64,000 bases of DNA from Clavulina sp. PMI_390 (lineage: Eukaryota; Basidiomycota; Agaricomycetes; Cantharellales; Hydnaceae). Under the pieces are notes generated by a model, which saw only the letters and a program-made list of their open reading frames with translations, made no database searches and was not told the DNA's origin. Positions within the stretch are counted from its first letter, which is position 1, and each line of letters begins with the position of its first letter. Positions 1-64,000 of the stretch are shown here, piece after piece. The stretch is taken from assembly GCA_015039315.1 (NCBI GenBank), contig WIDE01000061.1, forward strand, positions 78,693 through 142,692. Direction: 5' to 3'. Both the position numbers and the translations under genes were made by a program.

Positions 1-638
1 AAGCTCACCCAAACCTCACATCCCTCGAAATACCGCTCGTAAGAATCGCAGAACCAACTCCTCTCAGTGCTCTACCACTCCCCGCCCTCAGGCGTCTCTC
101 AGTGCGCTCGCCCAACGAGCTATACATTTTCCAGCACATTCCAGTAGCGCACCTCTCGATTTTCTACTGCGATCCGGGTCACTTCAGGTCCCTGAAACTC
201 CTTTTGGCAATCGAGGGCCTCGCGGATACGTTGATTGAGCTCTCGATGGCTTTCAAACTTTTACATTCCCCAGTCCACTTGGTATATTGCGCAAGCATCA
301 ACCTGCCTCACCTAGAAATCCTCAAACTGGAAGCCATTAATGGGGGCTACCTGAATCAAGAGGAGGCTGACGAGCTTTTATCAACGTTTACGAGCGCTGT
401 GGAGTCGAATAGTCTCGTTCATCTTAGGGAGCTACATTTGAGAGGGTTTCACATGACTACCGATCACCTTGGTTTCGTGCGGAGATGCTTTGATATATGG
501 CCAGACTCTCTCCAGCGGGTGTGGATAGAGAACGGTACGCAAGGTGTCGCCCGCTTGCAAGCGATCATCGATCGGGCGGAAGCTGAGAAGCTAGGTTTCG
601 TTGCCCAACGCGCTCCACTACACACTGGCGTTCAATGA
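1..638 (+). CDS. F-box/LRR-like protein A1, 3' part only
   Basis: The open frame enters from the left edge (codons in phase from base 3), so the start and any F-box lie outside the window. The visible part matches the C-terminal half of the next gene (1228-2400) in order: AHPNLTSLEIP versus AHPQITSLEVP, a 'PVAHLSI' versus 'PIARLSI' segment, 'LRELHLRGF' versus 'LRELHLTGF', and a closing 'FVRRCFDIWP' versus 'FVRRSFQIWP' block. The repeated leucine spacing suggests a leucine-rich substrate-recognition region of an SCF ubiquitin ligase adaptor. That role is family inference, not shown here. The GTG at 102 is not taken as a start because homology continues upstream of it. It ends in TGA at 636-638. 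The two genes look like a tandem pair. Confidence 0.8.
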   Translation, partial: AHPNLTSLEIPLVRIAEPTPLSALPLPALRRLSVRSPNELYIFQHIPVAHLSIFYCDPGHFRSLKLLLAIEGLADTLIELSMAFKLLHSPVHLVYCASINLPHLEILKLEAINGGYLNQEEADELLSTFTSAVESNSLVHLRELHLRGFHMTTDHLGFVRRCFDIWPDSLQRVWIENGTQGVARLQAIIDRAEAEKLGFVAQRAPLHTGVQ

Positions 639-1227
639 AGGTACGCTTGCTTGACTCTATCTAGATTTTTTTTTCTAAGGGTTTCCCCATTCATATATCG
701 ATCGTGATAAGTTCCGACAACAAAACTATTCCCATCGTTTCCACCAAGGAAGCGAAGGTTTCCTTCTCCCCCAACATTGCAGGCTTCATTGAATGGATGG
801 CCAAGGCATTTGAAGAGTAATTGTGGCGACCGGCATATATGTCTTCCCGCTATTAAGGTTTAAGGGTGTGCTAGCCGTCTCAGCAAGCGCAGTGACCGAT
901 GCCCAGTTAGCGACGTCTTCACGCTGGCTGTTCATGGTGGGGTGCCATCGTGAGCAAGAGCTTATGATATCAGCTCTCGAAGTAGGAACAACGATAAATG
1001 AACGCGATCTGCGAGCCGACCTTCAGAGCATTAGCGAGTCGATGGGGATGAGAGGAACAACTAATAGGGTCTGAGCGTTACTCACAGTGACACCCTCGGT
1101 TGAACATTGACCGGTTTGCCTTTGGTCTGGTCCCTCAACTTCACCTGTCTGCATAGCAAAAGATCCTGGGGATATAAACGGTCCTGGGGTCAAGAGAGCT
1201 TGTCCATGAAGGAGAAACGATACGGTC
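639..1227. other. Intergenic, no gene seen
   Basis: About 590 bp separate the two tandem F-box genes. Short open frames exist on both strands but none has a recognisable motif or plausible splice structure. It probably holds the terminator of A1 and the promoter of A2. Confidence 0.5.
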
Positions 1228-2400
1228 ATGGTAAGGGCTTGGTCACTGTCTACATTGCCAGCTGATGGCCTGGTCTGATACTGTTTGTTTTAGGTCCTCG
1301 CCCTGCTCCCCTACGATATTTTTGATGAGATTTTGGCGCTCTGCAATCTCCAGGAATTGAAAGCTCTTACTTTCGTATCTCGAACTATCCAATCAGCCGC
1401 TGATCGGCATTTCTGGCGCTCAGTTCACATTGACTCTACCTTCCAAAGGGAAGGTTATATGGCTCTCTTCTCTAGAAGAGCAAGCGAAGCCCACAAGATA
1501 ACCATCGAAGAGTATTGCAACGAAAAAGAGCATGAAGAAATCAGCAATTCCCTACTGGCGGTCATGCATGGGATTCGTCAGAACTCCCAGATTACAGACC
1601 TAAATCTGATTCTCTATGGACACGATGATAGATGCCAATTCCATGAGTTGTTTCGCTCCATGGCTACTTCATATTTCTCATTCGTACTCCGCAATCTTGC
1701 CGTTGAGTTAGGACCAAGATTCCGCATTGACGGAGGAACTTTGGCGTCGGTGGTGCGAGCCCACCCACAGATTACGTCTCTCGAGGTTCCTGTGATGGAA
1801 ATCACAATGCCTTTCTCCTTTAATGCCCCGCAGCTCCCCGATCTTGTGAGCCTGTCCATCTACTCGCCCGCTGCGCTTTTCTTTGCAACGCGTGCTCCAA
1901 TAGCACGGCTGTCTATTGCCAGCTGCACTTCCCGTGATATGGAGTCGCTGGGACTCCACGCTGCTCTCGATGGCGTTGGAAATAATTTAACCAGTCTCAA
2001 GATCGTATTCGATATTAGACCTTATGACGAGACCATCATGGCGGCCTTGCTCTATTGCATCAATATTCGAATGCCTCGATTGGAGATTATCAACCTCAGA
2101 TTCACCTCTATGTGCAGGCTCCGCATCTCTCAAGTGGTTCAGCTGGAAACAACGTTTTCCGAGGCGGTTGCATCAGGTAGCCTTACCGGTCTACGGGAGC
2201 TACACTTGACCGGATTCGACATTGGCGGACGTCATCATGACTTCGTACGGAGAAGTTTCCAGATCTGGCCATCCACCCTGACAGGCGTTTGGGCGGAGAC
2301 GATTACGGGCAGTGGTCGTCGCTCTGTGGTACTAATCAGCCGTTCGGAGGCGGAGAGGCTAGGCTATATCGCGCAAGCACAGACTACCATTGTCGAATAG
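1228..2400 (+). CDS. F-box/LRR-like protein A2
   Basis: The proposed model has exon 1 consisting only of the ATG (1228-1230), an intron at 1231-1293 (GTAAGG to TTTTAG), and exon 2 at 1294-2400, giving 369 residues. The start is chosen because exon 2, read directly from the acceptor, supplies a canonical F-box opening (VLALLPYDIFDEILALCNL) followed by an 'LKALTFVSRTIQSAADRHFW' helix, typical of basidiomycete F-box-like proteins. Starting at an internal non-ATG codon (TTG, 1333) would cut the F-box. The rest is leucine-rich and paralogous to A1. The likely role is an SCF E3 ligase specificity subunit binding Skp1 through residues of about 4-45. The substrate is unknown. An alternative is a longer exon 1 from the ATG at 1206, but that is out of phase with the acceptor. 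Confidence 0.78.
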
Positions 2401-2858
2401 GGTATCGCCTTGGTTTGGTGCGCCCGTTATCCCTCACATTTTTCCCCATGTTTTGGATCATCGAATCCTTTCGTCGTTGATCGTCATGTCAGTCGCTGCA
2501 GGATTCCATGCATATATCTGTTCGCATAGCTGGCTTTGCCAGATTGTCTGCCTCCGCTTTATCCTCTTATCTTTGGTACCATTGCTGTAGCCTTGAGGAT
2601 GTATCGTACCCCCAAATTAAATTATTTTCACGTGATATTTTTGAATGCTCTCCTCCTAATTGGTTGCTGTTCCTAAATTTCAGGGAATAATGATCAGCGA
2701 GAGGTGCATGAAAAACATAAGTCGAACAAGTTCGACCTGAAGATCCCAACCATCTCCTCACATTGTGGCCAGCACCTGTGCAGTCGGCGATACGTCTCCT
2801 ACCGTCATACCCTCATTTCTGGGAATTATAAGGGGGAAGGCTCCTTCTTTTGCTCTGG
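2401..2858. other. Intergenic, no gene seen
   Basis: About 460 bp between A2 and the carrier gene. No coding motif was recognised. It presumably contains the carrier promoter. Confidence 0.5.
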
Positions 2859-4052
2859 ATGGATGCGCAGCAAAATGACTCCCCAACGAAAACGCGTGCT
2901 CCACCAACATTCCAACAGTCCCTGATTGTCCGTGAGGGCTCAATCCCTTTCAAGTCTACTCATCTATCAAGCTGATGTATCTCTGCGACTCCCCTTCAGG
3001 CCGGAGCTGCGGCCGGCACATCAGTTGATCTACTCTTCTTCCCCATCGACACCTTGAAAACTCGTCTGCAAAGCGCGCAGGGCTTTCTAGCTGCAGGTGG
3101 ACTACGTGGGGTCTACAAAGGGATAGGAAGTGTGGTCGTTGGAAGTGCTCCAGGTGGTACGTCATCTCTAACAGGTCAAAAACTACTCGTACGACCGATA
3201 AATCTGACCCATAACCTCACCACTCGCAATACTCTTCACGTCACTTCTAGCTGCCGCATTCTTCGTAACCTATGACACCTTGAAGCAGGTGCTTCCGCCC
3301 CCTATATCACACCCCTCCCCAGTGAATCACGTCATTGCCGCTTCTGCGGGCGAATGTGTGGCATGTTTGATCAGAGTGCCCACCGAGATTGTCAAGTCTA
3401 GGATGCAAACCTCTGCATACGGGTCTGCTGTCGGGAGCCTAGATGCATTCCGTAGGGTGGTACATGATGGGGGTGTTGCGGGTCTGTATCGAGGATTTGG
3501 AATCACAATCATGCGCGAAGTGAGTTTCTGTAGATCCATGCAACACGCACCCACACTTTTTTCTTCTCTTCTCTAACTCGAGCCAATGACGATTTTTCTA
3601 CTTTTTCATCAAAAGCTTCCATTCACCTCCATCCAATTTCCTTTATACGAATTCCTCAAGAGACAATTCTCTATATATCTGGGCGGCCGTCCGCTCCGGT
3701 CTTACGAGGCAGCATTATGCGGCTCCGTGGCAGGAGGCTTCGCGGCCGCTTCAACAACACCTCTAGATGTGTTAAAGACCCGGGTCATGCTTGATATGCG
3801 GGTGAGCATACACACTGCTTAGTCTCTACCACTTGAGTATATACCTCCCCTAATTTGCGTATCTGCTCTCATAAATAGGCTGACCGCTCACAGCTACCAA
3901 GTATCGCGACCCGAATTAGGGACATATACTCGGCAGGAGGACTTAGAGCATTTTTCGCAGGTGTTGTACCGCGAACGCTCTGGATCAGTGCAGGAGGGAG
4001 TGTTTTCCTCGGTATCTATGAGCTTGTTGTTGCATCCGCTCTCCTATCATGA
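2859..4052 (+). CDS. PET8: Mitochondrial S-adenosylmethionine carrier (SLC25A26/Pet8-like)
   Basis: Five exons: 2859-2927, 3000-3156, 3251-3519, 3616-3801 and 3879-4052, all in phase, giving 284 residues. The protein has the three mitochondrial-carrier repeats, each with the signature P-x-[DE]-x-x-[KR]: [16 protein letters not shown] and PLDVLKTR. The opening [16 protein letters not shown] and the [13 protein letters not shown] segment are those of the SAM-carrier subfamily, which exchanges cytosolic SAM for mitochondrial S-adenosylhomocysteine across the inner membrane. That supplies methyl groups for RNA, lipoate, biotin and quinone metabolism. The start ATG is set by the frame entering the first conserved helix. 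The first intron would use an unusual GTCCGT donor, so the exon 1 junction is the least certain point. Length matches the family (about 270-290 residues). Confidence 0.88.
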
Positions 4053-4272
4053 TAGATCACGGCGAACTTCGCATATATAGTAGATAATTATGATTATGCT
4101 CGTAATCTCTCATTTCTTCCTTTTCGTCGAGACTTCGTGTGAGTGAGTCGCAGTCACGTGGGCAGGTCTCACCTGGTTCATCCCACCACCACCACACCGC
4201 GCTTCAGTGTACAAACCCTCACAGCTTGGTCTCGCCCCAAAGCACGAGCGACAGCCTCTGAAAATATCTACC

Positions 4273-6945
4273 ATGCCTGAAGCTGTTGACCATGATAACG
4301 AAAATATACTTATAATATCGTCGGCTCCACCAGAGCGGACGGAAACCGAACAGCCTTCCACGTCGTTCCCATCGATGCCTTCACTGTCAGCTGACTTCGC
4401 CGTACCAATGATCGATCCTAGAAGCGAGAGTATGACCATTTTGCCCCATCTCGCCACCCTCGATATGCCGATTCCCCACCTTGAACAACACAATCCCTCC
4501 CCCGATCCACCGCCGATAACTCATTCCTTCGCTGAGACTAGTGCTGTACCCACCGCCACCGTCGCTACTCCCTCTTTCCAGATAGATTCACATCCAGAAT
4601 TTTCCGAATACCTATGCATATACCTTCTCGCTCTGCGGTATCTCATTGCGGTTCTTGACTTCCATGACCGTGAATACGCTCTCGCGCTCTCTTGGCGCCT
4701 GTTGCCGGCCAGTGGAGACGAAGACGTTCACCAATATCCACCTACATATCCTGCCCTTCCTCAAATGATGGCTACTATATGGGCGTCAGGTGCGAGGCGT
4801 GATGCATTGGTCGGTCGAGTCTTTGAGGTCGTCCCTGGCGGGCAAATTCCTATTCGTCCGAGCGCAAACCATCAAAATGTATCCACTCATCCCTCTTCAT
4901 CGGCATCTCCTATTCATCCCCTCGAGCATAATCGGAGTGTGGACGTACAGTCAGCCGTTTCCCTCGACAGTACTGTCAGGGCGAACGAAAGTGCGATTCA
5001 AACCTCCCGGTCGATAGCTTCTTTGCCCTCGGGTCACCCTCACACTTCTATATCCCCACTAATAAGGGCCGGTGCTGATATATCGGAGGGAATGTGGTCG
5101 AGCCCTACCCAGATGCTACCTGGGCCGGATCGACCCGTCACGTTTCGCCACGCAAACGACAGTGTATATGAGGACGTCGTCATTTTTACAACCCGCAGGC
5201 ATTTAAGTCCTATTGAACTCCTGGGGAGTGATGTTTCTGGCGTAGATGGTAGCAGCCCCTATTCCAGGGCAGAATTAAGTGCTTCCATTCGATCAGAGCC
5301 ATCGTGGATGACAAGCGACGAAGACGACAGTGATGATGGTGGACCCCCTCCCCTGGTGCGGGTACGATCAGCTCTCCATAGTAGACACTCCACCGCCCCC
5401 TCTATAAGTTCATCTGATGAGCAAGAGATGGATGCTTCTCCAAGCGATATTTCCTCGAGTGATGACGATGCACTCCCTCCGCTGGAACCTCTAAGAAGGC
5501 TGCGATCCCCTAATAACACTTATACATCCTTTTCCCGTAACGCTCCACACACGCAGTCCGAGTATGATTCCGAAACGGATAGCGACGACGTCCCTCCACT
5601 AGTACCCATTTCTTCAGAACGAACTCTTCCAGCGCGAATCCCGATTTCTACCCTGATCCAAAACGAAGAGGCTATAGAAAGAGTCGAGCGGCCCGGATCT
5701 TCATCGTCTGACGCTCTCCTACGTCGCGCTCATCTACAGCGGCTTTTAGGCCAACATGGTACGTCGTCTTACCACTATGACCGATATTTTATCCAAAAGG
5801 CTCATTTTCCTTCTCGCATGATCAAGCCTCGGAACGTATCTCTCGGCGTGAGGAGGTAACAAATGCTATCCGGAGCATACATGGTGAGGCTGGAGACAGT
5901 GGAGACTCGGGATCTCTCTCAGCCACAGCACCTCTTCACTCAGCTGGTCATTACCCGGCGGCTACCACCTCAGAGAATCGGCATGATATACTTCGTGCGC
6001 TTGAGGAGAGTGACGATGAGTCAATGGATATGGAAGGGATGCCAGATTTGGAGCTGATAGACAACTCAGAGGATTTGAGGGAGCAAGCGCGCACGCTATC
6101 AGAACAACCAACAGATCAAGTCAGGTTAGTATTTCTCGCTCGCGCTGAGAAGCACCTTACAGTGGATACAACTGACAGCACACATCATCCCGTTCCGTCG
6201 TGCGGTATAACTGAACCCTCTCATTGCTTTCGCAAGACGACGTAATCTCTTCAGGGAGGCAATCCCTCGCGACGTCATCGAAGATGCTGATCACCCTTAC
6301 AATGATTTGGTAAGTTCTGGACATGTGAACTAATCTCTGATGTCTCTAATGGATCCTTTCTATCGCACGCAGGAACGCTTCACTCGGCTGCTTTCTAGAT
6401 TCTTTCTCTCCGCAGAGCCTCAGATGGATCCTTCACGCGCAGAAGTACTTATGCACAGTCTTCCCACCGTCGATCAAGATTTACTCTCCAGGGTCGTTGG
6501 CCTCCAGTGTTCTGACGTTACTGACGGAGAAGGTCCAACTAATGGGGGATGTAGTGTTTGTTTCGAGCCCTTCATTTCCATTGTCGAATCATTGTCGGAG
6601 GCCGGTGAGGATCAGCAAACCCCGGTTCTATCGCTCCCTTGTCATCACATCTTCCATCAAGAATGCCTTCGGCCCTGGTTCTCGAGGTCAGTATTGCTCG
6701 ATATAACTCATCACCTTTCTAATTGGTCTCCTGCATATTATAGTCGTTCAACGTGCCCGAATTGTCGCTTCGATCTTGATCCCCAGAGCCTAACATTAAG
6801 CGCATCAGTCCATTCCAGACACCTGTTCCAGCAGCATCCAGACTTGCGGTGCCCTGACTGGACGCTCCCACGCTCTCCCAGCAATCAAACATTACAAGAA
6901 TGGGTGGAGGATCGCGAAAGAGCTGTTGGGATTCTCCCTTCGTGA
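4273..6945 (+). CDS. RING-H2 finger protein with long acidic Ser-rich region (putative E3 ubiquitin ligase)
   Basis: Five exons: 4273-5758, 5827-6124, 6255-6309, 6373-6686 and 6744-6945, giving 784 residues. The start ATG at 4273 sits in TACCATG. The open frame upstream of it has no earlier ATG. The C-terminus (about 673-730) carries a RING-H2 domain: CSVC, then LPCHHIFHQEC, then CPNC after the last splice, i.e. C-x2-C ... C-x-H-x2-H-x2-C ... C-x2-C. This domain binds an E2 enzyme. The first 550 residues are Ser/Pro-rich and disordered, with three spaced acidic motifs of the form S/D-D-x-PPL (near 5330, 5470 and 5590). The last intron (6687-6743) is 57 bp, a multiple of three, with no stop, and lies between zinc ligands. 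Retaining it would insert 19 residues into the RING. The substrate is unknown. Confidence 0.85.
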
Positions 6946-7800
6946 CGTGAAACCATGTTGTCTCCGAGGAACTACTTGCGTGCGGGGTGTCCATGTTTCC
7001 ACCTGCCAGACCGTATAATCGAGCAATTGGCATCGCTGCTCTCCACTGCTCAACCGGGGGGCGATGTGCCCATGCTTCGGCTGATGAGACTAGAGATCAC
7101 AATGTGACTTCACTGAGTCCAGTGTTTGTAAAAATATACTTTCTAGAGCAACGTCAAGGCTGGATAGTAAAGCCACTGGGATGTTAACGAGTATCTCGCC
7201 TCTCGGGTATCCGTCGCTATTTTGCGCCAGAGGATGCAATCAATGTTGAAACAAAGTAGACGATGCGGCATCGGGGCTGGATGAGCGACGTCGGAATTAG
7301 GTTGAGGCCTATTTTTAGTGTCTGCATGCGCTCTGGTGATCTGGTCTCACGAATGAATCGAAGTCCATGGAGTGTCCAATCGTGCAGTTTGGCTCACGGA
7401 TCTGCATTTCTTTTCTCTCGTGCGTTCAAATGATTACATCCGTGGAAATAGTTTTTCCTTACAGGATTTGCAGTTCGTATTGAATGTTGGCATTTCTTGC
7501 GTTGTGATTTGCCTAGGCTTCGAGACGCCTACGCCGCGCGCACACTTATTTCCACCTGGCGGAACGGTTAATTCCTGAGTGGCACATAAATCTTATTTTA
7601 TGATATAGAATAATGAAAAGTGGTCCAATTGGTTTGTGTGGAATCGGTGCCAGGAGATGCTAAGAAAAGAAATTTGGATGTCGCCAATATTTCTTTTTCG
7701 CTTGGCAGGCTCCCTCCAGTGCTTACAAACGCAAATTTCTAAATCCATTACGATAAGACCTTGGAATATGCATACATAATAATTCGTCGTTGAAGACTGG
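6946..7800. other. Intergenic between convergent genes, no gene seen
   Basis: About 855 bp between the stop codons of the RING gene and the FAD monooxygenase. Only short frames without motifs are present. It would hold both 3' ends. Confidence 0.5.
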
Positions 7801-10155
7801 TTACATGTCAAAATACCGGCTGAGACCTTCATGAACCGTTTCATCAGGTAATACAACACCCACATAGGTGTCAGGCCTAATAACAACGACTAAGGGCTTC
7901 TCTAAGCCTGAATTGAAGCCTGCTGCGCCTAAATATAGTTCTCGTCCAGTGCTCGCACCAATACTGGACGCAGGAAGTGGCGTGTCACAAACAACTTGGC
8001 CAGAGGGTCCAAGCGCACGTGTCAGATCTTCAACATCTTCGCTCACCAAGTCGGCGGAAGATGATACCACTAATTTGATGTCAATGAACGCATGCAGGCG
8101 AGACGGAAGGGCATCATTGATATTTTTGACGAGTTGTGCGGCAGACCATTTGCGCCCAACGAATGCGAGGATGGTGTACTTTCCACTGTAGTGAAGCAAC
8201 GAGTACAGCCGGGTGGGAGCTTCTAGCTCCTTGTTTTCTGGAGAGATGGAGGTCACATAGAAATCGAAAGCACGATATCCTTCGAGTGGTGGTGGAGGGA
8301 AGCTGATCTCGTCGCCGTCCACGCTACGTACTTGTGAAGGAGCTGCATAGGAGATCCCCATGCCTGCAGCATTGAAACATAAGTGTCAGAGGCCACCATA
8401 GGATAAATAATACGAAGTTGCTTACCAGTAATGAAGCGAGAATTCAGTTTCACAAGCCGTACGTATTCCGTTGAGTGGTTCCACGACGCCGCCGTTTGTG
8501 ATGGTGGAGATTGGCTATTGAGCTTGGCGAACTGTGTTGCCCGCACAAGAGCCCCAGCGGTCTCAATGACGGTGCGAGCAACAGGACGCCGTTCGTCCTG
8601 AGAGGGACAGTGTTAGAAAAAGGATATGAGAATGATGGCACATGGATCGTATCACTACCTCATAAGATTGAACGAGCTGCGAGCCAGCGGCACCACGGAT
8701 GACGAGATTCAGCTTCCAAACCAAATTGAAGGCGTCGGCAAGGCCGGTATTAAGACCTAGGTCGCAATGTCAGCAAGCTACCAAAAATGTTAGCCACTTC
8801 GCACAGACCTTGGCCACCATTGACTCTGTTCCGGAAGTTATATTAGTTCACCACCCTAAAGCAAAACTATTGGCGAGATGGCTTACGAATGGACGTGACA
8901 AGCATCTCCAGCGAGTATTACGCGATCACGTACCACGAACGCTGATGCAAGCTTCTCCCGAACTGAATGAGGGATAGTTAGGATTTACTCCTGGAAGAAA
9001 GCTCTATCCAGCTTACCGGTGAACTGGCTGCTCCAATGCATGTTTGTGAAGCGGAAAGGATGAGGGCGGACCGCCTTCACAATCTTTGCTACGGCTTCCT
9101 CCTCTGTGAAGTTCGTTGATTCCATCCTTACGTAGTATCGGTCAATGACCCCCTCGCGCGGGATACGAGCGACATCATTCGTGTCGACTTGGAAATTGAC
9201 AATTTCCGGTTTCCGTTCAAACGTCGTCTCGACTTCACCGTCCAATACCGCCCACGTCATTTCTGTGTCGTTTCCGATAGCGTCAAAAGTAACCTCAGGG
9301 AAAGACTTCCTCACGAATGAATGAGCTCCGTCTGCCCCGATCAGGTACTTCGACCGCACTACGATCTGCAAAACATATTTAGGGAGAGGCACCATAACAC
9401 GATATGAGGAGGCTAACCACCGCGCCATCAGGTCCGTGAATTCGAGCCCACGATGGGTGTTGATTGTCAACAACATCATCGACACCAACTTCAACTACTG
9501 AGACTTGGCGGCGGACTGGTGTCCCGGCTTCTGATAGCCTCCGATCCAAAATATCCTCAAGATGAGGTTGGCCAAGCATGAGGAAATGCTAATTATGGAG
9601 TCCGTCTCAGAAGAATTAAAGGTGCCAATCCATCGGCCCGACTTACCTTATGTTCGCAGCCAGTAAGTGCCTTCCACCATGCATCCTGGCGGGAAGTGAA
9701 TGCGCCATCCTTCCAAGTTGAGCTCGCTATCAAGGAGCCGGGGATGAGACACAGTAACAGCAGGTAGCTGGGCACACTGACTTGAGCACTCGAGACCCTG
9801 GGAATGGAGTTCATCAAATATACTAGGCTTCCGCGTAGGATCATCAAAAAGTTGGAGGAGTTGGAGGGTTCGAGCATTCATAGCATCAGCGCGCCCCACG
9901 GTAAGAGGCCCAGAGCTCTTATCTAGAGGATTTTTTTAGTGCTATAAACGGTGTTAAGGACGAAACCCCCACCGAAGATCGCGAGGCTTAGCCCCAAACG
10001 CTGGGCGAGTAAAGCCGAAGCTAGGCCAACGGGGCCGGCTGATTCAGAGCAACGACGATCAGATAGTATAAGAGAGCTATGGTTCATTCTAATGCATTAC
10101 CTCCAACGATAAGTAAATCAACCGTGGTTGGGAGGGCGCTTTCTACGTTGGTCAT
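7801..10155 (-). CDS. FAD-dependent aromatic hydroxylase (phenol 2-monooxygenase family)
   Basis: About 11 exons on the minus strand, ATG at 10155, TAA at 7801. After splicing, the N-terminus has the dinucleotide-binding motif VGAGPVGLASALLAQ, then RADAMNARTLQLLQLF, SSTWKDGAFTSRQDAWW and HFLMLGQPHLE. These are characteristic of the phenol-hydroxylase branch of PHBH-fold flavoproteins. The FAD-ribityl region reads GADGAHSFVRKSF and later GDACHVHSVNGGQG. The C-terminal third (about 8361-7801) ends in VVVIRPDTYVG, matching the thioredoxin-like dimerisation domain of these enzymes. The expected reaction is NAD(P)H-dependent hydroxylation of a phenolic ring. One exon (8809-8825) is only 17 nt and encodes the core of the VNGGQG motif. 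The gene is divergent from the isonitrile synthase fusion, so a role in tailoring a tyrosine-derived product is plausible but inferred. Confidence 0.88.
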
Positions 10156-11045
10156 GTCGATCGAGAGCCGACACTTGGGATTGGGATTAGGTTGAGAAGA
10201 TGGTGAGGATGAATCAGATGGCTACGTAGTGCGAATTGATGGGATGCTTTTAAGCGCATATGTTCTTATCGTTGCCGAGGCTCAAATGAAAGTTGAGGGA
10301 ATCTCAACTCGGTGGCAGAGGCGCAGGCTAAGTCACCGACGACGATAGCGGAGAATGGGGCGCAAAGTGGGGCCTTGCCATTAAATAAAAAATTGATGCC
10401 TCAGAGCGTATCATTTGTCCGACTATCGTGGAGTCCGAGGAACACCACTAGATTTTGTCAGCACTCTATTTGCGCCGATTTTGACTTGTTGAGGTTGCAA
10501 ATATGGCATGAAGGCACCACTTGATTCATGCAGCCACAGAAGCCCAGGCTTCTCGGAACCTTTTTTCTCGCAGCACTTCTCCAAAGAAGCTACCTAAGCG
10601 GAATATCATATGCCCAATGGAATTGGTCACTTGTATAAAGCTAGGCGATTATGCGAACAATCACTTTTCCCAAGGGCCAACAATGATGCCATTCTTATCA
10701 GTGGCCTAGTTGAAAATCCTATTACTTACTAATTTTTTACTTCGTCAAGTCTCGCCTCATGCCGTCCTGTGATCTCGCACCTATAAACTCTGGCCTGAAA
10801 GCCGGATTCGTCCTGCACAACGCGCGTGGCATGGCTGGACTGCTTCTATTCATCATAAATACATACTTTCAGCCTTCAATTTATGCGTTAGCACATGGAG
10901 TCTCTCTCTGTCACGGAGCGCACACCCGCTTGATCTCGCCTATGAAATCGTAGCTGATTTGCACCACTAATTTATCACTCGATATCCTCGCTGTCCTTAA
11001 GAGCGCAAGTTATCGTGTTTCTCCCGCTTGTCCCCCAAGAACAGT
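10156..11045. promoter_or_regulatory. Shared divergent promoter region of FAD monooxygenase and isonitrile synthase
   Basis: About 890 bp lie between the two divergent start codons. No coding motif was recognised. A TATA-like CTATAAAC occurs near 10780 on the plus strand, about 260 bp before the synthase ATG; whether it is used is unknown. The arrangement would allow co-regulation of both genes from one region. Confidence 0.45.
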
Positions 11046-13652
11046 ATGACGATTGCAATCGGCCCCGTCACGCCCCCCTTGGCTGCTGCGGTAGTCTCTT
11101 CCCGCCTGATCAGCCCATCCATCCCACCACCCGAAACACAATCCGAAGTCGTACTCCGAATTGTTGCTATTATTGAGAATTATCTTTTAACCACTGGAGC
11201 CAATGATCAATTCAACCAATCTGGGAGAAAACTACTTGCTTTGCGAGTAAACTGGCATGTTAGTCGAGATGTACCCCTTGAACTGTATGCCATCGTCTCC
11301 AGCCTTCATCTCTCTTAATGAAGCAACCCACACTGACCCTTTCGTGCACCCTAGGGTGCTCCCAGCTTTCCCCTTCAAATCCCCCAGCTCCAAAAAGGTC
11401 CTCGGCGTCCTCCCCGACTTTGCAGAAGAAATCGTGCTTCGCAGGTACATTTCGTGCTCTAACCTTGCTCCTGACCGACTCAACCGCTCGCTTAAGGCTG
11501 GAAGACATATGCCGCTCCATTGAAACCGTCTACAGCGCGGGGGCGTATCTCAATATAGTGTCAGATGGCATTGTCTATGGTGGTACGCTTGGCAATACTC
11601 CATGTTGATCTCCAAGCCGCGTGCTAATATTAAGCCCGTTCATTCCACCAGAGCTGGTGGGCGTGCCCGATGCCCGTGTTTATCAGTACAACGCCGAACT
11701 CCGATCCGTGGTAAGAAGAATAGGGTTGTCTCACATTCGATTCGTCCGCATGCGCGACTTGCTGCGCCCAGATCAAATTGCTCTTGCCAAGGATTCTGAG
11801 GATATCTCTGAAGAAGAGTACGTTGCCGAGGCGCCGCCAACACGCGCTGCGTTCCTATCCACCGACATCGGAGCCTATGACGTCGACGAGCACATCAAGT
11901 CCGACGTCGGTGTTTTGCGAACATACCAAGGCTATATGAAATTTTTGCAACTCGACCTAGAACGGCCGGAAAAGTCTCGAACACCTTCTCCGGTTTCAGA
12001 CTCTTCCTCCTCCGGTTCCTCCGGACCTACTGGTCGTCGTCACTGGAAAAAGAACATTGGCACAATTGCGAAAAATATGTTAGCAAATGGAGCGGTATGA
12101 TGGCTCCTTCACACATTTGATCAATTGACTGACGACCAGGATATTCAAAACAGCGATTCTCTGCCCTCGTTGAGCGCGGATTCCCCATGGCGATCAGACT
12201 CAGCATTCATCATCATACCAATTCTGGTCCGAAATTCGCTCTTCAAGTATTCCCTAACCTCGACAAAGCTTGTACACCAGTACGTCGTTCAGCTCCGAAC
12301 TGACGCGTAGAGCTTTGCGTCTGATTCGTTCTATGTTCTCAGTGGCATAATGTTGTTGTTCTGAAACGAGACGGGTCACTCGTAATCGAACACAATGAGG
12401 ACGTCGACATTGCCTCTCATGAGCTAATCTACCGCTACGGCCGGCCCTATTATTATCGCGAGATCGACCCCGCGATGCAAGGCTGGGGGACTACAGCCGG
12501 CGGCAGTCCTTCATTTGAGCCGCTCCACCCCTTTGGAGTTCTTGTTCGGGCCCCGGTCGCCTCTGGTGATGGCGCCAAGCCAATGTCGTGGGCAGATCTT
12601 CCTATGGAAAAGGTTCGAGAGCTTGCCAAAGGTTACTCGCTTGTCATTTTCCGGGGATTCGGTGGCGTCGGGAAGGACACGTACGTGACGAAAGCAAAGC
12701 AAATGGGTGAAGTGCAGTGAGTGTTGTCTCAGAAGTAGCACAATGCGCGCTTCTGACACACTTGATAGATCATGGGTTTTTGGTGACGTCCTAGAAGTGA
12801 AAGATGATCCTTCCATGGACCTTAATAATGGTAAGCGAGCCGTCCTTGGAGAACAATCTCCCGTTGACTCATATATTGGTCGCTCCCAGTGCTGACTCGG
12901 GAGGCAATGCCGATGCACTTCGATGGTAATTGCCCTATTTGGCCCAAATATTATATTTCTGATGACTCGCATTCATGTGTAGGACTATTCAAAACCAAGC
13001 ACGATGCGGAAGGGACCTTGATATCCGATCCGCCTACGTTCCAGATGTTCCAGTGTCTGAATGCGCCACCTCCTTCTAAAGATGGATCCGACGCAGGAGG
13101 GCGCACGCTGTTCACGAACACCCGCCGCATCTATGAAGAAGTGTTCGCAAAATCCTCCTCCCCGTTCGCGACTGATGTGAAGAACAAACAATGGAGAGTC
13201 TTCACACCAACAAATAAAAGCTTCGGCGGCAGCGAGCTGAGGCACCCAATATCAACCATCAATCCACTCACTGGTCATTATATCCTCCGCTGGCATGAAA
13301 AATGGTACGTCCCGGGTCAATGTGCCATACTCCGCAATATTCTCAGCATCAAACTATCTAGGCCTCAGCATATCACCACATTCAAGCCTACAATGGTTGA
13401 GATCATTGGCCTTTCCGAGGAGCGATCCAATGCTCTCTCAGATCATATCACCGAGCTCTTGTACGATCGCAGATTCGTATATGAGCACACATGGGAGACA
13501 GGTGATTTCCTTATTGCAGACAACATTGAGGTGGGTCACAGTTTGACGATTAAGATGGACCCCCCGCTCATCACCTCGCAACTTAGCTCATGCATACGAG
13601 GACTGCGTTCCAACCATGCGCGAGAGAATTATGGCGAATCCACATCAATTGA
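11046..13652 (+). CDS. Isonitrile synthase (PvcA/DIT1) fused to Fe(II)/2-oxoglutarate oxygenase (TauD/PvcB)
   Basis: Exons: 11046-11284, 11355-11444, 11497-11582, 11652-12094, 12154-12279, 12343-12716, 12769-12830, 12890-12925, 12983-13304, 13362-13530 and 13587-13652; all phases agree, giving 670 residues. The N-terminal domain (about 20-365) shows the PvcA/DIT1 hallmarks: LELVLPAFPFKSP (about 78-90), SDGIVYGELVGVPD (132-145), and HELIYRYGRPYYYRE. In this family the enzyme converts an amino acid amine, usually that of tyrosine or tryptophan, to an isonitrile using ribulose-5-phosphate. The C-terminal domain (about 395-670) is a TauD-type oxygenase with Fe ligands H483 and D485 (MPMHFDG) and distal H652 (LMHTRTAF), and R662 or R666 as candidate 2-oxoglutarate binder. 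The last ligands appear only after removing intron 13531-13586; without splicing, a wrong stop at 13681 is read. A Ser-rich linker lies near 12000-12030. PvcB-type partners desaturate or decarboxylate the isonitrile acid. The substrate and product here are unknown. Confidence 0.93.
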
Positions 13653-13769
13653 GGGAGATGATACTATCTATCCTGGTTGTTAAACTAGCAGAACTGGGCT
13701 CGAGCACGTAACACTAAGTAATAGACTAGATCCTCTTGTACCTACGGAAAGCAGTTTGGGGATGGAACC

Positions 13770-16328
13770 CTACCAATCGATTTCCCACGCGATAGGCTGA
13801 TTTCCGACCTCTACAGACTCCCTGAATGCCTCGAAGCCTGCAGCACTGAATTCTTCAATCCCATCGGTCTTGGGGACTAAATCTGCTTCTTTACCGCGTG
13901 CTCTAGGCACATGACGGTGACGTGTGTGATCAGGCTGAGCAGAGTGAGAAAACGCGGCCCCGTATGCTGGAGAGTCTTCTGGTCCCGTTCGTGCATTCCA
14001 CTCCGAACGAGGCATCTGTTCCATTTCTCGCTGCACCTTGGCAGAGGTAGTTGGGAAGAACTCGGCCCGTCCATAAGTATCCAATGCTTCGTATTCTCTA
14101 TGATATGCATAGTTAACAAGGAAGGCTTCGTGACCGATGGGATGATAAAGGAAACTCACCTCGGGATATACTCAACAAACTCCCCACCAAATTCGACCGC
14201 TTCGTTGTTGAGCCAAGCAATCAGATATCGAGTGTACCCTTATATTAACAAGAAGTGCATGAGGGAGAGCTGAAGATGATGGAAAGGAGAAGGGTAAGAC
14301 TCACATTGCTCTCGTCCGTGGAAGAACCTGAGCTCTTTGCCAGGGCCAGGATAAGTTGCCCACATTTTTTCTCTGCTAGGGAGACGAGCTTTGCCAGCCC
14401 ATGTGCGCGAAAAGGCAACTGCTTGATACCTGTTCAGCGTCCATGCCACCACTAAACCGGCAAAAGTGTCGAGTCAGGATGGGTTGAAGGCAAAGACAAG
14501 AAGAGAACTACTGACGTCGCATGATGCCCAGAGTGGGATCATCGATGTAGTGTCCCGTCCAGTGCAAAGAGCGGACATGTGTGCCATCCGTGATGAGAGG
14601 CGCGATCCTCGTTTCGGGTTCGTCATGGCCCTTGATTGTGCTGTTGAGTTGCAGGTATGGATAGTGGGAGATTAACGGTGTGATGGGCTTGGGTACCAGA
14701 GCAGATGAGACACGAACCTGTTGTGATAATCAGCGAGGAAAGGATTCGAGCGACGGAAACCGGTCGCAAAGATAATCTTTCAGGAGATCGGAGCAATTAG
14801 GATGCCGTGAGTTTCAAGAAAGCAAGAAAAGAGAGCATACATAGTCGTAGCCGGACCCAATGGTACCATTCCTCCAGGTCAGCTCGAGCTCTGCTACATC
14901 GCTGTAGAGATGATGTTTCGGGAGAGTTATCTTGGATATCTCTGGCACGATCGAGATGTTCGACGGAAGCCTGGCCAAGAAGACCTCGCGAAGTGGGTTA
15001 GTCTCGTTCTTGGGATGATACTGAGCGGAGAGCAGGGCAATCAGGGCGTGATTACTAACATCATACGAGCATGATGACATACCCGAACAGAAATTGACAC
15101 CGATTGCGCAAAAGGTAGGAGATCAGTCGCGATACCGAGCGCTGAGATAGACGCTCCCACGACCAGCACGTTCTAGGTCAAGTGTAAGCTGAGTATGGTT
15201 GGGTGGGATAGAGAAAGTACCATGCCTTTCCCGTGTATTTATCAGGACGCCGGTACTCTCTCGAGTGGATGAGTCTCTCGGGGAACGCGTGCTGCGCTTC
15301 CGAGATACCCTCGATACTTGGGATCCACGCGGCATCGAAGTCGCCTGTAGCAACAACAATAGCATCAGCCTCCTCAGTCCACCAGTGAGCCCGTACTTTG
15401 TTCTCGTGCGGAATCCTCTCAAGCTTGCGGAGCGTAATCGTCCAGCGTTGAGCGCCCTTGGGCTTGTGGATCTTCTCGACGCGAGTGGAGTAGGACAGCA
15501 CACCAGGGTATTCGACATCATTCGAGTTAATGCCATGTGCAGACGCAAACTGACGAACATATCGCTGGAGGTACTTGTTGTTTGGCTTCCAGGGCTATAA
15601 GGGAAGAAACCATCCCTCGGTCAGCCAAGAGGCACCGCGGTGGATAGTGTATGATAAAGAGTCGATCACCCACAATGTCTGGTTGATGGTTGATCCCGGG
15701 TAGGGTCATGATAAACTATATTGGAACGATGAGCCAAGGATAATGCCATTCAATGGGGATTCGGTTTCCACTAACGGGCGGGGAGATCGAAGACATATTG
15801 TGATAAGCTGCACTAGGCCGATGCTGCTCGCGTAAACGATACGAGGTGGTGAAACCATCCTCTCCGTCCTCGTAGACATGGGTGTAAGGAAGGGTTGGCG
15901 GGACGTCAGGAACGTAGGACAAGTTGACAAGATTGCTCATGTTGGCACTAACAACATCGGTCAGGGTACGATAAGTCCAGCACGGAAACTAAAACAAAAG
16001 AGGCATACGGGTATGATGCAGGGACGGCAACTTCTTCGTCATAGTTCCAGTTGCCCCCTGGGCGCTCGCTACGTTCAAATAGCCTCACGTCGAAGCCATC
16101 CTGCAGGAGGACGGCGGCAGCTTGCAAACCGGCTGGTCCAGCACCGATGACAGCTACACGTCGAATCTCATGGGAGAATTGATAGAAGGCTGACCCTCCC
16201 CGACCATCACTTTCATGCTGGACGAACGGCTCTTGCGCGTCAAACGGCTGAAAGAGTCCTTCATGAAGCGCAACGGCGACAGGAGTGTAATGCAACAGGG
16301 CGAGAATCGCCGTGAAGAGTTTTAGCAT
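13770..16328 (-). CDS. Flavin-containing monooxygenase 1 with N-terminal signal peptide
   Basis: A multi-exon minus-strand gene, ATG at 16328, stop at 13770. The first residues (MLKLFTAILALLHYTPVAVA) look like a signal peptide, so the enzyme is predicted to enter the secretory pathway. The FAD-binding motif is VAVIGAGPAGLQAAAVLL, followed by ERSERPGGNWNYD. A second, NADPH-binding Rossmann motif with a NVLVVGASISALGI pattern follows the exon ending RRPDKYTGK. The layout fits group B FMOs, which oxygenate nitrogen or sulfur, or insert oxygen next to ketones. It is a clear paralogue of the gene at 27733-30279, sharing the signal peptide, the order of motifs and most intron positions. Its stop codon is 117 bp from that of the isonitrile synthase fusion (convergent). 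Internal exon borders in 13770-15120 were not all resolved. Confidence 0.82.
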
Positions 16329-16984
16329 TATGCTTGGCTATCTCTGTCGATGGCCGGGTGTGAAACCGCTGTGTCGCAAAACTACAGAGACACCTCGTAG
16401 CGCGCAGGTACCGGGGCAACCCAAGTGTCTATAAGCAAACGTTGCTGATGCAAAAGCTCACTAGTCGTAATCCAGTTTACGAGGTGGCCAATATAATGCT
16501 CTACCCCTGTCGACTCTCACGGGTCTCAACTGCCCGAGATTTGTTGATTGGTCAGAAAATGATATGGACCAGTGAATAACCTGAGCTTCACCGCCCACAA
16601 TGCTCAATGTTGTTTTTATGGTCGTCACCATGGCGCAATCGTGGGAGAGAGTGACATCACATGGGCTCATGCTGACAGACGCACCTTGACACATGGCACT
16701 GCTATCACGTGATGAGCTGACTCATTGAATAAACTGGTCCTCAGCGACTCTGCGGCAAAGATGTCTCCCAGTGCAGGTAATACGCCATCTCATACACCAC
16801 ATTCCGCATCCAAAGCCACAAATCTTCCTCCGATACACATTCACCTTTGTTGTCCTTCTCCCGAATTTCGTCTCTAGATGTCACGGAGCGTCATGCACCA
16901 GACCCCCCCGCTAGAACGAAACGAGGGACCCCAATAGAGCTACTCATTGGCCCCGAGTCCCTCGTCGAGGCGTCCGTATGTCTT
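16329..16984. other. Divergent intergenic region, no gene seen
   Basis: About 655 bp between the start of FMO1 (minus) and the F-box gene B1 (plus). No motif was recognised; it likely contains both promoters. Confidence 0.45.
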
Positions 16985-18113
16985 ATGGTGCACAGTGATG
17001 AATAAAATCCAACAACCTAAAATCGCTTTCTTGTCGTAATCTCCTTAGGCTTCTTGCATCTTTCCCCTAGAGATAGTGGGCCACGTAGCCAGATACGCGG
17101 ATCTCGAATCTCTCAAAAATCTCTCACTCACTTCCCGCCCGTTACGAAGCGAGGCCGCCAGACATTTGTGGCGAGCGGTTCTTTTCGAGAGCTCCCACCC
17201 TGAGCGGTTCTTCATCATGCAGCAATACGCGCACATCGTTCAAGATGTCCAGCTTTGTTTTACCTGTGACTATCATGAATCCGGCGACGAAAACTTCTCG
17301 CTATGTGAGAATATGCTCTCCATCCTTTTCTCGCTTCCTCGTCTTCGAACCCTCCACCTCCTTGTCTCCATACCCTCCTCTGACCACAAAACCGAATGCC
17401 GAATCTTCGCCTACTTATTGGAGGCAGACTTCTCACGCTTTCCTCCACTACGGCACCTGACCTTGAGTGGAGTTTTGCACCAAATTCATCAGCGAGAGTT
17501 GGTTCCTAAGCTGGTGACTCAGCTCCCGAGCCTCGAGGTCCTTGATTTGAAGAATGCTTATCGAGATCATGTGGAGCATTTCAAACCAGGAATGTTGCCG
17601 CGCCTTTCGAGGCTCTACGCTGCTACTATGGAGGACGTATCAGCTGCTGTTGGGTCCTCGCTTGAACATCTCACTGTTTCATGTGGCCATATTGACTCGG
17701 AAAAACTTGAGACGCTGATGTCTTTTATCAGCACATCTCTCGATTCACTGGAAACCATTCAAATCTCTGGGTCAGGGGGGCTAGGGTCCTTGATCCAAAT
17801 ATTCAAGTACATGGCAAGCTTGCCCAGGCTACGCCAATTGTACATTAGTTTTTACCTCCCAATTTACCCTGTCCTACCCTCGCGATTAGTCGATCCCATT
17901 ATTTCCGGAATCGAATCATCAAAGTCGAGTGGCGGGCTACGACAGCTTTCCCAGCTTTCCCTCGTTTGTCCCTCATTTGAGAAAGAAGATGGCAAACAAT
18001 TCATTCGCAGGTGCTTTGATATCCTTGGTCCAGCTCTCAATTCGGTAGAGATACGCAGAACGCGACGATCTAGGAGACCCCCCAAGGTGCTGCTTGGTCG
18101 CAAGGATGAGTAA
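16985..18113 (+). CDS. F-box/LRR-like protein B1
   Basis: The proposed model is an exon 1 of only the ATG (16985-16987), an intron at 16988-17048 (GTGCAC to CTTAG), and exon 2 at 17049-18113, 355 residues. The second exon opens with an F-box-like FPLEIVGHVARYADLESLK and LSLTSRPLRSEAARHLWRAV. A leucine-rich region with LPRLRTLHLL and LPRLRQLYISF follows, closing with 'FIRRCFDILGPALNSVEI'. It is a tandem paralogue of B2 at 19173, with conserved segments throughout. The ATG-only first exon is supported by the phase match and by the need to keep the F-box. The ATG at 16978 is out of phase. The likely role is an SCF ubiquitin ligase substrate adaptor; the target is unknown. Confidence 0.72.
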
Positions 18114-19172
18114 GTTGATGAGACCATGTTTGCTCTCTGGACTCGTGGGACCCCTGACCTTTCTTGCATTCTCATGATTAGTTCTGGGAACATAATATTC
18201 CCTGTTGTGGTGTGAATGGCTTCACTCGACCTGAGTTCGTACCACGCTGGCCAGGATCGATGGCGGTCATCAAGCAAGCGATGACGCAGGGTCAGCTCTT
18301 ACCAAAACCAATGAATATTTTGTCGCATTTCTAGTCCGGTTAGATGTGGTATGGCTGTTCCAAATCCTCTGGAGTCACGCCAATTGAGGTCTCCCAATGC
18401 ATTCTGAGGCCATGTTGTTACATTCCCAATAGACTTTTGTGAATTATATTTGAGATCACTCTCGGGACCGTTGATGCGTGTAGGGATAATCGCTAGAAAC
18501 CAAGTTTCAATTTTTTGGTCCACATGTCCCTACCGAGCCTCTTATGACCTACGGACGAAAAGCTTCCTGCAGGCTGGATTGAAATCTCACATAGGCACCC
18601 ACGGTCTTTGTATGCAATCACTAGCGTATCCGTGGGCATAACAAAGCTCCTTAGTTGCATATCAGGGTGGGTTGTCCTTGAGAATCCTGGATATTGCCAT
18701 CTATTGCGAGGCGATCCTTGCAACTTGTGCTATCAAGCGCAAAACCCGCCCCATCCAGTGTCTTCGCGATCCCATGAATGCATCAAATGTTCCATTATGT
18801 GCTATTACTTACGGTTCCAGCGACTAGGAGCGCAGGCTAATAATACCTTTGGAGCTAACGCCGTCACGTGCACTATTGACTAGATTTATAGCGGCGGTGG
18901 CCCCTAACGTCAATAAGGTCCAAAGTACATCTACCTTCAGAAAACCGACCCGGTTATTCGGGTTAAACCGCTACCACTTCTCCGTATCATTGCTTCCCGA
19001 CTCAAGTTGAGATCCACACGCACGCCATTCTCAGAACCGGCGAAAGGGCTCCTAATTTCCAGTCAGCGGGATTCGACTCCATTGTTATCGCCCCGTACGT
19101 CTGAATATACTCTGGCCGATACCTGTTCATGGATACAGTTTACTGACGTCCATGACTTAGTTCACTTGCGCT
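18114..19172. other. Intergenic, no gene seen
   Basis: About 1.06 kb between the tandem paralogues B1 and B2. Short unmotivated frames only. No transposon ends were identified. Confidence 0.45.
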
Positions 19173-20340
19173 ATGTTCAGCTTTCCGTCTGAAATAACGG
19201 GCTATATCGCCGAATATGCAGATATTGAAACACTAAAAAATCTCTCACTCGCTTCTCATTCATTGAAGAGCGAGGCATCGAGATATTTGTGGTACACCGC
19301 GCCGCTCGAGAGCCCCCATCCTGAACGGTTCTTTATTATGCAACGATACGCTTGGGCCATCAGAGACGTCCAACTCCGTTTCACTTGTGATTACCAAGTA
19401 AGCGGTAGCGAAGACTTTGACATGTGTGAAAGGATGCTCTCCATCCTTTTCTCGCTCCCTCGCCTTCATTCACTCCACCTCTTCGTCTATGTTCCTTCCT
19501 CCGAACACAGGGATGAATGTCAGATCTTCAAATACTTCCTTGAGGCAGACTTCTCGCGCTCGCACTTGCGGAATTTGGCCCTGACGGGTGAATTATTTCG
19601 CCGCGGTCGGCGAGATTTAGTCACCAAACTCCTTTCTCAGCTATCAAACCTCGAAACCCTCGATTTCTCCGGGATTCATTTAGAGCGTAACGCTCGCTTC
19701 ATATCAGGGATGCTCCCACGCCTTTCCAGGCTCACTGCTACGACCATAGAGGATTTGTCGGTTGCGGTTGGCTGCTCACTCAAACACCTGGATCTTTCAT
19801 GTGGACGGCTGGACTTGGAACATATTGACATGCTGATATCATTCCTCAACACCTCGCTGCAATCGATCACCTTCTTGCGAATTCACACCTCAGGGACGCT
19901 CGAGACCATGCATCAAATATTAAAGCGTCTTGCAATCTTCCCCGGATTACGCCGATTCTACATCCAGTTTTTCATTCTTCGGCATGCCTTCCTCTCTTCT
20001 CAATACGCCGCTCCGATTCTGTCCTCAATTGAATTTTCAAAAACCAACGGCGGGTTCCGACGACTTTCTGAACTCGCCCTCGTCGGTCCTCCTTTTGAGA
20101 GGGAAGCCGGCGAGCAGTTCATTCGTGGATGCTTCGGTATTCTTGGTGAAACCCTCAACTCAGTGGAGATACGCCAAAGGAGAGAGGGCGATGAAGCTTT
20201 GGAGAAGACAATTCTTGTTCGTAGGGCGAGGTATGTTGACCAGATTATCCCCTGCTCGAAGGCTCGCGATATCTCTAATAATTCCATTTGACAGCAGTTC
20301 CCGAACACTCACAATTTCTACTTCATTGGACATGGATTAA
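19173..20340 (+). CDS. F-box/LRR-like protein B2
   Basis: The ATG at 19173 is followed at once by FSFPSEITGYIAEYADIETLK, the F-box helix equivalent to B1, and then LSLASHSLKSEASRYLW. Leucine-rich repeats and the closing FIRGCFGILGETLNSVEI block align with B1 over the full length. The single open frame runs to 20291. A good intron (GTATGT to GACAG, about 20232-20294) would move the stop to 20340; the extension is uncertain, and the gene ends at 20291 if it is not spliced. B1 and B2 differ at many sites, so the duplication is not recent. Unlike B1 there is no need for an ATG-only first exon here. The predicted role is an SCF adaptor, by family. Confidence 0.78.
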
Positions 20341-21047
20341 TGAGAGCGTCCGGTAGCCATATTTAGCGGCGATGACGTCAGCGACCTGCCCTGGATGAAG
20401 GACGAGCTCGCTGAAATATCTATACTCGACTTTCTTAAGTTGCAATGCACACTGTGGGATTATGCCAGGCGCTATTATTAGCATGCCATCTGGTCGGTAA
20501 AGGGTACGCACTGGCAACTCTCGCGGTCGACCAAGTTACGGATGTAATGAACCACGCACTTTCAGAGCTCCACGAGCCACACAAGCGCTGGGATAGGAGG
20601 GTAGCTTGATCCGGTGGAGTATTGTGGTTGTCATAAAGGTATCTCCCCCATTGAACAAAAGCCTACCGGTCGAGACAGGGGCGACGGATTTGCAGTGATG
20701 CGCGACCGCCACAATAGAAGCCAGTACATATGTGCCTCTCTGTTGATCACAATAACTCAACATGAAAAAGAACGTTTCAATCCTCGCTAACCGGTTCCCT
20801 GAGGGCGGTTACCTACCTAGCGACCCACAAGAAACCTATGCTCAGCGAGACTAGTCCTTTGGAGCCGTGCAAATTCCCACCTTCACGCATCTTCTTTCGA
20901 GATTGCTTTGTGAAATGATAACGAATGTCAATCGGAATAATGGGATGCACAAAACAGGAAGATTGGGATACTAGGGTTTATTTGTACTATACAGCTCTAT
21001 TTTATGATCACTATCTCTAGGGCAGCCACCAGTGGAGCTCCGAGAAA
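20341..21047. other. Intergenic between convergent genes, no gene seen
   Basis: About 700 bp between the 3' ends of B2 and the NmrA-like gene. Nothing recognisable. Confidence 0.45.
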
Positions 21048-22388
21048 TTAGTCGTACGTTCGGCTGGGATACTTGTCAAGATAGCTTAATATCAGCTTGG
21101 GGGCCGACTGATGATCTTCGACTCCCTTGAGCAGAAGGCGAGTGCGACCATCACCTTTGAAATCCGTCTCCCGCATCCATTCCTCGAGCGTCTTCATCCG
21201 ATGAATCTTGTTGATCCATTCCATATCTCGGGTGACGATGTTATCTCTCCATGTAGCAAAGAAGCCGCGCATGACGGTCTCCCACCTCTTGCTTTCGCTG
21301 TCAGGGATACCGAAGGAGATCGGTTGCTGGGGTCGATTCCACATGAGGAAGAAGTCGTCCATCGACATCGATTTATAGACTGCCGGCAGGCCAGTAACTT
21401 TCTTGAAGGTTCGGACCATTTCGGGATATGAGACGAATTGGCCAGCAACCTTGATGTGCTGGCCTGCAGTGGTTTCATGGTTGTCAAAGATGTATCGGCT
21501 CCACCACCCAAGATCGTCCAAGGCAATCAAGGCCCATTGTCCGGTTTCGGCACGCTCTTCGCCGAAAGGAGATGCCCAGACTCTTGTGCCGTCCTCCAGA
21601 ACATCGAAAGGATGGATAACATGACGAAGCCTGATATTAACAGATCAGTGTCAGTCTCTCAAATTATTTGTGCTATCGGAGGTACGCACATCTCCATGTA
21701 CGGAGCGTTGGTGTACGCAGTATATGTGGTGGCTTCTGGGTCCTCAGCACGATTAGGCAGCAATGAGAGATAGTCGGCAAAGCGTCCTTTTGTGTTGTAG
21801 TGATCAGCCTCATAGACTGGATCGTAGCCCTGCATAGAACGCCAATGGAATGCTCAATGAAATATCCATGAGACGAGAAAGTGAAAACTTACCCCCAACT
21901 TATAGGAGTAGTCAAGCGCAGACCAGACGAAGTGGCGAACTTTTTGGTAGTTGGCGATTTCCCACTGGGATGGTAGAGGTCGGTGAGTATGGCTCAACTG
22001 AGGGAGGTCTGCATGCAATATACTCACAATCTCAAATGCCGCCGTCAGCTCTTTCGCTCCTCCTACCGTGTAGGTGTCGGTGTTGACATATGCGCCGTAT
22101 GCACCTTCGAAGAGTTTGTGGACAGTGGCGTGATCCATCCAACTCCCTATGCCAATGAGAATCGGGTGAGATGCGAAAAGAGGCTATAGCCCAGCGGAGG
22201 CACTAACCTTGAACGAGCTCAGCGCCAAGGGCCTCGAGCTCTTTGGCCCGACGATGATTGGGGTCTCGAGTCAGAGCGCGAACCTTCCATGGGGATGGGG
22301 TACCATCCTCAGAGGGGCGGAGCAAATGTTTAACGGTAGGGATGCCTTGGGCACCAGTGGCACCAATCACAGCGATGATCTTGGACAT
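21048..22388 (-). CDS. NmrA-like NAD(P)-binding Rossmann-fold protein
   Basis: ATG at 22388, stop at 21048, with about four exons. The N-terminus KIIAVIGATGAQGIPTVKHLL contains the GATGxQG dinucleotide-binding motif of the NmrA/atypical short-chain dehydrogenase group. Later segments (HATVHKLFEGAYGAYVNTD, VRHFVWSALDYSYKLGG and a long C-terminal segment with KVTGLPAVYKSM) fit the NmrA-like family of about 330-350 residues. Some members act as redox sensors controlling transcription factors; others are isoflavone-reductase-like enzymes. Which applies here cannot be told from sequence. It lies between the F-box pair and the alpha/beta-hydrolase, within the wider oxidoreductase-rich region, so a tailoring or regulatory role in the same pathway is possible but unproven. 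Confidence 0.85.
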
Positions 22389-24676
22389 TATTGTGAAAGG
22401 GAAGAGTCTGAGAGGGTAAAGAAGCTAGGTGAGTTCGAGAAGAGCGTGGGTTATAAACATTTCTGCCTCTATCATTGTGTCACAAGCTCGAATTAAGTGG
22501 ATAACTCGAAAAAAGTATAGTGCGCAGCAGGAGGTACTTTGACATGCTGATGAAAGGTATGTGACTTAGTGGGACATTGCCGTGAATGAAGCCCGATCAG
22601 TGGATTTGCGTTCCACTTTCCTGAAGTAGATTCGCCCCTTATACGAGGGTCACATCGGGAGCAACTACCTTATCCGATCCTGTCTACTTGGGCCAGATGT
22701 TGGAACGCAGAGCACTAGAAAACAGTCAGAATTAGAATCATTTGAACGGATTCCCCAAACCCCCAGGATGTTGCTTGTCGAAGAAAACACGGCACCCACA
22801 GTAATGCTCCGCACTCCGAGACGTAAGCTGTGATTGGAACGGCTAAAATAATCACCACGGACCGATGGCTTGAATCTGCGCCAAGCATTGTACAACGATC
22901 AAGGTGCCACACCAGATGATCCCGGCGCGGAATTCTGAAGAAATTAGCCCAGCGCGAAAACGCCACGGCATGTTGCTCACTCGAGGAGCTACGACCCGTG
23001 TGCGGCATGCAAGCATCAGTAAACTTGAACAAACATCATCTCGATGGACCATATCGGAAACCTCGGAAACCGAGTTTGTTTCGGACTTTGTGCCCCCGGG
23101 ACCTGTCAACTTCTATGAAACGTTCATTCTGTCTCCACCCCGCTGATGTCTTGGTTGCTTAAATAGGACTTCACCGAGAACCATGAACGAGATCGAGATC
23201 CTATTCGGACGGCATGTACTAGCACTACCAAATCAACAAAACTCCGTACTCTTCCGCCACATAAAGCATCCGAGGTGCTCACACAATCTATCATCGATAT
23301 TATCATATCCCGTTTCATTGCTCTCAAAATTTCCAAGCGTGGTTACTCGCTCCTCTCCTCACTGGCGGCGTAATTTGTCTCTTAATCTGTATGATAAAAT
23401 CACTCAAAAGAGGTTATTCTGGAAAGCGAAACCCTGTGATATCCTGATTATCAGTGCCTGGTGAACTGGGCAAGCTCCGAGTAGCCACAATTAGCAGGCA
23501 ATTCAAGTTGTAGTAGCATTGGCGCTGGGCAATCGAAGTTTGGCGGTTTTTAATACATTTTAGTGAGTCGAGAAGCTCATCAAACGCCATTAAGCTACTC
23601 CCAGCCCTCGACTACAGGGTTCACTTATGGCCCTCACTTCAATAATGCTAATCAGCTTGTCACTTGATTTTCTGGAATACTTCTCAAAGTTCGGCCTCGG
23701 TCCGAGGGCCAGAATCTACTAATGAGTCAGTCAATCATGGGTTGTATTTGACCTTGCGGGTGAATCTTTCTAGAGAGAATGAATATTGAGCGCCACTTCC
23801 AACCCCTCCGGCACTCAACATTGACGTGGTGTATGCAGAAACTTGCAGCCCGCGAACTTTTTTTTTGGCCTTATCTCTTTCTATATGTCCCTCTCGAAGC
23901 GTACTTCACTCTCTGCCTGGAAGAATTTGGCAGGCCACTTTTGAATGTGCCTTAATAGGCAGCAAGGTGGAGTTACAGGAAGCCCACTTTGTGCTTCTTC
24001 AACTGGCAAGTTGATCCGGTTAATTATCACCAGGTAACGCGAGATTCAAGCTTCAGCTCTAACTGGGCCACGTCCATAGTAATGATATAATGAAAACTAC
24101 GGGCGGCCTTTTTACGCCGACAACTTTTCTGTGTTCCCCCTTCCCGTCCTTCTTGCTTGGCATTAAGAATCATCGTACCCCTCATATAAGCAGTCGACTC
24201 ACAAGGTCATATCACGAGTCATACAAGGCTCTCTCTGAAACAGTCATCGAAAGCTTTGATTAGAACCGGTGCTTGTGGCTAAGCGGCTCGGGCCCCGAGC
24301 CGGGCCCGTCAGCGTGCCATGTGTAACTGTTACGATGCGTGAGATGACGGCTCCTAGAAGTTAGTTGGACACAAGCCCAGTATTATCGAGCCAAGACTCT
24401 GGGTTGGGCTATGATGGCGACTGAATTAGGCGCATCGAGAGTGGATCTGCCAAAATGAAACATAAAGCCGCGGCATCCACAGGCTCTGTATTGGCTCCGA
24501 GAACCAGGTGCCCCAGCGCAACTTCGGTGTTAAACAACGACGGCGAGCAAATGACATGGGGTTACGCCTAGATAGGCTAGCGAACAATATCGGATACCAG
24601 GATGTCAAATCAAATGATACGAGTACACGAAGGGGTTGTACCAAATGGTGCCGACGACACAAACTCGGGAGTCTCC
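22389..24676. other. 2.3-kb gene-poor stretch
   Basis: No frame longer than about 110 codons and no recognisable protein motif on either strand. A short GC-rich perfect-arm palindrome (GGCTCGGG / CCCGAGCC, 1-base centre) sits near 24284-24300. No transposon termini or tRNA were recognised. It could contain decayed sequence or an unrecognised non-coding gene. Confidence 0.4.
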
Positions 24677-26182
24677 TCAGATCTCTTTGATCTGGTGGAA
24701 ACTTTCGCCATTCTTCAGAATTGCCTCAACAACCATATCCGCCGCGATCGTACATTCCGGAGTAGCCCCAAGGGCAGCAGGGAAGATGTGGAACTGCTTC
24801 CCTCCAACAATATAGGTTACGTCAACCCCCGCTGCAGCCAGCAACCCGACGTATGAATCCGCCTCGGGAAAGAGAATATCCCACTCTCCATTGGCAATGA
24901 TAAGCTTCGTGCCCGCCTCTCGGAAGATCGCGGGATCTCCTGCCGCCGGGGAAAAACAAGGGTTGGAGCTGAATTCCGTGGGAAGAGGAACGGTGTGGAT
25001 TTGGCCCGCTAATATGGTCTCTGGAGGGACCGGAACACCCGCATATACGCGGATCGTCATAAAGACAAACTGCGTCGTTAGCCAAATGTCGTATGGCTCA
25101 ATAAGTTTCATTTCCGCAGATTTGCGGTATAGCAGGTCGAAAGCAGGTGAAATAGCGACAAGTTGATGAGGTAGGGGGAGTTTCAGAGCGTGCAGCTCAT
25201 GGGCTAGTCCGTGGCAAATAACCGCGCCTGCACTACGCGCCGTCAAACTTCTTTCAGCCACCAGAACGGGAGAACTATTGAGCCATGGAATAGATAGTTA
25301 CCTGTCACCGGCAAGGATCACCTCTTTATCACCAGCGCGCGCGACAAAATCCTTGTAGATGCTCAGCAGCTGTGGGCGCCACTCGGGACCAGGATTATTC
25401 GGCCCCAAAGGGTACGGCACCATGACCACCTCAGCGTTAAGCCAACGCGAAAGGTAGCCGACAAATGCCCAGTGCCAGTTGATACTGTGAATTAAAATTT
25501 TCGAGATAAGTGGTCAGAGCTCAACCAAATGATTTACTGAGGCATACATCGGAGGGTGCATAAATCCGGATCCATGGAGGTAGAATATCGTCCTCCGAAT
25601 CGCGCTTGGATCATTTGAGGCAGTAGGAGGCGACACAATCGTCATCACCCAGCCCGATTCCTCATGCTTCCACTGCTCAAAGCTCCGCTCTTGCCCGCTC
25701 TCCAGCATCCTATTCACCGCCGCTGGAGGAGGGAAGTCCCAAACTTGTGGACCTTTCGGTAAGATGATTCGGGGCCATGGAGGAATAATAGGTTTTCCGA
25801 CTAGGCGGCGGAATAGACCGGAAACGCGTCTCTGAAGCTGAAGATGGAACTTTTGGAAACGCCAGGCCCACCAGAAGAAGACCGCTTTCCATGATTTCCG
25901 CGGAATATAGACGCGTTTGACGGTGCCAGTGACACTTGGCAGAAACAGTGAGTTAGTCACTGTCATCGGGCTACCGTGGCCGTAGCAAGTTTAATATGGC
26001 TCCAATTAATACTCTGGAACTTGGAAGACTCCAGCTGTCAGAACAGGAACAGGGGTACTTAGGTCGACGAAGGGGTCCTGAGGGGAATGGAGATCGATCG
26101 TGCGGCGAGTTGCTACTGCCGAGTACCGGGGACGGCATACTCCGGAATTCATGAAGGTAAGAGAACATAGCCAAGAAGCCAT
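24677..26182 (-). CDS. Alpha/beta-hydrolase fold-3 esterase/lipase (HSL / steryl acetyl hydrolase type)
   Basis: Minus strand, stop at 24677. After splicing, the catalytic serine motif reads GDSAGA, formed across the intron at about 25233-25301. The oxyanion-hole motif is YLHGSGFMHPP (the usual HGGG becomes HGSG). A likely catalytic Asp is in NGEWDILFPEAD and the His in GKQFHIFP. The splice after HPP (AT|GTATGC) joins to INWHWAFVGYLSRWL, giving the expected strand and helix. The N-terminal region before 25880 contains an aromatic-rich WKAVFFWWAWRFQ stretch that may be a membrane anchor. The start is uncertain: an upstream exon with ATG at 26182 can be joined in frame to the main exon (ATG 25966). 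The expected reaction is carboxyl-ester hydrolysis, for example deacetylation of a small molecule. Confidence 0.8.
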
Positions 26183-27732
26183 AGTACTTTGGTCAGATGA
26201 TGTTGAGGGATCAGACGAACTCTTAGAAATGATTGCGACCAGTGATACGAAGTAGCTCCGAAAGTGAGACGTAATACGCAATTGAGACCTTGAGAAGATG
26301 GATCGATGCACTTATTCAATCTCTTTAGCTGTTATCGAAGTCTTCAGCGATGTCGAGGTGCATCGATTGACAGTGGATTCCGCGAGTCAAGCCAGGATCA
26401 TAGCCTCAGTAGACCGCACGACATCGGAGAGTAATGACACTCGGCCATCAGCATAGCATAGAGAGTGTGTCGTAAGCTTAATCTAGCTATGCTCTTGGGT
26501 GTACCGTACTGTTGGTTTCCAGTAAGAGGAAGAGCATTGGTGCCCATGTGACCACTCCGTCACCATGTCGACCGGAAGTCCGAACTCGCAAGCCGTCACC
26601 GAAAGCTGAGGAGTCAATATCCATGACGGCCTCGGAAATTGGTTACCTGACCCTTGGCTTCAGGATCAAACGTGGGCCGACTCCCCCAATCTCACAAGGC
26701 CTCCTGATCCGGTATCAGCCTCTGACAGCTCCAAACGTATCAGTAATTCACGTCCCGTTCATGTACCGAGGACATACCAGATGCAACACTTCCTTCATCT
26801 TGCTCTTCTTCCGTTTCAATTGACCCCTCGGCCCCAGTTAGAGTGTGTTTCTTGTTGAGCCAATCTCATCGAGATCTCCGCGGAGTGAACGCCACAGTCT
26901 ATTCTGCCCAGTCTTGTTGGTGTGAGCCCCAGACTAATGAAAAGCTCTCGAAACATTCCAAGAGCAAGTTCTCCCTACAGGTGACAACGCCAAAAGGTAG
27001 CGGTGACCGAGGAGGGCTTGCCAATCACGCGCTGGAAGAGTCTGATCCGACGCAGCACATAAAATTGACAGTTAGGAGAGGATTTCGATTCATATTTAGC
27101 ACCCTTCGCGTCGGTGAAAATGAAGCTTGTTCACATGATGCGGGCGCAAAAAGTTTTATCGTAGCCATCTACTCCCCTCGATCCAGGATTGTCATGATGC
27201 TCTTCAGATGATTGAAGCATGATCTCATATGATACTATCCCGTAAAAACCCGCTCCTGCAGCTCGAAGGGAGCGGAGAGCTACGCCCAATGCTGAGGACA
27301 CTTTGTTCAAGAAAAAGCTTCCACTGCGAAAGGATCGCTTCGGCCAGTGATGGGGGTGAGATACATCAGCTGCAAAAGGGAGACCAACGAGCGGAGGTTA
27401 AACATTCTCCAGAAGAGAAGGTCTGCTGGACAACCGCCGATATTGTACTCTGGAAGGACATGAGAGTGGCGTCACTACTATGACAGTCGATGGGAAGCTG
27501 CTGAGCCCACAGCATCAGGAAAGAGCCACGGTGTCAGAAAGAAGTAACATTACTATAGAGTACGCCTTGTCGCGCTCTCTACGAACAATGGCAAAGGTTC
27601 AACGATAACTGGGATGATCGTTTCTTCCCGCCATGTAGAGGGACGCGTGGGAATCAGTCTGCAATAAGTCTCACGGTGTGTTTGCGAGCTCGGAACCAAT
27701 TTGCCCCACGAACGGCGCACCGTCGCGACCGA
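26183..27732. other. Divergent intergenic region, no gene seen
   Basis: About 1.55 kb between the hydrolase (minus) and FMO2 (plus). Frames at 26512-26823 and 26843-27211 have no recognisable motif. It probably contains both promoters. Confidence 0.4.
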
Positions 27733-30279
27733 ATGCTCTTCTGGATCGTCGTCGTTGCCCTTTTTACTTCATCGACCACCGCCGAGCAACACCCCCTCGG
27801 CCTCGGCAACGACGCCTTCGGTGACGGCGCCCAGCATCGATACTACAAATTCCCTCATGACATCAAGAGGGTCGCGGTCATAGGTGCTGGCCCGTCAGGT
27901 CTGCAAGCGGCCTCTGCACTTCTTGACGAGGGACTCGAGGTGAGGCTGTTTGAGAGACAAGATCAGCCAGGAGGGAACTGGTACTATCAAGATGCACAAC
28001 CGATCGAGTTATCACCTCGGTAAGTCAGAGAAACACCATAGACTTCCGATGATCGCGAGTCGGCTGATGCTATTCCAACATGCGATGGAACGACTTTAGG
28101 AAACATCGAAGCCTGTATAAGTCTTTCAACAACCCGACACACAAAATCCCATCGGTGCAATATTACAATGACGGGGCGGAGGGTGTCTCAAACTCATGGC
28201 GGATACGAGAGCACACCAACCCTAGTCCCATCTGGAACAATCTTACCACTATCATTCCACCAGTGAGCAAGCCCCTTCTTTGTTCGTCGAGGCAGCCGTC
28301 ACCACGTTGCTCACTTCCTCGCAATAGTTCATGATGACCCTTCCCAATACCGAATACCCCCCTACTGTGGTGAGTGTGCCGCTTGGTGGTTGCTTGGTGG
28401 TTTCTGACTGGTACACATGCAGCCGTGGCGTGTCCCCCAAGTTCATATTGGGCGACATGTCCGACAATTCGCATCAGCCCACAGCCTGTCCCCAAATGAC
28501 GAGCAATCTGCGCATATCATCTCCTACTCCACGCGTATCGAGCACGTCCACAAGACTCCGTCGACAGGGAAGTGGACCCTTACCTTGCGCAAGCTTGAGC
28601 AGCTCCGCTACAACCGTACAACGGGAGAGCCGCTGGGTCCTGGAGGTGAAGTTCGTGAGGAGTGGTGGACCGAGGATTTCGATGCTATAGTCGACGCGGC
28701 TGGCCCATTCGATGGCCCGTTCGTCCCAACCTCTATCGAAGGCTTGCATGATTGGATGGAGGACTATCCGCATTGTATTTGGCACTCTCGGAATTATCGA
28801 CGACCTGACCAGTTCCAGGGCAAGGTAGGCAAAGGCATACACTGGCTTACTGCGCATAATTCCATCGATCCGTTCTATCCTCTTGTGCAGAACGTATTGA
28901 TAATTGGGGGAGGACTGTCAGCCCTGGGGATCTCAAAAGACCTGGCCGAAGGTGGTGCGTTGGTTTCAGTCTCGACTCGAGTGAGTGTATCATCCGCCCC
29001 ATTGCTTGATGCCGTCTTCAACCGCATTTTATTCACGGTGTGACTTTTGCGCTCCAGGATAACGCAATGAGCCCCGTGCAACAAGGAATACTCCCACTAC
29101 TCCATAAAAATGTCACAAAGCTCCCCGAAATCCACTCATTCTTTCCTCTTGAGCCTACCCCAGAGCCTTCGTGTGATGAACTGGGAGAGCTTAGGATCAT
29201 GTTAGCGAACGGTACGGTCCTAAGCGGATATGATTATGTGCGCCATCTTCTACCCCGCTTGAGCTGTGCATCGACTTATATTCACTTCACATTATTCAGA
29301 TTGTCCTGGCCACCGGTTATCGTACATCACATCCGTTCTTGTCTGACTATCATAATAGGTCAGTCATCTTTGTGCCGATGCTTTACCTTTGGCATCGTGC
29401 TGACCATCACTCAAACCAATGTCGCATCATACAGTACGATAAAGGGCCGAGAAGAACCGGATGTCCAAGTTGCCCCCATTATTACAGATGGCACCCATCT
29501 TCGCTCGCTTCATTGGACTGGTCACTATATCAATGATCCTACCCTCGCCATTGCTCGCTGTAAGCTTACCAATATCTCTTCCATTTCAAAAGCCGCACAC
29601 CTTTCCCAATCCCATACGCTAATCTGCGATTATATTTATACAGTTACTCCATGGACGATTGGACGATACTCTTCGCTCGGCTTCGCTCGCGTTTGGAGTG
29701 GACGCGCAAGGCTGCCAAGTGTAGAGCAAATGTGGGCAGAATACCCTGGGGCTGGAAAGGAGCTTCTGGATCCCGTTGGCTTTGGGGAATGTGAGTTGCG
29801 TTCATGTACAAAGTCAAGCTGGCAACTCAACCCCCTCCTTCGTAATGCGCGGTGTATGGTAGGGTGTTCGAGATTGTTCATTACATGGCTGAACACTGAG
29901 GCGCTTGAGTTCGGCGGGCGGTTCGTTGATTCACTTCCGCGGTATGTCATTCGTCTATGTACCTTGCACCTATATTCATCTAATCTGCTTGTACGTGGCT
30001 CATCTCGTATTCTTCGATAGACATCACTATGATCTAGCCTACTTTGGTGCAGGCGAATGGCGTAACGATAAATTTATCAACCTGAAATTCCTCCTAAGCC
30101 TTGAAGACACCCCACAATCCCAGTGGCCAACTCGAAACGGGCGAGAACAAGAGGAGTGGATGAGTGGTGACCTGGATCGGTTGCTCAACCTGGATGTTAC
30201 ATTGGGGGCGGCTGAATGGCCATCCGAGATCCCCATGGTTAATGACGAGACATGGAGGGAGTGGAATCTTGAGTGGTGA
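27733..30279 (+). CDS. Flavin-containing monooxygenase 2 with N-terminal signal peptide
   Basis: The ATG at 27733 begins MLFWIVVVALFTSSTTA, a likely signal peptide. The FAD motif VAVIGAGPSGLQAASALL is followed by ERQDQPGGNWYY. Exons are joined at CG|GTAAGT to TTTAG|G (giving RKHRSLYKSFNN), at a GTGAGC intron before FMMTLPNTEYPP, and at GTGAGT to ATGCAG before PWRVPQVHIGRHVRQFAS. The second nucleotide motif NVLIIGGGLSALGISKDL follows. The 3' part (29040-30279) has several short introns; not every border was fixed. The end is LEW-TGA at 30277-30279. It is paralogous to FMO1 at 13770-16328. The stop is only 68 bp from the convergent TPR gene. The substrate is unknown. Confidence 0.82.
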
Positions 30280-30347
30280 ACACTCAACCTTCATTCACGA
30301 TGGTTTGCGTTACCAGACGACTGGTATTTTGCTGTTACCCACTGAGA

Positions 30348-33300
30348 TCACTGGTATTCAAACGTTGCATAAATGCCCTTTTCATCGTTGAGCATTATCA
30401 TGGCATCCTGAATGGTGAAAACGGTTCCTTGTGCGTCAACCTGGCGAGCATAAGCTGCCTGGACATCGTACAAGTCCCTTGGCAAATCTAAGCTCCCCTT
30501 CAAGGACATTGAGGGCTCCTGGATCACTCCCCTGCAATGATATGTGACTTCTAACTGCGCAAGGGCCTGGGATAGTCGATCGCGAGTGACTTCATCCTGT
30601 TTCGGTAAATGATGGAGGTGCATGACTGCCTCATGGAGGATGTGTATAGATTCATCGTCATGCAAAGCGGTCTGATGGAGGGCAGAGCCTAGTTTCGCGA
30701 GACGAAGCCCGAATTCGCGGTGTTTGGCATTCGGAGCGCGCATGTATTCCGTTCGAGCGTGGGGGAGGGCAAGTTTGTAGTACTTGAAAGCTTCCTCGGC
30801 CCGTCCTTGCATCTCGAAAACTGATGCCAATAGCGAGAATATCAAAGCACCATAACCGCTGGCATGCTGTGGGTGGGCATCCAACATGGGGCGCATGATC
30901 TCAATGCATTCATGTAGAATCTCCTCGGCAAGAATATACTGCTTGTGTAAAATCAACCCTTTCGTCATGTGGATGAAGGCCTGCGCTACACCGGGCATTG
31001 CAGGCTTGGTGGGGTTGAATTCTTCAATCGGAAGCCGTTGAAGCAGGAAGCGGACTTCTTCAAACACCGTGACTGCCGCAGAGAAATGTCTTTTCTCGCT
31101 GAGCATTGCACCATATTTCAAGAGGATTCCTGAGAGCCGCCGCTCGCGGGCTCCAGAATAATGAACTTTTAGCCGAAATGTTTGGGATATGCCCACTAGC
31201 GTCTCGGCAGCATACTCAAACCGATTGAGACGCAGTAAAGACTGGCTAAGCAACTCAAACGATGGGATGAAGACAGGCTCATCAGCCAGTTTTCCGGCTT
31301 TCGGTTTCTCTAGATTGAAGCCGATGGACTCTCGAAGGTTTTCTGTGGCTGTATCATACCGACGAGCCACGTAGTGGCACAGGCCTAGGTTGAAGAGCAA
31401 TTTCGCCATTTGGACAGTGTGGTTTCCATCCAGATGGTGGAACGCTTCCTTACGATCGACCAGCGCGTGCTGAAACCGCACAAGCGCGTCGCTGAAGTCC
31501 CCACCTTTCAACAATGCTAGCCCCCAATCTTCTAGATTGTCTATGTGCCTCGCTCGGAAGTCCCAAGGTAATTGCCGGAAGAGGTCATAGTACCTAGGCG
31601 AGGCTTCAGCAAAGATAGAGGCGGCCTCGGAGTTTGCGCCCTCGGCGCATAGGATACGCCCTAGACACGTCGATATTGTCACGTGGAGGGAGAAGGATTG
31701 ATCGCAATCGTCGCGTCTCTTCTGCACTTGACGCTCTATCGCCAAACTCCGCCGAAGTGCTGAAATAGCTTCAGCATTTTTTGGGTCGGATTCATGGAGT
31801 ACACGGCCTAGACGGTATAGGACCTCCGCAATGCGAGTATTGATGGTGCCTTCGCTACTATCCCAGTCCTCGGCCTGCTCATATAACACCAGAGCCTCCC
31901 GATACGTCGAAATAGCTTCGTTACGCTCCGTAGAAGTCTCAAGCATTGTTCCAAGCTTGACAAAGTGGGGAGCCGTGACGAGGGAAATACGTGTGATCAA
32001 AGCCTGAGAAGTCTTGTGCAATCTCTTGGAGGTAGGCACATGATCAGCACTGGACCGATGTAATAACTCCCGTGCAATAGAAACAAGACGCTTCAGTACG
32101 ATGATAGAAGCATCAAATAACTCATCGCGTTCCAAATCTTCTACAACAACTCCGAGAGCTTGAGTGGCTGCCAATCCAGAATCAATGGATGCCTCCTGAG
32201 GGAACTCGCGGTCGCTAATCCATGGATTTCGATTGAGCTTTCGATGATGTCAGGTTAGCCGACCAAACCAGATCCATGAATGTTCAGTGAACTTACCGAG
32301 TTAAACGGAACCCGAAACCTGGGGCTTCCGCTCACACGAACTTTTGACACTAGGTCCAATAGCTAGGTTAGGAATGAGAGGGATTTCTTAGATGCTGCAT
32401 ATTGAATCCATCAATGACCGACGTACTTTCAAGTATTTTGGAATGTGATACACGGCCTGGAGTCGATCCCACACGCGGGAGCGGACATGTCGTGCAGTAT
32501 TTCCCCACTTGGGGCTTCCGTCAATGAACGAGCCTACAGCCTGACCTTCAAGATGTTGTTGAATCAATGAAACGAAAAACCAGCAGTTTGCCTACCATAG
32601 CGGAAGAAGGAATGTAAATATCCTTCGTGAAGATAATGCCTAAGGGAATACATACCGGCCACAGTTCATATTGCACCAGTTCTTCATTGACAATTACTAG
32701 GAGATGTTTAAGGTCATCAAGAGTAGTCCTTCTCTCAAAGGTCTGCCTGTTCTCCTGCAACGAGCCTTCGATTAAGGAATGTTTCTCCATTGACACAATC
32801 ACCTAAGGAACCATCAATACCTGTCACAACGTTAAGCTTGCGAATAATGGGATCCTCACAGTATCATTTGCCGGAGTGGAGCCCGCAGCAAATACAAAGC
32901 TGAAGATGTTAAAGCCGTCTTGTGGTCTCCGATCAAATCGAAGCCATATTATAGGTTTGGCCGGACGGTGGAGCTCTATTAGAAGAAAGCGATGGGTGAT
33001 TCCCATATGGGTCCGCTTGTACGCTTCTGAAGAAGCTAGTTGTGTTTCCTGGAGGCTCGGATGATGCTCAATAAGGGAGATGAAGTTTGTCAATGGAAGT
33101 GAGACCCCCGCGACGGAGGTGACACTCCAAGTCGATGCCAAAGATTGGATCGTCGCTGTGCGACGGAGCTCAAAATAGAGCTGCAGAGTATTGGATGACA
33201 GTTCGTCCGGCGATAGAGATAATGGTTCATCGAGATTGTCGTGTGCACCCAGGAGGAAGTCCGACTATGGTGCGATAGATCTATGTGAATATGAGGTTAC

Positions 33301-34474
33301 TCCATATCTGTTTTTGAACCCACTATGGCTTCCGTTCGGTCGTCTTCTGATGGTGGTGGCAGCACGGAGACTTTTGAATCTGGTGAATTGGTAGAAGACG
33401 AGTGGATAACGTCGGCCCTGAAAGATATGGGAAGTCGCGCTGACTGCCAAGCTGATGAGCCAATGAGCCGAGAAAGACGATTTTGGACGATGTTCTGTGT
33501 TCTCAATTAGTTCGCAGAATGCATATTAAGAGTAATACCGCGCCGAAAACATACTCGCTGATATAGTGCTGCCGCGGTTATGTTCAGAACCGCAAACCGA
33601 ACCTGAACCTAACCGCTGTGACCGAACCGTAACCGAACCAAGGATACTGGTCCGGTCATCGGTTTGCTTGGAGAGCGAACCGACGTGAACCTGCCATGAA
33701 CCGGGTGAACCGCTATTGACCGAACCGAACCGCCCCTACATATAAATCTTGTGCCGAGGCTCCTCCCCAACGTCCCATTTAGACGGTTAACTTCACAAAT
33801 AGACTTTCAAAACCATTTGATCCAAGCTACATTGGTGAATCGCTCGCAAAACATCTTATTTGTGTCAGACTATCAAGTTCTTAGTTCCGATTCCCTTTCT
33901 TGGTCACTTCAGCACTTGGGTGTGAGGCGGCCCGCTGTGAGTTTATTATATACCGGATATATAATTATCTTTCATCTAAGCTCAAAGCTGTGTCTGGCCT
34001 GCTATCACGCCTTGTTCAGCTGGATTTCTCCACATGCGCCATATATACTCAATCGCAACGCCGTCTTCTGGCAGACAATATACATAAACCCCGGCGCCTC
34101 TGGCTTTACAAGACTGAATATTACAGCTTCTACAGAATTTCGAGCCCAAAAGCTCGCTACGGCAATAAAAAGGACTATATGGGTACATTGTGCTTGTTTG
34201 TCCCGCTCAGATAGCATTTAATTTCTGTTTCCCACAACGAAAATGGTTCAGTGCGGTTCTGAACGTGAACCAAACCGAACTGGACCTGAACCGGCGCTTA
34301 GAGAACCGAACCTGAACCGAACCCGAGGTCCGGTTTTGGGTTCGCCACAAATCGTGTAAAAACCGGACCGAACCGAACATCGGCAGCACTACGCTGATAT
34401 TGCCAGCTCAATCTGGAGGCAGCAGAGTCCGCGTGAATAGGGGCAGTATATCCAAGACTCTCATCATTCAGCAT
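30348..34474 (-). CDS. Tetratricopeptide-repeat protein, first exon split by a transposable element
   Basis: The large exon (32174-30348) encodes many TPR-like helical pairs, for example EAISTYREALVLYEQAEDW, AKLLFNLGLCHYVARRYDTA and ALIFSLLASVFEMQGRAEEAF, which usually form a protein-binding solenoid. Upstream exons were traced: ATG at 34474 (MLNDESLGYTAPIHADSAA); then, in the uninterrupted form, CGA|GTATGT to CACAG|AAC near 33500; an intron GTGGGT to CCATAG near 33270-33330; and GTGAGG to CCTTAG near 32803-32862. These phases all agree. The 828-bp element at 33564-34391 lies inside exon 1, one base from the donor, so this copy should be disrupted unless an alternative start is used. Borders in 32180-32700 are uncertain and may include a GC-AG intron. 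The function is unknown. Confidence 0.68.
33556..33563. repeat. Left 8-bp target-site duplication (CGCTGATA)
   Basis: Identical to 34392-34399 on the other side of the hAT-like element. Removing the element and one copy restores a continuous exon-intron boundary of the TPR gene. Confidence 0.85.
33564..34391. mobile_element. Non-autonomous hAT-like element, 828 bp
   Basis: The ends are perfect 11-bp inverted repeats, TAGTGCTGCCG (33564-33574) and CGGCAGCACTA (34381-34391). They are flanked by an 8-bp direct duplication CGCTGATA (33556-33563 and 34392-34399). An 8-bp target duplication and TA-N-G type termini are hallmarks of the hAT superfamily. Both subterminal regions are packed with CCGAAC motifs, five on each side, resembling transposase-binding repeats. 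The interior has a 156-codon frame (33751-34221) without transposase motifs, so it is probably mobilised in trans. Confidence 0.85.
34392..34399. repeat. Right 8-bp target-site duplication (CGCTGATA)
   Basis: The partner of 33556-33563. The perfect match suggests a fairly recent insertion. Confidence 0.85.
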
Positions 34475-34974
34475 GGGCGAAAGCAAGATTAGGCGCAGTT
34501 AGCTGGATTTTAAGTGCTAATAAGGTGGCAATGGGTGACTGTGATTAGGGAATGATTGGGGGAAATGAGGGGTGGGGTAAGTGCGTCTGCTTTTTATACA
34601 TTTGTGTCAGCCTCATGAGCACAGGCGAAAGGAGGCGATGTTGACTCGAGTAGGAGGAATTGCCCCGAGGAATTTGTCTGATTTGCGATTTATTTCTCGG
34701 TAGTCACTAAGGCACATCGTATTCCTGTGCAGCCAAGGAACAGGTCGACACTGTGACAAGTGTTTGTATTGTCGTCACAGATGTGACAGCGGGCTCCCGT
34801 CCGGCCCGCCGGGGTGGTGAACGTTCCTCCCGTTCGATTGCGTTCAACCATCCACTCTCGTAAACTACTCTCCAAGCGCCGGCCGCCAACCCCCAGCGCC
34901 CCAAGACGACGTCCACGACAGCGTCGTTGGCCTTGTAGTCGACGTCCTCGTCTCTCACACATTCCCTCTCAGCC
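34475..34974. promoter_or_regulatory. Divergent promoter region of TPR gene and GUT2
   Basis: About 500 bp between the two start codons. It holds no recognisable coding sequence apart from short frames on both strands near 34700-34970. The C-rich stretch just before the GUT2 ATG resembles a fungal 5' leader. Confidence 0.45.
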
Positions 34975-37900
34975 ATGGCATTTCGCCGGCTCCTCAGCAC
35001 CCGTACCCTCGCCTATGTAGCTGGGGGTACTGGCGTCGCTGTTGGCGCAACATACTGGATGTACAACCCATCAAAGAAAATCTTCCCTGCTCCTCTGCCT
35101 GGTGCTCCTGCTCCCCCACCATGGAACCCTCCCTCACGCTCAGACATGCTCGCCAGTTTGCGGGCAAATGCACCTGTCAGCGTGATCAAGTCGGCATCGG
35201 ATCTCAACGGCGACGAAGAGTTTGACCTCCTCGTTATTGGAGGTGGCGCTACTGGCTCCGGTGTTGCCGTCGATGCTGCTTCTCGGGGTCTAAAGGTTGC
35301 TCTCGTCGAACGTGATGATTTCTCCTCTGGTATGTCCGAATCGTGCAAAAAATTCTCATTTTGTGAACACCATACCATTCAAAACCGTCCCGCCGGCCTG
35401 AGCCACGAGTCATTGATAGAAGCTCACCCTCTCGATCTTTCATCCCGTTCTGATCAGGCACGTCGTCCAAATCCACAAAGCTCGTCCACGGTGGTGTCCG
35501 CTACTTGCAAAAGGCCGTCCTAGAACTCGACTACGAGCAGTACAAGCTCGTAAAAGAGGCCCTCCATGAACGCAAGATCTTCCTGCAAACGGCTCCTTAC
35601 CTCTCACACATGCTTCCGATCATGCTTCCACTGTACAAGTGGTGGCAGCTCCCGTACTACTACGCTGGCTGCAAGGCCTACGATCTTCTGGCCGGCAGCG
35701 AGAACATGGAAACTAGCTACATCATGACCAAGACCCAGGCCCTGGAAGCGTTCCCTATGCTCAAGAGCGAGGGGCTCGTCGGCGCTCTCGTCTACTATGA
35801 TGGTACGTCTGCTGACCCTTTTAGCATGATGTGGCTCTCAATATTCACACCTCAATCTGCTGCTAGGTCAACATAACGATTCTCGTATGAACGTCTCACT
35901 CATTATGACTGCCGTCCAGCAAGGCGCCACCGTGGCCAACTACACGGAGGTCATTGCTTTGCACAAGAAGGCCGCGAACGGCAAGCTATGCGGCGCCCGC
36001 GTAAAAGACAGGTTCACCGGCGAAGAATTCGACGTTCGCGCCAAGGTACGTTTTCTCCAGACCTTAACATTGCCTCAGCGCAAAACGGGCGCATCATCAT
36101 CATCCCTCGCCTTGTATTCACATGTGACTCATTCATTCCCCTTTTCAATTTGGTTTTGCACGCGACTCTATTGGACACCGACGACCGTGCGTCATGGGAT
36201 GCGCCATCCATCGCATGAATTTCCCCGCCCTTCCTTCTATTCTCGGCGACCTGACTGGGGCTGCGACTGCAGGGTATCATCAACGCCACTGGTCCATTCT
36301 CAGATGCGCTGCTGCAAATGGACGCCATGACTGGCGTGCCCTCTGCAGATGGCACCACAGTGACTACGCCGCTAGCCGCCGCAGAGTACAAGCCCGTCGT
36401 CGCCCCGTCATCTGGTGTTCACATCACATTGCCAAACTATTACTCACCCCGCACCATGGGTTTGCTAGATCCCGCCACCAGCGATGGTCGTGTTATCTTC
36501 TTCCTTCCCTGGCAGGGAAACACTATTGCTGGTACAACTGATACGCCTGTCGGTGTTACTGATATGCCCCTGCCAAAGGAAGAGGAGATTCAGTGGATCC
36601 TGGAAGAAATCAAACAGTGCGTATTCTCTTCCCTCGGTCATGCGTTCTATATTTGAGGATTCGAGGTGGCGTCAAGCCCTTCGAGCACTGGCAGCGGCTT
36701 GGACGAAACATCCAAATATAGCTGGCCGCTCGCTGCCTACGATCTTCATTCGCCCTCTGCCTCTTCATGCCCTTGTCGAGAACTGTCTCGTTGTCTCGAT
36801 CGTTTGCTGATTCAATTCTTCTTCTCCAAATCTAATCTTATCTCGATGCGGAATTTCTGTTGATCGCGGCAAATCCTCGGTCGGGATCTCCATTATCGAT
36901 CTATTCCACATCTTCAATTCCACCTTCCGCTTTCGCTCATTCTCGCGCTGTGCAGCTATCTCTCCCCTGATATCAAAGTCCGCCGGGGTGATGTCCTGTC
37001 AGCCTGGTCCGGCCTGCGCCCTCTCATCCGTGACCCTGCTGCACCAAACTCGAAGGATCTCGTCAGGAACCACCTTATCTACGTCTCACCGAGCGACATG
37101 GTCACTATTGCTGGAGGCAAGTGGACGACATACCGCGCCATGGCTGAGGAGGCTGTCAACGCTGCCGTCAAGGTCTTTGGCTTTGACAAGACGGGCACGG
37201 GTCCCTCTGTTACGGAGAAGGTCAGGTTAGTTGGCAGTGATGGCTGGAGCAAGAATATGTTTATTGGCTTGGTCCAGAGGGTGGGTGGAGTTTTCGGAAC
37301 GACTAGGAGAACACTGAGCTGACAATATTGTGCTTTTGAAGTACGGCCTTGAGACTGAGGTCGCCAAGCATCTGGCAGACAACTATGGTGATCGTGCGTG
37401 GGCCGTGGCCAGCATGGCCGAGTCTAGTGGGAAGCGCTGGCCCCTGCACGGCGCTAGGCTGAATGATAACTACCCTTGTGCGTGCCGCTATCTCTCTATA
37501 AGAATCTATCTCTAACGTGAGACCAACCCATAGACATTGATGCCGAAGTCCTCTACGCCACCCGTGTTGAATATGCACAAACCGCCATCGATGTTATCTC
37601 TCGCCGCACTCGTCTCTCCTTCTTGAATGCTTCAGCAGCTCTCGATGCCCTCCCGCAAGTTATCAGCATCATGGCCAAGGAGAACAATTGGAACGAGGAG
37701 CGCAAGAAGAAGGAATGGCTCGACGGGCGCAAATTCCTCGTTTCTATGGGTCTCCCTCCTGTCGGCACCCTTCCAGGTGATAACGACTACGGAAAGAGCG
37801 CCAAGAAGCTGAACACAGGTGCCGGCGCTGATGCGTTAATGATGGGTCGCGCACACTTCACGGCAGCGGAAATGGCACAGCTCAAGGACTTGTATACCCA

Positions 37901-38285
37901 ACGCGCGGGTGGAGACGTGGACGACGCCACCAAGGCTCTCACGACGGGTGAGCTCCTCACTCTCGTCAGGGATGATATGAAATATGCGGGCAAGGAGACA
38001 CAAGTTGCCGATCTGATCAATGTGCTGCGAGGCGTGGGCGTTGAGGTTGAGCGCAAGGACCAACGCGTCTTCAACTTCGATCAATTCTTAGAGGTCCGTC
38101 CATGACAAAGTGTTCTTCTGCTCGCTACATAGGAGGTTGCTTAACTTTTTGTTGCTTTGCTGGGCGTGTAGGTCGCTGCCGTATTCAAGGAGAAGACCTC
38201 TCCCGCTACTGGCTCTCCGTCTGATGCGGAGCGCAGAGTAGAGTCTCTTACTATCCCCGTTGAGAAGTCTGGAGGTGGCTTCTAG
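34975..38285 (+). CDS. GUT2: Mitochondrial FAD-dependent glycerol-3-phosphate dehydrogenase
   Basis: The start is in AGCCATGGCA and the N-terminus (MAFRRLLSTRTLAYV) is basic and hydrophobic like a mitochondrial presequence, followed by a glycine-rich hydrophobic segment. FAD motif: FDLLVIGGGATGSGVAVDAA, then ALVERDDFSSG joined over an intron to GTSSKSTKLVHGGVRYLQ, the family signature. Further conserved blocks are GIINATGPF, FFLPWQGNTIAGTTDTP, TIAGGKWTTYRAMAEEAV and, in the C-terminal domain, RRTRLSFLNASAALDALP. About nine exons with small introns were traced; the last exon starts at the acceptor GTGTAG before 38172. The enzyme oxidises sn-glycerol-3-phosphate to dihydroxyacetone phosphate on the outer face of the inner membrane and passes electrons to ubiquinone. 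A copy of its last intron and exon is at 42985-43157. Confidence 0.95.
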
Positions 38286-38546
38286 ATGCGAAACGTTGAC
38301 CTCACCCTGCTTCTTCCTCAACCACATTTTGATTCCAATTTCGTGATTTTACCATCCTCGCTGACATGTGTCAGCATCATCGATATCGACATGGATGGAT
38401 TGTCTCCGTATCTGTTAGTAGCATCATCCGCAAAGCGCACTCCTGTTATCATAAGTATGCATGCAAGTCAATCTGCGTAGCAAACATAAATCAAGATTTC
38501 TTTCTTCATTCCAATCTGGAAGCGTCAACCTTGGTCAGAGTTTGCA

Positions 38547-39866
38547 TCATCGCAGGATGCCTTCGCCAACCCAAGGAGGGAGATTCGATTCCGCCCTTCG
38601 ATGCACCCTGCCGACGTAGTTCGGTGGTAAGTCGCTCCACTGCCAACACCCCAGGGAGCCAACGAGAGAAGAATCATCGCATGAGATCATCAGGTTCGGT
38701 CGCGCAAGTAGGAGTTTGCTGATCATTGGGGTAAGATCACGCGCAGAACGGTCCAAACGTCCTGACTGACATATGGTGACCTCGGAAAGAGACAGGAACT
38801 GGATCGGGCCAGTCGGGGGGCCAATGAGGTATTGGAGGATGGGGGAAGTATCGTGGCACTTGAATATGTCCAGTCGACGAACGGACTGAAACAGAGGTAG
38901 GGTCGCCCTGGGCATGCTTTTGTCCCTCGATAAAAGGTTGCATATAGAGAGGTGCTCAATTGCAGGAAAGCGCTCCTGGGTAACGAGCCCGATGTGGGGG
39001 AGGCTAGTCATCACCAAGTGTTTCACCATCGGAGCTTGAATAACTTCTGGCCAGTTCCAGGCATCAACACCGATGGCCAGACGGCGAAGATTTGGGAGTG
39101 AAATCGCACGTGGGAGGTTCTGGCCGTCTCTTTCGCCGAACAGCGAAGGTGCTTGAACCACAAGGGTCTCCAGGCGGATATTTTTCCGCAGATACGCCTC
39201 CACCAATACGGGTAACGGCTGATATGGGGGTAATAGACGCACAAGCTTCATTTTGAGGGAAGAGAGCTCTTCAAAGGATCCCGAGATGCAGGGCAGGCCG
39301 ATCAGCTCTAGATGCGTGAAAAGCGGGGCCGCGGTGTGTTGGGATTCGTTGAACAAGCCCTTGATGATCCTGAGGTCGCCTCCTGAGGACTGTTGGCCAT
39401 AGATCCCGAGTCGTTTGAGGGCAGGCAATCTTCCCGGAAGTGGGAAAATGATTTGTGCGAAACGCGGCACCAAATTTGTGAACCACAAGTGCTCACAACG
39501 AGGAAGTTGTGGCACAATCATAGCCCACATATCCCTCACCTGGGCTGTGGAAGGAGAGACACCCAATTTCACCGTGAGAGTTAGCGACAATGTGCGCGAG
39601 CGCCCTAGAAGTTGTTGCATCATTGTGCGATGCTCTTCTCCCCAGCGCTGATCCACAGTCACGAGGGCTACGGCCCAAAGCTGTGAGAGAGACAGAGCCA
39701 ACTCACGCCAGAGCGAGTTGACAGAGGCCAAAGTAGAAACCGCCTTCAATCGTCGCAAGTTGCCTTTCCATGAAGGGGTGGCAGTCTCGAAATCGAAGGG
39801 GCCTTGACAAACTGAAACGAATATCGAGGACAGCAGTTCTGGAGGTAATTTGGCGATCGATGCCAT
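38547..39866 (-). CDS. F-box/LRR-like protein C1
   Basis: A single-exon minus-strand gene. The ATG at 39866 gives MASIAKLPPELLSSIFVSVC, an F-box start shared with paralogues C2-C4; the open frame extends upstream but without an ATG. Conserved blocks are LASVNSLWRELALSLSQLW, LPRCEHLWFTNLVPRF, IFPLPGRLPALKRLGIYG, IEHLSICNLLS, and the C-terminal VGRVHRRAESNLPPWVG. This matches basidiomycete F-box-like proteins with a degenerate leucine-rich region; the expected role is SCF substrate recognition. It is convergent with GUT2, with 261 bp between stops. The 3' third of this gene together with the GUT2 tail is duplicated at 42985-43840. Confidence 0.82.
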   Translation of the reverse strand: MASIAKLPPELLSSIFVSVCQGPFDFETATPSWKGNLRRLKAVSTLASVNSLWRELALSLSQLWAVALVTVDQRWGEEHRTMMQQLLGRSRTLSLTLTVKLGVSPSTAQVRDMWAMIVPQLPRCEHLWFTNLVPRFAQIIFPLPGRLPALKRLGIYGQQSSGGDLRIIKGLFNESQHTAAPLFTHLELIGLPCISGSFEELSSLKMKLVRLLPPYQPLPVLVEAYLRKNIRLETLVVQAPSLFGERDGQNLPRAISLPNLRRLAIGVDAWNWPEVIQAPMVKHLVMTSLPHIGLVTQERFPAIEHLSICNLLSRDKSMPRATLPLFQSVRRLDIFKCHDTSPILQYLIGPPTGPIQFLSLSEVTICQSGRLDRSARDLTPMISKLLLARPNLMISCDDSSLVGSLGCWQWSDLPPNYVGRVHRRAESNLPPWVGEGILR

Positions 39867-40542
39867 GGATATGATTAAGGTGACTGCTAATGTCGGGCTG
39901 TCTGATCGGATGTCAAGTGATTGGATCAGGGTGCCTGTGGTGGAAGTAAAGGCGAACGACAAATAGTATGTTTCTGACTTGCGTCACCGTCACACCCCCG
40001 TGAATTAGCCTCTCGTATTTGTATAGTATACGAAAAATCTTGATATGATGCCACAAGTAGGCGGGGAAATATGGCCGAAATATGTGTCTGAGGTGAAATG
40101 CTTCCTGGGACTGGGCCGAGGCTCGGCAGGGGTTTGCGGGCGTATCAATTGTGAGTGATGGTTAATGTGGGCACCGATCGCTCCCCACGATGCATTAGAT
40201 ATGATATCAATCTCAAATGTGGATAGGTCGGGCTTCCTACTGATTGAAATGTATTATCGGTCCTTGTGTGCGTGTCAACACTGTGAGAAGAAAAACACGT
40301 CCATCTGAATAGTCAAATCTGGTTGCCCTTGCGACCGCACCCTGGCCAAGTTTATTCTCGTTGAAGGAGATTGACCACTTGAACAGGTTTGTCATTCTCT
40401 TGTAACTCTTTCACACAGCATCCAACGCCTCTTATCGCTTCGAACCTCTTCCCGCACGGGAGCCGCTGTCTTTGGTTGCCCCCACCTTGGCTAGTGTTCT
40501 TCTCGCATAACAGATCACTTCCCCCTCTCCTTGTCTAGTTAA
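39867..40542. other. Intergenic, no gene seen
   Basis: About 675 bp between the starts of C1 (minus) and the DUF6533-like gene (plus). No recognisable coding motif; it presumably contains both promoters. Confidence 0.45.
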
Positions 40543-42521
40543 ATGAGCGGCGGAGGCACGGCAGGTCTCATCAAGGCTGTCATTGTTGGACAGATAACAG
40601 ACAACATTCACGTGAGTCCACAAAGCGTGATTTTTGGCTACGCACGTCCATGTCTCCATGTCCTCAAGCCCTCGGGGCTATAGATCTCCTTCGGTGAGTT
40701 GCTGCCGGGGTGCTTCACGTAGGCCTGCCTGAAATCCTCCACAGTGTCCACATCAGTTTGGTTCCTATGGGATTGGGTCATTACAGTCGACTCTGAGGTT
40801 AGGGGAACATTTTTAAGCAGTCCGTTGACCGCCGAGCCTGACCACTCTGATGTAGATCGAACATTTCTGGGGCAAACCATTAGTGAGGCCTTTACCACGA
40901 CGTTCTTTAGACCACCTCGCTCATCGTTGTTTACCCTAGACTACTGGGTCCATGTTGTATTTCGCCAATCGGTAAGCCCTAGTTTCCAGCTATATGGAAC
41001 TAAAAGCTGATAATTAATCTGTGTTGACCCAGAATCCTTGGTGTCATTGGAATAATGTCCGTGCACTGGCTGCTCCCCGAACTTCATCAGCTAACACCAC
41101 GACAATCCAAACAGCTTGCATGCAATACGTGGGTCTTGATACCTTGTGGTCATCCTGGTGATGCTCATTGAATCTACATGATCAGCATGGCTAGCCCCAA
41201 TTGGTGTGACAGGTGAAGCGTGAGTTTTCCCTCCCCATGCTCACGGCCCATTCCCTCAGTGCTCACGATGATTATACAGATGTAAACCCGTGATATTCTC
41301 CTACATCGTGATCAGCGACCTCAGCGCCACCATTTTCCAGAGTAAGAAAATGCTGGGCCGCTCCCATGTGGACAAACATCTCTGAGTTCTAATTGATATT
41401 GCTTCCGCTTCAGCCGTTCTTGTGCTCCGTACATATGCTCTATGGGACTGCAACAGGCGGATCTACTTGATATTGATGGGGCTGAATATAGTTTGTCATT
41501 CTCATACATGCTCACGGCCGTCTCCCTCATCTGATCTATCCTTCAATGCATATTCAAGGCCGCTAGCCTCGTTCTGCAAAGCTTTGTTATCCGAGAATTG
41601 CTTCCAGGAATGGTCACAATGGTACCCAACCCTCTTCCTGCTCCTTACAATGGGTGTATGCCGGTATTTCACACAGGGACATGGAATCGATCTGCCACCA
41701 TTGTCATATTTGAGTCTAGTGAGCCCCTTTACATCTATTACGCTGAAAAGTTTGGCGGCCATTGAGATATAATTCGAAACAGTCATGGCTGTGTTCCTCA
41801 TCGTCAAGTTTGTAGAAAATATACAACAAGGGAAGACCAGTCGTGTGCTATATATCTTGTTCCGAGATGGTAGGCAATATCTAATATGAGGCCTGTGCTT
41901 CTTATGTATTCTAACGCTACCTCATGTCAAGGATTCATCGAGTTCATTGGTACGTATGCATGGGGCTTGCCCGCCGTACACAGTAACTGATGAGATCCCT
42001 TCCGTCCGTTGGCTGTGGGTGAATCGGATTTACTGAAATAGCGGTAACAGGTGGGTTGACTAAGTCCTATTTGCTCGATGTTGGGATATCAATGGAGTTC
42101 TCTTGATGGCAGTGGGCTCAATACTGTGCCTCCTGACCGGCTCAACCCCATGGGTGCGTACCCTAATGCAGAACACTTATTTTCTCGCCACTTATGGCAT
42201 TAATTTTTTCTTCTCCCATCATCACTACAATAGGGGAGCAAATATGGCGTATCCACTATCTTCCTCAACGTAACAACCTCCGTTTCTTCCATATGTTGCG
42301 CCCGTCTGCTGCTCAACATCAAGGACGTCATGAAGCTCTCTGACCCATCAGATCCACTAGAATGGCAGCCCCGATGGACCTTGATGAATGTTGGGTCACT
42401 ACCATCTAGCGAGCAACAGGACAATAGGGTGTACGAACCTCCTGGGGTTTACGAAGTAGAATCTCCTGCTGTGCTCGAGATGAGCCAAATTGAGATGTTC
42501 GACGATTTCGCGGAGGATTAA
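40543..42521 (+). CDS. DUF6533-like multi-pass membrane protein, possibly decayed
   Basis: Exon 1 (ATG 40543, MSGGGTAGLIKAVIVGQITD) splices at GTGAGT. An acceptor before 40722 gives ACLKSSTVSTSVWFLWDWVI then TVDSE, the DUF6533 signature of a short helix plus an acidic 'T-x-D-x-E' motif. Later exons give PRSSLFTLDYWVHVVFRQ, a helix VISDLSATIFQ joined at A|GTAAGA to TVLVLRTYALWDCNRR, and a C-terminal VSSICCARLLLNIKDVMKL followed by an acidic tail to 42521. The order and spacing fit this agaricomycete family of about 300-residue, multi-helix proteins of unknown function. Several middle segments (41030-41280, 41500-42200) contain stops in the expected frames. The gene may have more introns than could be resolved, or be a pseudogene. 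Confidence 0.55.
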
Positions 42522-42939
42522 ATCATATAATGTGATCGCTGCTGGAAGCAGTGATAGAGGAGCAGTATACTCAGTACTATCATAAATATTGCCGGGTCTC
42601 ATGCTTGACTCCCAGCAACACCAGCTAAGAGGCCTAACGTGTGAGGTGGAGGTGGGGCTACGCCCTCCCTATTGCGACTTGCTAACTCTTCGCTACCTCA
42701 TATGATTGAGGCAGAAGAGCAGATTGTAGCGAGGATTACCAGTATACCTTAGAGGACTGAATGACAATGGAAGTGGGCATCAATAATTTTTGACTCCTCT
42801 CATTATCATGTCGGGGTCCAAGTCTATCATGAAGTGTTCGTCCGACTAAACAACTTTGGGCAATTTGGAGATTCTTGCAATTGGCAGAGTTTGCTCAACC
42901 ATGGTAGCCCCTGATTTCCTGATAAATTTGACGGCTAAT
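42522..42939. other. Intergenic, no gene seen
   Basis: About 420 bp after the DUF6533-like stop with no recognisable feature. Confidence 0.4.
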
Positions 42940-42984
42940 AGGCTCGTCTGTCCTACCCAATGAGGAAGATTTGACTCCACAGAG
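42940..42984 (-). pseudogene. Fragment of an F-box family C 3' end
   Basis: Read on the minus strand, this short stretch gives SVESNLPHWVGQTSL, matching the C-terminal ESNLPHWVG motif of C2 and C3; the plus-strand bases CCTACCCAATGAGGAAGATTT are shared with the 3' end of C3. It directly abuts the duplicated GUT2 tail, so it marks a recombination junction. Confidence 0.6.
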
Positions 42985-43157
42985 CTTTCTTCTGCTCGTT
43001 ACATAGGAGTCCACCTAATTTTCTTGCCTTTTTCGGCGCCTAGGTCGCTGTCGTCTTCAAGGAGAAGACTTCCCCCGCTACTGGCTGTCCATCCGATGCG
43101 GGGCGCAGAGTAGAGTCTTTCACTATCCCCGTTGAGAAGTCCAGAGGTGCCTTCTAG
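42985..43157 (+). pseudogene. Duplicated last intron and exon of GUT2
   Basis: This matches the GUT2 3' end from about 38113 to 38285 with scattered substitutions, including the intron end (CGCCTAG), the exon opening GTCGCTG, the frame through the AVVFKEKTSPATG region, and the terminal TAG at 43155-43157. No other GUT2 sequence precedes it, so it cannot make a functional enzyme. It shows that the duplication started inside or near the last intron. Confidence 0.85.
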
Positions 43158-43417
43158 ACGTGAAGCGTTGAGCCTGCGTGACTTCATCCGCAATCATTTT
43201 TCGAATCCAATTTCGTGATTTCGCCATCCTCACCAACGTCTGTCGGAGTCATCGACATCGCCATGGATGTATTGTCTCCGTATTTGTTAGCGGCGTGATT
43301 CGCAAAACGCACTCCTGTCATCATAAATATACATGCATATCGATCTGCGTAGCAAACATAAATCAAGATTTCTCCCTTCATTCCATCCGTGCGGGTCAGC
43401 CTTGGCCGGAGCCGCTC

Positions 43418-43840
43418 TCACCGCAGGATACCGCGTACCTTCCCAGCCCAAAGATGGAGCTTCGATTCCGCCCTTCGATGCACCCTGCCGACGTAACTCG
43501 GTGGTGAGTTGCCCCAGTCCCAACACCCAAGAAAACCAACGAGAGAAGAATCGTCGCAGGCAATCATTAGGTTCGGTTGTGCAAGTAGGACTTTGCTGAT
43601 CATCGGGCCGAAACTACGCATAGAACGTTCCAAGCGTCGTGACTAAGATATGGTTATTTCGGAAAGAGATAGGAACTGGATCGGACCAGTTGGTGGGCCA
43701 ATAAGGTATTGGAGAATAGGGGAAGTGTCATGGCACTTAAATATATCCAGCCGAAGGACAGACTGAAACAGAGGGAGCATTGTTCCTGGTATGCCTCTGT
43801 CACTAGACAAAAGGTTGCATATAGAAAGGTGCTCATTGCA
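43418..43840 (-). pseudogene. Truncated copy of F-box gene C1 (3' third)
   Basis: On the minus strand it reads LSICNLLSSDRGIPG, LPLFQSVLRLDIFKCHDTSP and ILQYLIGPPTGPIQFLSLSE, nearly identical to C1. A TAG nonsense codon then replaces the glutamine codon of C1 in TICQSGR, and the same frame continues with SFGPMISKVLLAQPNLMI and YVGRVHRRAESKL. The copy ends abruptly near 43840, right next to the 3' end of C2. It has both a truncation and a nonsense codon, so it is a pseudogene. Confidence 0.85.
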
Positions 43841-43864
43841 TGATAGGAGATGCCTCGCACTGGC

Positions 43865-45244
43865 TTAGCGAGCTTCGTACTCATATAAAGAAGCCATCGA
43901 GTTGACTCGCCCGCTGGTGTCTTCAGGGCATTCGGGGCCACTGAAACCGACCCAGTGAGGGAGGTTTGATTCTATACTCTGATGGAACCTACCAGCGTAG
44001 TTTGGTGGTAGATTTTTCCATCCTCGCCATTGCGGGCAAAGTACAAGCGACCCTTCATCACATGAAACAATTATGTGGGGCCGAGAGAGAAGAAGAGCGC
44101 TGATTAGCTTCATTATTTCACGCCGAGAACGAATCGAGCGCCCCGAATTGTAGATTGTGACCTCAGCAAGGATTGGAAAGTGGACTGGGGCACTTCCGAT
44201 AAGGAGCCGAAGGATGGGTGATATGGTGCTGCATTCACATATATCCAACCGACGGACGGATTGGAAAAGTGGAAATGCTGCTAAGGAAGTATCATTACCG
44301 TCAATCGAGGTGTTATATATGGAGAGATGCTCGAGCAAAGGAAATTTTATGGGGGTAATCAATGCGACGTAATGCCAGGTGGTCAGAACCAAATGCTGCA
44401 CTATAGGAGCGTCAATCATCTCCGGCCAGTTCCAAGAATCAGCCTGGACGGCCAATCGGCGTAGGTATGGCAGGGTGACCATATTCAGGGGGCTTTCGGG
44501 ATCTCTTTGGCTCCACATGGTAGGAGCCAGGATGACGAGTGTTTCAACAGTACGATTCCTCTGAAGATACGCCTCTACCACTACAGGTAATGCCTGATAA
44601 GGCGAATAAAGCTGCCTGAGCCTCATTTCGATGGAAGACAGGCCTTCAAAGGAGCCTTGTACGCAGGGCAGACCAACAAGTTCAAGATCGGTGAGAAGAG
44701 GGGCCGCAGTGGCTTGGGATTCACCAAAAAAATGGCCGACGTCGGCGAGACCGCCCTCCGCGTACTGGGGGCCATAGATAGTGAGTTTCTTTAAGGAAGA
44801 GAAGCTTCCCCGTAAAGGGAAAATAGTCCGTAGGAAACGGGGGAACAAGTTCATGAAGAACAGGTGTTGGCAGCGAGGAAGGTGTGGCTCAATGATATTC
44901 CATATATCATCCACCTGATGTTTCGAGGGACAGCCACCCAGCTCGAATATGAGAGTCAACGGCGCAGCGCGTGAGCGCTCCAGGCGGAGTTGTATACTGG
45001 CCGCACTCCGTCCGAGCATCCACTCGTCATCTACAGCGACAAGTATAATCGCCCAGAGTTGTGGAAGAGAAATAGCCACATCCCGCCAGAGCGAGTTGAC
45101 AGATGATAGAGTGACTACTGCCTTCAACAGGTGCATGTCATCCCTCCATGAAGGTACTCTGACTTGAAAATCGCACAGCCCCTGGCAAGCGAAAACAAAG
45201 ATCGAGGACAGAAGCTCCACAGGCAAGTTTATTACTGATGCCAT
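43865..45244 (-). CDS. F-box/LRR-like protein C2
   Basis: A single-exon gene with ATG at 45244 (MASVINLPVELLSSIFVFAC); the frame is open upstream but without an ATG. It shares with C1 the blocks LSSVNSLWRDVAISLPQLW, LPRCQHLFFMNLFPRF and IFPLRGSFSSLKKLTIYGPQ, plus FPLLEHLSIYNTS and ESNLPHWVG near the end. A 25-residue C-terminal extension beyond WVG is unique to this copy and may come from the neighbouring junction. Intact frame; the likely role is an SCF adaptor. Confidence 0.82.
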   Translation of the reverse strand: MASVINLPVELLSSIFVFACQGLCDFQVRVPSWRDDMHLLKAVVTLSSVNSLWRDVAISLPQLWAIILVAVDDEWMLGRSAASIQLRLERSRAAPLTLIFELGGCPSKHQVDDIWNIIEPHLPRCQHLFFMNLFPRFLRTIFPLRGSFSSLKKLTIYGPQYAEGGLADVGHFFGESQATAAPLLTDLELVGLPCVQGSFEGLSSIEMRLRQLYSPYQALPVVVEAYLQRNRTVETLVILAPTMWSQRDPESPLNMVTLPYLRRLAVQADSWNWPEMIDAPIVQHLVLTTWHYVALITPIKFPLLEHLSIYNTSIDGNDTSLAAFPLFQSVRRLDICECSTISPILRLLIGSAPVHFPILAEVTIYNSGRSIRSRREIMKLISALLLSRPHIIVSCDEGSLVLCPQWRGWKNLPPNYAGRFHQSIESNLPHWVGFSGPECPEDTSGRVNSMASLYEYEAR

Positions 45245-45600
45245 GCCCAGTTTTGGAGGCAGTTGAGAATGTTGAGTCGCTAAGAGAAGGTGAGGATGAA
45301 ATGTTCGGCTGTGCTGGTGGGCCGCTTGGGGCAATAACGCACAACAATGATACCATAACGCTAACTGCGCCAACTCAACTATACAGAGAGTAACAGTTTG
45401 ATACCCAATTTTAACGTTGGATGTTTTTGGTTTTTCTTCTTGCTTCAGCACCACATGACAACACTTTTCTCACTGGTTGTAGTTAAATATGATGATTCAG
45501 GCCTTGATTGATGTCAGTCCCGGCGGCCATGAGCAATTTCGAGTTCATCGGGAGGGCTTACTCACGCGTGGTAGTATTTGATTCTGGTATACCCGATGAC
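45245..45600. other. Intergenic, no gene seen
   Basis: About 355 bp between C2 and the C3 copy, both on the minus strand. It presumably holds the C2 promoter. Confidence 0.45.
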
Positions 45601-46920
45601 TTAGAGGCTCTTCTGCCCTACCCAATGAGGAAGATTTGGTTCCGTAATCTGATGAACTCGACCGAAATAGATTGGCGGGAGATTCTCCCACCCTCGCCAT
45701 TCAGGGGATAATAGGAGCGATGCTTCGTCGCACGAGACCGTCAAGCCTGGTCGTGTCCGGAGGAGTGTTCCTAGCAGCCGCATAATGTGACGTCCAGAAC
45801 GAGGCGAGTGTCCAGAGTGATATATCGTTATCAATGTAAGAGACGGAAAGTGAATCGGCCCATTCCTAGTGCCAATGAGGACCCGGAGAATAGGTGAGGT
45901 CTTGCTGCAATTACATATATCGAATCGATGGACGGAACGGAAAAGTGGGGGTGATAATATAGAGATCAGGCTTTCATTCACTGAGGTGTTTTATATGGAA
46001 ATGTGCTCGACTGCGGGGAAGCGTTTGGCCAGAACTCCCAAGATATAATATACATTGGTCAAAACCAGGTGCTGCACCGTAGGGGCATCAATGATATCTG
46101 GCCAATTCCAAAACTGGGTCTTAACTGCTAAACGGCGCAAGCTAGGGAATGATATGGGATCTCGGAGGAACTCAGCAGTTCCTCGAGTAAAGACTGGGGG
46201 AGCCAAGATGACAAGCGTATCCAGGGTGCGATTTCTCTGGAAATACGTCTCTACCAGCGCGAGGGCCGGCCGAAAGGGGGGTCGGGCATCTGCGAGTCTC
46301 AACTTCAAGAAAGAGAGATCCCCGAATGATTCTGGTGCGCAAGGAAGGCTACCCAGGTCGAGACTATTGAGAAGAGGGGCTGCAGCCCTTGGTGATTCGC
46401 TAAACAATCGATCAATCTCTGTGAGACCACCTCCAGAGTATTGGGGACCCTGGATACTGATTTTTTTGAGGGAAAATAATCTTCCGGGTAAGGGGAAAAT
46501 CGTTTTGAGGAAGCGGGGTAACAAGTTGGTGAAGATTAAGTGCTGACAGCGAGGAAGGTATGGCACAATAATACCCCACGCATCTCCCATTTGGGACCCG
46601 TCGGGGTAGCCCCTAACTCTGAGTGTTATAGTTAATGGAGAAGTGCGCGAATGTTCTAGACGCCATTGCGCTACTCTTGCACTCTTCCCTGTACTCCAAC
46701 GGCTGTCCACTGTGACAAGTATAGTCGCCCAGATTTGTGGGAGAGAGAAGACTACATCCCGCCAGAGCGAGTTAACGGAGGATAAAGTTAATATGGTCCT
46801 CAATAGCTGAAAGTCGTCCTTCCATGAAGGTGTGGAGGACTCGAAATCGTAGAACCCCTGACAAATGGGGATAAAGATCGAGGACAACAGCTCTACAGGT
46901 AGTTCGTTTATTGAGCCCAT
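45601..46920 (-). pseudogene. F-box/LRR-like gene C3 with in-frame stop
   Basis: ATG at 46920 (MGSINELPVELLSSIFIPIC). The frame follows C2 closely, with SSVNSLWRDVVFSLPQIW, LPRCQHLIFTNLLPRF and PTVQHLVLTNVYYILGVLAK. At VEHISI it meets TAA (45991-45993), where C2 has a tyrosine codon (LSIYNTS). The same frame resumes with NTSVNESLISI, LFRSVHRFDICNCSKTSPIL and TEPNLPHWVGQ to a normal end at 45601. One point mutation is therefore enough to explain the break; the rest is well preserved. The truncated product would keep the F-box and about 310 residues and might still be made. Confidence 0.83.
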
Positions 46921-47256
46921 ACTCAAGATCAGGGGGGACTAAAACAACTGAGCCGCTAGGATCGCGTGGTGAGCGTTAGTATCCGCCCTACTGTGCACCT
47001 CGCGTGTGCCAAAACGAGTAAACAGTGAACAATACATGTGCCCTTGATCGGCGCCTAATGCCGCTGCTATCAGTCGACCAGTTATTTCGGTATTATTGAA
47101 AGACGAGTTTTGACGGCCGTACAAATAGATCGATCACATATGGTCTTGACATTTGTGGATCGTGTTAGTAATATATATGTAGTTTTTTCCGACTCTAAAT
47201 GCCCCAGAAAGAAGAACAAGAAACGGTCGGGACTCGTTTTTGCACCAACGGCCCAT
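46921..47256. other. Intergenic, no gene seen
   Basis: About 335 bp between C3 and C4; nothing recognised. Confidence 0.45.
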
Positions 47257-48573
47257 TTAAAAGTTTCTTTGACCTACCCAGATGGGAAGATTTGAATCTA
47301 AAGCCTGATGAACTCTGCCAGCAAATAACGGCGGCAGATTTTCCCAATCTCTCCATTTGGGTGAACGTTTTAGTGTTTCTGTATCACACAACACCGTGAA
47401 ATTGGGTCGAGCGACCAGGAGTTCAGATATGAGCTCAACAATGTCGTGCTCTGCAAGCTCCAAGTATCCCGAACCATATAACGTGATAGTTCTGAGTCGA
47501 GGAAATACCCCGCTTCCTGTATCGGCGCCGGTAATGAGTTGGAAAAAAGGGAATGTGCGAGCGCATGCGTGGATTTCCAAGGAATGGACATGTGGGAAAC
47601 AGGGCAAAGGCTGGGGGAAGTATGCATCAGCCCAAAGGCCGCACAACGAGAGGCGTTCGATGCGGGGGAATCTTTCTGGAGAGATCGAATTTATGCAGCG
47701 AAGTGAGCTAATGATGATGTGCTGTACCTTAGGAACGTGAATCATTCTTGGCCAGTCCCAAGTGCCAACCCTGAGAGCAAGGTGTTTTAATCTGGGGAGA
47801 AAGATAGGAATATCCGATGCTGCAGCCTCGCGCATGACTGTGCTTGGGGGAGCCAGGAGAACGAGTGTGTGAAGAGTGGGATTCCATTCAAGCCACGGCC
47901 GTATGATTGAGGAGAAAGGGTTGGAATTTGGGATCGGATGAATGATTCTGAGTCTAAGATGGCTCATCCTTTGGAAGCTATGTGGGACGCATGGGAGACC
48001 CATCATTTCCAAGCGCACGAATGAGGGAGCGACGACATCCTGGGCGCCGCTAAATAACTCATTGATCATTCCGAAGTGGGCTCTTGCATATCGTGGCACC
48101 TGTATACCAAGCCTTCGGAGGGATTCTAACTTCCCAGGCAACGGAAAAATTATCGGAAGAAATGTTGGGGGCATGTTCATGATAAAAAGAGTTTCGCAGC
48201 GGGGAAGATTTGGCAGAACGAGACTCCACAGCTGCCGAACATCGGTTTCAGTGGATAATAAAGTAGCTTTGAAGATTAGAGTTAATGGGGCTGCACGTGA
48301 GCGTTCCAGCCGCAGCTGTACCATCTCCGTATTTTCTTCTGCCCCCAAACCATCATCACTGACGGAAACACGAATGACGGCCCACAACCGTGGAGTAGAG
48401 AGCGCCACGTATCGCCAGAGAGAGCTCACAGATGAGAGAGTGAGCAGTGCTTTCAGAAGCTGTAAATCGTCATAGTGAGAAGGTGCGGCCAGCTCGCAGC
48501 TGCACAGCCCTTGGCAGACCCGAATGAAGATTGAGGAAAGCAGCTCAATCGGCAGGCTGGAGATCGATATCAT
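47257..48573 (-). CDS. F-box/LRR-like protein C4
   Basis: A single-exon gene, ATG at 48573 (MISISSLPIELLSSIFIRVC), 438 residues, with an intact frame. It shares family-C landmarks: LSSVSSLWRYVALSTPRLW, LPRCETLFIMNMPPTF, IFPLPGKLESLRRLGIQVPR, FPRIERLSLCGL, and the C-terminal FAGRVHQALDSNLPIWVGQ. It is the most diverged member of the array, so it probably separated first. The predicted function is an SCF substrate-recognition subunit. Confidence 0.83.
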   Translation of the reverse strand: MISISSLPIELLSSIFIRVCQGLCSCELAAPSHYDDLQLLKALLTLSSVSSLWRYVALSTPRLWAVIRVSVSDDGLGAEENTEMVQLRLERSRAAPLTLIFKATLLSTETDVRQLWSLVLPNLPRCETLFIMNMPPTFLPIIFPLPGKLESLRRLGIQVPRYARAHFGMINELFSGAQDVVAPSFVRLEMMGLPCVPHSFQRMSHLRLRIIHPIPNSNPFSSIIRPWLEWNPTLHTLVLLAPPSTVMREAAASDIPIFLPRLKHLALRVGTWDWPRMIHVPKVQHIIISSLRCINSISPERFPRIERLSLCGLWADAYFPQPLPCFPHVHSLEIHACARTFPFFQLITGADTGSGVFPRLRTITLYGSGYLELAEHDIVELISELLVARPNFTVLCDTETLKRSPKWRDWENLPPLFAGRVHQALDSNLPIWVGQRNF

Positions 48574-49116
48574 GTTCTCTTAAGAGATGATTTCGGAGAT
48601 ATAGGGAGTAGGAAGGAATGAGTGAATGATGAGGTCGAATGCTGTAGAAGACTGGTTGAGGTTCGAGTGCCAATTGGGAGACCGCAACCAGCTGTGGCCG
48701 CCTCGAGCATAACCTAGACAAATAGATCCTCAATTATGTAGATCTCATCCTTCTACTACAATCTAGTTTTCTATTGCTACGGAGTTTCGTCCAATCATGT
48801 TGCGGGCCCAAAATTTCGTTGGAAGTGACTTCGATCGACTTAAGACTATTTTCACAACACAGAGCGCCTGCATTGTCCTTTCTGTTAAATTTACACACTA
48901 CAATTTCTCCCCCCCTTCGCAATATACGACATATCTTGTGGATTTCTTCATCTACAACATAAAAACCAAAAAGGGGATCAAGTTGTCTCATAAAGGGTAA
49001 ATAGATGATCTGGCGATGAAAGGAGAATGCCCGCATCGACGGACTCATTTGCCGTGATGTCCAAGTGCAACAGTCAAGCCTTCATGGTCGTGGTGCAACT
49101 GAAAAGAGGCCAGCAG
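48574..49116. other. Intergenic, no gene seen
   Basis: About 540 bp, AT-rich in the middle; no gene recognised. Confidence 0.4.
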
Positions 49117-50250
49117 TTAAAAGACATCGTGGTGTTCGTCCAGCTTTGTGGTGTTTTCGTCCATGACTTGTTGTGCGTGTTGCACCGCAGTTCCGTGCTT
49201 TGACGCATCCGGCTCCTCGTCCATCAGCTTGTTGATGAAGAGGTCGCTAACCTTCCCGCGACCCGTTGTTCGCTTGTACACGCTGAACGCCGTAGCAAAC
49301 TCACGATGGGCGCCTACGTGGATAGAATCTAGCATCAAGGTGGCGAAGTTCTGGCAGTTGTTGCTGATGAGGTTGTAGGCTGGCCTCTTGGCTCTCATGT
49401 TGAAGATTACCATCTCCGCTGGATCAAGTTTGTCTGATGTTAGACCACACAGCAAGCAGCGGAGCGAAGGGGTTGGTATCGCTTACCAGCTTGACGGAGC
49501 GCCTCGTCGTTAAACCTGGTCTCTCCAACCGGATAAGTGTGCCAATCTTCCCGCTTGAGTTTTTCGTTGATATAGATCACGTTAAGATCTTCGTCCTATT
49601 CAAACGTGTCAAGCACACGGCCTCGTCTCGTTTGATGGGAGATTAGGGGAATAAAAAAAAGACGCTGAACTTACCATCCATAGCTGGTGGCAATAGTCCC
49701 CCACCAATATAGCCCAGTGTTGTGTCGGGTCCGGACACTTGTGGATTTTCTCAGTAATCAGTTTACCGAGGCCAGTTTTCTCCGCAAACCACTTGCCCGC
49801 AAATCCCGCCACAGGATGCCAACCGATCTCGACAGGGCGCAGCTCGCCGCTGAGTTCGGCCTCGCCTGCGGGGATAACATTTGGCTTGTGTCCTAGGCCA
49901 AGCGAGTGCTCCAGCTTCATCTTCCCCTTTATTAGCTCATCTCGACCTCTCGCAAGCCCTACATTTCTGGATCGGTGTAAGCCAAACCGCCAGGGTGTGA
50001 GCAGGACTAGCACTTACAAGAGTTGTCTCATCTTACTCTCGGACTTGGTTTCTGTTAGCTCCGGCTTCTCATCTGTTGAGCCCTCAGCTGGTTCAGGCTG
50101 CTCTGCTGGAGACTGCTCTCCTGAAGGCTGCTCTGTTGTCGGCTGTTCAGCGCCCGGCTCCTCTGCCGCCCCAGGTGTGATGCCTCGGTCAGACATGGTT
50201 GACTCCTCCTTCACCGATGACTTCTTCTTCTTAAAGGGAAGACGGAACAT
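49117..50250 (-). CDS. Hypothetical protein with LRAT/NlpC-P60-like His and Cys motifs
   Basis: Spliced minus-strand gene. The ATG at 50250 (MFRLPFKKKKSSVKEEST) is preferred for its basic start, but 50196 and frames upstream of 50250 are possible. The N-terminal 60 residues are acidic and rich in EQP repeats. Exons then give LNVGLARGRDELIKGKMKLE, IGWHPVAGFAGKWFAEKTGL, TQHWAILVGDYCHQLWM, DEDLNVIYINEKLKREDWH and YNLISNNCQNFATLMLDSI. The HWAILVGD and NNCQNF motifs resemble the His and Cys blocks of permuted papain-like (LRAT/HRASLS/PPPDE) thiol hydrolases or acyltransferases. This assignment rests on motif appearance only; a non-enzymatic role is possible. Stop at 49117. Confidence 0.6.
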
Positions 50251-51311
50251 GTGTGTGTCGTCAATGTGGTTCGAAGTGGGAGGGAGAGATGAGCGAGTGA
50301 ATAGGGGGTACCTTGTTTGGAGGTTTGGGATGCGTGGGACATCTACCCGCGGTACCGCAGCACCGGAAGAGTCCCACCGATAGCGATTGGGCGGCGAGAT
50401 GGAAGGAAGCAATCCCACGATCCAGTCGAGCTCTCCACTGCATGCTTATAACACCTCCGAGGGAGAGTGCTACTCTCTATTGTTAGCACTAGAGTCAGTA
50501 TGCCCACCCTCGGTGCAATTCAGAAAACACTCCCCTTGGGAAAGACCAGCAAGATAGTTACAAAATGTCAGCGCTCGGCTACTCAAAGTACCCCATTGAC
50601 GCTAAAGTGAATAGACGCCCATGTGAGAAGTACACCTTCATCTAGAGGGATGTGTTGCATCCAGTCAACCAGGCCTATGATGATCATCGCTACTCAGCTG
50701 GTCGGGTAATCATAGAGGGGGCCGGCCATCTTCCTACCCACCATGCTTATGATGCACTTCGCGATCATGTAACAGTCCGGGCTTGTGGTGTCAACACGCT
50801 GTTTCGTGTGCTGATGAGTGACGAGAACCTCTGTCTGATATCCCGCCAATGACATGGCTGTCCTCACTCTAACCACATAGCCTCGCAAGTTGCAAAAACT
50901 GCGGAAAGAAAGATATCTGATTAATGAGCGTGGGGTGGTAAAGTAAGTGAAAGTAATCCAATGGAAAATTCGTTCAAATGAGGGTATAAGACAAGATTGA
51001 GGAATCAAATAACGGAAGCCCTAACGATAACCTACGATGCCTCCAATTCAGCATCAGGTCCTGCTACGAGAGAAGATACCTGTCCTTTTTCGCGCGCTGC
51101 GCTAACAGGGAATTTATGCCCTACCATATTCATCACACTGTGGGAGGAGGTGCAAGAAACGTGTCAGAGAGAAACGCCTTGTCAGAAGCTAACGAGAAAT
51201 ACTTACTATATGGTTCCATCCGTACAACCCACCACAACCTTCTCGTGGCTGAGCGCTAATGCCTAGATAAACGAGCGTACCCCAGAGCATCATGTCAGCA
51301 CTCCAGTCTTG
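50251..51311. other. Intergenic, no gene seen
   Basis: About 1.06 kb between two minus-strand genes; no frame with a recognisable motif. It likely includes the promoter of the upstream-facing gene and the 3' end of the next. Confidence 0.4.
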
Positions 51312-54300
51312 TTAGCAGATATGAGATCCTCGCACCATCGGGTTCAAGTCAGGTACAGCGAGACCTTTGAAACTACTGGCCCCGCCTGGTAACGACTTGC
51401 CATATAGCTTCATTTCTTCCATTCCAGCTGGGGTAGCTAGTGCTGCCTCGTCCGCAATGGCAGACCAAGCACCAGTGATCTCTGTGATTGGTGGGCGGTC
51501 GGTGAGGTCGTGGATTAATGGACCAGTCAGTGCATGGGCAGGAGCAATGGAGGAAGCGGGAGTTGAAGTGCTAGAAGACGAGTCTCTATCGTCGGATGTG
51601 TCCGTATCCGTATCGGTGGTGGTGTCGGTATCATCGGAAGGATTTGCACTATCGCCATTCTGATTTACGCGCGACTCGTCGTACGTTGAGACGAACATCT
51701 ACAAAGAGCAAAAGAAGTAGGTGAGCTGGTGCCAACAGTGAATTCTTCTCTGCTAATGAGATCGATACTCACGCGACGATCAGCTCCCAATCGGGACGAG
51801 AACCTTGTGCTTGTCACCACTCTTCGCTTCAGGGGATCGACTGCGCCACAGCTCACATCTGGTGTCTCCAACACGGCATCCAGCGTAGGAAGCTCTTTCT
51901 GCCACTTTGGATTCGACATTGACGATGGAGACCCCAGAGTTTCCACTCCGAGGGAGCTCGTCCGTGGGCTAGGCGAGGGCCGGGAGGCGGTACTTGAGCC
52001 CAACATCGACGATCGCCGTTGTACCATAGTGAGAGGTGACGGGGTGCTCATTCCAATCCCAGAGCCAGAAGGCGTTGTTGGAGTCCCAACCTTAGTGGGT
52101 GTGGAGGACGTGGGGGAGGCTAACAGTGACGTTGACGTCGACAGCGAGAGGCTCGTTCTCTTGAGGTTCTTGTTGTCGAGAATGAGGGACGCATTCGCGG
52201 ATACACGGCGTTGGCGGCTGGCAGCTGTGGGTGGAGTGGACGTTCCAATGGGAGAACCTATGAAGGCTGGTGGTACGGTGCTGGGCGAACCGAGAGCACT
52301 GGGAACAGGTGATGTGCCGACGGAATCTGACGATGGTGCAGCTGGGGCTGGGTCGTCGGCCCATGTGAGATGCAGGATGACAGTTTTCGTAGCACACTAT
52401 TGATAAATTAGCAAACGCGATTAGAAAAGGCCCTTTGGGCGGTTGTGAGAAGGATAGATGTACTGACAGTCATTTTCCGCCCGTTAGCCGCGAACCATCT
52501 TTATACAAAGGGAAAGAGAGTCAGTTCCTTCGGCCGATGCATCCGTTGAGCACCATACTCACTGCAACATGTTATTCGGCCCAACTCCAACAGTGGAAAG
52601 CCGCGCTGCGGCAATAGGGTCGTCAATGCTTAGAGCATTAAGCTAAGGAAATGATAGCAACACGTCATTAAGGCCCTCGATCGGTAGAAAAAGGGAAGGT
52701 CAATTAGGAGCACTCACCTGGAACTGGCTGATCATCTCTCGTTTTGAAATGGAGAAAATCCTGACCGCTCCATCTGTCAACCATGATTCTTTATCGTCAA
52801 CCACCAACGAACCACATGATGACGATCAACCATTGCTCACCAATTGTAACGCTGACGATGCGATCCTCACGCATGATCTGCACCCCAATACACATGTTGA
52901 TTTGCTGGCCAAATCGGACAAGCTTCTTGCCCGTGCGCCACTCCCAAACGACGATGGCCTTGTCGGCACCGGCGCTGACCATGTATGTTGGCGATAGGGC
53001 GACGGCACGGATCTAGGTAGCGGAGTTCGCCGTGAGCGCAGGGAAAGAGCGAGGGATATCACATCACAACTGAACGGAAGCTCACCCCATACAAATGCCC
53101 TTGCAGAGTCTGCAACGTTGACCATGTCAAACTTGAAATCACTTGCACACGACCTAACACATCGCAAACAAAAAGTTAATCAATCAATAAGCGGAAATTG
53201 GCCTCCTCCACCGTAGGCGACAACAAGACATACCGATGTCGTGGAATCCAACCGCAAACACTTCATGCTCGACCAGATAATCGATACACGCAACGGCCTT
53301 AACCTTGACGCATTTTTCCTGTTCACCAGTATCGATGTTCCACAGCCGAATCGTCCTAGTAGGCACCACAACAGGCGCAGGATGAAATCGAGGATTAGGG
53401 GCTCAACGAATGAACGGTAATCGAGATAAGAGAATCATACGCACTCGTCATACGATCCACTGAGCAGTTTGTTTCCGCGCAACTTGAGCGTCGTGCAGAA
53501 CCCGGTATGACCCTTGAGGAACCTAACCATCATAAGATAAGACGTGCAACACCACGAGTTCATCAACAAGTACGAGCATCATCATGAGCAAAAAGCATAT
53601 AATTCTGAACGAAAGGGAAAACGCACTTGATGCTCTGTGGATTTCCCCACGCCCAATTCCTCTCACGGTGATATAGTGCATGGTACAACCCTCTCCAGCC
53701 TCCCGCACCATTAACTGGAGGATCAGGCTCGGACACGGGGACGGGATCGTTCCGTGTGAGATGGCGAACCAGGAGCTCGTACAGCTCTTCCTGACGACAC
53801 ATCTCGAGCCACTTACGGGAGACAAGCTCGGCGGTGAGTAGTTCCGGCAGGCTGCGCAAGGTGAAGATAGGGATTGGATAGGACATTGAGGATGTAGTGG
53901 GTAACAGGTAGAAGTAAAGTATCATACCGGAGGTACGCCAGCACTCTTGCGGACAGCGCAGGGGGGAGATGCGTCATGATGTCGAACGACGTCTTGGCAT
54001 ATCGTTCCAACAGCGCTATCATCAGCGGCTACCAGTACGCAAAATATCAGCACGGTAGCGAAACCGAATATTCATATGGAAAATAGGCTTACCACATCGC
54101 CAGGCAAGCATCCTTCCAACACAATGTGCAGCAGTCGCATGCGATCTGCCTGCCGCATAACGCGCAGCATCCCTCGAATGGCATCCTCGTCAAACCCACC
54201 AAAGCCATCCCCACGCAGGGCAGATACGATGTCAAAGCCTTGCGATCCAAAGTTGAGAGTGGGTACGGATGATGCGGCAGTAGACGGGAGGAGACTGCGA

Positions 54301-56207
54301 GTCTGTATTAGGGCAACGTAGCGGAAAGGGGACGACCAGTCAATATCAGACATTCAGTTTTCTGTTTTATTGGCAATCCCGGCACAGAATTGTCAGATGC
54401 TCACCTTGGTAACGCGATCGAGTGCTCTCTGGATCTCTGCCGTTCGCTGACGTTCCTGGTCTAGTGCAGCTTGGAGCGCGACGAGTTGTTGCGCTGACGA
54501 TGATTGAGTCTACCATAGAAGTGGATGCGTTGATAAGACTCGGTCAAGCTGTGTACGGGGGCAAGCACTTACCCGCTCGAGAAGCCTTCGGAAATGCGTG
54601 ATCCGTTGGGTATAGATGCTCTCCACGGTGTCTAGCGCCATTCTCAGCTACAAGCAAGCAAGTCAATAAATGAATCAGGCAAGGTCGGTCAGCTTCGACA
54701 CAAGCTGGAGAAAGGTCCAAGAGCTCACCTCTTCATCGACCTCGCCATCATCCGTGATCATGTCTAACTCGGTCGAGTCGTCTCCCAAGCTCGCATTCCC
54801 CAGATAGTAGTCATTGTTCGTACCATTACCAGTGCCAGTGCCAGTACCCGTGCCCGTTCCCGTTCGCGCCCTGCTCCTACCCGCAACCGTCCCATTCGCC
54901 GCTTGCTGTTGCTGTTGGAAGAACCAGTCTCCCTCACTTTCGACGCTCCCAAAAGACGAGTTCCCCACTTCCTCATGATTAGAGTGCGGAAACTCATGCA
55001 TTGACATCGGGCGCACGGAGTAATTACCCGACGCAGGATCGCGCACGAGGGGAGGGGCATTCGACGCTACGAAAGGGTTCGGATTCGAGTTTTGGTTGGA
55101 TGTGAAATTCGCACTTGAAGGCGAGAGGCTTGGTCGTGCATTCGCATTCGCGTTGGCCACTGCGGCGTTTGCTGGAGATTTGGCCTTGGAGAGGACAGAG
55201 GGTGAAGCAGCGGCGGCGGGTGCACCCATAGTAGACCCAGGACCGCGAACGGACGAACGCTTCGGGGTGCGATTCGGACTGGGCTTGCCACTCGCGTCTG
55301 CAGGAGCTGCGGATGTAGATGGGCCCACTCGAGAGGGAGAAGGGGAGGGACGCGACGGATTAGAGGCGACTCGCGCTGGAGTAGGTGTCCCTTGCGCCTG
55401 GGCCTGGGCTTGAGCCTGAGCAGCAGCATAAACGTCCCGGCTGGGTGTCTTGGAGGCGGGAGAATTGGTTTTAGCTGGGGACGTAAATGACAATGCAGGG
55501 ATGCGAGGAAGGTTATTAGCGCTATTACTATGGCTTAGATGAGAAGGAGGGGTTGGCATGGGGCTCGTCTGGCCAGAGGACCTCGACGCGGGAGAGTGTG
55601 TACTGGGGGGCATGACGGTAGTGGACGGAGAGGCCTGGTCTGGGGCAATAATGGCATCAGGGTGTGGTGGCTTTATGTTTGGAGGGATCGTGTTAGTGCG
55701 CTTGACGTTACTCGGTGCAGATGGGCCCTTGGGGACGCCACCGGGGCCCATCGAGAGGCTGAGCGAGCGCGAGGGAGCGCTGGGGGACTTGAGCGCCGCC
55801 ACTGCGGGCGAAGGATGCATGGACGTGACGCGCGGTCTGTTAGCGGGATTCCGAGGCGCATTCACACTTGGATTAGGAGCGGTAGACTTTTCCTCCACGA
55901 TAGTGCTCGTGGAAGCGTTCGACAGCCTTGGTGTGGGTGCGACAGAGCGCGACGCGGCCGTCGAGCTGCTCATTAAGCTGACGCTGCGTGCACTCATGCT
56001 GGCGGTCCCTGATCGTGAACGCAGAGAACCCGCAACACTGCCCTTGGGGATTCCGCTCACATTTGAGACGTTTTTGGGTGCATTTGGGTTGGGAACTTGA
56101 CTGGGATTAGATTCCGTTGCGGAGCCATTAATTGTGTTGATGCCACTCGAGACGCGTCTGGCGGCGAAACCTGGAGGTCTAATGCCACCTGGGGCAGCAG
56201 ACGCCAT
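51312..56207 (-). CDS. Large disordered-coiled-coil-F-box-WD40 protein
   Basis: One long spliced gene rather than two. The N-terminal exon (ATG 56207) codes about 490 residues rich in Ser, Pro and Ala, with (AQ)5, NANANA and (TG)n low-complexity runs, ending [10 protein letters not shown] good intron (GAG|GTGAGC to TTGTAG) joins it in phase to [20 protein letters not shown] and a helical [20 protein letters not shown] coiled coil. An F-box follows ([13 protein letters not shown], then [20 protein letters not shown]), then WD40-like strands ([50 protein letters not shown]). The C-terminus is another Ser/Thr-rich region with a (TDTD)-type acidic tract. The F-box plus WD40 layout is that of SCF adaptors recognising phosphodegrons (Fbw7/Pop1-like). 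Not all exon borders between 52400 and 54400 were fixed. Confidence 0.8.
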
Positions 56208-56430
56208 GAGAGCTTAAAATAAGAAGAAAAACAGAAATCCACAGAAAATTTTGGGCGGTCCAAGGGTTCAGGAGGATGACGGGCAGCAGGCAACTGTGAC
56301 ACGAAAGCGGCTAGGTTGTGACACCCACTCCTGTTTCGCGTGACAGTAACCTTGGAGCTGAAATCATATGTTACGTAATACTAACGTGTTCGAGTGTTGT
56401 TCGACATTTTGCCAAGTTTAAGGCTGCTGC
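56208..56430. promoter_or_regulatory. Short divergent promoter region
   Basis: Only 223 bp separate the ATG codons of the F-box/WD40 gene (minus) and GDA1 (plus), so promoter elements must be shared or overlapping. No specific element was recognised. Confidence 0.5.
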
Positions 56431-58458
56431 ATGAGCGGAACTGAAAAGTCAGCTGCCAGCCAGACCATCACCACCACCACCACCGTCACAGCAGCGACGA
56501 CAACAGCGACCACCTCTAGTGCAGACAAACCCACTTCCCAGCACGTCCGCATGCGCTCCCAGTCCAGCATACTGCCTCGTATCTCGGAGCCTGCGTACAC
56601 GTCGCTTGCCGACAATAAATCGAGCACTCGAGAGCGCCTCATGAAATACCCCTGGAAGCGAATCGCCATCGGCGCTGGCGCAGTCTTCGTGCTCTACTGG
56701 CTCTTTGGGACGTCCACTTATCGCCCCTACTCTGGCGCAGGTGAGTTTTGTGCTATGTTAATCGGAAAATCTATATGCTTGGGTGGAGTGGTGGTACCCT
56801 GACACACTCTCGTCGTATATCTTTTCACTCTAGGTGGTGCCGTAGTAGACGATAGCACTGATTATGGTCGGCCAGCAAACCACGACTCTCCCTCATGGGG
56901 CAGCAAGCCTGCGCCACCGCACTACGGCGATGACCTCCCCGTCAAACAACCGCCCTCCTCTCCTTCCAATAATGACGAAAACATTCCTTCTTCATCCAAA
57001 AAGCACCCCACATCCCCCGAGACAGACCCTGATCGCTCGTCTACCACCTACTGCACCTCCCCATATTCATCCGCCTCGCCCCTTGTCCAATATGCCCTCA
57101 TGATCGACGCAGGCTCCCAAGGCTCGCGCATCCACGTCTACAAATTCAACAACTGCAAACCCTCCCTCCAGCTCGAATACGAAGTCTTTGTGCAGACACG
57201 CCCTGGTCTTTCCAAATACGCGGGCGATCCTCAGGCAGCCGCCGAGAGCCTCGACACCCTCATGGAGGAAGCTGTCAAGGTCGTCCCTCCCGCACTCGTC
57301 AAGTGCACTCCTGTAGCAGTGAAAGCAACTGCAGGACTCCGTCTCCTTGGAGATTCGCAAGCCACCGAGATCCTGGATGCTGTGCGCCACCGACTGAGCA
57401 CCAAGTACTCCTTCGAACTTCCCAATCTGTCAGCGGATGGCCTAGAAGACCGCGTGGCGATCATGGACGGCAAAGATGAGGGTGTCTATGCATGGATCAC
57501 ATCCAATTACCTTTTGGGAAGCGTTGGGCCCGCTGTCCCAGCTGGTTCCCAGTCATACGCCGTACTAGACTTGGGCGGAGCAAGCACCCAGATCGTGTTC
57601 GAGCCGACATTCGGTCCCCAAGCCAAGGACAAATTCGCAGAGGGTGAACACAAGTATGCGCTCAAGTTTGGAGGCAAGGACTTTACGCTCTACCAGCACT
57701 CGTACCTCGGGTATGGCCTGATGAAGGCTCGCCAGAGCGTGCATTCGCTCGTCGAGTACATGGGCGACCTCTCCGACGCGAACCACAACAAGCATCCCTC
57801 CGGTCCACGCGTACTTGCCAACCCATGCATTGCGCGAAGCACCTCGAGAGAAGTGAAGCTCTCCGTGGACACGCCTACCGAGCGCACGCTCACCATGTCT
57901 GGCCACGACGTCGCGTCCTTTGACTCGTGCCTCAAGCTCGTCTCGCTCGTCCTTGCCAAAGACTCGCTGTGCACCGTCAAGCCCTGCTCATTCGACGGGC
58001 AGTACCAGCCCTCCATCGTCGACACGTTCGAGCACGGCGGGATCCTTGCGCTCAGCTACTTCACAGACCGACTCCAGCCATTCGTGCGCGCAGGCCTCGT
58101 AGGCAAGTATGTCCGCGGAACAGGCAAGGGGCCCAACACCGACGCGAGCACGATGCAGATCAGGGAAATCGCATCACTTGCGGAAAAAGTGTGCCTTGGC
58201 CCTAAATCATGGAAGAAACACTTTGCGTCTGCGGCTGCGTCGTCGGAAGGAGCGCTGACGGCTGTTATGGAGGAGCTGGAGACGCGCCCTGAGACGTGCT
58301 TGGATATGACGTTCATGTATGCGCTGCTGAGACTCGGATACGAGTTTGGCGATGAGCGGACGGTGCGGCTCGAGAAGAAGTTGGGCGGCATTGAATTGGG
58401 CTGGGCCCTTGGTGCTGCGCTCGCGCTCGTAGATGGGCAACTCACCTGCAAGGCTTAG
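56431..58458 (+). CDS. GDA1: Golgi guanosine/uridine diphosphatase (GDA1/CD39 family)
   Basis: Two exons (56431-56740 and 56834-58458), 644 residues. A short cytosolic tail is followed by one membrane anchor (IAIGAGAVFVLYWLFG, about 78-95), a type II topology, then a Pro/Ser-rich stem. All apyrase conserved regions are present: ACR1 IDAGSQGSRIHVYKF, ACR2 VAVKATAGLR, ACR3 GKDEGVYAWITSNYLLG, ACR4 VLDLGGASTQIVFEP, and an ACR5-like HSYLGYGLMKAR. The enzyme hydrolyses GDP (and UDP) released by Golgi glycosyltransferases to the monophosphate. That drives antiport of nucleotide sugars and supports protein and lipid glycosylation. ATG at 56431 is the first in the frame. Two decayed copies of its 3' end lie downstream. 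Confidence 0.95.
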
Positions 58459-60329
58459 TGAGAGAGTAGAATTATTATCTATTACATCTGATCCGTTCAT
58501 TGTAGAGCTTGTTGTCTATCTAATTACTCCTATATTTTCATCGTTCGCTGCGCCTTTGCTCTCAGAACCTTCCTGATCAAGCCGTCCGAATCAGGTACAG
58601 CAAATCCTTCGAATTCGTTCCTTGGGCTTCTGATGCGTGGGAAATTGGCTGAACAACACACGACAACACTTCTTCTGGTTTGGCTCTTGCAGGCGGCTCA
58701 ATCACGCCCACGATCACTCTCACAGCCAAAACGGGGGGAAAATCATCGCATCAGCGAATTGTGGCGCCATGTAATTCTCCCATCGCTTCATTGCATGGCC
58801 GACCCGAAAACTACACCATTGGAGCGAAGTCATCTAATTGGCTGCAATCGACGTCGCCCCTGGCGTAACATAGCGGGTCGGCAAACTAATTACTATAAAT
58901 GGCGACATCCAACCTGGTGAATATGACACTCAATACTAGAGCGCATCATCCCTGCCGCGAATCTAGCTACCAGACCACTTCACCGTGGCTGACTAAGCAC
59001 ACGTGCCTGGGTATTGAGGCTCCGGGATTTACTTGAAAGTGCCATCTTACACCAGTAGTTCTTCCTGGCCTTAACTCTACAGCGAGTGCAAGCACTCAAC
59101 GCTGTGCAATTCGATTGATAGGTCAGTCATCTCGCTCCTGGGAGGGGGCGGTGTTGCTCTGATGCCGGCGGACCGTAATAGATCGACATCCTCGTTGTCA
59201 AGATGGCCCGAGCCAATTCCCGCTCGCTGCGATCGCCTACTCCGCTGGAAACCGATGTCTTGGCGATCTGGACCTCCGCCACCCCAGACGTCAAAAAAGG
59301 AGTGTGGAGGCTGCGTGGTTATTGAATAGTGGGCGAGAAATGCATCCCGGTAGAGGCCATCGGTTTCACATTGGCGCCTCCCCAAGCACATAATCACAAA
59401 CTTCTTGACTTTTTATACCATGACACTCCCCATTCCACTCTCCCCCTTAAGCCTCTCCCACCTCTTCAACGTGTCAACCGCTCGTGATGCCAAACCAAAA
59501 CCAAGTAAGCTACCTAGCCTTGCTGCGTGACGCCTGTCCAGTTTCTGATCGCAGATATCCTCGACTCTGCCTGGCCTGCGTAGCCCCAGGCAGGCGACCG
59601 TGTATATCTATGGCTTCCCAAAAAGGGATGGTTTATCGCCGCGGTCCTCGCTGTGCTTGTCCTGTCCTTTGCCAATATTATCCTGTATGGTCTCATCTTG
59701 ACAATGCTACCAGCTTTGCTGCGCTGACACAAGAATCCCTCTTTTTCCTGCATCAGGAAGTCGGATATGAGATAGGTTATGAGACTGCCGATGGGGTCCA
59801 CATACACGTCTTCGAGCCCAAGCACGTTCGCCCCGAGCTGAACCCAGACGAAGGCCCCGTCGACCCACCCGCACATTGAGAAGGTCGGCACTTGCGCACC
59901 CTCGGCCCTCGCAGTTTCGGGCAGGTGCCAGGATAAAAAATGGCGGCAGTGGCTCCAATATTTTCCATTTAGAGCAACTATCTTCCACTGCCCGCGTACC
60001 CCCTTCATATTAACTACTATCAGGCGATTTCCCTACTCATCTCCTCACATTTTAGAGCTGTGGGGAGGGGGGAATTTAATGCAATTTCTATTCTCAAACA
60101 TCCGCTCGACGTTGGACCGTTTTCTTAGTTGAATAGCCATGATTTTATTGGTATTGAGGCTAGCAAGATAAATTTCCGGATAGAATTTCCGCTTCGACGC
60201 CTCATGTTGTGCTGTGCTGTTAGATCAGAGACGTCCCTGATTGTGTCGAGGTGCTTCAATGATTCATCGCCCCTAGTTGCACAAACATGATCACCATATC
60301 AAACCGCGAAGGCTCGAGTTAACACAGTG
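58459..60329. other. Spacer of repeat unit 1, mostly non-coding
   Basis: Apart from the membrane-protein relic at 59487-59727, no gene is recognised. The 131-codon frame at 59484-59879 reads through the relic in a different frame and has no motif of its own. Confidence 0.45.
59487..59727 (+). pseudogene. Relic of a small single-pass membrane-protein gene, copy 1
   Basis: ATG CCA AAC CAA AAC CAA is followed by a 43-bp intron-like GTAAGC to TCCAG. The next exon starts FLIADILDSAWPA, hits TAG at 59581-59583, and then in the same frame continues QAGDRVYLWLPKKGWF and a strongly hydrophobic stretch (IAAVLAVLVLSFANIILYG) before TGA at 59725-59727. The second repeat unit has glutamine at the TAG position, so the stop is a lesion. 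No family was recognised. Confidence 0.4.
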
Positions 60330-60740
60330 AGCTGAATAGACCGGCTCCGGCCATTCGTCCGCACAGGCCTAGTCACTTTGTAACTTAGTCTAAGTAAGCG
60401 TGTGGGACATGCAAAGGGTCAAAGCCGACGCGAGCGCGATGCAGATCAGTGAAATCACATCGCTCGCGGAAAAGTTTGCATCTGGCCCTCGTCGTGGAAG
60501 ACACGTTTTATGTCTGGGACCGCGTCGTCGGACGGAACACTGACTGGTCTCCTAGAAGAGCTCGAGGTGTGCCCTGAGATGTGCTTAGATATGGCGTTCA
60601 TGTACGACTGTTGAGGCTCGGATACGATTTTGGCGATGAGCGGATCGCGAGGCTCGAGAAGAAGTTAGGCGGCATTGAATTGGGCCCGCCGCCCCGGCGC
60701 TGCACTCGTTCTAGTAGACGAGTAATCGAGCTGGAAGGCT
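60330..60740 (+). pseudogene. Decayed copy of GDA1 3' end, copy 1
   Basis: The DNA matches GDA1 from about 58070 to 58458, with the same ATGCAGATCAG core, GAGCTCGAGGTG, and GCGATGAGCGG...CTCGAGAAGAAGTT blocks. Frameshifts and stops interrupt the frame (for example the codon run ends at TGA near 60613), and all apyrase motifs are missing. It cannot encode an enzyme. Confidence 0.85.
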
Positions 60741-62926
60741 TAGCGGTTTTGGTCAGCATTCCGGTGGTCAGCGCGAGAGAGTGAGGTAGAAGAATTAATC
60801 TATTGCATTTGATTTGTTGTAGAGCTTGTCCATCTAATTTCTCCCAATTTCCCTTCGCCGTCGTGTAATGTTTCCCGGACCTTGCTCGCAGAAGCCCCTC
60901 AATCAAACAGCAAATCGTTCGTATTGGTTCGGTGGGCTTCTGAGATGTTGGAATTTGAAATTTTGGATTATTTGGTTGTTCAAGCTTGGTACCAAACATT
61001 GTTGTCGCGCCCAGTAATCTCAATCGCGCTCCGCCGAGCTGCGTCCACGGACACATCCGGGGCACGAGGAAAATCAATGCTTCTTGGAGTTTAGGCCATC
61101 AGCAGGCGTGTGATCCTCGTATGACTTCAGTGCGTGCCTGATCCGAAGAGTGCATCCTTCGACCAAAGTCATCCAACTGGCTGCGATCGACGCCCCCGGC
61201 GCACCACGGGGCTCCTGTAACTTCCCACAACATCCAGGCTAGATAGTGTGGCATTCAATCCTAGAGCGCGACACCATGAAATCTCCGCCGCGAGCCTAGC
61301 TACCAATGCACTTCATTGAAACTGTCGGCTTGGAATATCGATCGAGCTGCCAAAACGATTCAGAAATGAGAATATAGATAGAAGGTCTTTATAGCCCCAA
61401 TAGCACGGCGCATACAACCGCTCAACACTGTGCCCCTCTACCCAATGTTTGGCTGCATCCCTGCTTGGGATTGATTGATGTGCTGATGGTGGCAGCTCCT
61501 GATGGATTTTCTTCCTCGCTTGCGTTTCAAGATGACCCTAACCAATTATAGATCACTACGACTGCCGACTCCGCTTAAAATTGATGTCTTGTTGATCCCC
61601 GACCTCTGCCACCCCAGAACGATGCGTGGGAAAACGGGTGCAGAGGCTGCACCGTTATGGAGTAGTGGGTAAGAAAGCATCCATACGTCCTAACGGAGAT
61701 CAAAATTTTATCACACTGGCGCCTCCTTAGGCGCGTGGCCGCCGATTTAATACCGTCCCACTCCTCATCCCACTCTTCCCCTACAGTCTCTTCCACCTCT
61801 TCGAAGTGTCAATTGCTAGGGATGCCAGACCAAAACACGGTACGCTGCTCAGCCTAGTTATCAGGTAGCTGTCTCAGTTTCTGATCGAGGATTTCCTTGA
61901 CTATGCCTGGCCTGTGCAGTCCCAGACAGGCGACCGTGTATATCTACGGCTCCCAAAAAGGGGTGACTTATTGCTGTAATCTTCGCTGTGTTTGTTTTAT
62001 CCTCTGTCGATATTGTCCCTGTACGGGCTGTTCTCTACAACGCTACTAGCTCCGCTGCGCTGACACGGAAATCCTTGGGTACGAGATATGTTATCAGACT
62101 GTCCAAGGAGTCCACAAACATATCTTTGAGCCCAAGGACGTTCGCCCCGAGCCTGATCCAAACGAAGACCCCGCCGATCAGCCTGCCCATTGAGATGGGT
62201 CTGCACTTAGGCACCCTCGGCTCCAAAACTTTTCCCTTTCGAGCGACCGGCCTCCACTGCCCACGCGCCCCCTTCATATTAACTACTGTCAGGAGATTTC
62301 CCTACTCATCACCTCACATCTTAGAGCTGTCCGGGGGGGGGGGGTCAATGTAATTTCTATGTTCAAGCATATGCTTGACGTCGGTCCAGTTTCTTAGTAG
62401 AAGCGCCGTGGTTTATTGATATTCAGGCTTGGCTATATCAAGAGAAAATTTGAGATACAACTTCCACGTCGACACCTCAAATTGGGTTGTCCATTGAGTT
62501 GGATATGTCACATAGAGGTGCTTCTATTGATTCATTGCTTTTAGTTGCTTAGTTGCATGGATACGAACACCATTGGATGTGGTGGAAATTATGGGTAAGC
62601 TTGCCTGGCGGGTGTTCAAGACGTATGAAGAAAAGAATCTGAATTGAGAGTATATGACTTGGTAGGATTAGGGGGTGGTGTGGGCTCTTCCTTGTGACTG
62701 AGACGTACAGAACGACCCGGTAGGGAAGCTCCCGTGCGATATGCCTGAGGGAGGCTCCAAACCGTATCATCATGTAGCATAGTACAGGTTTGGATAGAGG
62801 GCCGAGCATCGGCTCCGAATAATCCTCCTCCTCCTCCTCCACATCGAGCCTGCTTGTCAATGACACCCCAATTGAGTTTTCATTCTCCCACAGTGAGTCA
62901 CAGGACACGTACATGATGACCTAAGC
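60741..62926. other. Spacer of repeat unit 2, mostly non-coding
   Basis: It corresponds to the spacer of unit 1 with added divergence. It contains the second membrane-protein relic and a G-homopolymer of about a dozen bases near 62335. The last 600 bp (about 62350-62926) have no clear counterpart checked in unit 1. Confidence 0.4.
61822..62063 (+). pseudogene. Relic of the small membrane-protein gene, copy 2
   Basis: Same layout as copy 1: ATG CCA GAC CAA AAC ACG, an intron-like GTACGC to TCTCAG, then FLIEDFLDYAWPVQSQTGDR without the TAG seen in copy 1. It then has one base fewer than copy 1 in the GGCTTCCC stretch (here GGCTCCC), shifting the frame, and TGG has become TGA. The lesions in the two copies are different, consistent with one ancestral gene decaying independently after duplication. 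Confidence 0.38.
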
Positions 62927-63365
62927 CGTCGACCATGGCCGCATCCTTGCGCTCAGCTATTTCACAGAGCAGTTCCAGCCACCCACACCAGCAGGCCCCG
63001 TAGGCAAGTATATGCGCGGGACAGGCAAGGAGTCAAACGCTGATATGAGCACGATGCAGATCAGAGGAATTGCATCCCTCGCGGAAAAAGTGTGCCTTGG
63101 CCCTACGTCGTGGAAGAAACACTCCACGTCTGCGCCGGCGGCTGCCTCGTTGGATGGAGCGCTCACGACTGTAATTGAGGAGCTCTAGACCCGTCCTAAG
63201 ACGTGCTTGGACATGACGTTCATGGACGCGGTGCTGAGACTCAGATACGAGTTTGGCGATGAGCGGACGGTGAGACTCGAGAAGAAGTTGGGCGGTATTG
63301 AATTGGGCTAGGCCTTGGTGCTGCGCTTGCGCTGGTAGATGGGCAACTCACCTGCAAGTATTAGC
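62927..63365 (+). pseudogene. Decayed copy of GDA1 3' end, copy 2
   Basis: Closer to GDA1 than copy 1. It matches from the segment equivalent to 58019 (GTCGAC ... ATCCTTGCGCTCAGCTA) through MSTMQIRGIASLAEKV, GPTSWKKH, and to GQLTCK. The frame is broken by TAG in the ELETRP region (63186) and TAG in GLG (63309). No apyrase conserved region is included. Confidence 0.88.
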
Positions 63366-63640
63366 TATTTGGGCCTGTACCAAGGTGGTCTGGTGGGCGC
63401 ACGAGAGCTAAACAGTAGAATTATTATCTATTATGTCTGTTCGTTGTAGAGTTTGTTATCTATCTAATTACCCCTAAATTTTCATCGTTCGTTGCGGATT
63501 TTTTTTTTCCCTTTCCTTTGCTTTCAGAAACTCCGCAATCAAGAATCAGGTACAGCGAATTGTTTTCCGGTCGGTTCAATTGTTACAAACTGACAAAGGA
63601 ATGTGTGGGAATTTGGGCGGTTGTTTGTATCCTGACAACA

Positions 63641-64000
63641 ACAACGTATGAGCATGTGGCATGTCGACACGAGCTTTTCAGCATGCTCATTCTCGCTCCG
63701 CCATGATTCTCTTGGAGAAGGATCTGGTACGATAGGAAAATCGGCGCATCCTTACCTTGGTTACGCGCCGGGTGGCTGGCGATCTTATGTCTTCGGTATA
63801 TCGCTGCCAGACTGATGCCAGGGCCGACGAGCACATCACGCATCCGGAACCGTCCCCTTCGATGAAACTTGACTGCGCCCATCAGTCCCCTAAGGCTTTT
63901 AAGCTCTCCAGTGAACTGCCACTCTATTCGGATATTAGAATGCACAATTCAGCACGCAAGTCTTGTCAACTCCTCAGCGCCAATCAAAGTACTCATTCTC
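63641..64000. other. Right edge, nothing recognised
   Basis: The final 360 bp hold no recognisable coding motif. A 120-codon minus-strand frame spans 63583-63945, but no family was identified; it could be the end of a gene lying beyond the window. Confidence 0.35.

Follow-up and report, generated by a model that had tools for sequence, protein, structure and literature searches.

The locus raises two questions: what a fused isonitrile synthase (ICS)–oxygenase gene and its divergent flavoprotein neighbor would make together in a basidiomycete, and whether the two genes came to this place by one history or by two. All coordinates below are positions in the window, the whole 64,000-nucleotide stretch of Clavulina sp. 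PMI_390 DNA that was analyzed.

The fused synthase and oxygenase

Gene A (11046..13652, + strand; 11 exons) was modeled by manual splicing with GT-AG introns of 52–70 nt, and its reading frame is uninterrupted over the resulting 670 aa; Pfam, homologues and fold agree with the model. Its isonitrile synthase domain (DIT1_PvcA, PF05141; residues 70–356, spanning 11253..12426 on the + strand, introns included) scores 251 bits against a cut-off of 26.4 (E 2e-74), and is followed in the same protein by an Fe/2OG domain (TauD, PF02668; residues 387–667, spanning 12517..13640 on the + strand, introns included) with 107 bits (E 1.6e-30). The iron site is complete, with HFD in exon 8 and the distal histidine of LMHTR in the last exon, and the three ligands (H, D, H) align with residues 101, 103 and 250 of PIsnB. 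A preliminary description of this DNA had read from it a single protein with PvcA/DIT1 motifs followed by a complete TauD iron site; the motifs it quoted are present, and the HMM search bears out both domains.

P0001, the public model from Clavulina sp. PMI_390, equals our splice model over residues 1–649, and then reads into the last intron and thus lacks the LMHTR motif. An end at 13652 fits the listed homologues better than that of P0001. ICS and TauD domains occur together in one protein in many homologues, which supports the single-gene fusion. The AlphaFold model of P0001 (mean pLDDT 85.8, mis-modeled C-terminus included) matches PIsnA and PvcA, the solved structures nearest to the synthase domain, with TMt of 0.81–0.87.

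The PF05141 domain is rare, with no match in any of 14 control genomes. The ICS–TauD fusion in itself is ordinary among fungi. Three ICS architectures are standard in fungi, and this is one of them (PMC10153163; PMC5974471); published survey figures give it 36% of fungal isocyanide synthases, and put the number of ICS clusters in a Clavulina genome at five. The fungal ICS–TauD (ICS–DOX) proteins XanB and IcsB share its domain order and both Pfam domains (PMC5974471), and the diagnostic residues of its Fe/2OG domain match those of most listed homologues. Compared with these systems, the Clavulina locus represents a basidiomycete branch with a bacterial-type FAD hydroxylase as partner, and no match to the DJ-1 isonitrile hydratase (PF01965; 13 of 13 candidates scored) or to P450 (PF00067; 92 of 173 scored) was found on the contig or in the window. 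Isocyanide hydratase, P450 and MFS neighbors are common, not obligatory, in fungal ICS gene clusters.

Which product the oxygenase domain would form can be forecast, and only forecast, by a published two-residue rule: PIsnB-type enzymes, which give vinyl isonitriles, carry K or R at PIsnB position 107 and N or H at position 188, and PvcB-type enzymes, which give isocyanoacrylates, carry L and C, respectively (PMC9467999). In the alignment gene A has K at the K107 position and H at the N188 position, and not the L and C of the PvcB type; the K + H pair is found in 111 of the 120 listed homologues, P0001 included. Furthermore, P0001 matches PIsnB better than PvcB both in sequence (88 vs 59 bits) and in fold (TMt 0.84 vs 0.74–0.75 for the AlphaFold model). 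By the rule, therefore, the domain would be classed as PIsnB-type and not PvcB-type, with the qualification that single-residue mutants at these positions did not switch products (PMC9467999).

We also considered that gene A might behave as reported for Dit1 and release a formyl amino acid in place of an isonitrile. Dit1 resembles isocyanide synthases and reportedly makes formyl-tyrosine and no isonitrile (PMC7345447), and N-formyl tyrosine is also accepted by PIsnB and PvcB (PMC9467999). However, gene A carries a fused desaturase domain of the PIsnB type known from isonitrile pathways, and its nearest solved relatives are PvcA and PIsnA, which makes a formyl product highly improbable.

The divergent flavoprotein and its bacterial relatives

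Gene B (7801..10155, − strand) has 11 exons and encodes 595 aa in our splice model, which is backed by Pfam, NCBIfam and homologues. It is separated from gene A by an 890-bp divergent intergenic region (10156..11045), presumably the shared promoter region of both genes. A scan of this region for bacterial-type promoters and terminators gave nothing above shuffles, and one AT-rich inverted repeat was seen, without a control; both have little meaning in a fungus. The divergent flavoprotein of the preliminary description was recovered with FAD_binding_3 (190 bits, E 1e-55) and with Phe_hydrox_dim at 25.5 bits, just over the cut-off of 24.9.

Gene B stands apart from the ordinary phenol hydroxylases of fungi. 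Its best matches bearing an organism name are two fungal relatives, followed by bacterial proteins, and it forms the fungal sister group to a family of bacteria (PRK07190/NF005531) that accompanies isonitrile synthase and TauD genes. NF005531 has a cut-off of 530 bits; the public model P0121 (54 N-terminal residues short) scores 427 bits and its Cantharellus relative P0122 scores 483 bits, with the next-best NCBIfam model at 170 and 199 bits, respectively; two bacterial proteins score 896 and 916 bits. The 117 relatives listed after the three fungal ones measure 423–510 aa, compared with 595 for the fungal gene B. VibO (PDB 7yj0), the top solved-structure match in sequence for the Cantharellus relative (203 bits), is far more distant from it than the PRK07190 family (483 bits with the family model).

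How consistently do such flavoproteins keep this company? A search of genome contigs with the gene B alignment alone returned 99 relatives, of which the best 80 loci were kept. Within about 6 kb, ICS is present at 73 of the 80 loci and TauD at 79, and three of the seven loci lacking ICS begin near a contig end. The loci are mostly operon-like: TauD and FAD ORFs were both called at 73 loci, and at 68 of these they abut within 60 nt on a single strand; the ICS shares the strand in 65 of 65, upstream in 58 and downstream in 7. Some of the loci also have ATP-grasp and MFS genes as neighbors; none was noticed in the window (8 of 254 MFS candidates scored). These isnA-isnB-FAD loci and the Clavulina locus have three enzyme families in common, with the difference that the bacterial genes are mostly separate and co-directional, whereas the Clavulina locus carries two of them in fused form and the third as a divergent, intron-rich gene.

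The isnA-isnB-FAD operon is widespread in bacteria and, as far as open-licence titles and abstract starts show, undescribed; no NF005531/PRK07190-type flavoprotein is named in these parts of the isonitrile-operon literature, and an earlier description elsewhere is possible, for example in the 2007 paper on the isnA cluster by Brady and colleagues. A point against the proposed pathway comes from Legionella, where isnAB is said to be invariably accompanied by a P450 and a helix-turn-helix protein, and where the passages covered name no flavoprotein (PMC5126622). In the rhabduscin locus of Xenorhabdus (isnAB-GT), isnA-isnB are described as vinyl-isocyanide biosynthetic genes (PMC6386379), and a glycosyltransferase stands where the Clavulina locus has its hydroxylase.

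The bacterial arrangement also bears on the earlier proposal of a PvcABC-like series. On such a reading the TauD product would still hold its carboxylate (isocyanoacrylate), and hydroxylation by the flavoprotein would lead to a coumarin-type compound, for instance paerucumarin. The model for this, pvcABCD of Pseudomonas aeruginosa, likewise combines an ICS with an Fe/2OG enzyme and has its further oxidation genes in one operon; its product is given as 2-isocyano-6,7-dihydroxycoumarin (PMC3639982), and its oxygenase, unlike that of gene A, is PvcB-type. Among the bacterial TauD partners, counted at 71 of the 80 loci, 53 carry R + N (PIsnB-type by the rule), five carry the PvcB-type L + C and nine the mixed R + C. 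Relatives of gene B thus do occur beside PvcB-type enzymes, and the ATP-grasp ligase of some loci would suit a retained carboxylate; yet the PIsnB-type pair prevails among the partners, and the window has K + H, not L + C. PvcC is of the HpaB type (PF03241), which we take to be a flavoprotein family other than that of gene B, and HpaB found no match in the Clavulina genome. We therefore regard the retained carboxylate as unlikely: the fused synthase–oxygenase stands and a pathway of this general kind is plausible, but the PvcB-like step is disfavored. The accompanying suggestion that a non-homologous flavoprotein fills the third place is right in that gene B is a FAD_binding_3 protein and not of the PvcC kind; it is no ad hoc replacement, however, as its bacterial family is found beside ICS and TauD.

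Could gene B instead serve a different pathway, such as phenol catabolism, and stand next to gene A by coincidence? It has no match at the genome's three further ICS places (six fetched stretches, one flank being largely N), the fungal sequences fall under the NF005531 cut-off, and in Exidia both genes are present on contigs of differing size (109664 and 152510). Weighing against these points are the association of the bacterial relatives with ICS and TauD, and Cantharellus anzutake, where the ICS–TauD protein P0004 and the flavoprotein P0122 each report a contig of 488282 bases, a match of contig size rather than of coordinates. A coincidence is accordingly quite improbable. As for the other ICS places, one holds a close paralogue of P0005 (74% across the longest piece). 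P0005 itself reports a contig of equal length, on which a fifth ICS gene may therefore lie.

A further flavoprotein, unmentioned in the preliminary description, is the FMO-like gene C (13770..16328, − strand; 11 exons, one of the introns being GC-AG; 636 aa, by splice model and Pfam). Its family is large in the Clavulina genome (113 matching pieces, its own exons included, with 69 of 105 candidates scored), and no Cantharellus-named protein is among the best 120 of its 192 matches. On these grounds it was excluded as a pathway member; it is probably unrelated to the pathway.

One history or two

Between Clavulina and Cantharellus, the three parts are nearly equally conserved (54.5, 58.5 and 56.1% identity for ICS, TauD and FAD, respectively). 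Toward bacteria they are not: the identities are 24.9, 29.7 and 47.6%. Expressed as the ratio of the fungus–bacteria distance to the Clavulina–Cantharellus distance, this gives 4.47 for ICS, 4.81 for TauD and 2.42 for FAD, the FAD range being non-overlapping with those of the other two (25 bootstraps; 52 of 80 loci, after dropping those without all three ORFs within length limits). Since gene B is closer to bacteria (48%) than are the ICS and TauD domains (25–30%), its history is probably different from theirs, as read from these comparisons.

Two FastTree runs, one of them on one in three of the listed database matches, placed the three fungal FAD sequences outside the sampled bacteria, as a sister clade to all of them (support 0.965 and 0.99 for the fungal clade, 0.778 and 0.884 for the bacterial clade); the outgroups are distant, and two of their models are poor (L110 over-long, L109 short). 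The trees thus do not place gene B within bacteria, and, with the fungal clade sister and not nested, the topology is silent on the direction of transfer.

A single ancient cluster, in which gene B descended alongside ICS and TauD and simply changed more slowly toward bacteria, would make a separate transfer unnecessary. The sister position of the FAD clade, with the root on a long branch, is compatible with it, and a brief acceleration of backbone change around the time of fusion would produce identical numbers. What renders it doubtful is that identities so nearly equal between the two fungi are so unequal toward bacteria, with distance ratios whose ranges stay apart. Gene B would rather seem to have been acquired separately. 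A bolder version, which we put forward tentatively and hold at somewhat less than even, is that the third enzyme of a bacterial operon was transferred to the mushroom lineage and joined a separately evolved ICS–TauD, rebuilding the pathway across kingdoms from parts of different age; its product, the catechol vinyl isonitrile, would plausibly be a copper ligand.

The proposed pathway

Taken together, genes A and B probably constitute a small isonitrile pathway encoded by a divergent pair. In it, the ICS domain would convert an aromatic amino acid, most likely L-tyrosine, to its isonitrile; the fused Fe/2OG domain would desaturate and decarboxylate this to the vinyl isonitrile in PIsnB fashion; and gene B, acting like the third enzyme of the bacterial isnA-isnB-FAD loci, would hydroxylate the ring ortho to the phenol to give a catechol vinyl isonitrile. 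Substrate, step order, regiochemistry and the separate acquisition of gene B are inferred. The ancestor that gene B shares with the bacterial proteins would be more recent than that of the ICS–TauD backbone.

In this way one flavoprotein family ties a fungal isonitrile locus to an arrangement of genes known here from bacteria, so that the function of one may be read from the other. For the bacteria, a family labeled only ‘FAD-binding protein’ gains a likely pathway, with 73 of 80 relatives beside an isonitrile synthase. For the basidiomycete, the result is a gene cluster with a concrete product prediction, and a test case for clusters built from separately inherited genes. Overall, the data point to one three-step chemistry common to both kingdoms.

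Gene models and domain content

Contig C260, from a 301-contig assembly of 39.4 Mb, contains the window. Splice models place gene A at 11046-13652 on the plus strand (11 exons, 670 aa), gene B, divergent from it, at 10155-7801 on the minus strand (11 exons, 595 aa), and gene C at 16328-13770, also on the minus strand (11 exons, one GC-AG intron, 636 aa). By Pfam, the single gene A model carries DIT1_PvcA, the isonitrile synthase (ICS) domain, followed by TauD, which bears out the synthase-oxygenase fusion of the preliminary description. The divergent flavoprotein, for which an HMM search had been suggested there, matched FAD_binding_3, with Phe_hydrox_dim marginal, and gene C is FMO-like. Two public proteins of Clavulina sp. 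PMI_390 match the pair: P0001, 99% identical to gene A across 98% of the query, and P0121, the gene B match. Over 13531-13652 the P0001 model runs through the last intron, so that the LMHTR motif, which holds the distal iron-binding His, is missing from it; homologues favour the spliced end over that of P0001.

ORFs and an FMO family search indicate a second FMO-like gene at about 27680-30290; this family is much expanded in the genome, with C273 and C246 carrying many close-set copies. In the interval that separates the two genes, Pfam places on the minus strand a possible NmrA-like gene at 21051-22183, whose 26.7 bits fall just short of the cut-off (27), and an alpha/beta-hydrolase-3 gene at 24429-25990. 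Long-ORF F-box-like genes occupy 1294-2397 (by Pfam) and 17049-18110, 19161-20288 and 38550-48579 (by eye).

Oxygenase type and the fused architecture

The comparison with PvcABC fared less well. According to a study of these oxygenases, the enzymes that make vinyl isonitriles have K/R at position 107 of the oxygenase PIsnB and N/H at 188, and those of PvcB type have L and C, although single mutations at the two sites left the product unswitched (PMC9467999), so the residue rule serves only as a forecast for gene A. With the PIsnB numbering verified by script on the aligned segment, the gene A TauD domain has K and H, not L and C. The same pair occurs in 111 of the 120 listed gene A matches, P0001 included (the others: M,H 3; K,N 1; F,H 1; N,H 1; at least one of the two positions gapped 3), and PIsnB is nearer than PvcB to the protein by both sequence and fold. 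These data argue for a gene A chemistry on the rhabduscin side, not that of Pvc. No HpaB-type protein, the family of PvcC, was found in the Clavulina genome.

The ICS-TauD fusion itself is an ordinary architecture. ICS-TauD proteins make up 36.2% of fungal ICS proteins in a fungal survey (PMC10153163), and fused ICS-dioxygenases occur in fungi and bacteria, as stated in another report (PMC5974471). The survey also credits five ICS clusters to a Clavulina genome (PMC10153163), among which the present locus presumably belongs. A profile search of the contigs located four DIT1_PvcA sites, one of them in the window. A fifth ICS protein, P0005, reports the size of one of the contigs with such a site, yet differs from the gene found there; it and its close paralogue, both apparently on a 77702-base contig that partly reads N, are perhaps a tandem pair. 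Two distinct ICS-TauD proteins of Infundibulicybe gibba, P0007 and P0016, both report a 335181-base contig, and are perhaps linked as well.

Gene B, its relatives and its history

After itself, gene B best matches proteins of Cantharellus anzutake (55%) and Exidia glandulosa (60%, partial model). The remaining 117 of the best 120 of 2625 matches, about 46-51% identical, are bacterial wherever an organism is named, many being metagenomic and nameless. Among NCBIfam models, NF005531 (PRK07190, 'FAD-binding protein') scores best by a wide margin, with 427 bits for the Clavulina protein and 483 for that of Cantharellus; since the cut-off is 530, gene B is not filed as a family member. It is best described as a fungal sister of this family.

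In its own genome, the gene B query matched the window locus only, and no match appeared in the stretches fetched around the other ICS places (one N stretch being a gap). In Cantharellus anzutake, an ICS-TauD protein (P0004) and the gene B relative (P0122) both report a 488282-base contig, which is good but indirect evidence that the pair is linked there. As controls, P0001, P0121 and the gene C protein P0241 all report 200192, and P0003 (799814) and P0006 (759331) report the sizes of the contigs where their sequences were found. The matching-contig sign was not found for the two genes in Exidia.

A further scan with the gene B alignment covered 84,980 species of bacteria and archaea, each represented by a single genome; it gave 99 relatives, the best 80 of which were kept as loci. 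Queried with the window domains, these stretches contain ICS in 73/80 and TauD in 79/80; the gene C FMO query had no match in them. The seven loci without ICS are L068, L084 and L092, which start near a contig end, Kutzneria L104, and Pectobacterium L072, L075 and L082. The L075 genome has an ICS elsewhere. The Pectobacterium loci have TauD (of L,C type) and FAD genes with no adjoining ICS, and an AMP-binding enzyme upstream (Pfam-tested in L075). TauD and FAD lie within 60 nt of each other in 68 of the 73 loci with both ORFs called, and in 65/65 the ICS shares their strand, upstream in 58 and downstream in seven (six Vibrio, one Marinomonas). Five Vibrio/Marinomonas loci (L029, L040, L043, L067, L099) are ordered as a free-standing TauD, the FAD gene and a long ICS gene (580-665 aa); that of L040, the sole downstream gene tested by Pfam, proved to be an ICS-TauD fusion whose TauD match is weak. 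Residue pairs in 71 bacterial TauD proteins (R,N 53; R,C 9; L,C 5; R,G 2; R,S 1; R,A 1) indicate that the flavoprotein partners are mostly, though not only, PIsnB-type. Counting against the flavoprotein association, one paper gives a P450 together with a helix-turn-helix protein as the constant companions of isnAB in Legionella (PMC5126622).

Pfam confirmed ICS, TauD, FAD, ATP-grasp, SnoaL, MFS and AMP-binding among ten representative bacterial genes, along with DJ-1/PfpI in one Pseudomonas locus, a domain described in one report as common to fungal isocyanide hydratases (PMC5974471). ATP-grasp lies 3' of the FAD gene in many loci (e.g. L030, L027, L058, L060); its ORF cluster spans 25/80, some models being poor, with L030 alone Pfam-tested. 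This neighbour suggests coupling of the bacterial product to an amine or an acid.

Identities were compared across the 52 loci with ORFs for all three genes. Medians for ICS, TauD and FAD are 51.5, 57.8 and 65.0 between bacteria; the corresponding values are 24.9, 29.7 and 47.6 for Clavulina-bacteria, 25.8, 28.6 and 47.2 for Cantharellus-bacteria, and 54.5, 58.5 and 56.1 for Clavulina-Cantharellus. Scaled to the Clavulina-Cantharellus distance, the fungus-bacteria distances are 4.47, 4.81 and 2.42 (bootstrap ranges from 25 replicates: 3.22-5.78, 3.85-7.23 and 1.87-2.85). Thus, either gene B would have parted from bacteria later than the ICS-TauD backbone, or the backbone would have changed in a burst; the topology of the trees shows no direction of transfer.

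A proposed pathway

We propose, as the probable course, that the ICS domain would turn tyrosine into its isonitrile, the TauD domain would convert this to the vinyl isonitrile, and gene B would hydroxylate the aromatic ring. The N stretch beside one other ICS place, which limits the search for gene B there, and the Legionella partners lower confidence in this course slightly. Tyrosine is inferred as the substrate because the closest structures include PIsnA with L-tyrosine and because the third enzyme is of phenol-hydroxylase type. Other isonitriles are discussed in connection with copper binding in the fungal survey (PMC10153163), and, as a further guess, the ring-hydroxylated product of this Clavulina locus might bind copper too.
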